From Cristatella mucedo (lineage: Eukaryota > Bryozoa > Phylactolaemata > Cristatellidae): a DNA stretch of 64,000 nt. The position numbers and the translations under genes are program-made. Location of the stretch: contig WPIO01000245.1 of NCBI GenBank assembly GCA_009760855.2, forward strand, positions 62,001 through 126,000, in the 5' to 3' direction. Shown piece by piece: positions 1 to 64,000 of the stretch (the first letter of the stretch is position 1; each line of letters begins with the position of its first letter). The notes under the pieces are model-generated. The model was not told the origin of the DNA. It saw only the letters and a list, made by a program, of their open reading frames with translations, and made no database searches.

Positions 1-194
1 CTAAAGTGTTAAGCTAATGTGCCTGTCCTCGTCTACCTCTGTAATGAAGAGGTTTTGCCGTCGATTCGAAAGATGCATCCTTCCGATTGTGCATCCAAAA
101 TAGCTTTGGCTATGGGCCCAAGGTGGACGATCGCTCCTCAGTTATTGTGGCTTTTCGGAGGGGCACATGGACAGAGACACTGAAGAGTTACACA

Positions 195-357
195 AGGTCA
201 CGGCCGCGATAGCCCAAAAGGTAAGTGCTCACGCTCATCACGACGGAGGTCGTGGGTTTTAATCGGGCAGTTGGTGATCCTTTATTGCCAACTTCACCAG
301 GTGTTGATAGCCGGTAAAGTTCTTCTGCCTCTATACAAATAAGGCTGTGAAATCAAC
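195..357 (+). mobile_element. SINE-A copy (tRNA-derived SINE)
   Basis: Matches the other SINE-A copies over its length: a tRNA-like head with a degraded B box (GTGGGTTTTAATCG against GGTTCGAATCC in the copy at 54.4 kb), a middle part starting GGTGATCCTTTATTGCC, and an end reading GCTGTGAAATCA. It probably lies in the intron before the last exon of the DD3-3-like gene. Boundaries are approximate. Confidence 0.7.
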
Positions 358-1024
358 TATTTTTATCAATATTTTTAAGGAGGAGAAGCAAGCTTCCCGT
401 GCCGAGGAGCCAGCTAAATACGGTGCAGATGGCTAATATGTCCGCAGACTTGAATACTGCCATCTGTTTCGTGTTTGCACCGTCGCTACTCTTGCCTGCT
501 GATGAAAAATTTCTTCGATGCTGCATCCATTTGCACAAATTTGAATTTACTCATATGGCTATATTATCGGCTTTGTGTAAAATTTGCCATTATACTGGTT
601 GCTTCCTTGCAGTTAAAGGTAAAGATTAGCAGATCCGATAACCCCATTTGTATAGCATCAGAATAGCTTGAGCATCTATCACCTCACTAGTGCAGAAGGC
701 ACTACAAACTGTCTGCTTCTGGACTCAGTTGTTTCCAGATTCACTTCTGAGTTTTCCCCCTCTTATTCGTTGGACTCTTCCAGCGATGAACATCATTATT
801 TGACGGAATTGCTAGGGCTACCTGATTTATATTTGTATGTGACTGTTCACTTGCTTTGATCAAATCCCATTGGCATTCAGCTACCCATAATCAGCTCGTG
901 AGGCCGAATCGAAAAATCTTGTGTTTCAAACATTAGAATATTGCTTTGTATTGTTCCACATCCTAAATCTGACTGATTGTTCAGCAAACCAGTTGCTTAG
1001 TTGCCACGTTATTCACGCATGCAG
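358..1024 (+). other. Presumed intron, no gene recognised
   Basis: AT-rich sequence between a SINE and the DD3-3-like exon. Short open frames exist, but none resembles a known family or shows a convincing splice pair. It is most simply the intron upstream of that exon. Confidence 0.5.
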
Positions 1025-1243
1025 TGGCGTTGTAGGTGCTTCCAGAAAACCCAGTGCCCGAATCCCACATTCAGTGCAGCAGTCGGTGGTTCGACGGCAC
1101 AGCTGAATGCCCAGCTTAACAATGCACCGGCCTCCTATGAAGGTGCAGTTCTCCAGATTAAATCAGGCTCTTACGACTATATGTGCACGAGAAATAACAA
1201 TTTCAGCAATCGCAGCCAAAAAGGAACAATCGTCGTCAACTGA
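1025..1243 (+). CDS. Terminal exon of a DD3-3-like protein (partial gene)
   Basis: The reading frame ends in TGA at 1241-1243. It contains a cysteine-bearing start ([12 protein letters not shown]), then [20 protein letters not shown], then a C-terminal block [13 protein letters not shown]. That last block is the signature I recognise from DD3-3 proteins, which are known from Dictyostelium and many invertebrates and whose biochemical role is not established. The acceptor is either CAG at 1022-1024 (frame continuing with W-R-C-R-C) or TAG at 1033-1035; the DNA alone does not decide. Earlier exons must lie left of the window, since nothing from the N-terminal part of the family is visible in 1-1000. 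The 3' UTR follows, with AATAAA at 1598. Family assignment is from memory of the motif, not from a search. Confidence 0.75.
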
Positions 1244-1909
1244 GCACCTCATAAATTACTAGCATCAAAGCACTGTGCTGTCGAATCAAAGAGGTGCTGC
1301 TCAATAATCAGAGCCAATATTCACTGGACCATGTCAATCCAATCACAGCTGCTGCTCGATGATGGGCACTTGCACTCTATTTATATTTTAGATAGCTTTA
1401 CACCTTGCGCGAATGACGTTTTGAGCTCTATACACACCAATCAACGATTTAGATTTGGACTGGAAACATGCAGTCTTGCACTTATATGCTCGCGATGGAT
1501 AGGCCCAGTGTGGACGAAAAGGTTGCGGCCATAGCTTATAATTCATCCGGCTTTAGTCTAACTACGCAGCTTTATTAAACATGTATCATGTTAATATAAT
1601 AAAGCTCTCTATACAAACAGTTTGGTTTACTTGATCAGGTCCCTAAGATCAGAAACCTTTTAAGTCAATGCATTTCATGTTATATTTATGGTCAGAAATG
1701 CTTCTTGGTCCCAGTTTGTTTGAAATGCTGGTCCAACTACTGCTAAGGGGCTGATCACAGATGCCCATCATCGCCTCCCTTCCATTTGCTGATGTAGTGG
1801 CACTATGCACATTAGGTATATAGCTTACTTGTTTTAACCTTCCTAGGGCATCTTGAATTGCATGAAGCCATTTTCACCGAATTCCCTCATGCCGATGGAT
1901 GTACTGTAA
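1244..1909 (+). other. 3' UTR of the DD3-3-like gene, then unannotated sequence
   Basis: Non-coding sequence after the TGA stop. The transcript would end about 15-25 nt after the AATAAA at 1598-1603. Nothing is recognised between there and the L2-A relic starting near 1910. Confidence 0.5.
1598..1603 (+). promoter_or_regulatory. Polyadenylation signal AATAAA
   Basis: A canonical hexamer 355 nt after the stop codon of the DD3-3-like exon, on the same strand and without another gene in between. Confidence 0.5.
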
Positions 1910-2478
1910 AGTGATGCCTGCTTTCAGCTACATTAGATTGCTTAAATTTGGGCTTGCTTAGACAGGAATACTACATCTAAATAGATCCATGCATTTGTAA
2001 CTTCCCATCTCGACCTCTGTTACTCACTGCATGCTGGTCTTCTGGTCTTTGCAATCAGTTGGTTACAGTTCCTGCAAAACTTGACAGCTGGGTTGTCTGT
2101 TGTGAGCATTGCAGTTACCACACAGACCACTTCTCGCCGACCTGCGCTGTCTCTCAGTCATGCACTGCATCGAATTCAATGTTCTGTCACTCACTATTTA
2201 GGTCCTTTTATTATTCAACTGTATTCTGCCTATCAGCTCTACTCCATCACCAGGCTAGGCATCGTACTATCTGGTTTTCTAAATCAAACCGTTCAGCTAC
2301 ATTATATATGAGCCTCAAATCCATAGCAGACTGTGCCATTAGTTCCTATGCTCCCAAAGCCTCAGGCTGACTCCCGACTGACATGACGACATCTCCCGAC
2401 TTGAAGAAATGTAAAAAAGCAAAAAACGTACCTATTCTACTTCATTTAGATGGTTCTTGTGATTCGTCCTTTAATAAT
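1910..2478 (+). mobile_element. L2-A relic, 3' coding part
   Basis: Aligns with the C-terminal part of the L2-A reverse transcriptase ORF, from the 'AYFQLHNIAKIR' segment to the ORF end, with many stops and frameshifts. It stops at the point matching GTGATTCGTCC, where the tail of an opposite-strand L2-A begins. Confidence 0.75.
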
Positions 2479-2494
2479 AGTATTAACACGTTTG

Positions 2495-3662
2495 ATATAT
2501 AGCTCTCACAGAACTTGATCTCTTTTTTGGCTCTTTACATTTGGTGCAAATGATGCATGATGGAATGATTAGTATTAGCATACTCCATAACAATAAGCAT
2601 AACATCATTAGGGGTGATAGGCACGGGTCAACATGCACGTATGGTTAGTGGCAGCATGCACAGTGTCAGCACTCATAAGCACATGGAAGTCTAATCACAG
2701 GGACCCACTAAATGCTATAGTCGATAGATGTGTTGTAAGTTTCTTTTTAAATGTGGTCAAGTCAGGAGATGTCGTGACACAAGATAGAAGTAAGTTCTCA
2801 GCTTATCGACTATAAAAACTGCAAGAATGGTCTCCAAAGGATTTGAGATTTGTACAAGGTATAGGCGAACGATCAGATTTTGAAAAGCTGATGGTACGGT
2901 GCTTAGCTTGGTGGGGGTATTAGATCTTAGATTCATGCTAGAGCTAAATACTTAAAGAACCTAAAAGTGAGTGCCACAACCTTAAAGTCAATGCATACTT
3001 GACTGGGATTCATTGAAGGACCGCAATAAGTAGTGTAGTACAGACAAGCCTAACTGCAGACTTTTGCACCAGCTGCAATCGCCTGATCGCACATGCTGGT
3101 AGGCCAGTAAGCAGTGAGTTGCAGAAGTCGAGACAGGATGTCACAAATGCATGGACCAACTTAGATGTGGCATCTTTTTCTAAACAATCCCGCATTTGAG
3201 CAATGTTATGAAGCTGAAAATAGGCAGATTTGAATGTGGAGCTGAAATGGTCGTCTAACGAGAGGTTGCTTTGGAATATGACACCTAGATTTTGAGCTGA
3301 TTCAACTGGAGATATGCTGGCAGAGCCAATTTCGAGAGTCAGCCTTTCCAATCTCTGGATCACACTGGGCTTGCCCATAACTAGTAAGTTAGTTTTATCA
3401 TCGTTAAGTTTTAGAAAATTTGCTGCCATCCATGTGTGGATGTCATCAATGCATGCAGCTAGTGAGTTTAGAGAATTTGAGGTGCTCGAAGGCTGGGAGG
3501 GATCAAAGCAAAGGTACAACTGAGTGTCATCCGCATAGAAGTGAAAGCCTAGATTGTGATTGGCAATCACATCAGCAAGAGGCAGAGTATAAACCGTGAA
3601 AAGAACCGGACTTAGCACTGAGCCCTGAGGTACTCCATATTTCAGAGGTACTTCAGATGATC
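2495..3662 (-). mobile_element. L2-A copy, 3' end plus RT palm region
   Basis: Begins on the + strand with the reverse of the L2-A tail (CTCACAGAACTTGATCTC) and runs through the 3' UTR into coding sequence. The frame at 3010-3618 holds the RT catalytic box (FHFYADDTQLYLCF) near its N-terminus. The 5' end is lost at about 3662. Premature stops make it inactive. Confidence 0.85.
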
Positions 3663-4223
3663 CAATGCAGCCACCGACTTGGCAGACCCAGCCTGATGGG
3701 ATAGGCTTTTATATATCTATAGGCAGGTACTTTGTATGCATTCGGGTAAAAAAAGACATGCTTTAAACAGGTCTTAGCTGCATCCTTTCCGGTTTCGATG
3801 TTAGCGAGATCTTTGATTTTCGGAGGAGATTGTTGCAACGGAAATGAAATTCTAGTTACTCTGGTTTCGGAAGGCGAGAAAGCCTAATAAAAGCTCACTT
3901 TGGAAGTAGACGCCTAGATTTCGTGCAGATTCAACTGTAAATATGCAGGCAGAGCCAATGGTGAGCGTTACCCTTTCAAGTTTTTTAATCAAACTTAGTT
4001 TGTCCATTGCTAGTAAGTTGGCTGTGTCAATATTCAATTAAAAAAAGTTTGATTTCACCAATGTGCAAACGTCCTCATGCATGCTGCAAAGGAGTTGAGA
4101 GAATTCATTATGCTCGAGGGCTGGGAGAGATCAAAGCTAACATACAAGTGAATGTCATCTGCTTAGAAGTGAAAGCCTAAATTTTGCTTGCCAATCGCAT
4201 CGACAAGAAGGAGAGTATGAACC

Positions 4224-4789
4224 CAAGCGTAGACGGAGCTTCTGGCATTTGATATTTTTAGCTGAGCGTCACCTAGCCTAGAGGCCAGCCCCGGAGGGGC
4301 AAAGTCCGAGGTCCGCTCCCAGAGAGCCGAGGACCAGAACTTAAGACAGCTAGGTGTCTTTCGGCGAAAGCTCTCGAGTGGTACGGAGGTTTACTGCCAA
4401 AATCAGCTAGTAAGATCCAGAACGTCGTACGCTTGTACTCTACGAACGGAGCGGGTGCAAAGGTAGGACTCCGGAGGCGACGAAGCCACTGAAAAGTTCG
4501 TGAATGCTTGCAGTGCTATTTCGCGAGCCTTTAGATTTGCTGTATTAGGATTCCTCCCTGTAGAATGTCTTGTTGCCCTTTATGTAGTGCTTTCGTAGGT
4601 CTTTCAAAAGGTCTTGCAAAATGTTGTGTAGGGCTATAGGGTCGCTATAGGGGCACAATCAAATACATCGCGATCACCTTCACAATCACCTGGTTTCTAG
4701 GTGTGCCCCTATAGCGACCCAGACCTGGCCTCGTGGATTAGGGTAGCCCTAGCGGAAATAGGCTATTACTTCGTACACAAGTGGAAACC
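4224..4789. mobile_element. Unidentified 566-bp insertion inside the L2-A relic
   Basis: L2-A similarity breaks after GAGAGTATGAACC (ending 4223) and resumes at GAAACCGTC (4784 on), leaving AACC on both sides (4220-4223 and 4786-4789) as a possible 4-bp target duplication. The insert is richer in G+C than its surroundings, has no open frame of note and has no second copy in the window. It holds a perfect 19-bp inverted repeat. It could be a non-autonomous DNA transposon; the ends do not form clear terminal inverted repeats. Confidence 0.55.
4639..4720. repeat. Perfect 19-bp inverted repeat (hairpin)
   Basis: GGGTCGCTATAGGGGCACA at 4639-4657 is exactly reverse-complementary to 4702-4720, with a 44-nt loop. 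A further 7-bp outer match (TAGGGCT at 4629-4635 against AGCCCTA at 4745-4751) extends the symmetry after a gap. Confidence 0.95.
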
Positions 4790-6235
4790 GTCAAAATAAA
4801 ACGGCTAAGCACAGAGCCCTGAGGTACCATATACATAAGAGTGTCATCAAATGGTCTCAGTGCATTCACATCAATACTCCGGATTCTCACACTAGCGTAT
4901 AACCTATACTATTTTAATGCAATGCCAGTGATGCCCAGGCAAGACGAGATTCACTCAAGAAGGATTTGGTGATAGCTACTATCAAACGTTGCCGAAAGAT
5001 TGATTTTACCAAACAGAGATGCTCTACCCAAGTTGGCTTACCTGAGCAGGTCGTAGTATACCCAAAGCATTGCTGACTCTGTGGAGCCAGCAGCTCAAAA
5101 ACCAGACTGGGACTTACTAGCAAGGTTTGAAGTAGAGATTTATGAGTTTAAGGGTCTGCGACGAACTGTTTCAGTGTCCTTGAGGGAAACGGTAGAAGAT
5201 ACACTGGCGGAAGTTGCTCAAACTCGCTTGGTCTGGTGCAGCTCTCTTGAGTAGTGGCCTGACTACAGGTTTTGAATGGCGCTGGGACATGTCCTGAGGT
5301 TGATGACATATTTATGCTGCTAGTTTTATCGCGACAGATGCAGATCATTGCATTGTAGAAGGAGGAAACTGGGAATAGTGTCTAAAGAGTTTTTTTCTTC
5401 AATTGGGATATGAGCTTCAGCACGGGGCTATTAGTGGCTTCCTTGAATGTAAACATTGAGGTGTTACATGTCATCGAGTGTCAGGATACAAGGATGTCAG
5501 CTTCCACCCTAGGGATGGACTATGATCGTGTCCATATTTTCGAAAAACAAGCTATATAGCGCTCAGATAGATCTCTGCAGAGATCACAAGGTAATTAGCT
5601 AGCGCACAGGAGCCGTTAAGGAGATGGCTGATCATTGACATCAGCATTGACTAGGATCGATTCGCACCATCTCTTAGTATTCCTCGAACGCCTGCTGACC
5701 GACGGTCAGTCCTGATCTCTGTATTCTCTTTCAAGCTTGCCTTAGCAGACCTAGATAGTTTAATGTCTATAATAATTCACAGGCCTTCTAGGCGAATGCA
5801 AACAGTGGACTTTATCGGTTGCGCAAACTCGTCTATAATATTAACTAGTGTCGTGTTATAACAATCTAATAATGACAACAGGTCAGGAATGGGGTTAAGC
5901 AAGGCGACGAAGCTGGTATTCTCGCACCAAAACCATCGACGTCAAGGGTATTGAGGTTTCGTGGTTTGCAGGTGATTTGACACGAGAAAGAGAGCACACA
6001 TTGTAGAATGAATGAGATTTGCATATGGGAAGATCAGCAACATAGGGTAATCATTTGGTGATGGTAACGGGCAATTGTAGGACTAGATTTTGTCGGATGT
6101 GTAACCCTCGACGTAAGTAGAGCCACATACGTGAGCCAAAAAAGGCAGAGTCAGACAGTGTACACATTTCAGTGCTGAAGACGCCAGATAAGTTATAAAA
6201 ATGAGCACTGAAGCCAACCATAACGAGAAATTATC

Positions 6236-6872
6236 GATTTATTGCATACAAAATCAAAATGACATCAGAGAGACCCAAGAAAAAGGATGGCTAGGTACCT
6301 AATGGACGATAGACAACTGCTGCCTCCTGTCGTGATAAATTATTTCACTTATGCTGATCCAATGTCATACTTATACCCTAGAATTGTATGTGCAGCAAAA
6401 GACAAGCAGCTGCATCAGCTTATTTATGCCCCTCCCCCTTCCTGCACCTTAAACGTCCTCAACTACCTTGACACATAATAGTGCTGACATACTCACACGA
6501 ATGGTAGACAAATTTCGACAGTTTATATTGCGACAAACCAACTTACAAGTTAGGGAAAAACTTGAGCTGCGGATGAGATTGAAAAAAGTAGCTCGCCTCA
6601 TTTTCTCGGCCAGCGTTTCTCCTGAAGCATACGCTCTCTGACCTTTGCACATAGGTCCAAAGTGCCCTTTCACAGCTCGGCCACAATAGCTGCACAGTCA
6701 AGTCGGAGTACCCCCAGCTCGGTAAATTGCAAATATTTAGATGCACTTTGGCACGGATACCAAAACCAAGTTAGTCCTTGCATTCTGGACATTCCTTGGT
6801 AACCGATGTAACTCCCTACTTGCACGTCTTCCATATTGGGCGGTAAGATATTTATTTTGCCGTGATGGCACA
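6236..6872. other. Unique sequence with a weak minus-strand exon candidate
   Basis: No repeat recognised. On the minus strand an acceptor-like CAG before 6689 and a donor-like GTAAGT (complement of 6541-6546) bracket an open stretch, 6547-6689. It encodes YCGRAVKGHFGPMCKG and then a basic segment. With the upstream Cys this would give CX2CX6HX4C, but that Cys is upstream of the acceptor. Could be chance. Confidence 0.25.
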
Positions 6873-7034
6873 CTTGGTGATCACGTGACTTGGTAATGCT
6901 GTTGCTTTTCACAACCTCCGTCTCGAGGTGGTGGGTTCGATTCCTGAAGTGGGCGATCCTTTATCGCGGCTGCAAGCAGCGGCGATAGCCGTAAAAGCTC
7001 TACTGTCGATATTCAAAAGAGGCTGTTTAATCAT
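6873..7034 (+). mobile_element. SINE-A copy with intact B box
   Basis: Carries GTGGGTTCGATTCCTG, a near-perfect pol III B box. The family middle (GGCGATCCTTTATCGC) and the family end (AAAGAGGCTGTTTAATCA) follow. One of the better preserved SINE-A copies. Confidence 0.8.
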
Positions 7035-7297
7035 ATAGTAAGAAAAGTGGCATAGAATTGTAAGCTAGTTGTTCCATTCGTGAGTCGTGAACTTGCCATA
7101 CACGTCGTTGACACGCCCATTCTCTGGTTCCTCATCATCAGCATATCAAATTTAAGATTTTGTGACTCACTTACACGTCGCCTCATTCTCTTGATCCAGC
7201 CTACCAATCTGGACTACTTCCAGCTCAATCTAGATATCTTAGCAAACGCTATTTCTACTTAATTCCATATACGTGAGTCGATAAAATATACTGGCTT

Positions 7298-7418
7298 ACT
7301 TAACAGCTTCATTTACACAACGACAGAAGAGTCTTAACAGTTGTCACCATTGCTTGAGGAAGTAGGCAATAATAGAGAGCAAGACTCGAAACCGAGGCCT
7401 TGTTAGCAAAGGGTTAGC
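7298..7418 (-). mobile_element. SINE-A copy, degraded
   Basis: The reverse strand shows the SINE-A end and middle (TCTTCTGTCGTTGTG, CAAGCAATGGTGACAAC) and a decayed B box. It lies 260 bp from a plus-strand SINE-A. Confidence 0.6.
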
Positions 7419-8586
7419 ACCTTTCCCCATATTTTAAGAACCAGGAGCTAAATACTACTCTAACTCTTTGAAACATACCCTCGCGTTCGCCTTCTTTGAA
7501 AGTGAAGAGCTCACAACCCACTGAGGTCACGATGTCTTTCGACTTATCGTCATTTCGAAAGATTAAAACGCCTCTATCGCAGAGCATTTTCCGGGTTAGC
7601 GTTAATATGGTTTTTTTCAATCATGCATGCTGACAGTGTGCATGCTACCACTAATCATATTAACATGCTTCCATTCCAGGGCGGATAATTGGCGCCGAAA
7701 GTGAGTTAGTGGTATGAGACTGCTTTCAAAATATCATACTACAGTAGTTAAAATTAATTTTTCGTTTCCTGGATAACGTCTCCGTGCGTTCGCTCCTTGA
7801 TTTCTGTTGGATATACAGACCGTCCTTAGAGAAAATTTGTACATCTCACCTGGAGGAATTCCTTTAATACAAACGCTTTATTATTTCACGAACTGAGTTT
7901 TATGCAAGCAAAGTTTACTGGCTCAGGGTTGCAATAATTTGATACGACCAGCCGGGGGTCACCCTACTCTTCTTAGCCTTCCGTTCGGCTTGAGGCCAGA
8001 TGGGCGATAAGACGAGCATTAATCTGAGCATTCATCTGTGGAGAAGATGCTCACGAATTAAAATGTGGAATCCCCTACCAAATGTCTCGATCACTCACTA
8101 TATACACCCTGAAAGATGGACCGCCGGAGTTCCTTGACAAATCGTCCAAAACTGAATGCCAAGAGGGCCAACCCCCAGTTCCGTGGTAGCTAAGCTTGTT
8201 CTGAGCCCGTTCCTCTTGTGGTTCGGCATACAGAATGCTGGCCCAGAACAACGCCAACGGTTTATTGTACAAGGCACGGAGCAGCAAGACTCACGACTGC
8301 CTTCGACCCCTTCTCACACTCTAGTCTCCCCTCCTCTACTCCTCCTGTTGACCCCGATGATTCATCGACGACCACAACTGTGCAGCAGCCGATCCTGATA
8401 ACACAAAGGACAGGGAGTCCACCCCTAAGAGGGCAGCCAGGAAGTCCCTTCCTGAGAGGGTAGCTGCGATCAATATCATCTATGTTCTACAGCCAGTTCT
8501 CTCTCTTAGGAACTCACCTCCAAACGTAGATTCTTACCAAAGCAAATTAAAAATTTGCCTAACGCTGCATGTTGCTCAGATCGATA
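7419..8586. other. Unannotated unique sequence
   Basis: No repeat family recognised. About 8250-8465 is C-rich with overlapping open frames (Ser/Pro/Thr-rich on +), but no splice signals or family resemblance support a gene. Confidence 0.4.
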
Positions 8587-9445
8587 ATTTAATAATAATA
8601 ATAATAATAATAATTCACTTGATAAAGCGCCCACAGAGAACTTATTCTCTCTCTAGGCGCTTTACATTTGCTGTAAAGTGAAATGCAATTGAATGGTAAG
8701 TAAAATCATGCTTGATAAAAACAAACGAAATGAATAATATGGTTAGGGGTGACATGCACAGGGTCAGCATGCAAATGTGGTTGGTGGCAGCATGCACAGC
8801 GTCAGCACGCATAAGCACATCAAGGACGAATCACAGGGACCCACTAAATGCTGTCCTAAATAGGTGTGTTTTTAGGTTCCTTTTAAATGTGGTCAGGTCA
8901 GGGGATGTTCTGACGCAGGTCGGGAGGCAGTTCCAGGCTTTGGGAGCATATGAACTAAAAGCACGGTATCCAAAGGATTTAAGGTTTGTATGAGGTATTT
9001 CTAGACTGTTGGATTCCGAAGAGCGGGTGGTACGATGCTTAGCCTGATGGGGTAGTATATCTGACAGATAGGCTGGAGCCATAGAATGAAGAGACCTAAA
9101 AGTGAGGGACAAAACCTTAAAGTCAATCCGTAGCTTGACTGGTAGCCAGTGCAGGTCGGCGAGAAGTGGAGTAATGTGGCAACTTCGAAGCTCACGAGAG
9201 ACAAGCCTAGCTGCAGAGTTTTACACCAGCTGCAATCGCCTGATCGCACATGCTGGTAGGCCAGTAAGCAGCGAGTTGCAGAAGTCGAGACGGGATGTCA
9301 CGAATGCATGGACCAACTTGGACGTGGTATCCTTATCTAAACAAGCCCGAATTTTAGCAATGTTATGAAGCTGAAAATAGGCGGATTTGACTGTGGAGCT
9401 GATATGGTCGTCTAACGAGAGGTCGCTTTTGGAATATGACACCTA
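8587..9445 (-). mobile_element. L2-A copy, 3'-complete, 5'-truncated
   Basis: Starts on the + strand with an (AAT)n tail, then the reverse of the conserved stem-loop, the 3' UTR with its doubled 21-nt motif, and the C-terminal coding part (frames at 8831-9112 and 9221-9442). A frameshift separates the two coding pieces. Confidence 0.9.
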
Positions 9446-10420
9446 GATTTAAATGCACCAGAGGCCAATTGGTAAGACAAATGAAGTTTTTATGTCGTCA
9501 AATGTCTTGACGCATGATGACAATAGGTTCCTAGCTTTGAGAGGATGGAAACTAAAGTTTTGGTCACCAAAAGATTTGAGATCGGTTTTTGAGAAATCTC
9601 TAAAATATTTTAGTTAGAAGAGCAGGTGATGCGATGGCCAAGCTCGTTGGGGAATACCTCATATTGGATCATGCTGGAGCATCAAAATGAAGGGATAAAC
9701 AAGTGAGTGCAAAACCCCTTAAATTCGATATGCTTTATGGAAAAAAGTGCCGGTGTCCGAAAGTAATTTAACTATTTATAATGTTTCAGATTTGTAAGCA
9801 TCAGATTGCATCGGCTGATAAAGTGCAGTAGTGAGTTTCAGAAGTTCAAACATGCTAGGAGCACCGTCAAGTGATTTGGTAGAGTTTCACATGCTGCAGG
9901 CATGGGAGAGATCAAAGCAACAATGCAGCTGTGAACAATTGATGTATAGGTGAAGACAGCCTAGCTTTGGCAATTGCGTCGGCAAGAGAGAGCATGTACC
10001 GGCAATACACAGACGACGTCAGAAGCGCTCAAGAAGGAACGGTAAAGAATTTTACAGATTAATAATAAATAGTAAAGAGACTTTGCCTAAGTTTTCATGG
10101 CTGAGGCGCTCGCTATGCACTTGAAGCAGCCCTGACTACGTGGAATTACTTTTTGTAAAGCCGGACTAGAAAAGACTTGCAAGATATTTTAGTTCCTTTT
10201 AGGAATTCACTGACATGGGACACCTCGTTCAAGTTTAGGTGTTTAGGAAGATCAGTAAGGGAACTGGCTGGAAGTCACTCAAGGTCTCTTATTTTTGTGT
10301 CCGCTTTGTTGATTACTGGCCTATCAACCAAACAGAACTGAAAGAAGCTGAGCTGCAGAGAAAATAACTCGGGCTCAAGACGTACGTATTGTGCTATTTA
10401 TGTGTGGCCGAAGCTGAAGC
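9446..10420 (-). mobile_element. Old L2-A relic
   Basis: Diverged but collinear L2-A sequence, including the 3'-coding motifs (CCAAAAGATTTGAGAT), the YADD-flanking region near 9900-9990 and the RT region up to about 10.4 kb. No open frame survives. Confidence 0.6.
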
Positions 10421-10469
10421 ACGTCATACCAGTCGTCACACCAGTCGTAGGCAGTGGGCATAATTCATT

Positions 10470-10615
10470 TGTGTTTGTATTTGTATTTGTATTTGAATAG
10501 CGTCCTAAGAGAACTTGATCTCTATTCAGCAACTTCACATTAGCCACAGGGCATGAGCCCATGACTTCGGTTGGACCTTGGTCGGGGCGAGCACCTTAAC
10601 CACTGTGCCAATATT
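10470..10615 (-). mobile_element. SINE-B copy
   Basis: The + strand shows the reversed L2-A-like tail (GAGAACTTGATCTCTATTC), then the reversed tRNA head with a B-box-like palindromic segment (GGCATGAGCCC) and GGTTAAGGTGCTCGCC on the sense strand. A (TTTGTA)n-like tail lies at 10472-10492. Confidence 0.8.
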
Positions 10616-10769
10616 TGTACTACAGGATTCCAGTGATAGCAATCTTATTTAACTGGTTGTTAAGCTTCTTCGTAAGGTCACTGGTGGCGGAAAAGTAACA
10701 CAAGAAACCCTGAACGTTCTTTCGGCCAAAGTAGCGGCAAGGCAGAGCTGCGAGGCGTGCAAAAAATCG

Positions 10770-12115
10770 ATCCTTCCTCATTACGGGTGATTTCAACGTT
10801 CACTTTGATAACTTATCTGACGCTTTCAGCACCGATTTTAGTGCATTGACTGACTCATTGTTTCTTGTGGCTCATGTGCATGGTCCTTCCCACATCAAAG
10901 GTCACACACTCGACCAGATATTCTCATACAACTGCACTTTGTCATCACCAATTATTACCAAATCCTGCTTATCTGCCCACATGTAGGTCTCATTCAATCT
11001 ACAGTGTGTGCCCACATCATCCTCTAAAATAACCTGTGAATCGCGAAACCTCAAGGCCCTTGACATCGATGCTGTCCATGCGAGAATATCTGCTTCACCT
11101 CTGCTGCTCAATCCTCCCTCCAATCTGTGATCATTGGTAGATAGCTTTAACACGACACTAGCTGACACGCTAGACGAGTTTGCCCCTCTGACAAAGTGCA
11201 CTGTGCGCCCCCGCCCAGACGGCCTATGGTTTACCACAGACATTAAACTAGCCAAGTCTACTAAACGAAAGCTTAAAAAAGCATACAAAAGATCAGGACT
11301 AACTGTCCGTCGACAGGCATATGAAGATTACTGTAGGTCGTACCCATCGATCCTAGCAAAGGCTAAGTCTAGTTTTTATAAAAACATTGTTGGATCACAG
11401 GTGCACAATCCAAAAATGCTGATGTCGACAATAAACCATCTCCTCAACCGTTCCCAGGTTAGCACCTTACCCGATGATCCTAATGATGATCTAGCCGATC
11501 GCTTCTCTCGATTCTTTGTGCAGGAGATAGACAAGATCAGGGAATCCATCCCTGCGATGACAAAACTACCCCTAGATATGATGTTCCCCGATTCCTGGCT
11601 GCACCTCAATGTCTACATTGAAGTGGTAACTAGTGATCTCGTCCTAAAGTTCATATCCCAATCAAAAAAGACAAAAACTCCTCTGGACCCTATACCCACT
11701 GTCCTATATATAAACAAAATATATATAACTCATTTATATAGTGCGCTAAGAGAACTTAATTTCTATTTAGGCGCTTCACATATGCCTCGGGGCTCGAGCC
11801 CACGACCTCAGTCAGACCTTGGTAGGGGCGAGCACCTTAACCGCAAGACCAAACCAGATCAGTCCTGCTCCTACGTTGCATTGACCTTCTGCTACCATGC
11901 ATAACTAACATCATTGTTACGTCATTACCTTCAGGTCATGTCCCGGCACCTTTCAAAAAGATGTAGTCAGGCCACTTCTCTAGAAAGCGACACTAGACCA
12001 AGAGAACTTGAAAAACTACCGCCAATCTTCCTTGTACCATTCCTATCAAAGACAATTGAACGAATCGTGGCGGACCAGCTGAACTCATAAATTGAAACTG
12101 AGGTTGAACCTGGTA
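10770..12115 (+). mobile_element. L2-A copy: endonuclease end, connector and RT start
   Basis: Begins near the endonuclease GDFN motif (about 10786) and runs through the connector. The open frame 11134-11904 encodes, in order, a basic region, NPKMLMSTINHLLNRS, and DLADRFSRFFVQEIDKIRES, which parallels the same region in L2-B. A SINE-B at 11706-11861 interrupts it. After the SINE the L2-A frame continues to an in-frame stop near 11964 and then decays. The 3' part is missing. Confidence 0.85.
11706..11861 (-). mobile_element. SINE-B inserted in the L2-A reading frame
   Basis: A full SINE-B in reverse. The tail side is at 11706-11760 and the B-box side holds GGGCTCGAGCCC. The head ends at 11861. 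GTCCT is duplicated on both sides (11701-11705 and 11862-11866). Taking out the SINE and one GTCCT makes the L2-A frame continuous, so these are true insertion borders. Confidence 0.9.
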
Positions 12116-12142
12116 GTGGGGGTCAGTAACATGGGTGTTCGA

Positions 12143-12508
12143 TAGTAATAATAATAATAATAATGCACTTGATAAAGCACCATCAGAGAACTTAATCTCT
12201 CTCTAGGCGCTTCAAATTTGTTGCAAAGGGAAATGCAATTGAATGGTGAGTAAAATCATGCTTGATTAACAAGCAAAATGAATAACATGGTTAGGGGTGA
12301 CATGCACAGGGTCAGCATGCAAGTGTGGTTAGTGGCAGCATGCACAATGTCAGCACGCATAAGCACATGAAGGACGAACTACAGGGACCCACTACATGCT
12401 GTCCTAAATAGGTGTGCTTTAAAATTCTTTTCAAATTTGGTCAGGTCAGGGGATGTTCTGACGCTGGTCGGGAGGGAGTTCCAGGCTTTGGGAGCATACG
12501 AACTAAAG
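12143..12508 (-). mobile_element. L2-A 3' end, short copy
   Basis: (AAT)n, the reversed stem-loop, the 3' UTR with the doubled motif, and the last ~100 coding bases, then truncated. It sits tail-to-tail with the plus-strand L2-A to its left. Confidence 0.9.
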
Positions 12509-13703
12509 GATGAGAACTTTGATGAGAACTTTAGCTTCCATTGGTTGCAGCAAGAATCTTCTCTGCATTATTTGATCAACCAAAATATTCGCACAGACTT
12601 TAGCGAACCTGCCACCTTTTGAACACCCTGAAGTCGCCATATATCTGTGTGTGAATATTCAAAGAGCTGAGGTACCATGGTCTGTAGCTATTGGCTAGTG
12701 CAGACATTCTAATTTCTTTATAAGTATTTAACAGGCTCGCTAGGCATCGAGAGTGCTTACTTCTAACTGAAACTATTCAACCGTGAAGATTTATCGAACC
12801 CAACGCCTAAATCATGAGCACATGATGACTGTGGCTCTGTAGCTTCTGCAATTAGAAGACCAGAATGTATAGTCGAGCCATTGTAAATCTGTAACACCAC
12901 ACTGCAATAACGACTAAGTGGTCTGTATGCCGGAGAGATTTAATTAGCCCAGTAAAACCACTAGCAGCACCTGGTGCGCTTATCCATAGCAAACCGACTT
13001 TATTTCACGCATCAACGAGACGTACAGAGTGTAAAAGGTAAAAAGTAAAAAGTAAAAAAAGTAAAAAGTAAAAAGTGTGAGTCAGAAAATGAGCCAGGAA
13101 GGCAGTTGAAGAATTCAGTGTCATGTAAGTTGCAGCTAAGAGATAGCTAAGGAGTTTTTGCTGGAAAGGATGCGCAAAAGACAGCAGTAGTGACAGTTTA
13201 TGCGGCTGTTTGTATAATTGTGACGAACGAAAATGATCTCGTTCAAGGATACTAGCAAGAATAATAAAGCGTCATTCTTTTCTTTAGCCTCATAAGAAAA
13301 CATTATCTCTATCCGGGCGTTGTGCATATGCCATGACCTCTATTGTAAAAGGATAACACCTTGGCATAAGCAGTGATGGCAGTGAATGAAGTGACGTAGT
13401 GCATTGAAGTTGCTGAACAAGTAGCAGCTCAGGACTGTTGGAAAGCAGGTGCCACAGTCGTAAAAGCTAGAATATATTTCATTGCCTGAGAATTATGTGA
13501 GTTGCAAATTCTTGGACAAGAAAAACGAGAGTTTATATTGCTGACTGTCTTCAATAGATGAAACGCAGAAGCTAATGTAGTGTCTAAAGACGACATGAGG
13601 CAACATGATTCTAATACTGGTGCTGCAATAAAGTTTATCTCGAACCAGACAAGTCGTGGCAGGCCTTTTGAGTCAATGTAAGAGTTATTCTCTGTGTCCA
13701 TTT

Positions 13704-13706
<3 letters not shown>
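12509..13706. other. Unannotated sequence with an A-rich tandem repeat
   Basis: No gene or transposon recognised. An imperfect (AAAAAGT)n-type tandem repeat lies at 13031-13077. Confidence 0.5.

Positions 13707-13783
<77 letters not shown>
13707..13783. repeat. (GA)n microsatellite
   Basis: About 38 uninterrupted GA units. The Ser-Leu open frame it creates on the minus strand is an artefact of the repeat. Confidence 0.98.
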
Positions 13784-13785
<2 letters not shown>

Positions 13786-14132
13786 ATGAAAACTGATTCA
13801 GGAAATAAAGCAATGGATGAACTTGGCTCTGACACTCCGGCATTTGCTAACAAAAAATTGCAGCTGTATTCATCGATTGCTACAAAGGCTCAAAGGTCAT
13901 GCTCAACGACGTGGTGCATGCTGTCACTGATAGTTCGATTACGCTTTAATTATGGCACAGATAAAATGCGTAATTCACAGAAAGAGATTCAGTTATCAGA
14001 GGACGCGATACGACAATATTATTGTTACTATTATTTTTGCAGCAAAGGCAAGTCAAAGATATAGTCGTTCAGCATATGCAGAACCAGGGAGGTTTTCAAT
14101 TATTTTAAAACCGTCATGATAAATTAAATACT
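13784..14132. other. Unannotated sequence
   Basis: A 92-codon plus-strand open frame starts inside this stretch, next to the (GA)n. It has no recognisable domain and no splice support. Confidence 0.35.
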
Positions 14133-14290
14133 TGCTGATTTAACAGCCTCTTTTTTCTAGTGACAGAAGAGCCTTTAAGGCCATCACCACCACTTGCAGT
14201 GGCGATAAAGGATCACCTACTTCAGGATTAGAAGCCACGACATCAGGACCGAGGTCGTGAAAAGCAACCGCTATTGTGCCATCACGGCTC
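14133..14290 (-). mobile_element. SINE-A copy
   Basis: Reads in reverse: end (AACAGCCTCTTTTTTC), middle (GGCGATAAAGGATCACC), B box decayed to GGCTTCTAATCC, and head GAGCCGTGATGGC. Confidence 0.75.
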
Positions 14291-14857
14291 ATCAGAAACG
14301 TTCATCATAGACCGCAAAAGGATGGGGTGGTTAGCAGTGGAGATAGTCTTTTAAAAGAATACTCAAAGTATAATCACCGTTCAAAGATAATATCTAAATT
14401 CACGGCACACGATAAAGAAGACCAGCGATATCGGCGATTAAAAGGGAAACGTCTCTCAGTCCAGCTGACGGGTCTGTGAGCACTATTTGCAGGAGTTAGT
14501 TTCCTTAGCGCCTAAACGCAAGAGAATTTTTAATCAACCATAATCAAATATTTAGAAGGTTATTAGTTATTTTATCAACGAACACATGAAATTCAATGGA
14601 AAAAACACAGCTGCGTGTTGCCGCCATAGAAGTAATCATCAAACCCACGGGGTTGAATCGAGTTTCACAGAAGCTCCATATATAAGGAGAACCAAAAACG
14701 ATAAGATGAACCTCCTTGTAATTATATGGTTACACAATCTGCTGAATGAAAATGACTTTCAAGTTAGCAGGATTCAACTGGATTAGAAAAGTGCGATTGA
14801 ACTTTCAAATGCCTTTTCTGTTAGCCCGATTGGACCTCTTACTCGTCTCAGCCAAGT
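14291..14857. other. Unannotated sequence
   Basis: AT-rich; no repeat, RNA gene or convincing exon seen. Confidence 0.4.
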
Positions 14858-15512
14858 GTGCGATCAGGCGATTGCAGCTGGTGCAAAACTCTGCAGCTAG
14901 GCTTGTCTGTTGTGAGCGTCGCAGTTTCCACATTACTCCACTTCTCGCCGACCTGCACTGGTTACCAGTCAAGCAACGGATTGACTTCAAGGTTTTGTCG
15001 CTCACTTTTAGGTCTCTTCATTCTATGGCTCCAGCCTATCTTTCAGATATACTACCCCATCAGGCAAAGCATCGTACCACTCGCTTTTCGGAATCCAACA
15101 GTCTAGAAATACCTCGTACAAACCTTAAATCCTTTGGAGACCGTGCATTTGGCTCGTATGGTCCCACAGCCTGGAACTCCCTCCCGACCTGCATCAGAAC
15201 ATCCCCTGACCTGACCACATTTAAAAGAAACTTAAAAACATACCTATTTTTTAGGACAGCATTTAGTGGGTCCTTGTGATTCGTCCTCGATGTGCTTATG
15301 CGTGCTGACACTGTTCATGCTGCCACTAACTACATTTGCATGCTGACCCAGTGCATGTAACCCCTAACCATGTTATTCATTTTGTTTGTTTTTCAAGCAT
15401 GATTTTACTTACTATTCTATTGCGTATCACTTTGCAGCAAATGTAAAGCGCCTAGAAAGAGATTAAGTTCTTTGAGGGCGCTTTATCAAGTGCAATATTA
15501 TTATTATTATTA
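14858..15512 (+). mobile_element. L2-A copy, 3' end with (ATT)n tail
   Basis: 5'-truncated at the segment encoding CAIRRLQLVQNSAARLVC. The remaining C-terminal coding sequence to 15279 is nearly continuous, ending in 'TAFSGSL'. The 3' UTR, stem-loop and (ATT)n follow. One of the less decayed copies. Confidence 0.92.
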
Positions 15513-15774
15513 AGTGTTTAGATCGCAATTTTACAGTGAAGTACTACAAAGTGTTGGGTATAGGTATTACAATTTAAATACAGTAATGTTAGATGCCACT
15601 GAACCTGGAATGTTAGTAATGCCAGCAGTACAGGAGTTGGCAGATTTTGAAGAGGTGTAATGCAGTGCAAATGATTTGCCGTTGAACTCAATGGTTTGGA
15701 GCTTTCCTCTGACATTAGAACTAAGCTAGGGCAGTAGGGTGCCAGTGACCCTAGGCGAGGCAAAGTTTCAAGTC

Positions 15775-15984
15775 TTAATTATGGAGTTTAGCTGATGCGC
15801 GAGTTCGCGTTCCTATGTATTTCCTAGAAAAAGCAGCAATAAAAATGGGCGAAGGCTGCATCTGTTCACCGGAATACCACTTTCTTTTTAATGAGAGTCG
15901 TACATTTGTCATTTTCCAAAGTTGTGGCACACGACCTAAGGTAAAGGACATTTTTATAATGTCGTTTATGGGCTGCAGTAACAC
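15775..15984 (-). pseudogene. Reverse transcriptase fragment of a third LINE lineage
   Basis: The minus-strand frame includes INDIIKMSFTLGRVPQLWK followed by a basic patch. This resembles the 'I-n-S-f--G--P--WK---V-P--KK' segment just before the RT palm in LINE ORF2 proteins. It does not match L2-A or L2-B at the nucleotide level and has no other RT part attached. Confidence 0.45.
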
Positions 15985-17129
15985 TAATGTGCACGCCTAA
16001 GGAAAGCCCTAAGCATCGGGTGGGACAAGTGTAGATCATCACTAGCAGTCATATTAATGACCACGACCAGCTTCTATAGCAATGCTGTTTAATCGCAGAT
16101 TCAAGATTCGAAAATACTGATGACGACAAGTAAACTATGTTCGTAAAACCAGTTCTATCCAATTGATTAATAGTCCTTTATGCAATTTAGCAGTCTAGTT
16201 GTCTATTTTCTTTGACTGCTGTTGAACTCGATATAAGGAGAGGATTAAACATGGTTTTAAGGGCTCACATCACAAAGGTGTCAGGGGCGAAGTAAAAGAA
16301 ATCAGGAATTAATGGAAGAGAATTGGGAGTTCAGATAAAACGTTACCTCTCAGATAGTCACAGAAATTGTCTGCATTAATTACAAAGAAGTCTCTCAACT
16401 CAGTCAAATCATGCTACTATTAATAAAAAAAGAGAAAATTTCTCGCTCCCTAAAATAGACTTACGACATTAAAATCATGCTACTTTTAATCAAAAAAATT
16501 GCGGAAAATGTCTTGCTTCATAAAACAGAATAACTGCAGCGATGCTAGTACCGTCATTTAAGACGTCAGTGTAGACGAAAGTATCTTAATGCACAACATT
16601 CACTGGTCTGCTTAGTACGAAGCTCACGATCCTTTGAAAAATCATCAGTTAAGCTTGAACTTATTAGTTATGACTCTGGTTACCTAGCAACCACGGTAGC
16701 GACTTGCAAAATGTTTCACACACCTTGGGATCCCTTAATTATCTTGCCCTTGTCAGCTTGTATGGCGAATACTTCCTAATTTTTCTTGATGCTTAATAAC
16801 AACTCGCCAGAAACCGTCGCGTAGAAGCCGCTAAAGCTAACCTATTTGGCTTTGGAGATATTCACCTTCGGAGCTAAAGCCTGAAAGTCGCAATCTAGTG
16901 AAGGCTCGACATCTCGAACTGATAGATGTTCCCTAAAAAACGTCATCTTTTCAGGGCATTTAAATCGTAAATTTGTTCTTTGTGTGCCTGCCTATTTCAA
17001 ATTTTGCACGTCTTTTCTAAATATGGTATGCATGCTTTCTACCACAACAGGAAATGAAAGAGGTTCTTCTGTTTGTACATCAGCGCATGTTTTATACCTT
17101 TGGTTTATGTATGCTGTCAATCAAGTTTT
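15985..17129. other. Unannotated sequence with a local duplication
   Basis: Contains an imperfect tandem duplication near 16406-16535: AATCATGCTACTATTAAT and AATCATGCTACTTTTAAT are each followed by A-rich and 'TCTYGCT' matches, unit about 65-70 bp. Otherwise nothing recognised. Confidence 0.4.
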
Positions 17130-17620
17130 GGTTCATTTATTCTTAAGGCTCCGGCCTACCTGCCAGATATACTCCTCCACCAGGCTAAGCATCCTACCAC
17201 ACGCTTTAAGATTAAAATGATTTAGCTACACCTCGTACTTACCTCGAATATTTTGGAGACCGTTACGTAAGTTTCTGTACTCCTAAAGGCTTGAACTCAC
17301 TTTCGACTGGCAGTAAGATATACTTTGACTTGATGACATTTAAAACGAAGCTACAAGCACGTTTTTTTATCACAGCATTTATTGGTTCCGTGTGGTTTGT
17401 CCTTTTTGTGCTCATGTCTGCTGAAAATTTGCATGCTGCATGAACTGTATCCGCATTCTGACCCTGTGCATTTCACCTCTAATCGTGTTATGCTTGTTAT
17501 TGAGCATGTTATTACTAAAAGTATGACCACGCTAGTAGTAAAGCTCATACAAAGTGCCCAGAGAATCATTAGGTTCTCAAAGGGCACTAATTAAAATGCA
17601 TCATTACTATTATTCTCACG
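17130..17620 (+). mobile_element. Old L2-A 3' relic
   Basis: Diverged match to the L2-A C-terminal coding end and 3' UTR (GACCCTGTGCAT, GAGAATCATTAGGTTCTC), with remains of the (ATT)n tail at 17603-17615. Confidence 0.7.
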
Positions 17621-17789
17621 ATTCTGGCTTCGCTTTGGTAATTCAAGTAATTGCGAATGAAATGTGCTTAAAGACTTGTTCAGTAAATAGTGGATAAAGC
17701 ATGGGCACGGGAATCCAAATTTTGGCTGACGCAGTCAGGCCACCAGTGAACAGCTTTGATCATTTGCTTGCTTTTGGCCTTTCCGTTGT

Positions 17790-18563
17790 GCTAGGGAAAG
17801 CCACCAAATCGGCCTTGTTTAGATAAGGATACCACGTCCGAGTTGGTCCATGCATTCGTGACCTCCCATCTCGACTTCTGCAACTTACTGCTTACAGGCC
17901 TACTGGCATGCGCAATCAGGTGATTACAGCTGGTGCAAAACTCCGCAGCTAGGCTTGTCTGTCGTGAGCGTAAAAGTAGCCACATCATACACTTCTCGCC
18001 GGCCTGCACTGGATACCAGTCAAGCAACGGATCGACTTCAAAATTGTGTCACTTATTTTAGGTCACTTCATTCTTTGGCTCCAGCTTATCTCTCACATCT
18101 ACTCCCCCACCAGGCCAAGCATCGTTCCAGCTGCTTTTCGGAATCCAACTGTTTACCAATACCTCGTACAAACCTCAAATCCTTTGGAGACCGTGCATTA
18201 AGTTCGTATGCTCGCAAAGCCTGGAAATCACTCCCGACTTGTATAACAACATTCCCTGACTTGACCACATTTAAAAAGAACCTAAAAGCTCCAGTATTTA
18301 GGACAGCATTTAGTGGGTCCCTGTGATTGGTCCTTCATATGCTTATGCGTGCAGACACTGTGCATGCTGCCACTAACCACACTGGCATGCTGACCCTATC
18401 TATGTCACCCCTAACCATGTTATTTATGTTGTTTATCAAGCATGATATTACTCACCATTAAATTGAATTTCATTTTGCAGCAAACGTAAAGCGCCTAGGA
18501 AGAGATTGAGTTCTCTGAGGGCGCTTGTTCAAGTGCATTATTATTATTATTATTATTACTACT
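17790..18563 (+). mobile_element. L2-A copy, 3'-complete
   Basis: From the 'KIRACLDKDTTSKLVHAFVTS' region through the ORF end and 3' UTR to the stem-loop and (ATT)n at 18538-18563. Frameshifted; best frame 17955-18326. Confidence 0.9.
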
Positions 18564-19366
18564 AAGTTAGATCTTTGGAAAATGCCGTTAAGAAGGCTGT
18601 CAGTGAGCCAGATGGTACTCTTATGATTTTTATCGCAAAAGTTAAGACTAATGACTGGGAATTTTACCCCACGATTTTTGATTTGAATATTTGAGAGATA
18701 TTTGTGGTCGCGCAGATATGGAATGGTTATGATAGAACATTTCAAGAGGCCGCGATATCAAAGCGAAGAGAATGAGCTTTAGAAGAGACTGAGAATGAAA
18801 AGAGACGGAAAAAACTACTAGAATTTTGGCAATATTACCCTTCCAGAGCACTCTTGTCTTACAAAATCACAGGAATTTTAAGAATAGTAAAACAATCTTG
18901 ACGCTGGTATTATGAAGAATGTAAATCCAACCTGAGATTGCCTATTTTGGAAAATTCGTACCGGTAGCACTGATGCAGGAGTTTTTCAAGCTCCAACAAT
19001 CTTCATCGACGTTCTTACTTTGATTGACCAAAGTGACATTTATGTAAGTTTTTATTTCCTTTTCAGTGAGTGTGAACTAGCTTCCCTAATCTAAATAGTA
19101 TTGCACACTGTTCTTTCCCCACTGAATTCTTTAGCTAATAGCCAGCTCTTCTGGACACCATTTTGAGTGCTGTTAGTAAAATAGGACTAATATGAAACGT
19201 CAATAAAGTTCAACCCAATATTGCTATAGTTATATGCAAGACAATATTTTGATCAAGCATCTGCAGACATTAAGCTTAAACGGTGGTGGAGATCTTTTAC
19301 GCCTTACATCACCTTTATACGTTTCTGCAAAGTGGCTTCTCAAGGGGCCTGTAGACATCAGCTGTA

Positions 19367-19367
<1 letters not shown>
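18564..19367. other. Unannotated AT-rich sequence
   Basis: Neither a coding frame with splice support nor a known repeat was seen. Confidence 0.4.

Positions 19368-19460
<93 letters not shown>
19368..19460. repeat. (CT)n microsatellite
   Basis: About 45 CT units with one CCCTCCC interruption at 19401-19407. A pyrimidine-rich stretch ending in CCACCAG continues to 19502 and resembles a splice acceptor. Confidence 0.97.
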
Positions 19461-19464
<4 letters not shown>

Positions 19465-19763
19465 CTTTCGTACTTGCTCTTTCTTTCTCTCCATTTCCAC
19501 CAGGGTGTGGTTTTGATGGGGCAGCTGGAATGCAGCCCTCAGCCTGGTGCCACGATCTGCTTCCAGGCACCACAGTGACTCGCTGTGCCACTTGCTGCTA
19601 TGAATGACTGGCTGGGCTAGAGAACTCCAAGTAGGTTGACAATTTTCACTGAGCTGTTGTCTAGCTATGGCGTCCCCCCCCCCCGATGCTGTCACTAAGT
19701 ATCAGCATCTCATATGCTTCTTGGCTGATGTAGACGTTGGCGTGCCATCATGTGCATGTTACC
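19461..19763. other. Unannotated sequence after the microsatellite
   Basis: GC-richer block with a short Cys-rich open frame after CCACCAG (contains AWCHDLLPGTTVTRCATCC, stop near 19607) and a run of 11-12 C at about 19674. Too little to call an exon. Confidence 0.25.
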
Positions 19764-20946
19764 ATTAATAATAGCAATAATACATTTGATAGAGCACCCT
19801 CAGAGAACTCAACCTCTATCTAGGCACTTTATATTTGGTGCAAAGGAAGCGCGATCGAATAGAATATCATGGTTAGGGGTAACATTTAGAAGACTGCCTC
19901 TACAGCTAGCCATCACGTCCGATCCCTATTCGAGACCAGGAGCTGTCTCCTAAAGTGGCTGGTAAAAAACCTAACTAGCTCTTTAGTTGTGTCTCGGCTT
20001 GATTATTATAATTCCCTTTTGGCTGGGCTGCCAAAGAAAGCGGTTATGCCACTACAGTGGACTATGAATATGGCTGCAAGGCTGGTCTTCAAGTCCCAGC
20101 GGTTTGAGCACGTGTCACGTTTGCTGAAAGAGCTAGGATGGTTGCCGGTTGAGCAAAGGATACAGAGCAAGGTTCTTATGCTGACCCACAAGGCCCGCCA
20201 CAGCTTGGCTCCTTCGTAGCTAGCTGAACTGCTGCATCAGTTTCAGTCTATTCGTGCCCTTAGGTCCTGTGTGGACAATAAATTAGCTGTTACAATCCTC
20301 TGCTTAAAGACAGTTGGCGACAGAAGCTTTAGCTCTGCAAGTACTAGACTGTGGAACTCGCTTCCACAATTCTTACCCAACGACAACTACTCCCCTACTG
20401 CCGCCTATGGCACATCTTTTTCAGCGGTCTTGAGCTGCTACTTCTATGCTACTCACTACCTCAACTGCTCTCCTGACTCTGCTATGTTTCCCACTTTCTC
20501 TTTGTTCGGTGAGACGAAGTCCGTTGGCTACCAAATGCGTACCGAAGCCGCTTAGGCTGTGAGTGGGCTATGCAAAACTCTCCTGCGTAACACCCACATG
20601 GTCTTTATGACTTTGTGGAGTTACAGACGAAGATACCTTACATTACAACATTCACAGCGTCAGCATGCAAGTGTGGTTAGTGGTAGCATGCACGATGTAT
20701 GCACTCATAAGCACATATATGACGAATCACAGGGACCTACGAATTGTTGTCATAAATAGTTGCGTTTTTAGTCATTTTTTAAATTCTGAAAAGTCAGGAG
20801 ATGTCGTGACCCTGGTTGGGAGTTAGTTCCACACTTCGGGAGCATATGAACTAAAGGGACGGCCCCCAAACGATTTGAGGTTTTCGCGAGATATCGTTTA
20901 ACAAGTAGATTCCGAAAAGAATGGGAGAGATGCATAGCCGGATGGT
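19764..20946 (-). mobile_element. L2-A 3' copy split by an L2-B insertion
   Basis: The L2-A tail, stem-loop and start of the 3' UTR (19764-19886) stop at GGTTAGGGGTAACATT. The next part of the same 3' UTR resumes at 20647 (AACATTCACAGCGTCAGC) and continues into the coding end to about 20946. Confidence 0.88.
19887..20646 (+). mobile_element. 5'-truncated L2-B inside L2-A
   Basis: Starts in the L2-B segment encoding KTASTASHH, runs through the C-terminal domain (frame 19989-20219 and 20271-20555) and ends with the L2-B stem-loop and TTACATTAC. AACATT flanks both sides (19881-19886, 20647-20652), a clean target-site duplication. Confidence 0.92.
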
Positions 20947-21046
20947 TGACAAGATCCTTAGCCATGTGATAATGCTTCCTGTAAAGCATTTGTACACATC
21001 AGTTGTAATTTTAAATACCGTTAATATTCTTTTCTGCTATTTGCAG

Positions 21047-21157
21047 GCAACAAGTCAAACCCATCGGACGGCGAATGTGAATTGGAAAGCTCAGGGGAAG
21101 TTCGAGTTGGTAGCTATTCGAGAAGGGAGCTTTGTCTCGCTCGGCTCTGCATGTGGA
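21047..21157 (+). CDS. Candidate internal exon, 111 nt, unidentified
   Basis: Preceded by a good pyrimidine tract and acceptor (TTTCTGCTATTTGCAG, ending 21046) and followed by a consensus donor (GTAAGTACC at 21158). The length is a multiple of three. Two frames are open: phase 0-0, containing TANVNWKAQGKFELVAIREG, and phase 1-1, containing GECELESSGEVRV and ELCLARLC. I recognise neither. The phase 1-1 reading with paired cysteines would suit an extracellular protein, but this is inference. No partner exon was identified nearby; the surroundings are L2 relics. Confidence 0.45.
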
Positions 21158-21434
21158 GTAAGTACCCATGTCCTGAAATTGGTAGCTAAGCATACATCTG
21201 TTCCAGATAAATATCACTTTACCCCAGTGACATTGTCTTCATTTGGTCAGACATTTTGTGCAAGCTGTTTCTGTTTGACCTGTGTATATTGCATTAGCAA
21301 ATGCTTAATGCATTAGTTGACAGAGGTTTCAGTAAGCGGTGGCCATCACTATTATTTTTGCTTTACGGTGCTGCTCTTAGCTTGATGCTTGTTTGAATTA
21401 ACCTTTTTTTATTCCAGGGATTCCACTGACTCTC

Positions 21435-22640
21435 AATATTAATATTAGTAATATTTACATATTTGTATAGTGCATCAAATAACCCAATCACTTTGTAGGC
21501 ACTTTATATTTGCTGTCAAGTCAACATAATTAATTGTTTTAACGGTGCATTCATGATTTCAACAGAAAATTCATACGATTTTAACAAGCGGTTAGTGGCA
21601 GCATGGACAGTGTCAGCATGAATGAGCACATAAACGACAGATTGCATGGCCCCCTTTAATAGTTGGAAATATAAGTGTTTTTGTACCTATTCTTGTTTCC
21701 ATGTCAGGGGATGTGGTAAAGTCAGTCCGAAGTGAGTTCCACGCTTTGGAAGCATTGGAACTTAAGGCACAGTCTCCAATGAATTTTAAGGTTCTTGCGA
21801 GGTTCGGACTTCTGATAGATAAGCTGGAGAAAGAGAATAAGCGATACTAAAAGTGTGTGAAAAGTTATGAAGTCCACATTCTGCTGGATTGCTCAATAGT
21901 GCTGGTCGGTAAGATGTGCTGTGATGGGGCAACTACGATGTTCATGACTGACAAGCCTTACTACAGATTTTTGCACAAACGGCGAGCACCAGATGCACAG
22001 GCCAGTATTCGAGCAAGCAGTGAGTTGCAAAAACCCACGAAGGAAAGTTAAAAATGCACGAACCATTAGACTTGTTATTCCTTTCTATGACAACCCTAAT
22101 TTTAACAATGCTATATAGCTAAAAGTAGGGAGACATGACTGTGGAGTGGATGTGATCCTCTAGTGCAAGCTAACTTTGGAACTGGACGCCGTTTTTTCGT
22201 GCACATGAAGCAGGAGACATGCTGGAAGAGCTTATTTTGAGGTTTAAGTTTTCCAATTTCCGAGTTACACTTGAATTGGTCCTGCCTGGTAAGCTATTTT
22301 TATTTTCATTCAATTTTGAAAATTTAGCTGTCACCCATTTGTGGACGTCAGATACAACACAATCTTAGCCGATTTAACGATCTCATTTATTTTGAGGCTG
22401 TAGAGCTTTTACGGCTATTGCAGCTGCCTGCAGTGGTCAATACTGGATGGACAGTTGCAGTACTTGAATCTTTGACCAGGGTTGTAAAGAGCAAGTACCC
22501 AAGCTCCTGTGCAATACTGCCCATTGCAATCAAGATAGAGCAAAACAAGTAAAGAGACTCTACCTAAGTCTGCATTCCAAAAAGGTAGCTCTAAATCCAA
22601 AGCAATGAGGACTCTGTTGATTGATTAGCTCTCAATCCTG
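21435..22640 (-). mobile_element. Old L2-A relic
   Basis: Decayed tail (AATATTAATATTAGTAAT), 3' UTR (GTTAGTGGCAGCATGGACAG) and much of the 3' coding part in reverse. A SINE-A piece sits inside at 22368-22445. Confidence 0.75.
22368..22445 (-). mobile_element. SINE-A fragment inside L2-A
   Basis: Only the 3' half is left (GAGCTTTTACGGCTATTGC, CTGCCTGCAGTGG); L2-A matches lie on both sides. Confidence 0.5.
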
Positions 22641-22919
22641 ACTGGAATGTACTAGCCATGTTTAAAGTGACAATTTCAGAGTTTGGCTAAAATCAAAGGT
22701 TATTCCCTTGCAGCTGGTTGTAAATAACCTCGGCGTTCTCATTGCGGACCAAGAAATGATATTTTGATAGCTACAGCTATGCTAAACAATTCTAGCTTTA
22801 CAAAAAATGTACTACCTAATCGTAGACAAATTTACAGGCTAAATTTTTGTACTCTATTCTACAGTGACATCTATAAGGACCAGTTTAATACCCGACATTG
22901 AGATCTATAGGCGTACAGC

Positions 22920-22970
22920 TCTGCGCTTTATCAAGTGCAATATTATTATTATAATTATTATTACAGTAAG
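22920..22970 (+). mobile_element. L2-A tail remnant
   Basis: Only the last bases of L2-A are present (GCGCTTTATCAAGTGCAAT), followed by a decayed (ATT)n. Confidence 0.65.
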
Positions 22971-23227
22971 AGTAATGGTTTTCAGCTTAAAACTGAAGTT
23001 TACCATCACCTTAGCAATTTCACCAGCAGTTAGAATAATTGAAAAAATCAATACCGTCAAGCTAATAATGAGGTATACCTTACGTTAAAGGACTGCTCTT
23101 TTGTTGCCTAATTTTCCGAATTAAATGTGTCCTAAAATACTGCTGTGCAGTACCATTGATGCTAATGCCAGACCTTAAGTACTGCATACAGATTTTGTCA
23201 CGAAAGCTACCCAGTTATTTTTATGGT

Positions 23228-24335
23228 TTAAACTCTCACTCCTGCCAATGTGATCGCCAAGTGCAATCTAGGCTTTCACCGTTATGTGAATGAAACTAAG
23301 TTGTACCATTGCTTCGATCTCTTCCGGCCCTAAGCACGTCAAATCCTCTCCTCTCCCTTTCTGCATTTATTGATAACATCCCCACGCAGAGGGCAGCCCA
23401 TTTCCTTGAATTGAAGATTGATAAAACCAACATAATAGTTATGGAAAAACTTAACGTGATTCAAAATTGGAAAGGTTAATTCTTAAAATTGATCCTGCCA
23501 CCATATCTCATGTCAAATCTCCACCAAATCTAAGTGTTATGGTACAAAGTGACCTTTAGCTAGACGACCGCAATCAAGTCTGCCTACTGCAAGCTATATA
23601 ACCTTACTAAATTTCTGGCTTGTTAAGACAGGAACGACTATCCGACTTGGTCCATGCATTTGTAACATCATGTCTTGACTTCTGTAAGTCACTGCATGCC
23701 GGTCTACCAGCATGTGCAATCAGGCTCTTACAAATAGTGCAACACTCTGCAGCTAGTCTAGTCTATCGAGAGCTTCGGAGTTGCGACATCACATCAGTTC
23801 TTGCTAATCCAAGCTGGTTACAAGTCAAGAAAAGCATCGAATTCAAGGTTTAGTCACTCCCTTTCAGGTCCCTTCATTCTTTAGGTCCAGCCTACCTATC
23901 GTATCCACCCCCTACCAAGCCAAGCATCGCACCACCAGCTTTTCGGAATAGAGTGTTTACCTATACCTCGTGCAAAATCCTAATCGTTTGGAGACATAAT
24001 TTTATTTCAAATTCAACCCATACTTGGAACTCACTCTTGACTTTCTTATCGATATTCCCTGACTTGACCACTTTTAAAATGAAATTATTAACGCACCGAT
24101 TCATGGCAGCATGCTCTGGGTCCCTGTGATTCGTCATTTATGTGCATGTGCTTATGAGTGTTGACATCGTGTATGCTGCCGCCACTAACCCCCACTTGCA
24201 CGCTGACACTGCGCTTTTCATCTAATAATATTGTTATTCTTATTGAGTTTATTGAGCACGCTACTACTTATCATTCAGTTATGTTTCCCTAGCAGCAAAT
24301 GCAAAGCATATAGAAAGAGATTTAGTTCTCGCTAG
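23228..24335 (+). mobile_element. Old L2-A relic, YADD region to tail
   Basis: Collinear with L2-A from just before the catalytic box (here decayed, TTTCACCGTTATGTGAATG) through the C-terminal coding part and 3' UTR to AGAAAGAGATTTAGTTCTC. No intact frame longer than 77 codons. Confidence 0.8.
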
Positions 24336-24820
24336 AGCTGGAACTGAAAATGATCACAACGTACACCAGATTACGGGTCCGCATATTGTTATAGTCAAAA
24401 TGGCTATTAAAGTAGCTTTCCTCATGCACCCAGGCCTTATTAAACAGCACTCTTAGTCAGGGGCTAGCAAGTTGCCAATGCAAATTTCAAATCAGCTCTT
24501 CACGTTTCTAATTAACTGGCACTGATTTTAAGCCAAATTACCACCCAGTGCATTCATTCCGAATCCATAGTTCAGAGTATTTTCGATAAGCTACGTATCA
24601 GTCACAAACATGAAGAAAAGAGCATAGTGGACATTCCAGATGTCCACTGCTTAGAGCCCACAGTAACTGCCCACAGAAATAGTGGAAAGAGCAGTGTGTC
24701 TAAATCAGACGGATTAATAAAAAAATATGAGATCTACTATTCAGCTGATTCGTTATAGACTTAAAGATTTATGAAATTAATATTTTTTCTTATCAGAGTA
24801 TACTAACATTACCAGTATTA
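24336..24820. other. Unannotated sequence
   Basis: AT-rich; nothing recognised. AGTATTA at 24814-24820 may be the left target duplication of the following L2-A. Confidence 0.4.
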
Positions 24821-26340
24821 ATAATAATAATTAAAATAGTGTACTTGATAAAGTGCCCTCAGAGAACTTAATCTCTTTCTAGGCGTTTTACAATTGCTGC
24901 AAAGGGAAATGCAATTGAATGGTAAGTAAAATCATGCTTGATACACACAAAAAATGAATAACGTGGTTAGGGGTGACATGCACAGGGTCAGCATGCAGAT
25001 GTGGTTAGTGGCAGCATGCACTGTGTCAGCATGCATAAGCACATCAAGGACGAATCACAGGGACCCACTAAATGCTGTCCTAAATAGGTGTGTTTTTAGG
25101 TTCCTTTTAAATGTGGTTAGGTCAGGGGATGTTCTGACGCAGGTCGGGAGGCAGTTCCAGGCTTTGGGAGCATACGAACTAAATGCATGGTCTCCAAATG
25201 ATTAAAGATTTGTACGAGGTATTTGTCGACTGTTGGATTCCGAAAAGTGGGTGGTACGATGCTTGGCCTGATGGGGAGTATATCTGAGAGGTAGGCTGGA
25301 GCCATAAAATGAAGGGACCTAAAAGTGAGTGACAAAACCTTGAAGTCAATCCGTTGCTTGACTAGTAGCCAGTGCAGGTCGGCGAGAAGTGGAGCAATGT
25401 GGCAACTGCGACGCTCACGACAGACAAGCCTAGCTGCAGAGTTTTGCACCAGCTGCAATCGCCTGATTGCACATGCTGGTAGGCCAGTAAGCAGTGAGTT
25501 GCAGAAGTCGAGACGAGATGTCACGAATGCAGGGACCAACTTAGACGTGATACCGTTATCTAAACAAGCCCGAATTTTAGCAATGTTATGAAGCTGAAAA
25601 TAGGCAGATTTGACTGTGGAGCTGATATGGTCGTCTAACGAGAGGTCGCTTTGGAATATGACACCTTGATTTCGAGCTGATTCAACAGGAGATATGCTGG
25701 CAGAGCCAATTTTGAGCGTCAGCCTTTCCAATATCTGAATCACACTGCGTTTGCCCATAACTAGTAAGTTAGTTTCGTCATCGTTTAGTTTTAGAAAATT
25801 TGCTGCCATCCATGTGCAGATATCATCAATGCATGCAGCAAGTGAGTTGAGAGAATTTGAGGTGCTCGAAGGCTGGGAGGGATCAAAGCAAAGGTACGAC
25901 CGAGTGTCGTCCGCATAGAAATGAAAGCCTAGATTGTGCTTGGCAATCACATCGGCGAGAGGGAGAGTATAAACCGTGAAAAGAACCGGAGCTAGCACGG
26001 AGCCCTGAGGCACTCCATATTTCAGAGGTACTTCAGATGATCTTTGTCCATTCACGTCAACACTCTGGAGTCTCTCACTGAGATAGGACCTGAACCACTG
26101 CAGAGCAGTGCCAGTGATGCCCAGGCGAGATGAGAGGCGCTCTAGAAGAACTTTGTGATCGATGGCGTCAAAAGCTGCCGAAAGATCGAGCAAAACAAGC
26201 AGTGACACTCTACCCACGTCTGCATTCCTAAGTAGGTCGTTGTATACCCTAAGCTATGCCGACTCTGTAGAGTGATTAGCTCTAAAGCCGGACTGGAACT
26301 TACTAGCAAGGTGTGAGGTTTCGATATATGAGTTTAGTAT
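24821..26340 (-). mobile_element. Best-preserved L2-A copy, 5'-truncated
   Basis: Complete 3' end ((AAT)n, reversed stem-loop, 3' UTR with two 21-nt motif copies at 24977-24997 and 25015-25035) and 1.1 kb of near-continuous coding sequence. The 5' end is truncated upstream of the RT palm. AGTATTA occurs at both borders (24814-24820, 26336-26342), a plausible 7-bp target duplication, although the left one merges with the AT-rich tail. Confidence 0.93.
25117..26217 (-). pseudogene. L2-A reverse transcriptase, palm to C-terminus (366 codons)
   Basis: The longest intact stretch of L2-A ORF2. Motif A is LLDLSAAFDAID (residues 9-20), motif B is GVPQGSVL (68-75), and motif C is the catalytic FYADD (100-104). 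The thumb-like region has NFLKLNDDETNLLV, followed by the L2-type C-terminal domain (SRLDFCNSLLTGLP, RRLQLVQNSAARLV, LHWLLVKQRIDFKVL). The protein would copy element RNA at nicked target DNA. Endonuclease and RT finger parts are absent by truncation, and the frame shifts shortly before the C-terminus (near 25240-25270) relative to other copies, so it cannot be active. The same-family copies at 3.0 and 57.9 kb confirm the reading. Confidence 0.9.
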
Positions 26341-26342
26341 TA

Positions 26343-27170
26343 TTCTTAGACTGGCGATCCCATGCGAACAAAAATGGCTTTCGCTTCGGCTTTTAGCCGT
26401 GGCTCAGTTGCATGAGAACTCCATAATAGTCAGCTTTTATTAGGATTCATAGCGATAAACCTGGAAGCATCGCACTGTAATTAATCTATCTCAGTCCTAA
26501 AGTTCACAAACTGACATTAGCTAAGAGTTGAATAGTCTGAAGATTTTTGCAAGCCTGTTATTGCTTAACAACCCCAGCAGCTTTCTCCACGTACTGGGAA
26601 TCTAAGAGACTAAATCATGCGACAAAAAAGCTGCAATCATTGCCTTAGTCAAGAAGACGGTCGTGGCAGCCGCTACCATGGCAGTAAGAACTAGAGGGAA
26701 AGGGGCTTAGTAAGATCGACTGAAAATGACTTGCCAGCCTCATTACACACTTAATTATATCACCTCCCACCGATTTGATTGCAATGAAGATGAAGTGAAA
26801 CGTTATTTGATGCAAGCAGCCTACGCTCAATCTGATTTGCTCGTCCCTTTGGGCAGTCGAAGGTTAAAACATGAGCACCTGGAGAATATTCGGCCCTTCA
26901 TTTTCTCGAGAGAATTGCTTACCTGTGCATGAATAAGTGAGCGTTATTAGCCCGGTTATTACGGATGAATGAGTGTATCCTTTACTTGTGTCGGAGTGCT
27001 TTTGCAAGCCTGATTGTCGTGTCTCGTTGCACTTAAGCCCTGTAAACCTATCCAGGATTGGCTAGCTATTAGTTGTTTAAAAGCATCGATTTAAAAATTA
27101 CATGATTTTTTAGGACCCTTTAAGAACTTAAACTCCTGACGGGTGCTGTAAACATGATGTAATAAAATCA
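26343..27170. other. Unannotated sequence
   Basis: A 68-codon plus-strand open frame (26726-26932) has ordinary amino-acid composition but no recognisable domain and no clear splice sites. Otherwise nothing seen. Confidence 0.35.
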
Positions 27171-27297
27171 GTACTATGATGTAATGTAATGTAATGTATC
27201 TCCGTCTGTAACTCCACAAAGTCATAAAGACCATGTGGGTGTTAAGCGGGAGAGTTTTGTATATCGCACTCACAGCTTAAGTGGCTTTCGGATAAAA
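27171..27297 (-). mobile_element. L2-B 3'-end fragment
   Basis: Reversed L2-B tail (TGTAATGTAATGTAATGTAT), stem-loop and about 60 nt upstream, then truncated within the AAAGCC segment of the ORF end. Confidence 0.85.
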
Positions 27298-28082
27298 GAT
27301 ATGGACAGGCTGTTCAATTACTTACCACGTTAAATTGATCTGCAGTGAGCTAATAGAGATAAAATAGCACGGATTTAAAAAGACATTCACCAGTCTTGTA
27401 GGTTTTTCGAAAATCTCTCCACAAGGTAGGTCTATTATTTCCCAATAATGCATGGGCACAGGATATTAATTAGCTGTTCGCGAAGCGTACTTTTCGCTAA
27501 TTGTAATGCATTTCACCATGAAATATTTCATTGTAAATGTATTATGTTTTATGTTAATAATAGGTCTGTTTTTTATGAAAATATTATGTTAACCTGCATA
27601 AAAGCGTTTTAAATTCCTATAGGTTCAAGAAATGAACCTGAAGTACTAATTTTAAATGGTACAGTTTCAACTTCTAATTTGTTCAACCACAATCCATCGA
27701 CATCGAGTGATCAAGGCAAAAATGACGTGGTTACTGAAGGCACTGAAGTTAATTTATTTTATATCTCTATAAGTACATTATTATTACTATTAACAAATTG
27801 ATATTTCAGAATTTTACGCTAAACTTTTACTTTAATATTTCTTACCTTTAATTCAGCAAATTAATCTCAGGTGGAGGTTTCAAATTATACAGGGTATTCT
27901 TCAAATCAGACAAGAATAAAGTAATTTGTCTGGACCAATCAAGTTATAGCGAGCAGGTTTATTTAAGGCCTTAACAGTGACACATAAATCTAAAATATCA
28001 AAGTGTCAAGTCGAACATACAAAACAAGTAAATGTGAACTGCAATAGTGAAAGCACTTTGTTAATTTTACTTAGCATTTAAT
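27298..28082. other. Unannotated AT-rich sequence
   Basis: No gene, repeat family or strong signal recognised. Confidence 0.4.
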
Positions 28083-28708
28083 AATAATTATAATAATAAT
28101 ATTGCACTTGATAAAGCCCCCTCAGAGAACTTAATCTCTTTCTAGGCGCTTTACATTTGCTGCAAAGTGATACGCAATATAATAGTAAGTAAAATCATGC
28201 TTGAAAAACAAACAAAATGAATAATATGGTTAGGGGTGACATGCACAGTGTCAGCATGCCAATGTGGTTAGTGGCAGCATGCACAGTGTCAGCACGCATA
28301 ATCACTACAAGGACGAATCACAGGGACCCACTAAATGCTGTCCTAAATAGGTGTGTTTTTAAGTTTCTTTTAAATGTGGTCAGGTCAGGGGATGTTCTGA
28401 TGCAGGTCGGGAGGGAGTTCCAGGCTTTGGGAGCATACGAGCTAAATGCACGGTCTCCAGAGGATTTAAGGTTTGTACGAGGTATTTCTAGACTGTTGGA
28501 TTCCGAAAAGCGAGTGGTACGATGCTTGGCCTGATGGGGTAGTATATCTGAAAGATAGGCTGGAGCCATAGAATGAAGAGACCTAAAAGTGAGCGACAAA
28601 ACCTTGAAGTCAATCATTTGCTTGACTGGTAGCCAGTGCAGGTCGGCGAGAAGTGGAGTAATGTGGCAACTGCGACGCTCACGACAGACAAGCCTAGCTG
28701 CAGAGTTT
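28083..28708 (-). mobile_element. L2-A copy, 3'-complete
   Basis: (AAT)n, stem-loop, 3' UTR and an intact C-terminal frame of 99 codons (28318-28617, ending in 'TAFSGSL'). 5'-truncated at CTGCAGAGTTTT, which runs into a T-rich stretch. Confidence 0.93.
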
Positions 28709-29384
28709 TTTTTTATTATTCTTTATTTATTATTTTATATATTTTTATATTATTTTCAAATTGTATCATAGGTTAATGCAATTGGAACGGAAACAAACCG
28801 AATGTTATGATAACCTATTGGCTTCAAAAGACTAGGTTTCTTGGCTGAAAAGTGTGTGAGAAGGCAGAAGTAGTAGAACTATTTTGGGAGAGATCCACTT
28901 AGCCAAAAATGTATTTGGTGATTGCTGGGACAGCTGCCACGACGTCTCCATGCTTACTGGTATGTCAAATGAATATCCAACGATCGAGTAACAAAAATAT
29001 GGGCACTTGTTGAAATAATCAAATCAGCGCGGTCACAAAATTTTCACATATCTATGTTACACTCCCTCAGTTGCAACTACCTGTCGGGCTCGGCTAGGCA
29101 TAGAGCTGATAAGTGCTCAAAAACATATTCAGTTTTAATGCTCCAGGCTTTGGAAGTAAAAAAAAGCTCATAAATAGTCGTGATGTGGACTGCCAGCTGC
29201 AGTTACCGTGGCTCGACTTCATCCCACAATTCAAGCTAGATTGGATAACGGTCCGGAGACTAACTTGGCCATCTCACAACCCTGATGGTAGGGAAACTGA
29301 GTTCCGATAAACGTTTAGAAGAAATAACTACTTTGGCGTCGGTTTGCTAAGGGTTTGTGGGTCCTACGTTTTGGAAAGGGTATA
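28709..29384. other. Unannotated sequence
   Basis: Begins with an A+T-only stretch (28709-28760); no coding or repeat signal recognised beyond that. Confidence 0.4.
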
Positions 29385-29522
29385 AGTATAATTCATTTGT
29401 AAAGCACCCCAAGAGAACTAAATCTATATTCACGCGCTTCACATGTGCCTCAGGGCTCGAGCCCACGACTTCAGCCAGACCTTAGTCGGGGCCAGCACCT
29501 TAACCAATCGACCAACCGAGCT
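29385..29522 (-). mobile_element. SINE-B copy
   Basis: Reversed L2-A-like tail (CCAAGAGAACTAAATCTATA), B-box region GGGCTCGAGCCC, and head GGTTAAGGTGCTGGCC on the sense strand. Confidence 0.85.
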
Positions 29523-30094
29523 CAAGTAAATGTCCTAAGTCATGATGCCTGGTATGCTTTCAAGGCTTAGATGCCACAACTTCAGAAGCAACCCCAAAAG
29601 ATGACTTCTTCTCCTTCAAATTAAACCGTTGACTGCAGGAACTTGGATGAGTAGGCTCCATCGGGTCGCCGATGCAAAAAAAGCCTGCTTTTGCAGTTCG
29701 AACACAGCGTGAATTTTCTGTCGTCACCCTATACAACTTTATCTGAATAGCCAGTCAGTAGTCTAGTAGGTCCGAGTCCTAACCCGCTGTAGACGATTAA
29801 AAATGTCCTTCGCCGACAGAGGAGTGTGGATAGCACTTACTAAAGTACAAATGTTTATGCGAAAAAACTTTAGCTTACGCTATTGCATTATGGTAAAATG
29901 ACTATCGCCCATATTCAATTGAAACGACATCAAGAGTTTGATGCCGATGAGCAGACACATTTTGCTGCGTGTGCAATCAATATATCAAATAACTCGTAAA
30001 ACTATTTCATGGAAGTATCGTTTTATGTGTAGCTAGCCTCCAGTGGATACTTTAGCACCCTTTAAAGGGATTAAATAAAAATTGAGACGAATGG
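29523..30094. other. Unannotated sequence between two SINE-B copies
   Basis: No recognisable feature. Confidence 0.4.
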
Positions 30095-30250
30095 CTTTAT
30101 TATATATGATATGCAAGTCATTTTGTATAGAGACCCAAGAGAATATAGTCTCTAGTCAGGTGCTTCACACACGCCTCGGGGCTCGAGCCCACGACCTGAG
30201 CCAGACCTTGGTCGGGGCAAGCGCATTAACCACTGGACTAAACCAGCATG
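30095..30250 (-). mobile_element. SINE-B copy
   Basis: Same orientation and structure as the copy 700 bp to its left. Head sense strand reads CTGGTTTAGTCCAGTGGTTA, an A-box-like start; B box GGGCTCGAGCCC. Confidence 0.85.
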
Positions 30251-30459
30251 CAGGGGAACTCCTGAAGGAAAGCTGAATGCCACGTGTTGGCCGCTAAATC
30301 CAATATCTTGCATGGAATAAGTTAGCTTATAAAAATCATTTAAATATATTATATTTTATGGATTCATCACATGTGAGCACAGTGGGAAAAGACACTCGTG
30401 AAGTTTTCTACCTGAATAATTAGGCTTGAAATAATAAAAATCTAAGGGAACGCTACTGC

Positions 30460-30487
30460 ACTACTACTACTACTACTACTACTACTA
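30460..30487. repeat. (ACT)n microsatellite
   Basis: Nine tandem ACT units. Confidence 0.9.
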
Positions 30488-30677
30488 TACGATGAACAGT
30501 GTAAGCTTGGAAATAAAAATAGCTAAACTTTCATCAGGTCCTTATGTATTCCTTCTGTCGTCAAAAGCATCAAAAGATCAACATCTTTCACCTTCTATGG
30601 TGCTGAGCTCCCTTTTGCCTCGCCTCCGGAGATTAGCCGTCTTCAGGAGGCTGAAAAAGTCAAAGAGTGAGGTCTCT

Positions 30678-31000
30678 TTAATAATAATAATAATAATAAT
30701 AATGCACTTGATAAAGTGCCCTCAGAGAACGCAATCACTTTCTAGGTGCTTTACTTTTGCTGCAAAGGAAAAAGCGATTAAATGGTGATTAATATAATGC
30801 TTGATGAACAACATGAATAACATGGTTAGGGGTGACATGCCCAGGGTCAGCATGCAAGTTTGGTTAGTGCCAGCATGGACCATGTCAGCACGCATAAGCA
30901 CATGAAGGACGAATCACAGGACCAACTAAATGCTGTCCAAAATAGGTGTGTTTCTAAGTTACTTTTTAAATGTGGTCAAGTCAGGGGATGCTTGCACGTC
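30678..31000 (-). mobile_element. L2-A 3' end
   Basis: (AAT)n, reversed stem-loop, 3' UTR and the last coding bases (TGTGGTCAAGTCAGGGGATG), where a local duplication begins. Confidence 0.88.
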
Positions 31001-31140
31001 CTTAGAAAAATTGAGCAAGAGCTCACTAAGCTATAATGTACTTTCACGAAATTTGTAAGTGTGGTCAAGTCAGATGATGTTTGCACGTCTTTAGCAAAAC
31101 TAAGCAAGAGCGCACAAAGCTATATTGAAATTTTAAGAAA
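30970..31140. repeat. Tandem duplication, about 90 bp, spanning an L2-A 5' border
   Basis: GTGGTCAAGTCAGGGGATG...GCACGTCCTTAG...GAGCAAGAGC is repeated about 90 bp later as GTGGTCAAGTCAGATGATG...GCACGTCTTTAG...AAGCAAGAGC. The unit joins L2-A sequence to flanking DNA, so it arose after the L2-A insertion. Confidence 0.75.
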
Positions 31141-32615
31141 TTTAAAAGTTATCTTTTCATATCGAGGAGATACAATTCTGGCACCTGATAATAAAAGTTG
31201 CTTGTCACACCTTATTGATTTAGAGAAAGAAAGCAGTAGTTGGGTATTGTGGGTGCTACCAATGGGCTTTGAGTTTCGCCACATCATTAAGTTTTCATGG
31301 TGCGACTGGATGAATAGGCTGCATCCTGATATTGCTTGCTAGAGATAAATGTCTGTCTCCTGATGAAACAGACATGGTTTAAAATGAATAACTTTATAGG
31401 ACAGCAAATGAGGAACATTACAAAGTGCGCCGAATTTTTCAGAAGCTGGACACTTTAGGAATATCTCCTGGACTTAAAAGGGTAGCTGCAGTGGTTCATG
31501 GCCTTCCGACTAATTGAGGATTTAAACAATTTGAGGAAGTTTTTAAGCTTTAATTTAGAGAATGCCGAGATGTGATGTATAATGTTTCTTCAGTTGTCGA
31601 ATTATCGAGTTGAAGCATTCAAGCAGATCGTGGGGACGATCCACGAGAGGCCCGAAAGCCTTTGTACACATTAGGATTACTAGCATTTATAGGCATAATA
31701 GATTAAGAAGGTCGTTAACAAGAGCAATACAAAAAAATAATGAACAAGCACTATACTTGTTGGCTAACTCGAGAGATTGATTTACAGTCGGCTGCGTATC
31801 TAGAACACAGAATCATTTCAGAATCATTTTTAGCGGTTTATTTTATTCTGGCTAAAAAATATAGTAGAAGCCGAAGATTAATTTTTCTTCTCATCACAAG
31901 TTTCTAAAATTTACAAAGGAGAAGTTCGTTGACATGAAAGGTCTTTACTGTACAACTCTAAGCGACTAGAAAAAACTCCTACTACGGATACAATCATTCT
32001 GACAGCTTGGTATCAAAAGTGGTGAGCCTCCTTGTAGCATTTGTGAATAGCCTAGAAAGTATGTCGTTCAAATAATCACATTTAATACTTAGTAAATAGC
32101 ACCACTCTAGGTATTTAGTATGCAATGGTGTCTATTTTATTTTGACGTACATTTGGATGATCGGCCATAGCCTGAGTCTGCACTAAAGCTCTTTGGAGAT
32201 ATAGCGAATGCATCCAAATTAATTGGCAAAAGTGTGGTAAAAGGTAATGAGCAAACTAAAAACCAACATAGACCGGGATAGTTGATTTGAAATTTTGGTA
32301 GTACCTTTAGAAGTAGCACTTGAGCATTGGTTTAATCAACTAATTTATGGATTTTAATCATTATTGAATTCCAGTTCCCAAAGACACACTGTTATTCTAT
32401 ATTCATCGCTTAAGGCCTTAGACCATTGTTTATGGTCTCCTGCTAGAGCAAAGTTGCTGTTACTTATTTTAACAACGACAATACTAGTGTCTGCACTGTT
32501 TTTTGCCATGTTGAAAGAGCAATAGCTTTTTAGGCTTGGCTTTTTTGCCTAATAGTAATAAGCAGCTCACTGCCTGTAGACTAACTTCTCTTCTGAGTCA
32601 CAGTAGTTCCCTTAC
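31141..32615. other. Unannotated AT-rich sequence
   Basis: No repeat family or supported exon. It would be intron of the minus-strand gene if the neighbouring exon candidate is real. Confidence 0.35.
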
Positions 32616-32987
32616 GGAAGACAACACTGAGCCATGCTGGTTCTTGACGGAAGCGAGACACCTTGCCACGTGCCGCTCGTTCACCGTCTTGGGGCGCGTT
32701 GGATACTCTAGCTTTAAAATGTTAAGATACTCATCAATTGCAACCATTTCTCGGCGAATTTTGCTTTTCTCTATTGCCCATTTCCCAGCCGGCCCTGTTG
32801 CTGTTGCTTGGGTACACTTGGGTGCCAAAGCGGATCGATGGTTTACCTCTGCCACAGCATCGATGAATGCTACGTACCGCGGCATTTCGTCAATAAAGTA
32901 TGGAAGTTGGGCTGTATGGTAAAACTCACTTTTTTGTGCATTGAAGTCTTTGAGTAATATCCTAACATTTAATAAATCAATCCGGGA
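32616..32987 (-). CDS. Candidate internal exon, 124 codons, family not recognised
   Basis: On the minus strand the reading frame is bounded upstream by an in-frame TAG whose AG can serve as acceptor (...CGATTAG, then TCCCGG from 32987). Downstream is a donor GTAAGG (complement of 32610-32615), which cuts off the frame just before its TGA at 32598-32600. The interval is 372 nt, phase 0 at both ends. The encoded segment contains SEFYHTAQLPYFIDEMPRYV, FIDAVAEVNH, and a charged, helix-prone stretch SKIRREMVAIDEYLNILKLE followed by YPTRPKTVNERHVARCLASV. Composition is that of a soluble globular or coiled-coil protein, and the block is richer in G+C than its flanks. No signal peptide or membrane segment. 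The plus-strand frame over the same bases looks like its antisense shadow. I do not recognise the family. Confidence 0.5.
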
Positions 32988-33150
32988 CTAATCGATATTG
33001 TTGCATTTAGTGTAAGTTGTGGTTATGATATTTTGTCTGAGCGATTTTGAGATTTTAATGATTCAGCTATCGGGGAAAAATGACCTCGTTGCAAAAAATA
33101 ATAAATGCTGCGGCAACTAATACTTATGACGCGAGGGCTTGCATATTTAG

Positions 33151-33241
33151 GTGCTCACCAGCCTCTGGCAATAGTCATTCCTACGGTTATATCAGAATTT
33201 ATTGCTCTGGGTTCGGCATTACTCATAATGTACATTATAAG
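33151..33241 (+). CDS. Candidate exon encoding a transmembrane segment
   Basis: Acceptor CATATTTAG ends at 33150 and donor GTATGT starts at 33242. In the frame that uses two bases to finish an incoming codon (phase 1), the exon reads HQPLAIVIPTVISEF then IALGSALLIMYIIR: about 25 mostly hydrophobic residues ending in a basic residue, as expected for a single-pass membrane helix. It leaves in phase 2. A phase-1 intron just before a membrane exon is common in receptor genes. One Glu in the helix, the weak pyrimidine tract and the lack of neighbouring exons keep this tentative. Confidence 0.35.
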
Positions 33242-33479
33242 GTATGTACAGTAATTATTTGACTGCTCACAGCAACTTCTATCTAAGGTACACAGCAAAC
33301 ACTTTAGTAACCCTTAGAATAGGTCCGACTATCAAGATTAAATTCAGAACGGCTCAGCCTAGCTGTTCCCCTATTGTGTATCCAGCTTAGAAACACATCT
33401 CTACCGAAGAAATTTGAAAGTCAAAAAATAATAATTAAACATCAGGTCGTGGAAATTTAAGCTTGGAAACTTGTTTGAG

Positions 33480-34285
33480 GAGGGATTCTCGGAAATAATC
33501 TCCCACCCCTTTATGAGAACTATAGGAGTTATGTCCCTTAAAACACATTTATTCATATTTCTCAAATACAATTGACGAACAGGAATTCAACTTTGTACAA
33601 ACAACAAGAGCATGATGCTTTATTTACCTTTTTATGTAACCATAGTGCCACTTTGACCTTCTGATTACCTGTAAAAGTCAAGGTCGAATTTTTGCTTCGG
33701 TGTATCCCTTTGGTTTTATTCAAACAGATTCATTACAATGCATTGTAGAAATAGGTTCAACATCTAAAAAGATGCAAAAAACTTTGTTTTAGTCTGTTTT
33801 CTTCGCAAAAGTAATAAAAAAGATTTTTGACGTTTAAAAAATTGCATTATTCAGTAAAATGTCGACCATGTGACTTTAAAGGACAGTCGTGCTGTAATAA
33901 CTTCACATACAACCAAAATTGGGAACTCCATGGGTAAAAGATTTTAACCAGAGCACATATTCCAAATTTTAAGGCGATTTTGCCGTATATGGTCAATCTG
34001 TAGCATCTCAAAGGCTAAAGCCTAACTGTTCAGGAAGCACAGTCAATGTAGCCAACTTATAGCTCAACCAGCTGGCAGCCTATACCTAGATGTCATAAAA
34101 AGCACATAAACGTCATAAAATGTTGCTAATACTTTAATGTCTTTTTGGCGGATCATACATTTCACACAATCGTAATTTCTAGTTTATGGGGTCACTATTG
34201 TCAGAGATATGACATAAGCATGATAGCAAAGGTAGGCATGATAGCTCTCAAGCCGCCAGCGGTCAAACTACGCCGGCGGCTCAAA
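33480..34285. repeat. Repeat C, copy 1 (old interspersed repeat)
   Basis: Shares ordered short matches with 62985-63555: GGAGTTATG...CATTTATT; TTGACCTTCTGATTACC and AAAAGTCAAGGTC (against TTGACCTTCTTACGACCC and AAAAGTCTAAGGTC); and CATATTCCAAATTTTAAGGCG (against CTATATTCCAAATTTCACGCG). Identity is low, so it is old. Its class is unknown; a Helitron-like or other non-autonomous element is possible. Confidence 0.55.
34251..34281. repeat. GC-rich hairpin at the end of repeat C copy 1
   Basis: AGCCGCCAGCG (34251-34261) pairs with CGCCGGCGGCT (34271-34281) over 11 positions with one mismatch and a 9-nt loop. It stands out in an AT-rich setting and lies right at the junction with an L2-A relic. 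Confidence 0.85.
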
Positions 34286-34585
34286 ACTCAAAACTCTGGA
34301 GTATCACACTGAGATAAGACCTGACTATTGCAATGCATCGCCACTAATTTCCAGGCCAATTGAGAGGATCTCAAGAATGATTTGAGAAATTCTGCCAGTA
34401 GGTCGAGCAACCTAAGCAGAGAGAATCTACCTACGTCTGCATTCCTCGTTAGGTCGTTCTACACTCGTAGTAATAAAGAGTTAGTGGTGTGATTAGTTAT
34501 AAAACCAGACCGGAACTTACAAGTAAGGTTTAAAGGTTCAATATATGAGCTCAGCTGATAATCCACGACTCGTTATAGTGTCTTT
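34286..34585 (-). mobile_element. Old L2-A relic (RT region)
   Basis: Matches the L2-A RT region in reverse, e.g. GTCTGCATTCCTCGTTAGGTCG and CAGACCGGAACTTAC; no frame remains. Confidence 0.7.
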
Positions 34586-34661
34586 GATAGGGTGATACTT
34601 TATTAGTAGCGACGGCAGCTGTTAAAGCTCGTCTGCGTTGAACAAATAAAGCTTTTTACTT
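34586..34661 (+). mobile_element. SINE-A 3' fragment
   Basis: GATACTTTATTAGTAGCGACGGCAGC... to AAATAAAGCTTTTTA aligns with the SINE-A middle and end; the tRNA head is missing. Confidence 0.5.
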
Positions 34662-35534
34662 ACAGATAATGAGAGGTACAGCCTTTATGCTTGCCCCAAA
34701 AAAACCGTAGGCATAGCAGTACATGCACGTTAGCCACTTGCATAGTAGCTGATGGAAACGGAAAACTCAGTCATCTTAAGTACATAGACTAGATCTCTAG
34801 CCTTTGTTTCGCCACGGGGTTAGGTTGATCACTGTTGGCGAAGAAGGGCAAGGCGAATGCATTTGATTACTGAAGTCGTAAGTTTGAGCACTTAGAAATA
34901 CAAGTAGTGCCTGGATAAAGTTTATGTTATGCAAGCATGCTTTAGTAATGAATGGTATTAGTAACACTACACTTAATTCGACATGAATAATGCGAATTCA
35001 TAGAGAAACAAACATGCGCTGAACACGACGACATTGCTTGCCAATCACACCGAACCTCATATTATAACTAATCTAGGATTACTTGTAAGAGATTTTCGTG
35101 TGGTCTAGAATACGGATTTGAAAAATAGTTTCTGCCATTCAGTAAATTCAGATTTTGCTTAAAAAATTAAAACCACCGTACGGTGTCAGAGTTGTTTGGC
35201 TCGTTAACTTTAGTAATCAAAAGTTATTATTACAGTTTAAATACAAATTTGGAACCTACAGGAATCGATGAAATAAAGCCAATTATCAGTTCAAGATAGA
35301 TAAATATTACCGCAAAGCTTTGCGTACAACTTCAAAGACTGCAGGAAATCGATTTTTGCAAATTAAATTGACATTCAAACTGCAATCGTAGCCGTCACTA
35401 TTTAAAATAATAATGATACTTTCTGTGGGTGAAATAAGTCTGTCAAGGTGAAAATTGAATCCTTAAAGCAACTCGGTAAACTTTTTTATAAATAATCTGT
35501 AAGTATTTTGGGTGCCATTTTCCGATTAATTTTG
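34662..35534. other. Unannotated AT-rich sequence
   Basis: Nothing recognised on either strand. Confidence 0.4.
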
Positions 35535-35672
35535 TCTTAGCCAGCGGTTAAGGTGCTCGCTTTCGACCAAGGTCTGGCTGAGGTCGTGGGCTCGAGCCCG
35601 GAGGCATATGTGAAGCGCCTGAATAGAGATAAGTTCTCTTGGGGCGCTATACAAATAAATTATATTTTTTTA
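35535..35672 (+). mobile_element. SINE-B copy, sense orientation
   Basis: The clearest SINE-B: A-box-like TTAGCCAGCGGTTAAGGTGC, B-box region GGGCTCGAGCCC, then the L2-A-like tail GAAGCGCCTGAATAGAGATA / AGTTCTCTTGGGGCGCTATA with both stems of the hairpin intact. Confidence 0.9.
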
Positions 35673-35919
35673 TTTTAACCCTAATTTCATGTCAGCCTAC
35701 ACGTACTACTAAATCTTGTAATTGCTTTAAAGCTGCAGTTGCACCAAGTTATACTTTTGTCAGCCTTAGTAATAGTCAAAGAGGCCTTTAAAATTGTGAT
35801 AAACTGTCAAAACTAAGAAGTTAAAGAAACTTAACGGAGTCAGCCTTGATTCGGGTATAGAAATTCTTACTTAGGATTGTAGACTTACGTAGTCTTTTGC
35901 TTGTTTGGATCGATATTTC

Positions 35920-37130
35920 CGCAGCTTTTCTTTCTATCGATGCCCTAGTTCTTCTTGAGGGCCTCTAATCTCGACTGGTCAGCACTGGCACTGCACTGCA
36001 ATACTTCAGTCCTATCTCAGTGGGGCAACTCAGAATAATAATGTAAATGGACAAAAATCATCCACGGAGCCTGTGAAGTATGAATTGCCTCAGGGCTCTG
36101 TAATTGGCCCGGTTCTTTTTATGGTTAATGCCCTCCCTCTTGTCAGGTACAATCTTTTAGCTATATGCACATGAAATTCAGCTGAACCTTTGCTTAGATT
36201 CCTCACAGCCAACTTGCACATTGAATTGTCTCAGCTGCCTTGCTGAATATATGGACGACATTCACGAAATGGATGGCAGCAACTTCTGTTAAGTTGATTG
36301 GTGATAAAACCAACCCACTAGGTACGGGCAAACCAAGTATGATTAAAAAAATATAAAGGCTCTCGCTCAAAAATGGCTCTTTGAGCATGTCTCTAGTTAA
36401 ATCAGCACGAAATCTAATCATGGTCAAGTGACCTTTCATCAGACAACCACACCTGCCCCAGTCAAGTCTGCCTGCTTGCAGCAGCATAAAAGTGCCAAAA
36501 TTTGAGTTTGTTTAGATAGGGATACCGCATCTAAACTGGCCCCAGCAGTTCTGACATCTCCTCTTGACTTCTGTAACTCACTGCTTCTTTACCGGCCAGG
36601 TCAATTGGGCGCTTAAATTTTGTGCCAAACTTTACAGCAATTTTTGCCAGTCGTTAGAGTCGCAGTTGCTGAATGCACTATTTCTCGCCGATCTGCACTG
36701 GCTCAAAGTCTAGTATTTCATGGTTCCATCACTCATTTTTAGGTTCTTTATTCTTTGGCTTCAGCCTATCTATATGGTCTAGCTCCCACCAAGCTAGCCA
36801 TCATAGCACTCGCTTTTCAGAATCTAATCATTAACCTATACCTCATACGAACCGAAAATTCTCTGAAGAACGTGGATTTAGTTCGTATGCTCCCAAAGCT
36901 CGGAACTCACGTCGACTTAAGTCACAGCATCCACCAATTTTACCACACTTTAAAGAAGCTAAAGTGCATGTATTTATTGCAGTATTTAGCTGGTCCATGT
37001 GAATCAACCTTCACGTGCTTTTTATTGCTGACACCCTGCATTCTGCCGCTGTTCCTACTTGCATTCAGACTCTCTGCATGTCACACCTAACCATGTTATT
37101 CTTGTTGTCTTTGAGAAAGCTTGAGTTGAT
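35920..37130 (+). mobile_element. Old L2-A relic, RT palm to 3' UTR
   Basis: Collinear but decayed: motif A region near 35925, GCCTCAGGGCTCTGTAATTGG (motif B) near 36090, and the C-terminal coding part to about 36990. Ends in 3' UTR remnants that meet an opposite-strand tail. Confidence 0.75.
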
Positions 37131-37144
37131 TGAACAAGTTTCTT

Positions 37145-37262
37145 GTGATAATAATACTAATAATGTTATTATATTTGATAAAACACCCTTACCGAACTTG
37201 ATCTCTTTCTAGGCGCTCTACATTCCTGCAAAGGAAGCACGATAGACTTGTTAGTGGTAGCA
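37145..37262 (-). mobile_element. L2-A tail fragment
   Basis: AATAATACTAATAATG then the reversed stem-loop (CCGAACTTGATCTCTTTCTAG) and a short 3' UTR piece. Tail-to-tail with the preceding copy. Confidence 0.8.
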
Positions 37263-37984
37263 TACTCATTAAATAACTAAAATAACATGGTTATGAGATT
37301 GTAAACCACAATTGAATTCTCTGTTGGGTCAAAATCAAATCTATTATTAATCTTATTGTCATCAAAGTAATTTTAGTTGATTTAACCAACATTTATAATG
37401 AGATTGCAACATTTCTGTGACAATGTCCTGAAGTTATTCCATTTTAGAAGAAAACGAGCTGTAATGGTTACAAATCATCGTTGCTCGATCAAGTCGTGCC
37501 TCGCACAGTCGACAATTGAATGGAAGTTGACCATCATGGAAGCTTGATTATTGCGTCATACTTTCCTGTTCTTGGAAGACCAGATTTCCACGTCCGAGAG
37601 GCTGCCCTTTAATATCATAAAGATAGCTATCTACTGAGTTTAGTTATTGACAATGGAATCATGAGACCTACTACACTTTAAGTGGAGTGTCATTACACAC
37701 GTCTTGGAACTATAATAGGTATTTGCAATCGCAGAAATCGAAAAATTGACCTGATAAAAAACCCGATTATAAAATGCTATTGTAAAGCTGTAATGAAGGC
37801 TCCGGGCTGCGATCCCCGAGTGCCATTGCTTATCTCTAGTTATATAATATATATCCTTGGTAGAATAAGAGTTGTATAATGGCAAGTGTATTTGGCGACG
37901 TAGGAAGTTAACCTTTTTATAAGTATTTTGTATTTGTTACACAGAAACCACGATCGAATGGTTCGTGTTAGTTTGCTCACTATA
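37263..37984. other. Unannotated AT-rich sequence
   Basis: No feature recognised. Confidence 0.4.
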
Positions 37985-38145
37985 AATAATAATAGTAATA
38001 ATGCATTTGCCATAGAGCCTTTAGAGACTTCAATCTCTTTCTACTCATTATAAATTTCTTAAAAAGGAGCCAGATCAGAGTGGCAGCATGCTCAGTGCAC
38101 TACAAGTTCAACATGGCTAGAGGTGATATACACAGTGTCAGCACA
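37985..38145 (-). mobile_element. Old L2-A tail and 3' UTR fragment
   Basis: AATAATAATAGTAATAATGC, then a decayed stem-loop and scrambled 3' UTR matches. Confidence 0.65.
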
Positions 38146-38179
38146 CACAGGATGATTGATATGCATGTACAAGCTAAAT

Positions 38180-38690
38180 TATATAGGTCTCTTCATTCTA
38201 TGGCTCCAGCCTATCTCTCAGATCTACTCCCCCACCAAGCCAAGCATCGTAGCAACCGCTTTTCAGAATCCAACAATCTACAAATACCTCGTACAAACCT
38301 CAAATTCTTTGGAGACCATGCATTTAGTTCGTATGCTCCCAAAGCCTGGAACTCCCTCCCGACCTGCGTCTGAACATTCCCTGACCTGGCCAAATTTAAA
38401 AGAACTTAAAAACACCTATTTAGGACAGCATTTAGTGGGTCCCTGTGATTTGTCCTTGATGTGCACATGCGTGTTGACACTGTGCATGCAGTCACTAACC
38501 ACATTTGCATGCTGACCCTGTGCATGTCGCCCCTAACCATATTATTCATTTTGTTTGTTTTTCAAGCATGATTTCACTTACCATTCAATTGAATTTCCCT
38601 TTGCAGCAAATATGAAGCGCCTAGAAAGAGATTAAGTTCTCCGAGGGCGCTTTATCAAGTGCATTATTACTATTATTATTATTACAGCCA
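38180..38690 (+). mobile_element. L2-A 3' copy with tail
   Basis: C-terminal coding end (frame 38080-38373 includes SLHSMAPAYLSDLLPHQAKH), 3' UTR, a clear stem-loop at 38617-38650 and (ATT)n. Confidence 0.9.
38617..38650 (+). promoter_or_regulatory. L2-A 3'-terminal stem-loop (RT recognition candidate)
   Basis: Outer arms GCGCC (38617-38621) and GGCGC (38646-38650). Inner arms AGAGA (38627-38631) and TCTCC here, TCTCT in most copies. Loop TTAAGT. It is kept in nearly every L2-A copy and in SINE-B. Confidence 0.7.
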
Positions 38691-38692
38691 AG

Positions 38693-39130
38693 TTTTACCT
38701 ACACAGAAGCGAAAGCCTAGATTTTGCCTGGCATTCCCTTCGTCTAGAGGGCGAGTGTCAACGGTGAAAGAAACGAGCACCGAGCACCGAGCTTTGAGGT
38801 ACCGCACCCATTCAGAGATTCACGGGTGATCTATCTCCGTTCGCATCAATAATTTGGAGTCTTCCCGAGAGATGTGATTTGAAGCATTGCAACGCAGTGC
38901 CAGCGATGTTCAGGCGAGATGATAGGCACTCGAAGACTTGGTGATTGATAATATCAAAACCCGCCGAAAGATAAAAAAAATAGAGTCTGCATTGTTAAAT
39001 ACGATGGTACACCGGCTTATGATTTTATCGATATACGAAGTGTTTCAAAATACGTGCTATCTCTCGGCAGATTTTTAGCTTTGAGGTGCCAGCTAAAAAT
39101 TCGGTTTAAGAGCCAGCTCCAGGTACTCCA
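38693..39130 (-). mobile_element. Old L2-A relic (RT palm region)
   Basis: Matches in reverse from the YADD-flanking region (GCGAAAGCCTAGATTTTGCC) back through motifs B and A; no frame survives. Confidence 0.7.
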
Positions 39131-39156
39131 CTGCTAGTTGCGACAGGGAACGTCAC

Positions 39157-39758
39157 ATTGTATGCCGTTATTCAGGTCAATACAGGTAGGGAAGCTAAGG
39201 ACGTTCCGTTGCAGGAGTCTGCCAACTACCTGGGTGCAATGCCAGTCATGTTTCTCGTTAAAGCAACTAGGCCTCTACAAATGTCTGAGAATATGACCGC
39301 AAGGATAGTTTTCAAGTCCCAGAGGTTTGACAACGTTACTCCTGTGCTGAAAGAGCTAGGATGGCTGCCGGTTTATCGACGGGTAATGAGGGTAGTTGTT
39401 ACGCTGACCCACAACGCCCACCGCGGCTTATCTCCTTCATACCTAGCTGAACTGCTGCATCAGTTCCAGTTTGTTCGCGCCCTCAGATCATGTGTGGACA
39501 ATAAATTAGCTGTCCCACTCCTCCGCCTAAAGACCGTTATCGACAGAAGCTTTAGCTCTGCAGTTCCATAGGCTGTGGAACTCGCTTCCACAATTCTTAC
39601 GCAACGACAAATACTCTTCTGCTGCCGACTATTGCTCGTCCTTTTCAGTGGTCCTGAGCTGCTACTTCCATGCTAGTCACTACCTCAACTGCTCTCTTGA
39701 CTGTGCCTTGTGGCTTTGTGTAGTTACAGACGGAGGGACATTAAATTACATTACATTA
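39157..39758 (+). mobile_element. L2-B 3' copy
   Basis: Frame 39158-39571 matches the L2-B C-terminal domain from FKSQRF and KELGWLPV onward; the first ~45 codons are more diverged. Ends with GTAGTTACAGACGGAGGGACATT and ATTACATTACATT. ACATT also stands at the left border (39152-39156). Confidence 0.8.
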
Positions 39759-39769
39759 TGAGACAAGCT

Positions 39770-39905
39770 TGTCGAGTTTGTGACCCTAGATGTGAGGAGG
39801 GCTCTGAACATGAGCCACAAGGGACACTGAGTTAGTGTGAAATTTGGATCTCAAGGTTTCAGATAAGTTATCAAAAGGAATACTAAAATACCTAAATACT
39901 GGAAA
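39770..39905 (-). mobile_element. L2-A endonuclease-region fragment
   Basis: GAACATGAGCCACAAGGGACA and AGATAAGTTATCAAAAGG match the reverse of the L2-A endonuclease end at 10.8 kb. Confidence 0.6.
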
Positions 39906-40832
39906 GATTGTTTTATTGAAAACATTATGTCATTAGCATTAGTGCAATCACAGGTAAAAGTGGGCTAGACATTTAAGGGAGCGATAGAATACTGCCGCAG
40001 CTGCTAGATTGCTGTCGGAAACTTAAAACAGTACACTCCTAAGATTGCTTCGAGGGGACTCCGAATGGCTTGAAATTGAGGGATGAGATTGTGCTAATGG
40101 TGGACCTAGTGTTTTAATAGCTCTAGGCACTGGCAAAAGAATGAGGAGCGTGTTAAAGTTGCCACGGTAATGGATGGATGGTTAAACGACTTCAACCCGG
40201 TATCGGGCAGAACAAACATTTCTAATTCATTCACATAGTTACGTTATGTATCAGCCCTGGTTCGTTGCAAGTTTAACACGAGTTAAACAACAAGCGTTTA
40301 GATGAGTCCATGAGTTAATAACTTACCTGATGATCAAGAAGATAGCGATATTCACAGCAGTTCAAATGGGAGTTAACCCTGGGAGGGGGGTATAGGATGA
40401 TTCTTTGAATTGCAAACTAGCGGCGTCTTTTTGTCACCGCTCCCTGCAGGCTCAGCAACGCTTTTATTTTTTAATGCACAATTAGTTGAATTTAGCAGGG
40501 GATACCTCATCAAGGAATTCTTTTGAATAATCAAATACAAGTAAACGATAAGCACGATTCTACCTAGTCGGCTGGTTAATAGCACTTCAGGAGTCTAATG
40601 GGGCCGCCTCTAAGTGGCTGACCCTGCTGCAAGCAGTATGTATTTATATGTCGGTGGGCACATTATTTCTAAGAAACTATGGTAAAAAGACAAACGGATT
40701 AGCTTTACCAAATTTCTTAGCTGAATTGCTTTCGGTATAAGATGCTTGCAAGAACATAGATTCTTGGAAGGAAATGCTGCAATGGATGCGATGCGATGGA
40801 TGAGAAACACTCATAGAGCTTGAAGGTGTGTG
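39906..40832. other. Unannotated sequence
   Basis: Short open frames only; nothing recognised. Confidence 0.35.
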
Positions 40833-40960
40833 TAATGTAATGTAATGTATCTCCGGCAGTAACTCCAAAAAGTCATAAAGACCACGTGGGTGTTATGCAG
40901 GAGAGTTTTGTATAGCGCACTCACAGCCTAAGCGGCTTTCGGTACGCATTCGGTGGAGCT
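40833..40960 (-). mobile_element. L2-B 3'-end fragment
   Basis: Tail TGTAATGTAATGTAT, stem-loop (CCACAAAG equivalent AAAAAGTCATAAAGACCACG) and the end of the ORF to CGGTACGCATTCGGT. Confidence 0.85.
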
Positions 40961-41401
40961 TGGATTTCTTTGTTAACAGAGGCATGTCGGTAAAAGGAAA
41001 AATTATAAATTATATCAAAGTTATGTTTAAGGGGATTATTATATACAATATAATTAAAATATCACAAAAATAACTATCACCTTCACATAGAAAATTAGCA
41101 TTGAGTTGTAATTTAGTGTACGAGTTCCCCTTACAATGTGTTCCAGTGTCCTAACCACTATTTTATTTGTATTACACGGGATCCACAACGAAGATGAGCG
41201 GTTCATTCTAGGTGAGCATTCCCATCGCTGATAAATCTAGGTGCAGAATGACTTCCAATAAGTCAGGTAATTGAGGCGGCTTAGGAATATACGTAATCCG
41301 TTTTTGCAAGTGAGAGTTATAAAGCATAGTAAGCACCAGCTGTCACCGAAGGCAACATTACAGGTGTGGCGGTGCAGAAGCCCTGCTTATTTATGTTTCT
41401 A

Positions 41402-41472
41402 TATATGTATCTCCATCTGTAACTCCACAAAGACGACAAGACTATGTGGGTGCTGCGCAGGTGCATTATTTT
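41402..41472 (-). mobile_element. L2-B tail fragment
   Basis: TATGTATCTCCATCTGTAAC followed by the reversed stem-loop; only the last ~70 nt. Confidence 0.65.
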
Positions 41473-41996
41473 AAATCCATGGCCATCATTAGTAAAATCA
41501 TTTAAAGTTATGGCTTAATGAGATTTATCGCCATTGAGCGTTCAGTTGCCAATGAGAGAGCTCAGGTTGCTACTACGCCGTAGAACAGGGTGAGAGCCTT
41601 CTCTTGGGGAAGGGGATATTACAAAGTTTTTCCGGTATCCTAAAAACAACCTTCACGGTCACTGACAGGATGTATGGGAGTACGTATTGTGTGCGCCTGC
41701 GGCTTCTGCTGCAACAAGCCAATTGCCAGACACTAATGCACACGCCTCACCTATGGCCAGTAGTTAAGCCACTAAAGCAGTGCAGCGTCAGGTCACTAAT
41801 GCAGGTTATATGTCTTGTAATCTGCTGCGATATATTGGGGCCCCATAAATGTGCCCATTGATAGGAATAAAGAAGTCTCGTTTACTTCACACGTGCAACC
41901 ACTGTCTTCATGAGACTGCAACTAGAACAGAAGCCGCTCGAGACACCCTCGCACAGCATATGCTACTCACCATTTACATTCACTGTACAAACTAAG
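41473..41996. other. Unannotated sequence
   Basis: An 85-codon plus-strand open frame (41604-41861) shows no domain or splice support. Confidence 0.35.
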
Positions 41997-42300
41997 TAAT
42001 AATAATAATAATAATAATGCACTTGATAAAGCGCGCTCAGAGAACTTAATCTCTTTCTAGGCGCTTTACATTTGCTGCAAAGTGAAATGCAAATGAATGG
42101 TAAGTAAAATCATGCTTGAACAACAAACAAAATGAATAATACAGTTAGGGGCGAAATGCACAGGGTCAGCATGCTGATGTGGTTAGTGGCAGCATGCACA
42201 GTGTCAGCCCGCATTAGCACATAAAGGACGAATCACAGGTACCCACTAAATGCTGTCCTAAATAAGCGAGTTTTTAAGTTCCTTTTAAATGTACTGAAAG
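41997..42300 (-). mobile_element. L2-A 3' end, truncated in the 3' UTR
   Basis: (AAT)n, reversed stem-loop, 3' UTR with the doubled motif and the start of the coding end (TTAAGTTCCTTTTAAATG). Confidence 0.9.
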
Positions 42301-42737
42301 TAAAAGTACTGAGGCCGAACTCTGATTGTGAGACCGTATCAGGAACATCTCCTTCACAGTTGGACTTCTGAAATTTGCACGATGGATACCGTTAAAGCTG
42401 GGTAGACGCACAACATTGACTTCGCCATGCTAGTAAAAGAGAACAGAGACAGGAACCAAGACTGAGCACCGGTCTCAGATCCAGAAATAACACATATTTT
42501 AACTCTTTACTGAATATCAGAGTACTTTTAAAGTCTTTCAAATCGATGACAGTTTTAGCTATACTTAAAAATGCCGGTTTTATTTTGATGTCCTAGCAAT
42601 GTTCATAGTGGCAATGTGTCGCAGAAAAAACATGACTCTGGAAGGAAAACTCGCCTGCAGCCGGTTATTCACAGTTGCTAGTTCAAGCCAACTTTAACGA
42701 AATATATAGATAGATGGCCTTACCAACCATATCTTTG

Positions 42738-42965
42738 CATAATAATAATAAAAATTTATTTTTTATATCAGCCTCAGAGAACTATACTTCTTTTTTCTAG
42801 CTACTTTGTGTTTGCTGCAAAAGAAGCATGGTTGAACGGTTTGTGTTAGCATGCTAAATGACAACAACCACAAAATGGCTGGAGTGAGACGCCATGGTTG
42901 GCATGCAAATATCGTTAGTGACAGCACGAACTGTGTCAGCACTCTTTAAGCACAGGAGAGCACAT
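42738..42965 (-). mobile_element. Old L2-A tail and 3' UTR
   Basis: AATAATAATAAAAATTTA, a decayed stem-loop and 3' UTR matches (GGCATGCAAATATCGTTAGTG). Confidence 0.7.
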
Positions 42966-43289
42966 GTGAGCATTGGACGAAATCTCTCCAGTTCAGCTCC
43001 AGAGGATCGCTTTGACAGAAAGGTATTTTCTTCTTGCCACCTTGGCTGAATGACAGCAGCTGAAGTTTTTTAGAAGAGCATTAAGTGAGCCAGCCACATT
43101 GGATATTGTTTTTTCGCTGCTTTTACCAAGCTGCAGAGCTAGTTATTGACAATCCTTACTACTACTTATGGGAATTGAGTTGTGAAGAGTCCATTCAATT
43201 TACAAAACAACCTCAAAAGATGGGTTAAAGCATGGTTAAAGGCAGTTTTTGAAGTCCTGGTGTAATGAGGCACTAGCCCATTTCGAACA

Positions 43290-43562
43290 CTACCACAATA
43301 TACAAGTGGAATTTCTACCGTGGTGGCATGAAGAAATTAAAAAAATCTTCGGTTTTGCATCTACACTATTGCAACTCGGGCATAGCTGGGCTACTAATAT
43401 AAATAGTAAGCCTACACAGCTATTTATTAATATAGCTGTGCATTTTGTCTGCCAATGCCGGAGTAAATAAGTCAAGTTTAGACAATCAATGTTGAAATCA
43501 CCCATAATGACTAAAAATCGATGTCTTGAGAAAAATAGAAACGAGATAAAAGGCAAATCCAA
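43290..43562 (-). pseudogene. LINE endonuclease fragment, probably another lineage
   Basis: The minus-strand frame contains RFLVIMGDFNIDCLN. GDFN is the conserved Asp/Asn motif of apurinic-type LINE endonucleases. The flanks do not match L2-A or L2-B. The rest of the protein is not recognisable. Confidence 0.5.
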
Positions 43563-44739
43563 GATAATGGAAGACTCACGAGGATTACAAGGTAAGGAGC
43601 TTACCTGGGAATGGTGTGGGGTGGTTGATCGTAGACGTCAGCATTTTATGATTGTGCATCTGTGATTCGGCAATGCTTCTATACAAGCTAGACTTGGCCT
43701 TTTCTAGGACCATAAACAGAGCTATTCTGCAGCATGCCTATAAATTGGTTTGTCACTGGTACAGTTTAAATGCTTATTTGGCAAACAGTGTTGGTTGAGT
43801 AGACACATGATTTTAACTATGTATACGTCATCTAGTGCAAAGCATTTCTATTGATAGCATGTTATTAGCTCAAAGTCACATAAACAGCGATGGACAGCAA
43901 ATCTACGTTTGTAAAGCTTACAGCTCGATTCACATAACCTATAATTCTGTTTTAAAGAAACCAATAACTTATCAAGTTGTCTTGCGAGCTAATTTTAGAT
44001 AAATGCATGGCAATTGAAGAAAACACACTCAGCCCGATACCTCAATTTGTTACAAATCAATTAGAATTGTGAGCTCCATTTCACATTTTGATACATATTT
44101 TTTAACTGTTGTTGGATTTTAATTTCGGGTGATGCAAAGTGATTCTGTCAACAACCAAGTCAAATATCACAACCTGTGACAACTTTTTGAAAATAAACAG
44201 ATTATAAAAGTGCTTAGCTTCAACTTTTCAGAGTATGACAGTGCTGTGAATTGTAAGTACAAAATTGCTTAAACCCCATGTACTGCCATAATAGTGGTAA
44301 TAGATGGCTGCATGTAAGGCAACTCACGTGTGATGCTGCATCACTCCTAGCTTTTTTGAATCAGCACCGAAAAAGCAACCACTTTTAGCTGACCGGCTTA
44401 GCTAGGTGGTGAAGTTGACCCGAGGCACCTCTGCTGCATCTCTCAGTGACCAGCTTACTTCACAACCTTGCCGTAATTTAGTAGATGGGGGATCCCCTCT
44501 GCATTTGAACCAATAGCCTCACTCGCTTCCGGCTATCAGTCTGGTAATACTGCAATCAGGTGAAGATGCCTGCTAGTTTGTTAATCGGAGCCACACCTAG
44601 CCATCGGCCTGTACACTCTACGTCCTACTGCTGTGAGTCTCCCCCAGCAAATTAACCAGCTACGAGTTGACTAGAAGTCTCACCTAGATACTTTACCACC
44701 TCCCTAAAAGTTAGCAGCCTGAGCAGGGTGAGAGCCAGC
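43563..44739. other. Unannotated sequence
   Basis: No gene or repeat recognised between the endonuclease fragment and the next L2-A relic. Confidence 0.4.
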
Positions 44740-45187
44740 CTACAAGCTACGGTGTACAACGACCTACTTAGGAATGCAGACATAGGTCGAGTATCTGCTA
44801 ATTTTGCTCGATCTTTCGGCAGCTTTTGATACTATCGATCACCAAGTTCTTCTATAGCACCTCTTATCTCACCTGGGCAACACTGGCAGTGCTTTGCAAT
44901 GATTCAGGTCCTATCCAAGCTGGAGAATTTGCAGTATTGACTCGAATGGACACAGATCATCCGAGGTACCTCTAAAATATGTGGTACCTCAGGACTCTGT
45001 GTTAAGTCCGGATTCTTTTCACGGTTTAAACTCTCCCTCTTGCTGATGTGATTGCCAAGCACAATATTGGATTTCACTTCTATGAGAGTGACACTCAGTT
45101 GTAACTTTACTCTGATCCCTCCCAGCCCTCGAGAACTTCAATCTATCTCAATTCGTTTGCAGCATGTATTGATGACATCCACACATT
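44740..45187 (+). mobile_element. Old L2-A relic, left half
   Basis: Matches L2-A RT from before motif A (GCAGCTTTTGATACTATCGATC) to GATGACATCCACACATT at 45187, where an L2-B element is inserted. The right half resumes at 48636. Confidence 0.85.
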
Positions 45188-45439
45188 CCACTCCGCACTA
45201 AAGAGCGGCCTCGGGCGACTCCTAGCTTGGTGTGGACCTTTACTTGATTTCTCCGTAATACCTTCGGGTATTCCGCTGCTATCTTCGCTGTGACTATTTA
45301 TGAGCTGTCCTCGGATATGCTACACAAAACAGGACCTGCTTAGCACAAGATGCGATGTCGCCATTAGTCGATACCTACCAGCAGGCCTTCTCTGGCGGGT
45401 CAGTGAGAACCTACAAAATCTACGACTCGTAAGTTTAAA

Positions 45440-48400
45440 GTGTTAAATAGTATTTGTTGCATTAGTAGCCCACCCGCTGTAGCCCTGCACTTTGTGAAAC
45501 GTAGTCCTGCGGCCGTCACCAAGGTCCAATTCAAATTCGAAGAGCCAGCTTCCACCGGGCCGGACGTGAACGGTAGAGAATACGAGCCACTTCATCGCCG
45601 TCGCCCAGTTGTTGGACTGCCTCTTAAATTCCGCCTACTAAATGTCCGCTCGCAAAAAAACCAAGGGGTTACTTATCCGCGATCAGGTGGTCCAGGAGAA
45701 GCTAGAAGCATTTCTGCTTACCGAAACCTGGATGACGCCTTGTTCCAGCAGCTGTATTTCCGAGACCACCCCACCTGGGTTCTCATTCTATCAGTTCATG
45801 CGTTCTGAAAAGGTTGGTGGCGGGATTGCAATTGTTGTTCACGAATCGTTTGGCTATAAAATGTGCAGTTTCTCGCAATGGTCATCGTGTGAATCGGTTG
45901 TTATCAGATCTTCATCAAAGACAATGCCTCTCACCATTGTGATATACCGACCTCCTGGCTGTCTAAACTTGTTTATTGAGGAGTTTTCAGAGTTCCTCGC
46001 TAAAATATTTGTGTGACAGGCCGTTACTGATTGTAGGAGACTTCAATATTCACATTGACAACCTTAGCAACAGCCAGGTCCGATCGTTTCTTGACTGTCT
46101 GGAGAATTTTGGTTTGGCCCAACACGTTAATCATAGATCCCACGTCGGTGGCCACATTCTAGATCTCGTGATCACTAAGGATGTCCTATCCACTGACTTT
46201 TTGGTCTGCCCACTGACCCTCTCAGATCATTGTTCGGTCTCGTTTACTGTTCCTGCTCCCTCGTACGTACACGGCGATGTCGATTTGCCTAACGACGTTA
46301 CTTACAAAGCATTGACGTGGACAAATTTTTGAAATCTGTTTGTGATGCAGGTCTTCTTGATCTGCATTCAGACTCAACCGGCAGCCTCGATACCCTCACT
46401 GATACGATAAACATGACACTCAGGAGTGCTCTTGACAAGCACGCTCTCGTTCGCTCTATCCGTGTTCAAAGTCGTCGAGATTCCTTTCAATTTACAAAAA
46501 ACTCCTTAAGGTGCGCCGTGTTAAGAACAGGCTGGAACGTCGTTTCAAGAAATCTGGGTCTGAGGCAGACCTAGTCCATTTTAACGACTTCCTTCGAGTT
46601 TGCATCCGAAAGCTTAAAAAAGCCAGGGCTTCTTTTTTCATTAGAAGACTGAATTCCTGCCTGTCGGACACTAAACAGATTTATAAGACAGTAAACCATT
46701 TACTGGCCAGTGCTGTGAGGTCTGACTCGCAGGATATTAAGGGCTCAGCCGAAAAGTTTTCAGCCTTCTTTACTGAAAAAATTGTGCACATTCTTGCCTC
46801 CAGTAAGCCCCCTCCGACCAAATCAATCGCAGTTCCTCAACCTGTGACCTTTCTTAAAAGGTTCTCCGATGTTTCTGCCTGTGATGTGGCTGCCTTAATG
46901 AAGTCTAGCAAAAAGAGCTCGTCTCCTGAAGACCCTATACCTTCATCTCTGTGGTCTTCACTTGCAGACCAACTTAGCCCTGCCATAACCAAGATTTTTA
47001 ATCCTTCTTTGGGAAAAGGTGTCGTCCCTTTGTTCTTCAAATCGGCAACCGTTAGACCTATTCCTAGAAAGCCTGGATTAGACACAGAGGTCCTAGCAAA
47101 CTATCGTCCAGTTTCCCTTCTTCTGTTCTTATCAAAGATTCTTGATAAAATTGTTGCTAAGCAGCTAGTTGAACATATTGAAAATAATGGAATGTCAGAA
47201 ACATTTCAATCAGGTTTCAAGAGGCAGCACTCTACTGAAACTGCTCTCCTCCGTGTTAGCAATGACATTCTATGTGGCAACGACGACAGGAATGTCACTA
47301 CCCTAGCTCTGATAGATCTGTCTGCTGCCTTGGACACCATTGATCGTGAAGTTCTGCTTGAACGATTGAGAACAACGATCGGTCTGGCAGACGAAGCACT
47401 GGCTTGGTTTAAATCCTACTTGTCTGATCGTGTTCAATCCGTGTCGTGTGGAGGTCAGGTCTCAGACATGAGAAGGGTCACATGTGGAGTCCCTCAATAG
47501 TCTGTACTTGGTCCCTTACTGTTCTCTATTTATTTTCAACCTCTGGGAAAAGTGATGAAGGCCCATTGAATAGGATATCACTTCTGTGCTGACGATACTC
47601 GCTATACTTGTCATTTAAACCGTCGGAATCTGCTGCAGCAACTGAGAAACTGAATGCTTGCCTTGCCGATATTCGATCCTGGATGTTCGGAAAACTTTCT
47701 GAAATTAAATGACGATAAAACCAAACTGCTGCTCATAGGACACTCTAAGCGTGTGGCTGGATCTAAAGGCTTTGCTGTTCCAATAGGTGATGCTATTGTG
47801 CGACCTTCATCGCTTGCTCGCAATCTAGGTGTCGTGTTCGACAGCTGCCTCAATTTCAAAAGCTTCATTCAGAAGACTGCCTCTACAGCTAGCCATCACA
47901 TCCAATCCCTATCCAAGATTAGAAGCTGTCTCCCACAGTGGCTTGTAAAAAATGTAACTAGCTCTTTAGTTCTGTCTCGGCTTGAGTATTGTAATTCCCT
48001 TTTGGCTGGGCTACCAAAGAAAGCTATTATGCCACTACAGCAGACTAAGAATATGGCTGCAAGGCTGGTCTTCAAGTCCCAGCGATTTGAGCACGTGTCA
48101 CCTTTGCTGAGAGAGCTCGGATGGTTGCCGGTTGAGCGAAGGATACAGAGCAAAGGTCTTACGCTGACTCACAAGGCCAGCCACGGCTTGGCTCTTTCGT
48201 ACGTTGCTGAACTGCTGCATCAGTTTCAGCCTGTTCGCGCCCTCAGGTCCTGTGTGGACAATAAATTAGCTGTCCCAATCCTCCGCTTAAATCCAGTTGG
48301 TGACAGAAGCTTAAGCTCTGCTGGTCCTAGACTGTGGAACTCGCTTCCACAATTCTTATGCAACGACATCTACTCTCCGACTGCCGACTATGGCACATCT

Positions 48401-48538
48401 TATTCAGCGGTCCTGAACTGCTACTTCTATGCTACTCACTACCTCAACTGCTCTCCTGACTCTGCTATGCTTCCCACTTTCTCTTTGTTGCGTGAGACGA
48501 AGTCTGTGGGCTACCGAATGCGTACCGAAAGCCGCTAA
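45440..48538 (+). pseudogene. L2-B endonuclease-reverse transcriptase ORF, broken
   Basis: The endonuclease start KFRLLNVRSQ lies at about 45625. It continues in another frame (LLTETWMTP, catalytic Glu motif) after a shift at the A-run near 45653. GDFNIH lies at about 46039, and SDHCSV closes the domain near 46225. Further shifts occur near 46005, 46325 and 46515. The connector and RT are open at 46511-47500: DPIPSSLW, NYRPVSLL, motif A changed to SAALDTID (Phe to Leu), and GVPQ followed by a TAG in place of the next Gly codon. The catalytic box reads FCADD instead of YADD (about 47580). The C-terminal domain is intact at 47654-48538 (NFLKLNDDKTKLLLIG, LEYCNSLLAGLP, LGWLPVERR). With at least four frameshifts and one stop it is inactive. 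Confidence 0.9.
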
Positions 48539-48577
48539 GGCTGTGAGTGTGCTATACCAAACTGTCCTGCGTAACAC

Positions 48578-48602
48578 CCACATGGTCTTTATGACTTTGT
48601 GG
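48578..48602 (+). promoter_or_regulatory. L2-B 3' stem-loop (RT recognition candidate)
   Basis: CCACATGGTC and GACTTTGTGG form a 10-bp stem with one U-U mismatch and one G-U pair around the loop TTTAT. It is kept in nearly all L2-B copies just before the tail. Confidence 0.7.
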
Positions 48603-48635
48603 AGTTACTGACCGAGATACATACATACATACATT

Positions 48636-48790
48636 GCAGCAAACTTTCTTAAAGAAAGTGACGCTACAATTAACATACTAGTTTTAGGCAAACAAAGTGT
48701 GATTAAAAAATTTGGAAAGGTTAATGCTCAACATTTGCTCTGCCAGCATATCTCCTGTTGAATTAGCATGAAACTCCTTATCAAATTGAA
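48636..48790 (+). mobile_element. Old L2-A relic, right half
   Basis: GCAGCAAACTTTCTTAAAG continues the L2-A that stops at 45187. It runs through ACTAGTTTTAGGCAAACAAA and GCCAGCATATCTCCTGTTGA. Confidence 0.85.
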
Positions 48791-48794
48791 TCAC

Positions 48795-48990
48795 TCCCCT
48801 CAACTGCTCTCATGACTCTGCTATGCTTCCCAATTTCTCTTTACTGGGTGAGATGAAGTCTGTTGGCCACCGAATGCATACCGAAAGCTGCGTAGGCTGT
48901 GAGTGGGTTGTACACAACTCTCTTGCATAACGTTCACATAATCTTTGCGGCTTAATGGTGTTACCGACGGAGATACAGTACATTACACTT
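48795..48990 (+). mobile_element. Second L2-B 3' fragment
   Basis: Repeats the end of the L2-B ORF (CTCAACTGCTCTCATGACTC onward), a weakened stem-loop, and GGAGATACAGTACATTACAC. Confidence 0.85.
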
Positions 48991-49105
48991 GCTGGTCTGC
49001 CACGACTCGTTCTAGTGGCTTTGATACGAACGCAGAAGAGAAGCTGGGTGGGAGTTCGCTTGGTTCTCTTGGTCTAGTGTCTCTTTCTTGAGTATTTGGT
49101 ACTGG
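48991..49105 (-). mobile_element. Old L2-A fragment
   Basis: CTGGTCTGCCACGACTCGTT and TTGGTCTAGTGTCTC match the L2-A region around 5.15 kb in the same reverse sense. Confidence 0.55.
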
Positions 49106-50829
49106 CAAACCAATGCATTTGCGAACGAAAACACTCAGGTCATTGTAAGTGAAAATACTAAAAAACTGCGACGATTCTAGCACTGATCTGCACGGCTATA
49201 GAGTTACCAGCAGCCGAGAATTTCCTAGCGGTTTACCTGACCTCAAGGGTAATTTAAAGGGGTTTTCCCTCATTGTGTTCGCAGTGTAGGATCTCTGACT
49301 TGGTCAAGCCTGCTCACACGGCTTAGTCTGGACTGCAGAAACTTTACCGTCGGTGTTCTACGGAGAGTACTCCAATTAAGGTAACAGGCAGTACCTTTAG
49401 TAAGCAAAGCTGCACTGACCTAGCTGCATGGACTTTGATCTGACTGAACAGTGATTTTTCTGTACCAGCCTGCTAATGCTTTATTTGCCAGCAATGTCCA
49501 CGTGGTGACTCGTCCTAATATGAATTATTCAGTCTGGACTCTAATGTCAGCCATTGAGCTAGCAGTTCAGCCGGCCTTCTGCCAAGGTCAGTGCCTTGCA
49601 TGGCTACCAGTTACTCTTATATTCTGGAAAGCCTTTACATGTTTGAGTCCACGGTTCCAACATTGATCTGATCAGTGAAATGACAAACTTGCATTGTCGT
49701 GTTTGACCTTTAGACTTAGCTCAATCTGCAAAAGACCACTTCAGAATTGCCTATTCACGTTAAACTTGCCAAAACCGCAACGACTTGATGGTGTTATTTA
49801 CGATAATTCTCGATTCACTCCTAAAGCCCAAGTGGTTTACGGTACCTATAGACTTGCCAAATTAACTTCACCTCACTCCAACAACGGAAAGCGAAAGCAG
49901 GTGTCTTTCTAAGAAGTGATTGGCAGTAAAGAAACAGCTCGGAATGGCTAGAAAGATATGCCAGAGTCAGTTGGCAGCAGCAGAGGTGATATACCATTAT
50001 ATGGTGATATCATTTTGAAGCTGCTTGCATAATGCTGTACCAGCGGAGCGAAGTCTTCTGCTCTTAAGGAACTTGGCCTACACGTCGCATTAATATTTCG
50101 TTGACTATAGAGAATACGAGGCTCAAACAGGCAGAAACTGGCGTTGCAGTTCAGTTATTTATAAATAAGCCAGTCAATGGCGGCCATAGTAAGTGCTAGT
50201 CAGGATAAGAATTTGGCTCTGTATATGTTAATCAGCCAGAAGCCATAGCAGAGCTTTTAAGAAAGAAGTCGCCAGGCCATGTCTCTAGGATTTATGCATG
50301 GTTCCAACGCTATATATAACAACTTTTACGGGCTTGATGCATTTTTTTCTAGTAGCATAGCCACAACTTAGTTGCACTAGTTTAGTGAGGAGGCAGAAAA
50401 TTAATCTATTAAATTTTGAAGTAAAGCAATAGCATAGGTAGTTCCTAGTCTCAGAAAAGGATAGACCCTAATGGCTAGCTAGGAAAGCAGATTCTTTAAA
50501 CAGGTTTCTACTTTAAGCAGTCGTTTAGGATGGCACCTATGCTCGTTGCAAATACTAACGGTCACATTAGGAAGCCTCGATTGGAAGTTCAGATTCCTTA
50601 GACAAGTAGATAGCTAGCTTCAAGTTACCCATGCTGTAATGTGTTAACGAATGGTTTAGTAAACGGAAATCTGCTGATTTCTATGACCTAATGCCTGAAA
50701 GCCAGCATGCGTTTATCAAGTTGCTTCTGAGCATCCCGTTATTTTAAATGGTAACCAAAGCACAGTTAAGTTGCCGTTACACTTCATTCTGTCTCGGCTT
50801 TTTACATCTGCTGCAATGGAAGCATTGAT
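49106..50829. other. Unannotated sequence, longest feature-poor stretch
   Basis: No supported gene. Around 50435 (VVPSLRKDRP) and 50690 (LMPESQHAF) two short peptides loosely resemble RT finger motifs, but the spacing and frame do not hold together. Confidence 0.35.
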
Positions 50830-51055
50830 TAAGCGCTCGTGAATTGTCCTTTGTATGTTTTTGTGCTTATGTGTGCTGATAGTGCAAGCTACCACCAATC
50901 ATATTTTACATCTTGACACTGCATGTATCATCAAACCATGCTATGCCTTTTGACATCGTGCATGCTACCAATAATAATTTCATCAGGCTTCCTTACAGTA
51001 CACACAAAGTGCTTACAAGGATACTAAGTTATCTGAGGGCGCTAAACGTCAGTAG
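50830..51055 (+). mobile_element. Old L2-A 3' UTR and stem-loop
   Basis: GAATTGTCCTTTGTATG, GTGCTGATAGTGCAAGCTACC and CTAAGTTATCTGAGGGCGCT follow the L2-A 3' end order; the (ATT)n is lost. Confidence 0.65.
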
Positions 51056-51534
51056 TGATCCCAATAACTAAAGGCATACTGTTTATTTTACTGCCTACTG
51101 TCTACTGTCTAGGTACTGTCTATCCGGCTATTCCATGTGACATCTGAATCCTGAATTTGATAGCACCCTTATGTGTGATTCGCTTAGTTTCAGCCGAGAT
51201 TTAATTCACTACACTGTTTTCAACGTCGTAATACTAGCAAATTTAAGTATCGACTGTACTTTCTAGCAACCCAATGCAGCTGCTCCTGCGTAACTTGGCA
51301 AACGTTCTAATATGTTTTCCTTAAATTGTGACCCAATATGGTCAGAAACTGCGAGAATATCACACAATACATACTTTATAGTCTAAACTGTGAAATTAAG
51401 TGGAATGATTTAATTTAGGGCACAATTAAGAGGAGCCTATAGTGAGCAGTTCCTGAAATAAAACTCTTTCCTTTCAAAAAGTAAAATTCACTATCGGAAG
51501 TCTGTGCAGTCCAGTAGCAGGTTTCGGTGATAAC
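51056..51534. other. Unannotated sequence
   Basis: Nothing recognised. Confidence 0.4.
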
Positions 51535-51998
51535 AGTAATACTAATAATAATATTTATAAATTTGAGGAAACGATGGCCTAGAAGTCACTGTAATTCTAG
51601 GGGCTTTACAATTGCTGAAAAATAAGCACAATTAAACTGTCAGTGGCTGCATGCTCACCAAGCGACAAGACTAACATGGTTTGGGATGATATGCACAGGG
51701 TTTGTGTGCAAGTATAGTTAGTGGCAGTATGTACAGTGACTGCAGACATAAGCTCATCGAAGACTGATCACAGGGACCATCTAAATGCTGTTATAAACAG
51801 GTGCGTTTTCATTTTCTTTTTAAATGTGGCTGAGTCAGGAGATGTTGGGGTGAGTCAGTGGGGTGATAATGAGTTCCAGTCTTTTTGGAGCAAAAGGAAC
51901 TACAGGTACCGTCTCCAAAAGATTTGAGGTTTGTATGGGGTATAGTTAAACGGTTAGATTCCGAAAAACAGATAGTCCGGTGCTTAGCCTGGTGGGTG
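51535..51998 (-). mobile_element. L2-A 3' copy, diverged
   Basis: Decayed (AAT)n, 3' UTR (GTTAGTGGCAGTATGTACAG) and coding end to GCTTAGCCTGGTGGG. Frames are broken. Confidence 0.8.
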
Positions 51999-52319
51999 AT
52001 GCCAGTAGCACAAAGCTCAGTCACAGAGATATTCAAATGTTGCCTAGGATTGCACTGAAGACTGATGACACTTCCTGCCACGCCCTCCACTCTCTTTGAG
52101 GGTATGACATGGCAGCTATGTGGCTCTGCCCCTCTCTGCAGTCAAACTGCTACTTCAGAAGAAAGGGGGCAGGGCATGCAGAGCAGATGCCGTGCTCCCA
52201 CGGTTGGTATCGGCTGACAAAGCTTGATTTAATTGCAACAGGTCAGACGGGTCGCATGACCCAACACACTAGGGCTGCAGTGACCTACTTTCTGCTTGAG
52301 CTTCTGCCAGTACCACTGC

Positions 52320-52384
<65 letters not shown>

Positions 52385-53479
52385 CTCTCTCCATCTCGTT
52401 GTCTTTCTCCTGCTCTCTTCCCGTCAAACTCCGGAGCTGCTTATACAACGACGACTACTGCATATCAGTTGATATCACTATGCTCCCCCCTCTCCTGCAT
52501 AAAAATACACCTCTTGCTCTAATGTCCACAGATTGTCTATGGGGCATCACTTCACTGTCCTTCTCCGAAACTCTAACTCCATCCCATGCATTTTTTACTG
52601 TTGAGGTCTCGTTGGTGATAGCCGTTGAGGCTCTATCGCAACTATACAAAAAAGCTGTAAATCAGCTAGCTATCCTAATTAACTTGTAATAACTTCAAAT
52701 AGCCTCCTTCTGCAAACTGAAGGACGATCTTTACAGGCTCTCAGCGCAGACTTCAGCAAGCATCACACGATTACCCGCTGAAATACTCAAACCTGACATA
52801 GTGGCTCATAAAGCCCAAGCTAGGTTCAGCTTTCCCGGGGCTAATAACCACTGTCCCAACCAGGGTACTCTATCTCCTGATCTGCACCGTCAGATTCTTG
52901 TGTCCCAGCACTTCCGTTGCAGCACCTGCTTAGGCTTTATTGGCACAGGACCAAGCAAGTCTTCCAGATGCTGCAGCTTTCCAGAGCGTCCTGTCGTGCT
53001 TGGGTGGGGCGTCTTCTACTGTGGAGCCAGGCTGCTTGGTCAGAGCAACTGCTGGGGCCGCTTGGCCGACTTGCCTCACGAATCGTGTCTGCCTTCGTGA
53101 GTAACTTGTACAGATGCTGGCATTCGAATTGAACGGCATACTTCCACACATGCAGCAATTGCCTCCCCCTTCTTTCCTTCTTCCCCCTTCTTTGATGGTG
53201 GGAAGCCGTCCCCCACATATATTAGTTCACCTGTTGCCTTCTCAGTTGGCAAGCAATAGGTCAAGCAGCCTGTTAGCCTGGTCAGGCCCCGAGGGTTCCT
53301 GCCAAGAAGAGCTGGCTGCCGTTTTCTTACCCTAAGCTGCTTATGCTTTGAGTGTCCATAGAAAAGTCTCCATCTTAAAAAGCCACTCAGTCTCGGTGGT
53401 ACTGAGAACAACAGACTAAGACACCTAATATTGCTTTACATTACCTGTCTCATTACCAGAAACACGCACTGAGTCGCAC
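51999..53479. other. GC-richer region without an assigned gene
   Basis: 52090-52270 and especially 52780-53410 are richer in G+C than the rest, and several frames on both strands are open for 70-110 codons. None shows a recognisable domain, so I cannot choose a coding strand. A donor-like GTGAGTAAC stands at about 53097. Confidence 0.3.
52322..52381. repeat. (TC)n microsatellite
   Basis: About 29 CT/TC units, followed by a degenerate pyrimidine tract to about 52420. Confidence 0.97.
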
Positions 53480-54015
53480 GCTCCATGCTGGTACTTCACA
53501 CGTCGCATCTTTTGAAGTTTTGTAATTTGAAAGAAAGTCTCCTCGAACATGTACATGTATAGAATGAACGGGAACATGCTTGCCAAGAGAACTATTGAGT
53601 GTCATGTTTACTGCATCAGTGAGGATAATAATAATAATAATAATATTGCACTTGATAAGCGCCCTCAGAGAACTTAATCTCTCTCTAGGCACTTTACATT
53701 TGCTGCAAAGGGAAATGCAATTGAATGGTGAGTAAAATCATGCTTGATACATCGAGGCTGTCGGTCGAGTCTGGGTGCAAATCAAAAAGCCCTGCATCAC
53801 GAACAGATTAAGAAATACTGTCTATGTCAATGCTTTCAAGTTACTTTGCTGTAAAAGTTCAGCATTATCCTGTACGTACTAGGAAGTATGAAAGCAGGAA
53901 CAGTAAACGAGACCTGCAGTGATCTAAGAGGGCCAGTGGGGACGCCACAAGATAAATGGGGAAAATATCCTTTGTGATCACAATATCTAGGAGTTTAAAA
54001 ACCTTTGGAGTAATG
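53480..54015 (-). mobile_element. L2-B endonuclease-region relic
   Basis: Matches the L2-B region after the endonuclease in reverse (CTTGCCAAGAGAACTATTGAGTG, then AACAGTAAACGAGACCTG and TTTGTGATCACAATATCTAG). It is split by a short L2-A tail at 53626-53750. Confidence 0.75.
53626..53750 (-). mobile_element. 125-bp L2-A tail inserted in L2-B
   Basis: (AAT)n, the reversed stem-loop and 3' UTR only up to AAATCATGCTTGAT. L2-B sequence continues on both sides, so this is a complete, extremely 5'-truncated insertion. Confidence 0.85.
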
Positions 54016-54337
54016 TGGTTGCAGTTTTAAGTTAAAGTGAGCTCTGATATTAATATAATTCTAAAGCTGAAGTCACTATAATGCCAAAGTAAATGTGATA
54101 TGCTCATTAACTGATCACTCTATGAGGGCAGGAATGCCTCGATTATGAGTACTGAAGTGATTTCCCGTGCCACATTCCAGAGGCTGAGGTCTTGCTACTT
54201 CGAAAGTCTAATAAGCTGGCTACAGAAAAAATGTGTTCTGATTATCACGATCCTTAAATACATTCTGGGCTTAGATCTCATCAAAGCAAGTAGCAGTACG
54301 AAACTGTAGTGCCACATTTTAATTCTGCAGATACTAG

Positions 54338-54505
54338 CTGATGCAGCAGGCTCTTTTACATAGCGACAGAAGAGCGTTTACGGCTATCACCACTGCTTGC
54401 ATCGCAATATAGGGTCGCCCACAGCAGGATTCGAACTCACGACCTGGTGACCAAGATTGTGAAAGGCAACAGCCTTACCCGGTATGCTATCAAGGCTCAT
54501 CAATT
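54338..54505 (-). mobile_element. SINE-A copy, well preserved
   Basis: Reversed end (GCAGGCTCTTTTACATAGCG), middle, and B box AGGATTCGAACTCACGACC (sense GTGAGTTCGAATCCT). The head reads GATGAGCCTTGATAGC on the sense strand. Confidence 0.85.
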
Positions 54506-55192
54506 TTAGGAATAACTGGAAACCAATTATGCTAAGTCAAAGGTTCATGACTTGCAAGTCGCTTGCGTTTTGGCAGCCTGCCTGTACATATCCAAACGCG
54601 ATCACTACTTTACTTGACTTCGGTAGTAAGTTCATACCAAAGTTCGATTAATTGTACAGAAAAGTCTCGATGCGGGTATGTGTCCTACGTAAGCTAATGC
54701 AGAATGGGAAACGCTATCAAACGTTCAAGAAATCTATAGACAGACAATGCATGAGTTATAAATAAAGTGCCCAAGGCATTTGGAAAAATCCGGCACTCGT
54801 ATATAATCCTCAAGTGGACAAGTGATACTTTGAATATTTAAGTATTATCGGTAGCACACCGTAGGGAAACTTAATGTCTTTCTTTGAAGTTCTTTGAAGG
54901 AAAAAATCGTGACGTATATCTATTAAAAATTCGAGTAGTTGCCTCAAGTTTAAGGAAATAAAATACGATTCCTACATACCAAGCTAATACTTATAGGAGC
55001 ATGTTGCTCTTTAATTTAACTTTAAATGGTGGCGAGGCCGACAACGACCATTAGATAAAACTGTTCCACGTGAGTGAGCGTACCAGCTAAGAAGTTGCTA
55101 ATTCACATATGAACGTCGCTAAATTTTCACAATTACTGTGTACATTTTAGAATCATTGAAATAAACTGAGTTTAATAAAAAAATATTTTCAG
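54506..55192 (+). other. Presumed intron before the CUB exon
   Basis: AT-rich sequence ending in AAATATTTTCAG, the acceptor of the next exon. No further exon recognised. Confidence 0.5.
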
Positions 55193-55561
55193 TCACACAA
55201 TACATTGAGAACCATTGCGGATCTCAGTCCGGAATCTCGGCAGAGCCAATCGAGAAGGTGGTCGCTTTACCAAGAGGTCGCACTACGTCTGCAAGCTGTC
55301 GACTGAGCATTACCTCTCCAGATGAAGGGATAATACTTCGATTTAGGCATTTTGGTCTGCTAGCACAAAGCACCGACTGTAGCAACAGGATAGTTATAGC
55401 ATACGTCGGCAGTCGTCAAGTCATTTGCAAGGAAAACGATATTTTGTCGACACGTTGGTTTATTCCTAAAAATAGAGTTATAATTTGGATAGTTGCTGAA
55501 CAGCCGGTTTCAACTGAAGATCATGGTGCCGCAGCCAACTCACTGGAACTGACAATCCAGA
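55193..55561 (+). CDS. Exon encoding a CUB-like domain
   Basis: The acceptor TATTTTCAG ends at 55192 and a consensus donor GTAAGTATT starts at 55562. The exon is 369 nt and phase 1-1, the class usual for shuffled extracellular modules. It encodes about 122 residues with four cysteines in CUB order: HCGS near the start, SCRLSI 27 residues later, DCSNRIVIAY after another 27, and VICKEN after 16. The core GIILRFRHFGL fits the CUB strand pattern, as do RVIIWIV and LELTIQS at the end. CUB domains are extracellular binding modules in secreted and membrane proteins. The classic calcium-site residues are not obvious, so this may be a divergent member. No flanking exon was identified in the transposon-filled surroundings. 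Confidence 0.72.
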
Positions 55562-55675
55562 GTAAGTATTGAGGCTTTTAGAGAGACTTGCAGAATCGCT
55601 AGCAAGTTACTACGTGAACATGCCGTATCTATTAAAATCGCTTTAAGTTCTAAGGGTTGAATACTTGCATTTTGC

Positions 55676-55978
55676 CTCACAACATCCCCTGACTTGACCA
55701 CATATAGAAAAAAACACGCATCTATTTATGACAGCATCTAGTGGGTTCGTGTGATTCATTCCTTATGAGCTTTGGGTGCTGAAACTGTTGCCTGCTGCAA
55801 CTTACCAGGCTTGCATGCTGACCCTGTGCATGTCGTCTCTAACCATGTTATTCACATTGTTTATTAAGCATGATACTGCTCGCCATTCGACCGTGTATCT
55901 TTTGCAGCAAATATAAAGAGCCTAGAAAGGGATTAAGGTTCTCTGAGGGCGCTTTATCAAGTGCATTATTACTAACGT
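55676..55978 (+). mobile_element. L2-A 3' end in the intron after the CUB exon
   Basis: ACATCCCCTGACTTGACCAC (ORF end), 3' UTR, and stem-loop (CCTAGAAAGGGATTAAGG, TCTCTGAGGGCGC) to GCATTATTAC. Confidence 0.88.
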
Positions 55979-56878
55979 TAAATGTTGTTATTGCCTGTTG
56001 TACGCCGACCGTTACTTTGGCTTGTGCTTTTGCGCCGAGATTACGCTATTCTATCTTTACCGAAGACCGAGCTGCCTTTTAGTTACCGGTCTCTATTTTG
56101 GGACTCTTATTTCCTACTGAGCAAAATTTGATCGCTGACACCATGACAGCCTTTAGCCTAGATAAGCAATGGCTGCGAGAACCGCAGAGTTATCCAGGCT
56201 CAATATGTGTGGACGACGTTGTATGGAAGGTGTCCAGATGGGCCCAAATCATGCCGATGAAGGAGTGAATTCTTTAATTTGGAGAATGGGAAACTCAAGT
56301 TTGAGCACGCGTCACCGGAAAAAGGGCGTTAACAAGTGTTTTATGCAGTTCGTAACGAAGAGTGAGTTCTTTAATCCGTATCATTTGGGGGGTTACCATT
56401 TACGGTTATTCCTGTTAGAAAGATTCTGAAAGAATCTAGAAAAAACCAACAGGATAGCCTAGTATGCCACTAACATGTATGTATGAAGCCATGCCAGGTT
56501 TTCATAAAAAAAATCGACGGTTTGACTGTTTTCGAAGAATAAGGGATAGATAGGCAGCAGTCTTCTCATACTTCTAGTTAGCTTACCTCGCCACAACAGA
56601 AGCAAGAAAAAAGACCCAAAGGATGACGAGAGAGCTGGATACCTGTAAAAGTTTTTAATGTTTGTGAGAAAATAGTGGTCGTCCAAATCACTTTTTCGTC
56701 GTACCTTAGAATTACGAATATGTCCGTTGATGCTGAATGGCGATTGCTTGAGAAAATTTAAACGATTCACTAAAATACTAGTTATATTAGTTATTAGATA
56801 GTAGATCCTGATTTTTAGTACAATTTATGAAGCCTGTGTAGAATATTTAAGCAAATCTGAAATGAAAAATAATATATA
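55979..56878. other. Unannotated sequence
   Basis: An 86-codon plus frame (56169-56429) lies between CCAG and GTGAGT signals, but the phases do not match the CUB exon and no domain is seen. AT-rich towards 56878. Confidence 0.3.
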
Positions 56879-57615
56879 TGTAACCGAGTTCCTGGGGTCA
56901 GAGGCTAATTCCCGCCAAACCCCGCCATACTCCGGCCAAGCTGCCGCTCGCCATGCCGCCGAGCTAGGGTAAGACGAGCGGCCGTCAGGTTAAACCTATT
57001 TATATTAACGCATGCGCCAACAACAACAGGTGAAATAAACAAGTCTGCAGGGAGGGTCCTATACACAGTTCACTACGGGGGGCGCAAGACGACGCAGCAA
57101 GCGCGAACAAACGTGTTAGTTGGGGTCAGTTGGCTTCCGCAGTCCTGTCGTTGTACCGACTCCGAATCCAACAGTACGAGCGTACGCCGTCCAAAACCCG
57201 GCTGACTGAGTAACTGCTGGCTAGTCCGAGTCGACAACTACCACAGTCGTAAGCTTCCACCGTAAGACACCAACACACGGGGGGGGGGGTCGCGAACAAG
57301 CTACACGGGGAAAGCGGAATTAAAACAAGTCAACAACGAGCGAACTATCCAGCTCCGCTCGGGCCTTGGGTACTCATTCCCTTGCGTGCGTGGCAGCATC
57401 ACCGGAGCACGCCTGCACGAATCCAGGTGCATAACTCGGCGAGACCGGGAGCCTCCAACACCACGACTTACTTGGCCAACTTCACGTACCCAAGAGCCCC
57501 GGTGACCTCACATCACCGCATACGTCCAGCCGTGCAGTAGGTCTGACCCCGGCCTAGCCGGTGACCCTAACCCTCACTATAGCCTTCCGTTCCCAGCCAA
57601 CCAAACCCAGCCTGG
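56879..57615. mobile_element. GC-rich block, possible LTR-type or inverted-repeat element
   Basis: Composition changes sharply at TGTAACCGAGTT (56879). Near the ends lie imperfect inverted repeats: ACCGAGTTCCTGGGGTCAGA on the left, and TCTGACCCCGGCC plus GGTGAC on the right (57542-57565); the 9-bp core GGGGTCAGA is exact. Alternatively 56879-57067 has LTR traits: TG...CA ends, TATTTATATTAA (56997-57008) and AATAAA (57034-57039). It contains a run of 10 G at about 57282. No open frame was recognised. An L2-A inserts at its right edge. Confidence 0.45.
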
Positions 57616-58470
57616 GTAATAATAATAATAATAATAATATTGCACTTCATAAAGCGCCCTCAGAGAACTGAATCTCTTTCTAGGCGCTTTACATTTGTTG
57701 CAAAGTGATATGCAATAGAAAAGTAAGTAACATTATGCTTAAAAAATAAACAAAATGAATAATATGGTTAGGGGTTACATGCACAGGGTCAGCATGCAAA
57801 TATGGTTAGTGGCAGCATGCACAGTGTCAGCATGCATAAGCACATCAAGGACGAATCACAGGGACCCACTAAATGCTGTCCTAAATAGGTGTGTTCTTAA
57901 GTTCCTTTTAAATGTGGTCAGGTCAGGGGATGTTCTGACGCAGGTCGGGAGGCAGGTCCAGGCTTTGGGAGCATATGAACTAAAAGCACGGTCTCCAAAG
58001 GATTTAAGGTTTGTACGAGGTATTTCTAGACTGTTGGATTCCGAAAAGCGAGTGGTACGATGCTTTGCCTGATGGGGTAGTATATCTGAAAGATAGGCTG
58101 GAGCCATAGAATGAAGGGACCTAAAAGTGAGGGACAAAACCTTAAAGTCAATCCGTTGCTTGACTGGTAGCCAGTGCAGGTCGGCGAGAAGTAGAGCCAT
58201 GTGGCAACTGCGACGCTCACGACAGACAAGCCTAGCTGCAGAGTTTTGCACCAGCTGCAATCGCCTGATCGCACATGCTGGTAGGCCAGTAAGCAGTGAG
58301 TTGCAGAATTCGAGACGAGATGTCACGAATGCATGGACCAGCTTGGACGTAGTGTCCTTACCTAAACAAGCCCTAATTTTAGCAATGTTATGAAGCTGAA
58401 AATAGGCAGATTTGACTGTGGAGCTGATGTGGTCGTCTAACGAGAGGTCGCTTTGGAACATGACACCTAG
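57616..58470 (-). mobile_element. L2-A copy, 3'-complete, well preserved
   Basis: (AAT)n, reversed stem-loop, 3' UTR with the doubled motif, and a 206-codon uninterrupted C-terminal frame (57856-58476) ending in 'TAFSGSL'. Truncated at the 'LGVIFQSDLS' segment. Among the youngest-looking copies. Confidence 0.95.
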
Positions 58471-58654
58471 GTACATATATATCTGAGACTGCAGAATGTC
58501 ACGTACAAAAATGCTGAAATTTGAATGGCTATTCGTGTGTGTCTTGTAAGGACTAACAGGTTACAGTAGGCATGCAATAGCCAACACATTTCATTACACC
58601 CATATTTTAGAAAGTTTTAAGTGTAGCAAAGTCAGTAGCCCTGTCATATTATAA

Positions 58655-61055
58655 TGTAATGTATCTCCGTCTGTAACTCCACAAAGTGATAAAGACCATG
58701 TGGATGTTTTCTGCAGGAGTTTTTTATAGTGCACTCACAGCCTAAGCGACTATCGGTATGCATTCGGTAGCCAACAGACTTCGTCTCACGCAAGCAAAGA
58801 GAAAGTGGGAAGCAAAGCAGAGTTAGGAGAGCAGTTGAGGTAGTGAGTAGCATAGAAGTAGCAGCTTAGGACCTCTGAAAAGGATGTGCCACAGTCGGCA
58901 GTAGAAGAGTAGTTTTCGTTGCGTAAGAATTGTGGAAGCGAGTTCCACTGTCTAGGACCTGCAGAGCTAAAGCTTCGGTCGCCAACTGTCACTAAGCGGA
59001 GGAATGGGACAGTTAATTTGTTGTCCACACAGGACCTGAGGGCGCAATCAGGCTGAAACTGATGCAGCAGTTCAGCTAGGTACGAAGGAGCCAAGCCGTT
59101 GCCGGCCTTGTGGGTCAGTGTAAGAACTTTGCTCTGTATACTTTGCTCAACCGGCAACCATCCTAGCTCTTTCAGCAAATGAGACAGGTGCTCAACCCGA
59201 TAAGACTTGAAGACTAGCCTTGCAGCCATATTCATTGTCGCCTGTAGTGGCATAATAACTTTGTTGGGCAGCCCAGCCAAAAGGAAATTACAATAATCAA
59301 GCCGAGAAAGAACTAAAGAGATAGTTAAACTTTTTACAAGCCACTGTGGGATACAGCTCCTAATCTTGGATAGGGATCGGATGTGATGGCTAGCTGTAGA
59401 GGCAGTCTTCTGAATGAAGTTTTTGAAATTGAGGTAGCTGTCGAACACGACACCTAAATTGCGAGCACTTGGTGACGGTCGCACAATAGCGTCACCAGTT
59501 AGAACAGCAAAGCCTTGTAATCCAGCCACATGCTTAGGGTGTCCAATGAGCAGCAGTCTGGTTTTATCATCATTTAGTTTCAGGAAGTTTTTCAAAATTC
59601 AGGATCGAATGTCGGCTAGGAAAGCATTCAGTTTCTCAGTTGCCCCAGTAGATTCCGACGGTTGGAATGCCAAATACAAGCCAGTATCGGCAGCAGAGAA
59701 GTGATATCCTATTCCTAGTGCCTTAATCATTGTTCTCAGTGGTTGCGTATAAATGAAGAACAGCAAGGGACCATGTACAGATCCTTAAGGGACTCTACTA
59801 GTGACCCTTCTCGTATCTGAGACCTGACTACCACACGACACGGATTGAACACGATCAGACAAGTACGATTTAAACCACACCAGTGCTTCGTCTGCCAGAC
59901 CAATCGTTGTTATCAATCATGCAAGCAGAACTTTTTGATCAATGGTGACGAATGCAGCAGATAGATCTATCAGAGCTAGGGCAGTGACATTCCTGTCGTC
60001 GTTGCCTCGTAGAACGTCTTTGTTACCAGGGAGGAGAGCAGTCTCAGTAGGATGCTGCCACTTAAACCCTGACTAAAATGTTTCTGAAATTCCATCATTT
60101 TCAATATGTTTAACCAGCTACTTAGCAATAATGTTTACAAGAATCTTTGATATGAGCTGAAGAAGAGAAACTGAGCTATAGTTTTTTAGGATATCTGTGT
60201 CTGATCCAGGCTTTTTAAGAATAGCTCTAACGATTGCCGATTTGAAGGACTTGAGGACGTTCCCTTTTCCCAAAGAAGCATTACAAATCTCGGTTATAGC
60301 AGGTCTAAGTTGGTCTGCTGGTGAGGACCACAGAGATGAAGGTAAATGGTCTTCAGGAGACGAGCTCTTTTTGCCAGACTTTATTAAGGCAGCCGCATCG
60401 TTTGCAGAAACGTCTGAGAACCATTTAAGGAAGGTCATAAGTTGAAAAACGGCGATAGCTTTGGTCATAGGGGGCTTGATGGAGGCACGAATGTGCCCAA
60501 TTTTTTCAGTAAAGAAGGCTGAAAACTTTTCGGCTGAGTCCTTAATATCTGGCGAGTCAGACCTCACAGCACTGGCCAGTAAATGGTTTACTGTCTAATA
60601 AATCTGTTTAGTGTCTGACTGGCAGGAATTCAGCTTTTTAATGAAAAAGGAAGCCCGGTTTTTTTAGGCTTTCGGATGTAAACTTGAAGGAAGTCTTTAA
60701 AATTGACTAGATTTACATCAGACCCATATTTCTTGAAACGACGTTCTAGCCTGTGGTTAACCCGGGCATCTTAAGGAGTTTTTTTGTAATTTGAAAGGAA
60801 TATTGAAGACTTTGAACACGGATTGAGCGAACGGGAGAATGCTTGTCAAGAGCATTCCTGAGTGTCGTTTTCATAGAATCAGTGAGGGTATCGTGGCAGC
60901 AGGGCGAGTCTGAATGCAGATCTAGAAGACCTGCATCACAAACAGATTTCGAAAAACTTGTCCACGTCAACGCTTTGTAAGTTATGTCGTTTGGCGAATT
61001 CGACATTTCCCTGTACGTTTGAGGGAGCAGAAACAGTAAACGAGACCGAACAACT
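58655..61055 (-). mobile_element. Large L2-B copy, 5'-truncated in the endonuclease
   Basis: The tail TAATGTAATGTAT and stem-loop lie at the left end. Going right are the C-terminal domain (open 58786-59595), a decayed RT palm, the connector (open 60118-60567, SPEDHLPSSLW) and the end of the endonuclease (60746-61006). Stops and shifts split it into at least four pieces. The match ends at GAGACCGAACAA (61055). Confidence 0.92.
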
Positions 61056-61204
61056 ATACTCTAAATATTTGCAATGTTTTAATTGAATCAAGGCCATTTT
61101 ATAAAACTTATGAAGGTTACACACACAAATAGCACCGAATTCCTAGATACTGCCATTGCACATACGCCAATGTTAGTTTATGTATCAGGTTTGAAAGTCT
61201 GAGT

Positions 61205-61345
61205 AGCACTGCAGCAGAAAAGCCTTACTGGCTATCACTGCTGCTTGAAATTGGAAATACAGAATGGCCAAACGTTTGGATTTGAACCCACGACCTCAAT
61301 AGTAAAGAGAGAGCAATTAAGCGTCTAGAGCATCCCAATTCTGCA
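61205..61345 (-). mobile_element. SINE-A copy, degraded
   Basis: Reversed middle (AGCCTTACTGGCTATCAC, TGCTGCTTG) and B box GGATTTGAACCCACGACC (sense GTGGGTTCAAATCC). Confidence 0.7.
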
Positions 61346-61764
61346 GGCTATTGCTTCAATATCTTGGATTTTGCATAATTTCAAAGTTTTCAATAACATT
61401 ACTTCACTATTTAAACAATTTAGTTGGAAGTTGTCTACTAAAATACTTACTTTCAACCGGTACATATTTTGGAACTCGATAAGCCAGATGACCAAGGCCG
61501 ACCTGATTACTTAATTATTAGTATTTCATCCTTACTTGTAGTTGCAAATCTTCCAGCCTATTCGGCAAGAAGTTCAATGTTGGGTCCTATATCTGTTGCT
61601 TACATTATTTGGCAGGAATCTAGGAAATGCAACAAGTCGCCAATCATCATGGACCTGCTGTGGCTACCTATGACATAGTCAGTCACCTTTACATTGTTTT
61701 CACTCGCACATTCAGATTAACTCCCTCAGTGGGGTCTAGCCATAAGAAAACTCTCAGTTAAGTC
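61346..61764. other. Unannotated sequence
   Basis: AT-rich; no supported feature. Confidence 0.4.
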
Positions 61765-61870
61765 AACCGAGCTGGTCTGGTCTAGCGTTAAAGGTGCTCG
61801 CCCCGACCAAGGTGTGACTGAGGTCGTGGGCTCAAGCCCCGAGGCATATGTGAAGCACCTGAATAATTAT
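61765..61870 (+). mobile_element. SINE-B head, tail truncated
   Basis: Starts AACCGAGCTGGTCTGGTCTA and GCGTTAAAGGTGCTCGCC; B-box region GGGCTCAAGCCC. The tail is lost after GAAGCACCTGAATAATTAT. Confidence 0.8.
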
Positions 61871-62504
61871 ATAACCAAGTATCTTACCACCACCTATTCT
61901 GATTCTAATCATGCAGGCTTGCTTTCAAGTAATCTCAAATTGGTGAGGGGTCATGCATTTAATCGCACGTTCAAACTCCTGGCTGTCATTCTACAACATT
62001 CTATGGACTTTAAATCGTGGCTACTTGTAGGCACTCGTTCCTGTGTGCTAACCCAGTTCTAGTTTGAGTTTCATTTGGAAACTATGAGTAACAATGACAT
62101 TGTACCTTCCAAAGCACTTCTTTTGGCAATTTGTACTACAGACTGCCTAGCACAGATTTTTTATTTCGGATTAATAATCGTAACTCTTAACTTCAGTTAC
62201 CTTCATCATATCACTTTCTCTGGCATATTGATGAGCGATACTAAATTACGATAAAAGGATCGTAAAGCATCCTTACAGGGATTAATCTGCTTCAAGACAC
62301 CATACCCTGTAATGCATTTATCTATGTAATTCGAAGTTTTGGTAAGCTCTTCAAAGTTTCAACCTAGTAAATTAATAGCTTCTGAGCTTACATCAACCAA
62401 TAAAACATGCGTTTTATGTAAAGCTTGTGTATTGGATATAATCAATAGAGGCTGTTATTTTGCAATCGAAGCTTTAGGCACACCTTTGGGGGCTGCATCA
62501 GAAA
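61871..62504. other. Unannotated sequence
   Basis: Nothing recognised up to the next L2-B. Confidence 0.4.
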
Positions 62505-62970
62505 TGTAATGTATCTCCGTCTGTAACTTGACTAAGTCATAAAGATTATGTGGGTGTTGTCCAGAAGAGTTTTGTACAGCCCACTCACAGCCCAAGCAGC
62601 TTTCAGTATGCATTCGGTAGCCATCACACTTCGTCTCACACAATGAAGAGAAAGTGGGAAGCATTGCAAAGTCAGGAGAGCAGTTGAGCTAGTGAGCAGC
62701 GTGGAAGTAGCAGCTCTGGACAGCTGAAAATGATGAGCCATAGTCGGCAGTTGAAGAGCAGTTGTCGTTGTGTAGGAATTGTAGAAGGAAGTTCCACAGT
62801 CTAGGACCAGCAGAGCTAAGTTTCCTGTCACCAATGGTCTTGAAGTGGAGAAATGGAACAGATTATTTAATGTCCACAAAGAACCTTAGGGCCCAATCAA
62901 GCTGAAAATAATGCAGCATTTCAGCTAGGTAAAAAAGAGCCAAGCAGTGGCAGGCCTTGCGGGTCAGCTT
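62505..62970 (-). mobile_element. L2-B 3' fragment
   Basis: Tail AAATGTAATGTATCTCC, stem-loop, and the C-terminal coding part back to GCCTTGCGGGTCAGC; frames broken. Confidence 0.88.
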
Positions 62971-62984
62971 AGGGCGGTAATATT

Positions 62985-63555
62985 GGGAGTGATCCCATCA
63001 AAATGTCTGCCGATAGTGGGAGTAATCTCCACAAATTACATTTATTAATATTGTACAAAGACCAATAAAATGAATGAAATAAAAATTGGAACAAAAAACA
63101 CTAGTAACATAGGATACCGTTAGATGTGATATAGCTGCCGTGTTGACCTTCTTACGACCCTAAAAGTCTAAGGTCACGTATAGCACTGCAGCTCAGCCAT
63201 ACACGGCCTCACCATAAAATAGTCTTGATTTAATACCAGTCATTCTAAAAAATATGGCAAACTGCTCAATAGATGCAAAACAATTGACTCCATGCTACCG
63301 CCACCATGAAAAATATAAAAAATTCGACATATCAAACTGTTGGCTGTCATCACGACCACAGCCCATGGACATTTTGTGACAGGCACATTATATGCATACA
63401 CATTCATCGTGCATAGATGCACAGGGGGAAAATGGAGACAGGTTAGCCCCGCCTATATTCCAAATTTCACGCGTCGGCACAGTATCGACCAAGTTGTACA
63501 ATTGATGAGGTACCAAGTAGCAACTGCTGCTGGGACAGCACTCAGAGAAGCAAGC
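62985..63555. repeat. Repeat C, copy 2
   Basis: Shares with copy 1 the ordered blocks around GGAGTAATC...CATTTATTAATA, TTGACCTTCTTACGACCC / AAAAGTCTAAGGTCAC, and TATATTCCAAATTTCACGCG / ACCAAGTTGTACAA. It runs directly into the 15-bp minisatellite. Confidence 0.5.
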
Positions 63556-64000
63556 GTAAGCTGCCAAAGCGTAAGCTGCCAAAGCGTAAGCTGCCAAAGC
63601 GTAAGCTGCCAAAGCGTAAGCTGCCAAAGCGTAAGCTGCCAAAGCGTAAGCTGCCAAAGCGTAAGCTGCCAAAGCGTAAGCTGCCAAAGCGTAAGCTGCC
63701 AAAGCGTAAGCTGCCAAAGCGTAAGCTGCCAAAGCGTAAGCTGCCAAAGCGTAAGCTGCCAAAGCGTAAGCTGCCAAAGCGTAAGCTGCCAAAGCGTAAG
63801 CTGCCAAAGCGTAAGCTGCCAAAGCGTAAGCTGCCAAAGCGTAAGCTGCCAAAGCGTAAGCTGCCAAAGCGTAAGCTGCCAAAGCGTAAGCTGCCAAAGC
63901 GTAAGCTGCCAAAGCGTAAGCTGCCAAAGCGTAAGCTGCCAAAGCGTAAGCTGCCAAAGCGTAAGCTGCCAAAGCGTAAGCTGCCAAAGCGTAAGCTGCC
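63556..64000. repeat. 15-bp minisatellite, ~29.7 identical units, open at the window end
   Basis: Unit GTAAGCTGCCAAAGC repeated head-to-tail with no variant base visible over 445 bp; the array leaves the window. Because the unit is a multiple of three, all three minus-strand frames and two of the plus-strand frames stay open. The Ala-Ala-Tyr-Ala-Leu frame on the minus strand is therefore not evidence of a protein. Confidence 0.99.

Follow-up and report, generated by a model that had tools for sequence, protein, structure and literature searches.

The short retroposon SINE-B of Cristatella mucedo was found to end in the same hairpin tail of about 60 nt as the LINE L2-A, in a form whose internal-loop letters were never seen on an L2 body by exact pattern across the assembly. 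We consider it probable that an L2 tail was captured once, long ago, and that SINE-B was then mobilised by the L2 lineage through this hairpin.

Shared hairpin tail of SINE-B and L2-A

To begin with, a stretch of 64 kb (the window) was analysed with a model of the SINE-B body. The five copies named in the original prediction, at 10.5, 11.8, 29.4, 30.2 and 35.6 kb, were all recovered, and all of them carried the terminal hairpin of L2-A as had been claimed, while a sixth body was found at 61.77 kb with its tail broken off. Since the body model matched these six places and no L2 element in the window, the statement that the upstream part of SINE-B is unrelated to L2-A was upheld. The interval 35535-38690, for which the shared tail had been described, consisted of several elements rather than one (Table 1).

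The first of the two tail motifs, allowing up to three mismatches, gave 24 matches in the window against 0.61 expected from dinucleotide shuffles, and the second gave 20 against 0.15. In particular, the first motif was exact at five L2-A places and in none of the SINE-B copies, four of which had 1 to 3 mismatches and the one at 10.5 kb more than three, while the second was exact at two L2-A places and in the SINE-B copy at 35.6 kb. Both motifs were exact within the SINE-B consensus, read from 31 copies (the best matches and one more in locus L020, with L023 and L024 being apparently one duplicated neighbourhood). The hairpin is short, which speaks for a convergent or chance likeness, but the excess of matches and the extent of the likeness, some 60 nt that take in the flanks and the unpaired apical loop, make such an origin extremely improbable.

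The 3′ end of L2-A reads GCAAATGTAAAGCGCCTAGAAAGAGATTAAGTTCTCTGAGGGCGCTTTATCAAGTGCATT followed by (ATT)n, with the internal loop AGAA/GA and the flank CTTTATCAAGTG. No match to its tail was obtained in bacterial assemblies or viral contigs. L2-A encodes a reverse transcriptase (Pfam RVT_1, E 1.2e-15), and we take it to be an L2 element from the label given in the original prediction and its C-terminal motif. The SINE-B body, of about 84 nt, starts with GCCGAGCTGG, has GGCATA as its last letters and is directly followed by the tail TGTGAAGCGCCTGAATAGAGATTAAGTTCTCTTGGGGCGCTATACAAATGAATTATA and A/T-rich letters; this tail includes the internal loop GAAT/TG and CTATACAAATGAATTATA. The terminal repeats differ, being CAAATGAATTATA with other A/T-rich letters in SINE-B and (ATT)n in L2-A; such pairs often have the terminal repeat in common, although we do not regard this as a requirement. 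The description of the SINE-B body as tRNA-like was more weakly supported: inspection by eye showed TGGTCCAGCGG as an A box and GGCTCGAGCC as a B box, the latter with a single mismatch, but no tRNA was found in the window by ARAGORN (bacterial code), and no Rfam tRNA match at E up to 5 appeared in three loci with young SINE-B copies.

Near-consensus SINE-B copies also exist outside the window. A search for empty sites led from 53 matches to seven candidates, five of which were readable, with target-site duplications of about 0-5, 4-6, 0, 8 and 0-1 bp. By eye, the duplication was no longer than 4 bp in the nested L2-A copy and about 0-1 bp long in the nested L2-B copy. These short and variable duplications in SINE-B and the nested LINEs fit a common machinery, though they are not diagnostic of it. 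Longer and older relatives of SINE-B, with an extra stretch between the promoter boxes, were observed at L043:4628-4765, L046:4431-4560, L046:2952-3094 and L041:7902-8045.

Other elements were also present in the window. SINE-A, a second SINE family, has the head GCCGTGATGGCACACTAGGTAAGG and a different 3′ end, AAGGCTCTTCTGTCGCTATACAAAAAGAGGCTGTTTAATCAGCTAGGATTTATT; its tail gave 27 matches in the sample described below, one of which (L048:4983-5038) lacked a SINE-A body. L2-B, a second L2-like LINE, has a reverse transcriptase 39-53% identical to that of L2-A in two stretches and a 3′ tail of the type GAGATACATTACATTA, unrelated to the L2-A tail.

Table 1. Repeat elements and hairpin tails located in the 64-kb window.
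Feature	Position	Strand	Basis or remark
L2-A reverse transcriptase ORF piece, 378 aa	25120..26253	-	Pfam RVT_1 E 1.2e-15
L2-A copy, 5′-truncated	about 38122..38690	+	ORF end, 3′ UTR, hairpin tail 38606-38665, (ATT)n
L2-A hairpin tail	42016..42075	-	
L2-A hairpin tail	28101..28160	-	
L2-A hairpin tail	15437..15496	+	
L2-A hairpin tail	57639..57698	-	
L2-A hairpin tail	12162..12221	-	
L2-A hairpin tail	24838..24897	-	same copy as the 378-aa ORF piece
L2-A hairpin tail	8612..8671	-	
L2-A hairpin tail	18480..18539	+	GATTGAG loop form
L2-A hairpin tail	53644..53703	-	
L2-A hairpin tail, older	30701..30760	-	
L2-type hairpin tail, older	55907..55966	+	
Old, divergent L2 tail	21454..21513	-	end CTATACAAATATG; 3′ flank letters SINE-B-like
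Old decayed L2 ORF fragment	35849-36907		inside interval 35535-38690
L2 tail	37168-37256	-	inside interval 35535-38690
SINE-B copy	35533..35664	+	A/B-box-like motifs in body; hairpin tail 35604-35663; 3.7% non-CpG divergence from consensus
SINE-B copy	11724..11860	-	paralogous empty sites suggest 4-6 bp target-site duplication
SINE-B copy	29387..29523	-	body model and dating
SINE-B copy	30122..30247	-	body model and dating
SINE-B copy, older	10491..10613	-	body model and dating
SINE-B copy, broken tail	61767..61869	+	body model and dating; absent from the original prediction
SINE-A copy	14141-14288	-	
SINE-A copy	6859-7027	+	
SINE-A copy	54346-54495	-	
SINE-A copy	203-348	+	
SINE-A copy	61203-61298	-	
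SINE-A copy	22376-22515	-	
SINE-A copy	7302-7409	-	
L2-B	46436-48620	+	
L2-B	58657-60845	-	

Differences between the tails spare the paired arms and the apical loop

Consensus tails that differed between the two families had been named as an argument against the shared tail, and they were found to differ in part, with 49 of 60 columns agreeing and 11 not (one of them a gap). We relied on differences at the consensus level, as those between individual copies, most of which are probably dead, mainly reflect decay. Of the 11 columns, the flanks hold five and the core six; in the core, one (column 9) is at the base of the stem and the others belong to the internal loop. Moreover, both pairs of arms that had been described, GCGCC/GGCGC and AGAGA/TCTCT, were identical in the two consensus tails, and so was the apical loop of six bases. 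Within columns 10-46, all five differences sit in the six columns of the internal loop (GAAT..TG in SINE-B vs. AGAA..GA in L2-A), which has a probability of about 1.4e-5 at random, for a range of columns picked after the fold was known.

The predicted fold was alike from the outer GC stem inward in five consensus forms, including an old L2 form that was put together by eye. The predicted stem base is alike in SINE-B and this old L2 form, and differs in L2-A. Single tails folded better than their shuffles, with z values of -3.7 for L2-A and -6.0 for SINE-B. The covariance analysis proposed with the original prediction was run and yielded no more compensatory changes than shuffles (90.2% of cells paired vs. 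90.1%), while RNAalifold gave a covariation term of -0.07 with only five pairs predicted; both results weigh little in either direction, as the copies are probably mostly dead.

None of the LINEs compared matched SINE-B better than L2-A did. The majority sequence of 13 old L2 tails agreed with SINE-B in 49 of 60 columns, equal to L2-A, and was rejected as a better overall match. Furthermore, L2-B was rejected as the tail donor, since its tail is unrelated and ends in GGAGTTAC and a stretch of the type GAGATACAT, followed by CATTA- or CATA-type repeats. On the five SINE-B flank letters, the old L2 majority agreed in two and L2-A in none.

Two tail forms were not seen to mix across the genome

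The assembly (572 Mb in 688 contigs) was searched with exact patterns, which miss diverged copies. The L2 body was followed by the L2-type internal loop in 13,157 cases (6,589 and 6,568) and by the SINE-type loop in none, while the SINE body was followed by the SINE-type loop in 4,379 cases (2,199 and 2,180) and by the L2-type loop in none with a pattern anchored on GAGCCC. Reversed-pattern controls gave no matches. The pattern GGCANNTGTRAAGYGCCTAGAAAGAGATT had 176 matches and was rejected as a SINE marker, as most of the matches listed read GGCAAATGT and resemble an L2 sequence altered by a point change. Since GGCA lacks specificity for the SINE, the GAGCCC-anchored pattern was used instead.

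Tails were also classified in a sample of 323,403 bases, comprising the window, 35 loci picked by matches and 15 stretches of 10 kb each, taken at round positions on four contigs. This sample kept 152 tails, 66 with an L2 body, 48 with a SINE body (one scored as both) and 38 without a body class. The SINE-type core letters prevailed in 0 of the 66 L2-body tails (one tie) and in 46 of the 48 SINE-body tails (two ties). Those without a body class were L2-like in 31 cases and SINE-like in six, with one tie. Four of these six had an upstream B-box remnant by eye, while the other two lay beside a SINE-B piece (L026) and after a SINE-A-like end (L049).

Genome-wide, 28 SINE-B tails lacked the usual preceding GGC, and all were inspected with checks aimed at L2-type bodies, by which none proved to follow an L2 3′ end of its own. 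A SINE body was present in 18, L061 was a SINE with a deletion, L081 was a SINE-B with two tandem tails, as template slippage might leave, and L063 and L064 had a LINE between body and tail. The last two were rejected as template-jump chimeras: within the 5 kb upstream, the SINE-B body was found beyond the LINE, and they are therefore 5′-truncated copies of L2-B and L2-A, respectively, nested in SINE-B. Together with L074 and L075, respectively, they place L2-B and L2-A insertions near the same SINE-B place, the body/tail joint GGCA/TATGTG, which is no evidence of a hot spot because the search pattern favours that place.

The remaining six tails (L055, L056, L058, L060, L065 and L077) had no SINE body directly upstream. 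No L2 end adjoined them within the upstream sequence inspected, which was about 2.3 kb for four of them, 266 nt for L065 and 139 nt for L077; an L2 piece near L058 was on the other strand and more than 900 nt off. The tails of L056 and L065 were preceded by SINE-A sequence, and the letters adjoining those of L055, L058, L060 and L077 did not recur across 344 kb sampled. The TGTG start of the body-less tails was rejected as a unit boundary, the search pattern admitting breaks only there.

These results bear on whether SINE-B was driven by another L2 relative with the exact SINE-B loop, now extinct or rare, L2-A having never mobilised it. In favour of such a driver, SINE-B is fixed for the SINE-type loop letters, which exact patterns did not locate on L2 bodies, and two zebrafish L2-clade LINEs are described as strict about their own tails (PMC4176376). 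On the other hand, no LINE of this kind appeared among the 28 exceptions or the 66 sampled L2-body tails, although exact patterns and L2-type checks could miss one that is diverged, low in copy number or not an L2. We regard this explanation as rather unlikely.

Ages of the copies and history of the tail

In 214 kb, consisting of the window and the 15 stretches, divergence ranged from 3.7 to 21.5% in SINE-B (median 14.7%, 17 copies) and from 3.2 to 28.1% in L2 (median 14.8%, 47 copies). The SINE-B ages fall inside the L2 range, in a comparison where the window is non-random, the consensuses are author-built and the older L2 values include subfamily differences. This, along with the same hairpin on both bodies genome-wide, supports the borrowing of a LINE tail that had been put forward. 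When the window was set aside, divergence in the 15 stretches began at 9.8% for SINE-B (n=11) and at 3.9% for L2 (n=24), so SINE-B may have slowed before L2.

Dating by the 3′ UTR was possible for 31 L2 tails. In these, the SINE-like letters of the flanks increased with age (rho 0.68, P-value of 2.7e-5), while those of the core showed no trend (rho 0.08, P-value of 0.66). The flank trend may partly be decay away from L2-A, for which the core letters serve as a control, and it points to an old capture of the tail. Moreover, the SINE-B flanks GCATATGT and CTATACAAATG resemble older L2 copies more than L2-A. Given these older-looking flanks and a SINE-type loop that was not found on an L2 body, the tail most likely came from an older L2 element of the same lineage. 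The tail letters alone leave the direction of transfer unfixed and would also allow L2 to have acquired its tail from the SINE, but the tail is already present in L2 copies of very great age, whose 3′ UTR has diverged by up to 28%, and we hold this reverse transfer to be very unlikely.

In the apical loop (alignment columns 27-31), GATTAAG appeared mostly in the youngest L2-A copies, GATTGAG often in older ones and GATTCAG or GATTTAG in some of the oldest. Nearly all young SINE-B copies had GATTAAG, while older SINE copies were mixed.

Discussion

Pairs of SINEs and L2 elements with hairpin tails are well established (PMC4176376, PMC3747384, PMC2653535), and SINE-B and L2-A form an ordinary partnership of this kind, in which the separation of the tail forms is unusually clean. 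A common hairpin tail is the usual sign of a SINE that borrows the copying enzyme of a LINE. In the zebrafish elements ZfL2-1 and ZfL2-2, which belong to the L2 clade, a 3′ hairpin is essential; they recognize the loop in their respective tails specifically and, as their authors propose, the stem generally (PMC4176376). In carps, HAmo SINE and HAmoL2, a tRNA-derived SINE and a LINE2, likewise share a hairpin tail (~42 bp); however, as described there, their tails are far closer, with a single differing base in about 42 compared to 11 of 60 columns here, the loop is GGAUA vs. the predicted UUAAGU, and both elements end in TAAATG repeats, whereas the terminal repeats of SINE-B and L2-A differ (PMC2653535). 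UnaSINE1 and UnaL2 of eel resemble our pair in the hairpin tail and in a LINE of the L2 clade, to which L2-A is putatively assigned; UnaL2 ends in TGTAA repeats, and SINE-tailed transcripts were mobilised in cell assays (as cited in PMC4176376, PMC3747384, PMC2653535). Outside vertebrates, tRNA-type SINEs with an L2 tail, likened here by their description, are SINE2-8_SP with L2-1_SP in sea urchin and Nve-Nin-DC-SINE-1 with L2-22_NV in sea anemone (PMC3747384). V-SINEs have a conserved central V domain; in SINE-B, the tail directly follows a body of only about 84 nt.

SINE-B would be a non-autonomous retroposon that owes its last ~60 nt to the 3′ end of an L2-type LINE. The donor would have been an older L2 element of this lineage with an end of about GCATATGTRAAG...CTATACAAATG, whose tail passed to a short body of the pol III type, probably in a template jump. 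As seen in the pattern of tails, the two forms then diverged, with exchange never seen, SINE-B having the older-looking flanks and GAAT/TG, and L2-A having AGAA/GA, CTTTATCAAGTG and (ATT)n. The reverse transcriptase of the then-active L2 lineage, most likely L2-A or a close relative, would bind the hairpin in SINE-B RNA and start target-primed reverse transcription. The enzyme would read the two shared pairs of arms, GCGCC/GGCGC and AGAGA/UCUCU, together with the apical loop, which is identical in both tails, and would tolerate the differing internal loop and flanks. The borrowed tail in the original prediction is supported, while its claim that the L2-A enzyme itself mobilised SINE-B through the hairpin is no more than plausible; the internal-loop letters of SINE-B were not found on an L2 body. 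A further, tentative idea, which we think doubtful, is that the internal loop acts as a private mark: in thousands of copies, SINE and LINE differ in its letters while sharing the rest of the hairpin, and no exchange was seen.

If L2-A moves both elements, they provide a natural experiment that separates the enzyme's requirements (arms and apical loop) from what it ignores; alternatively, the SINE may keep a variant with which it can compete against the RNA of the LINE itself. If L2-A does not move both, a second L2 specificity would be hidden in this genome. The contrast counted genome-wide, of two tail forms not seen to mix in which the internal loop and flanks vary while the arms and apical loop are constant, yields a sharp prediction of the tail parts that an L2-type enzyme recognizes, independently of the zebrafish and eel assays.
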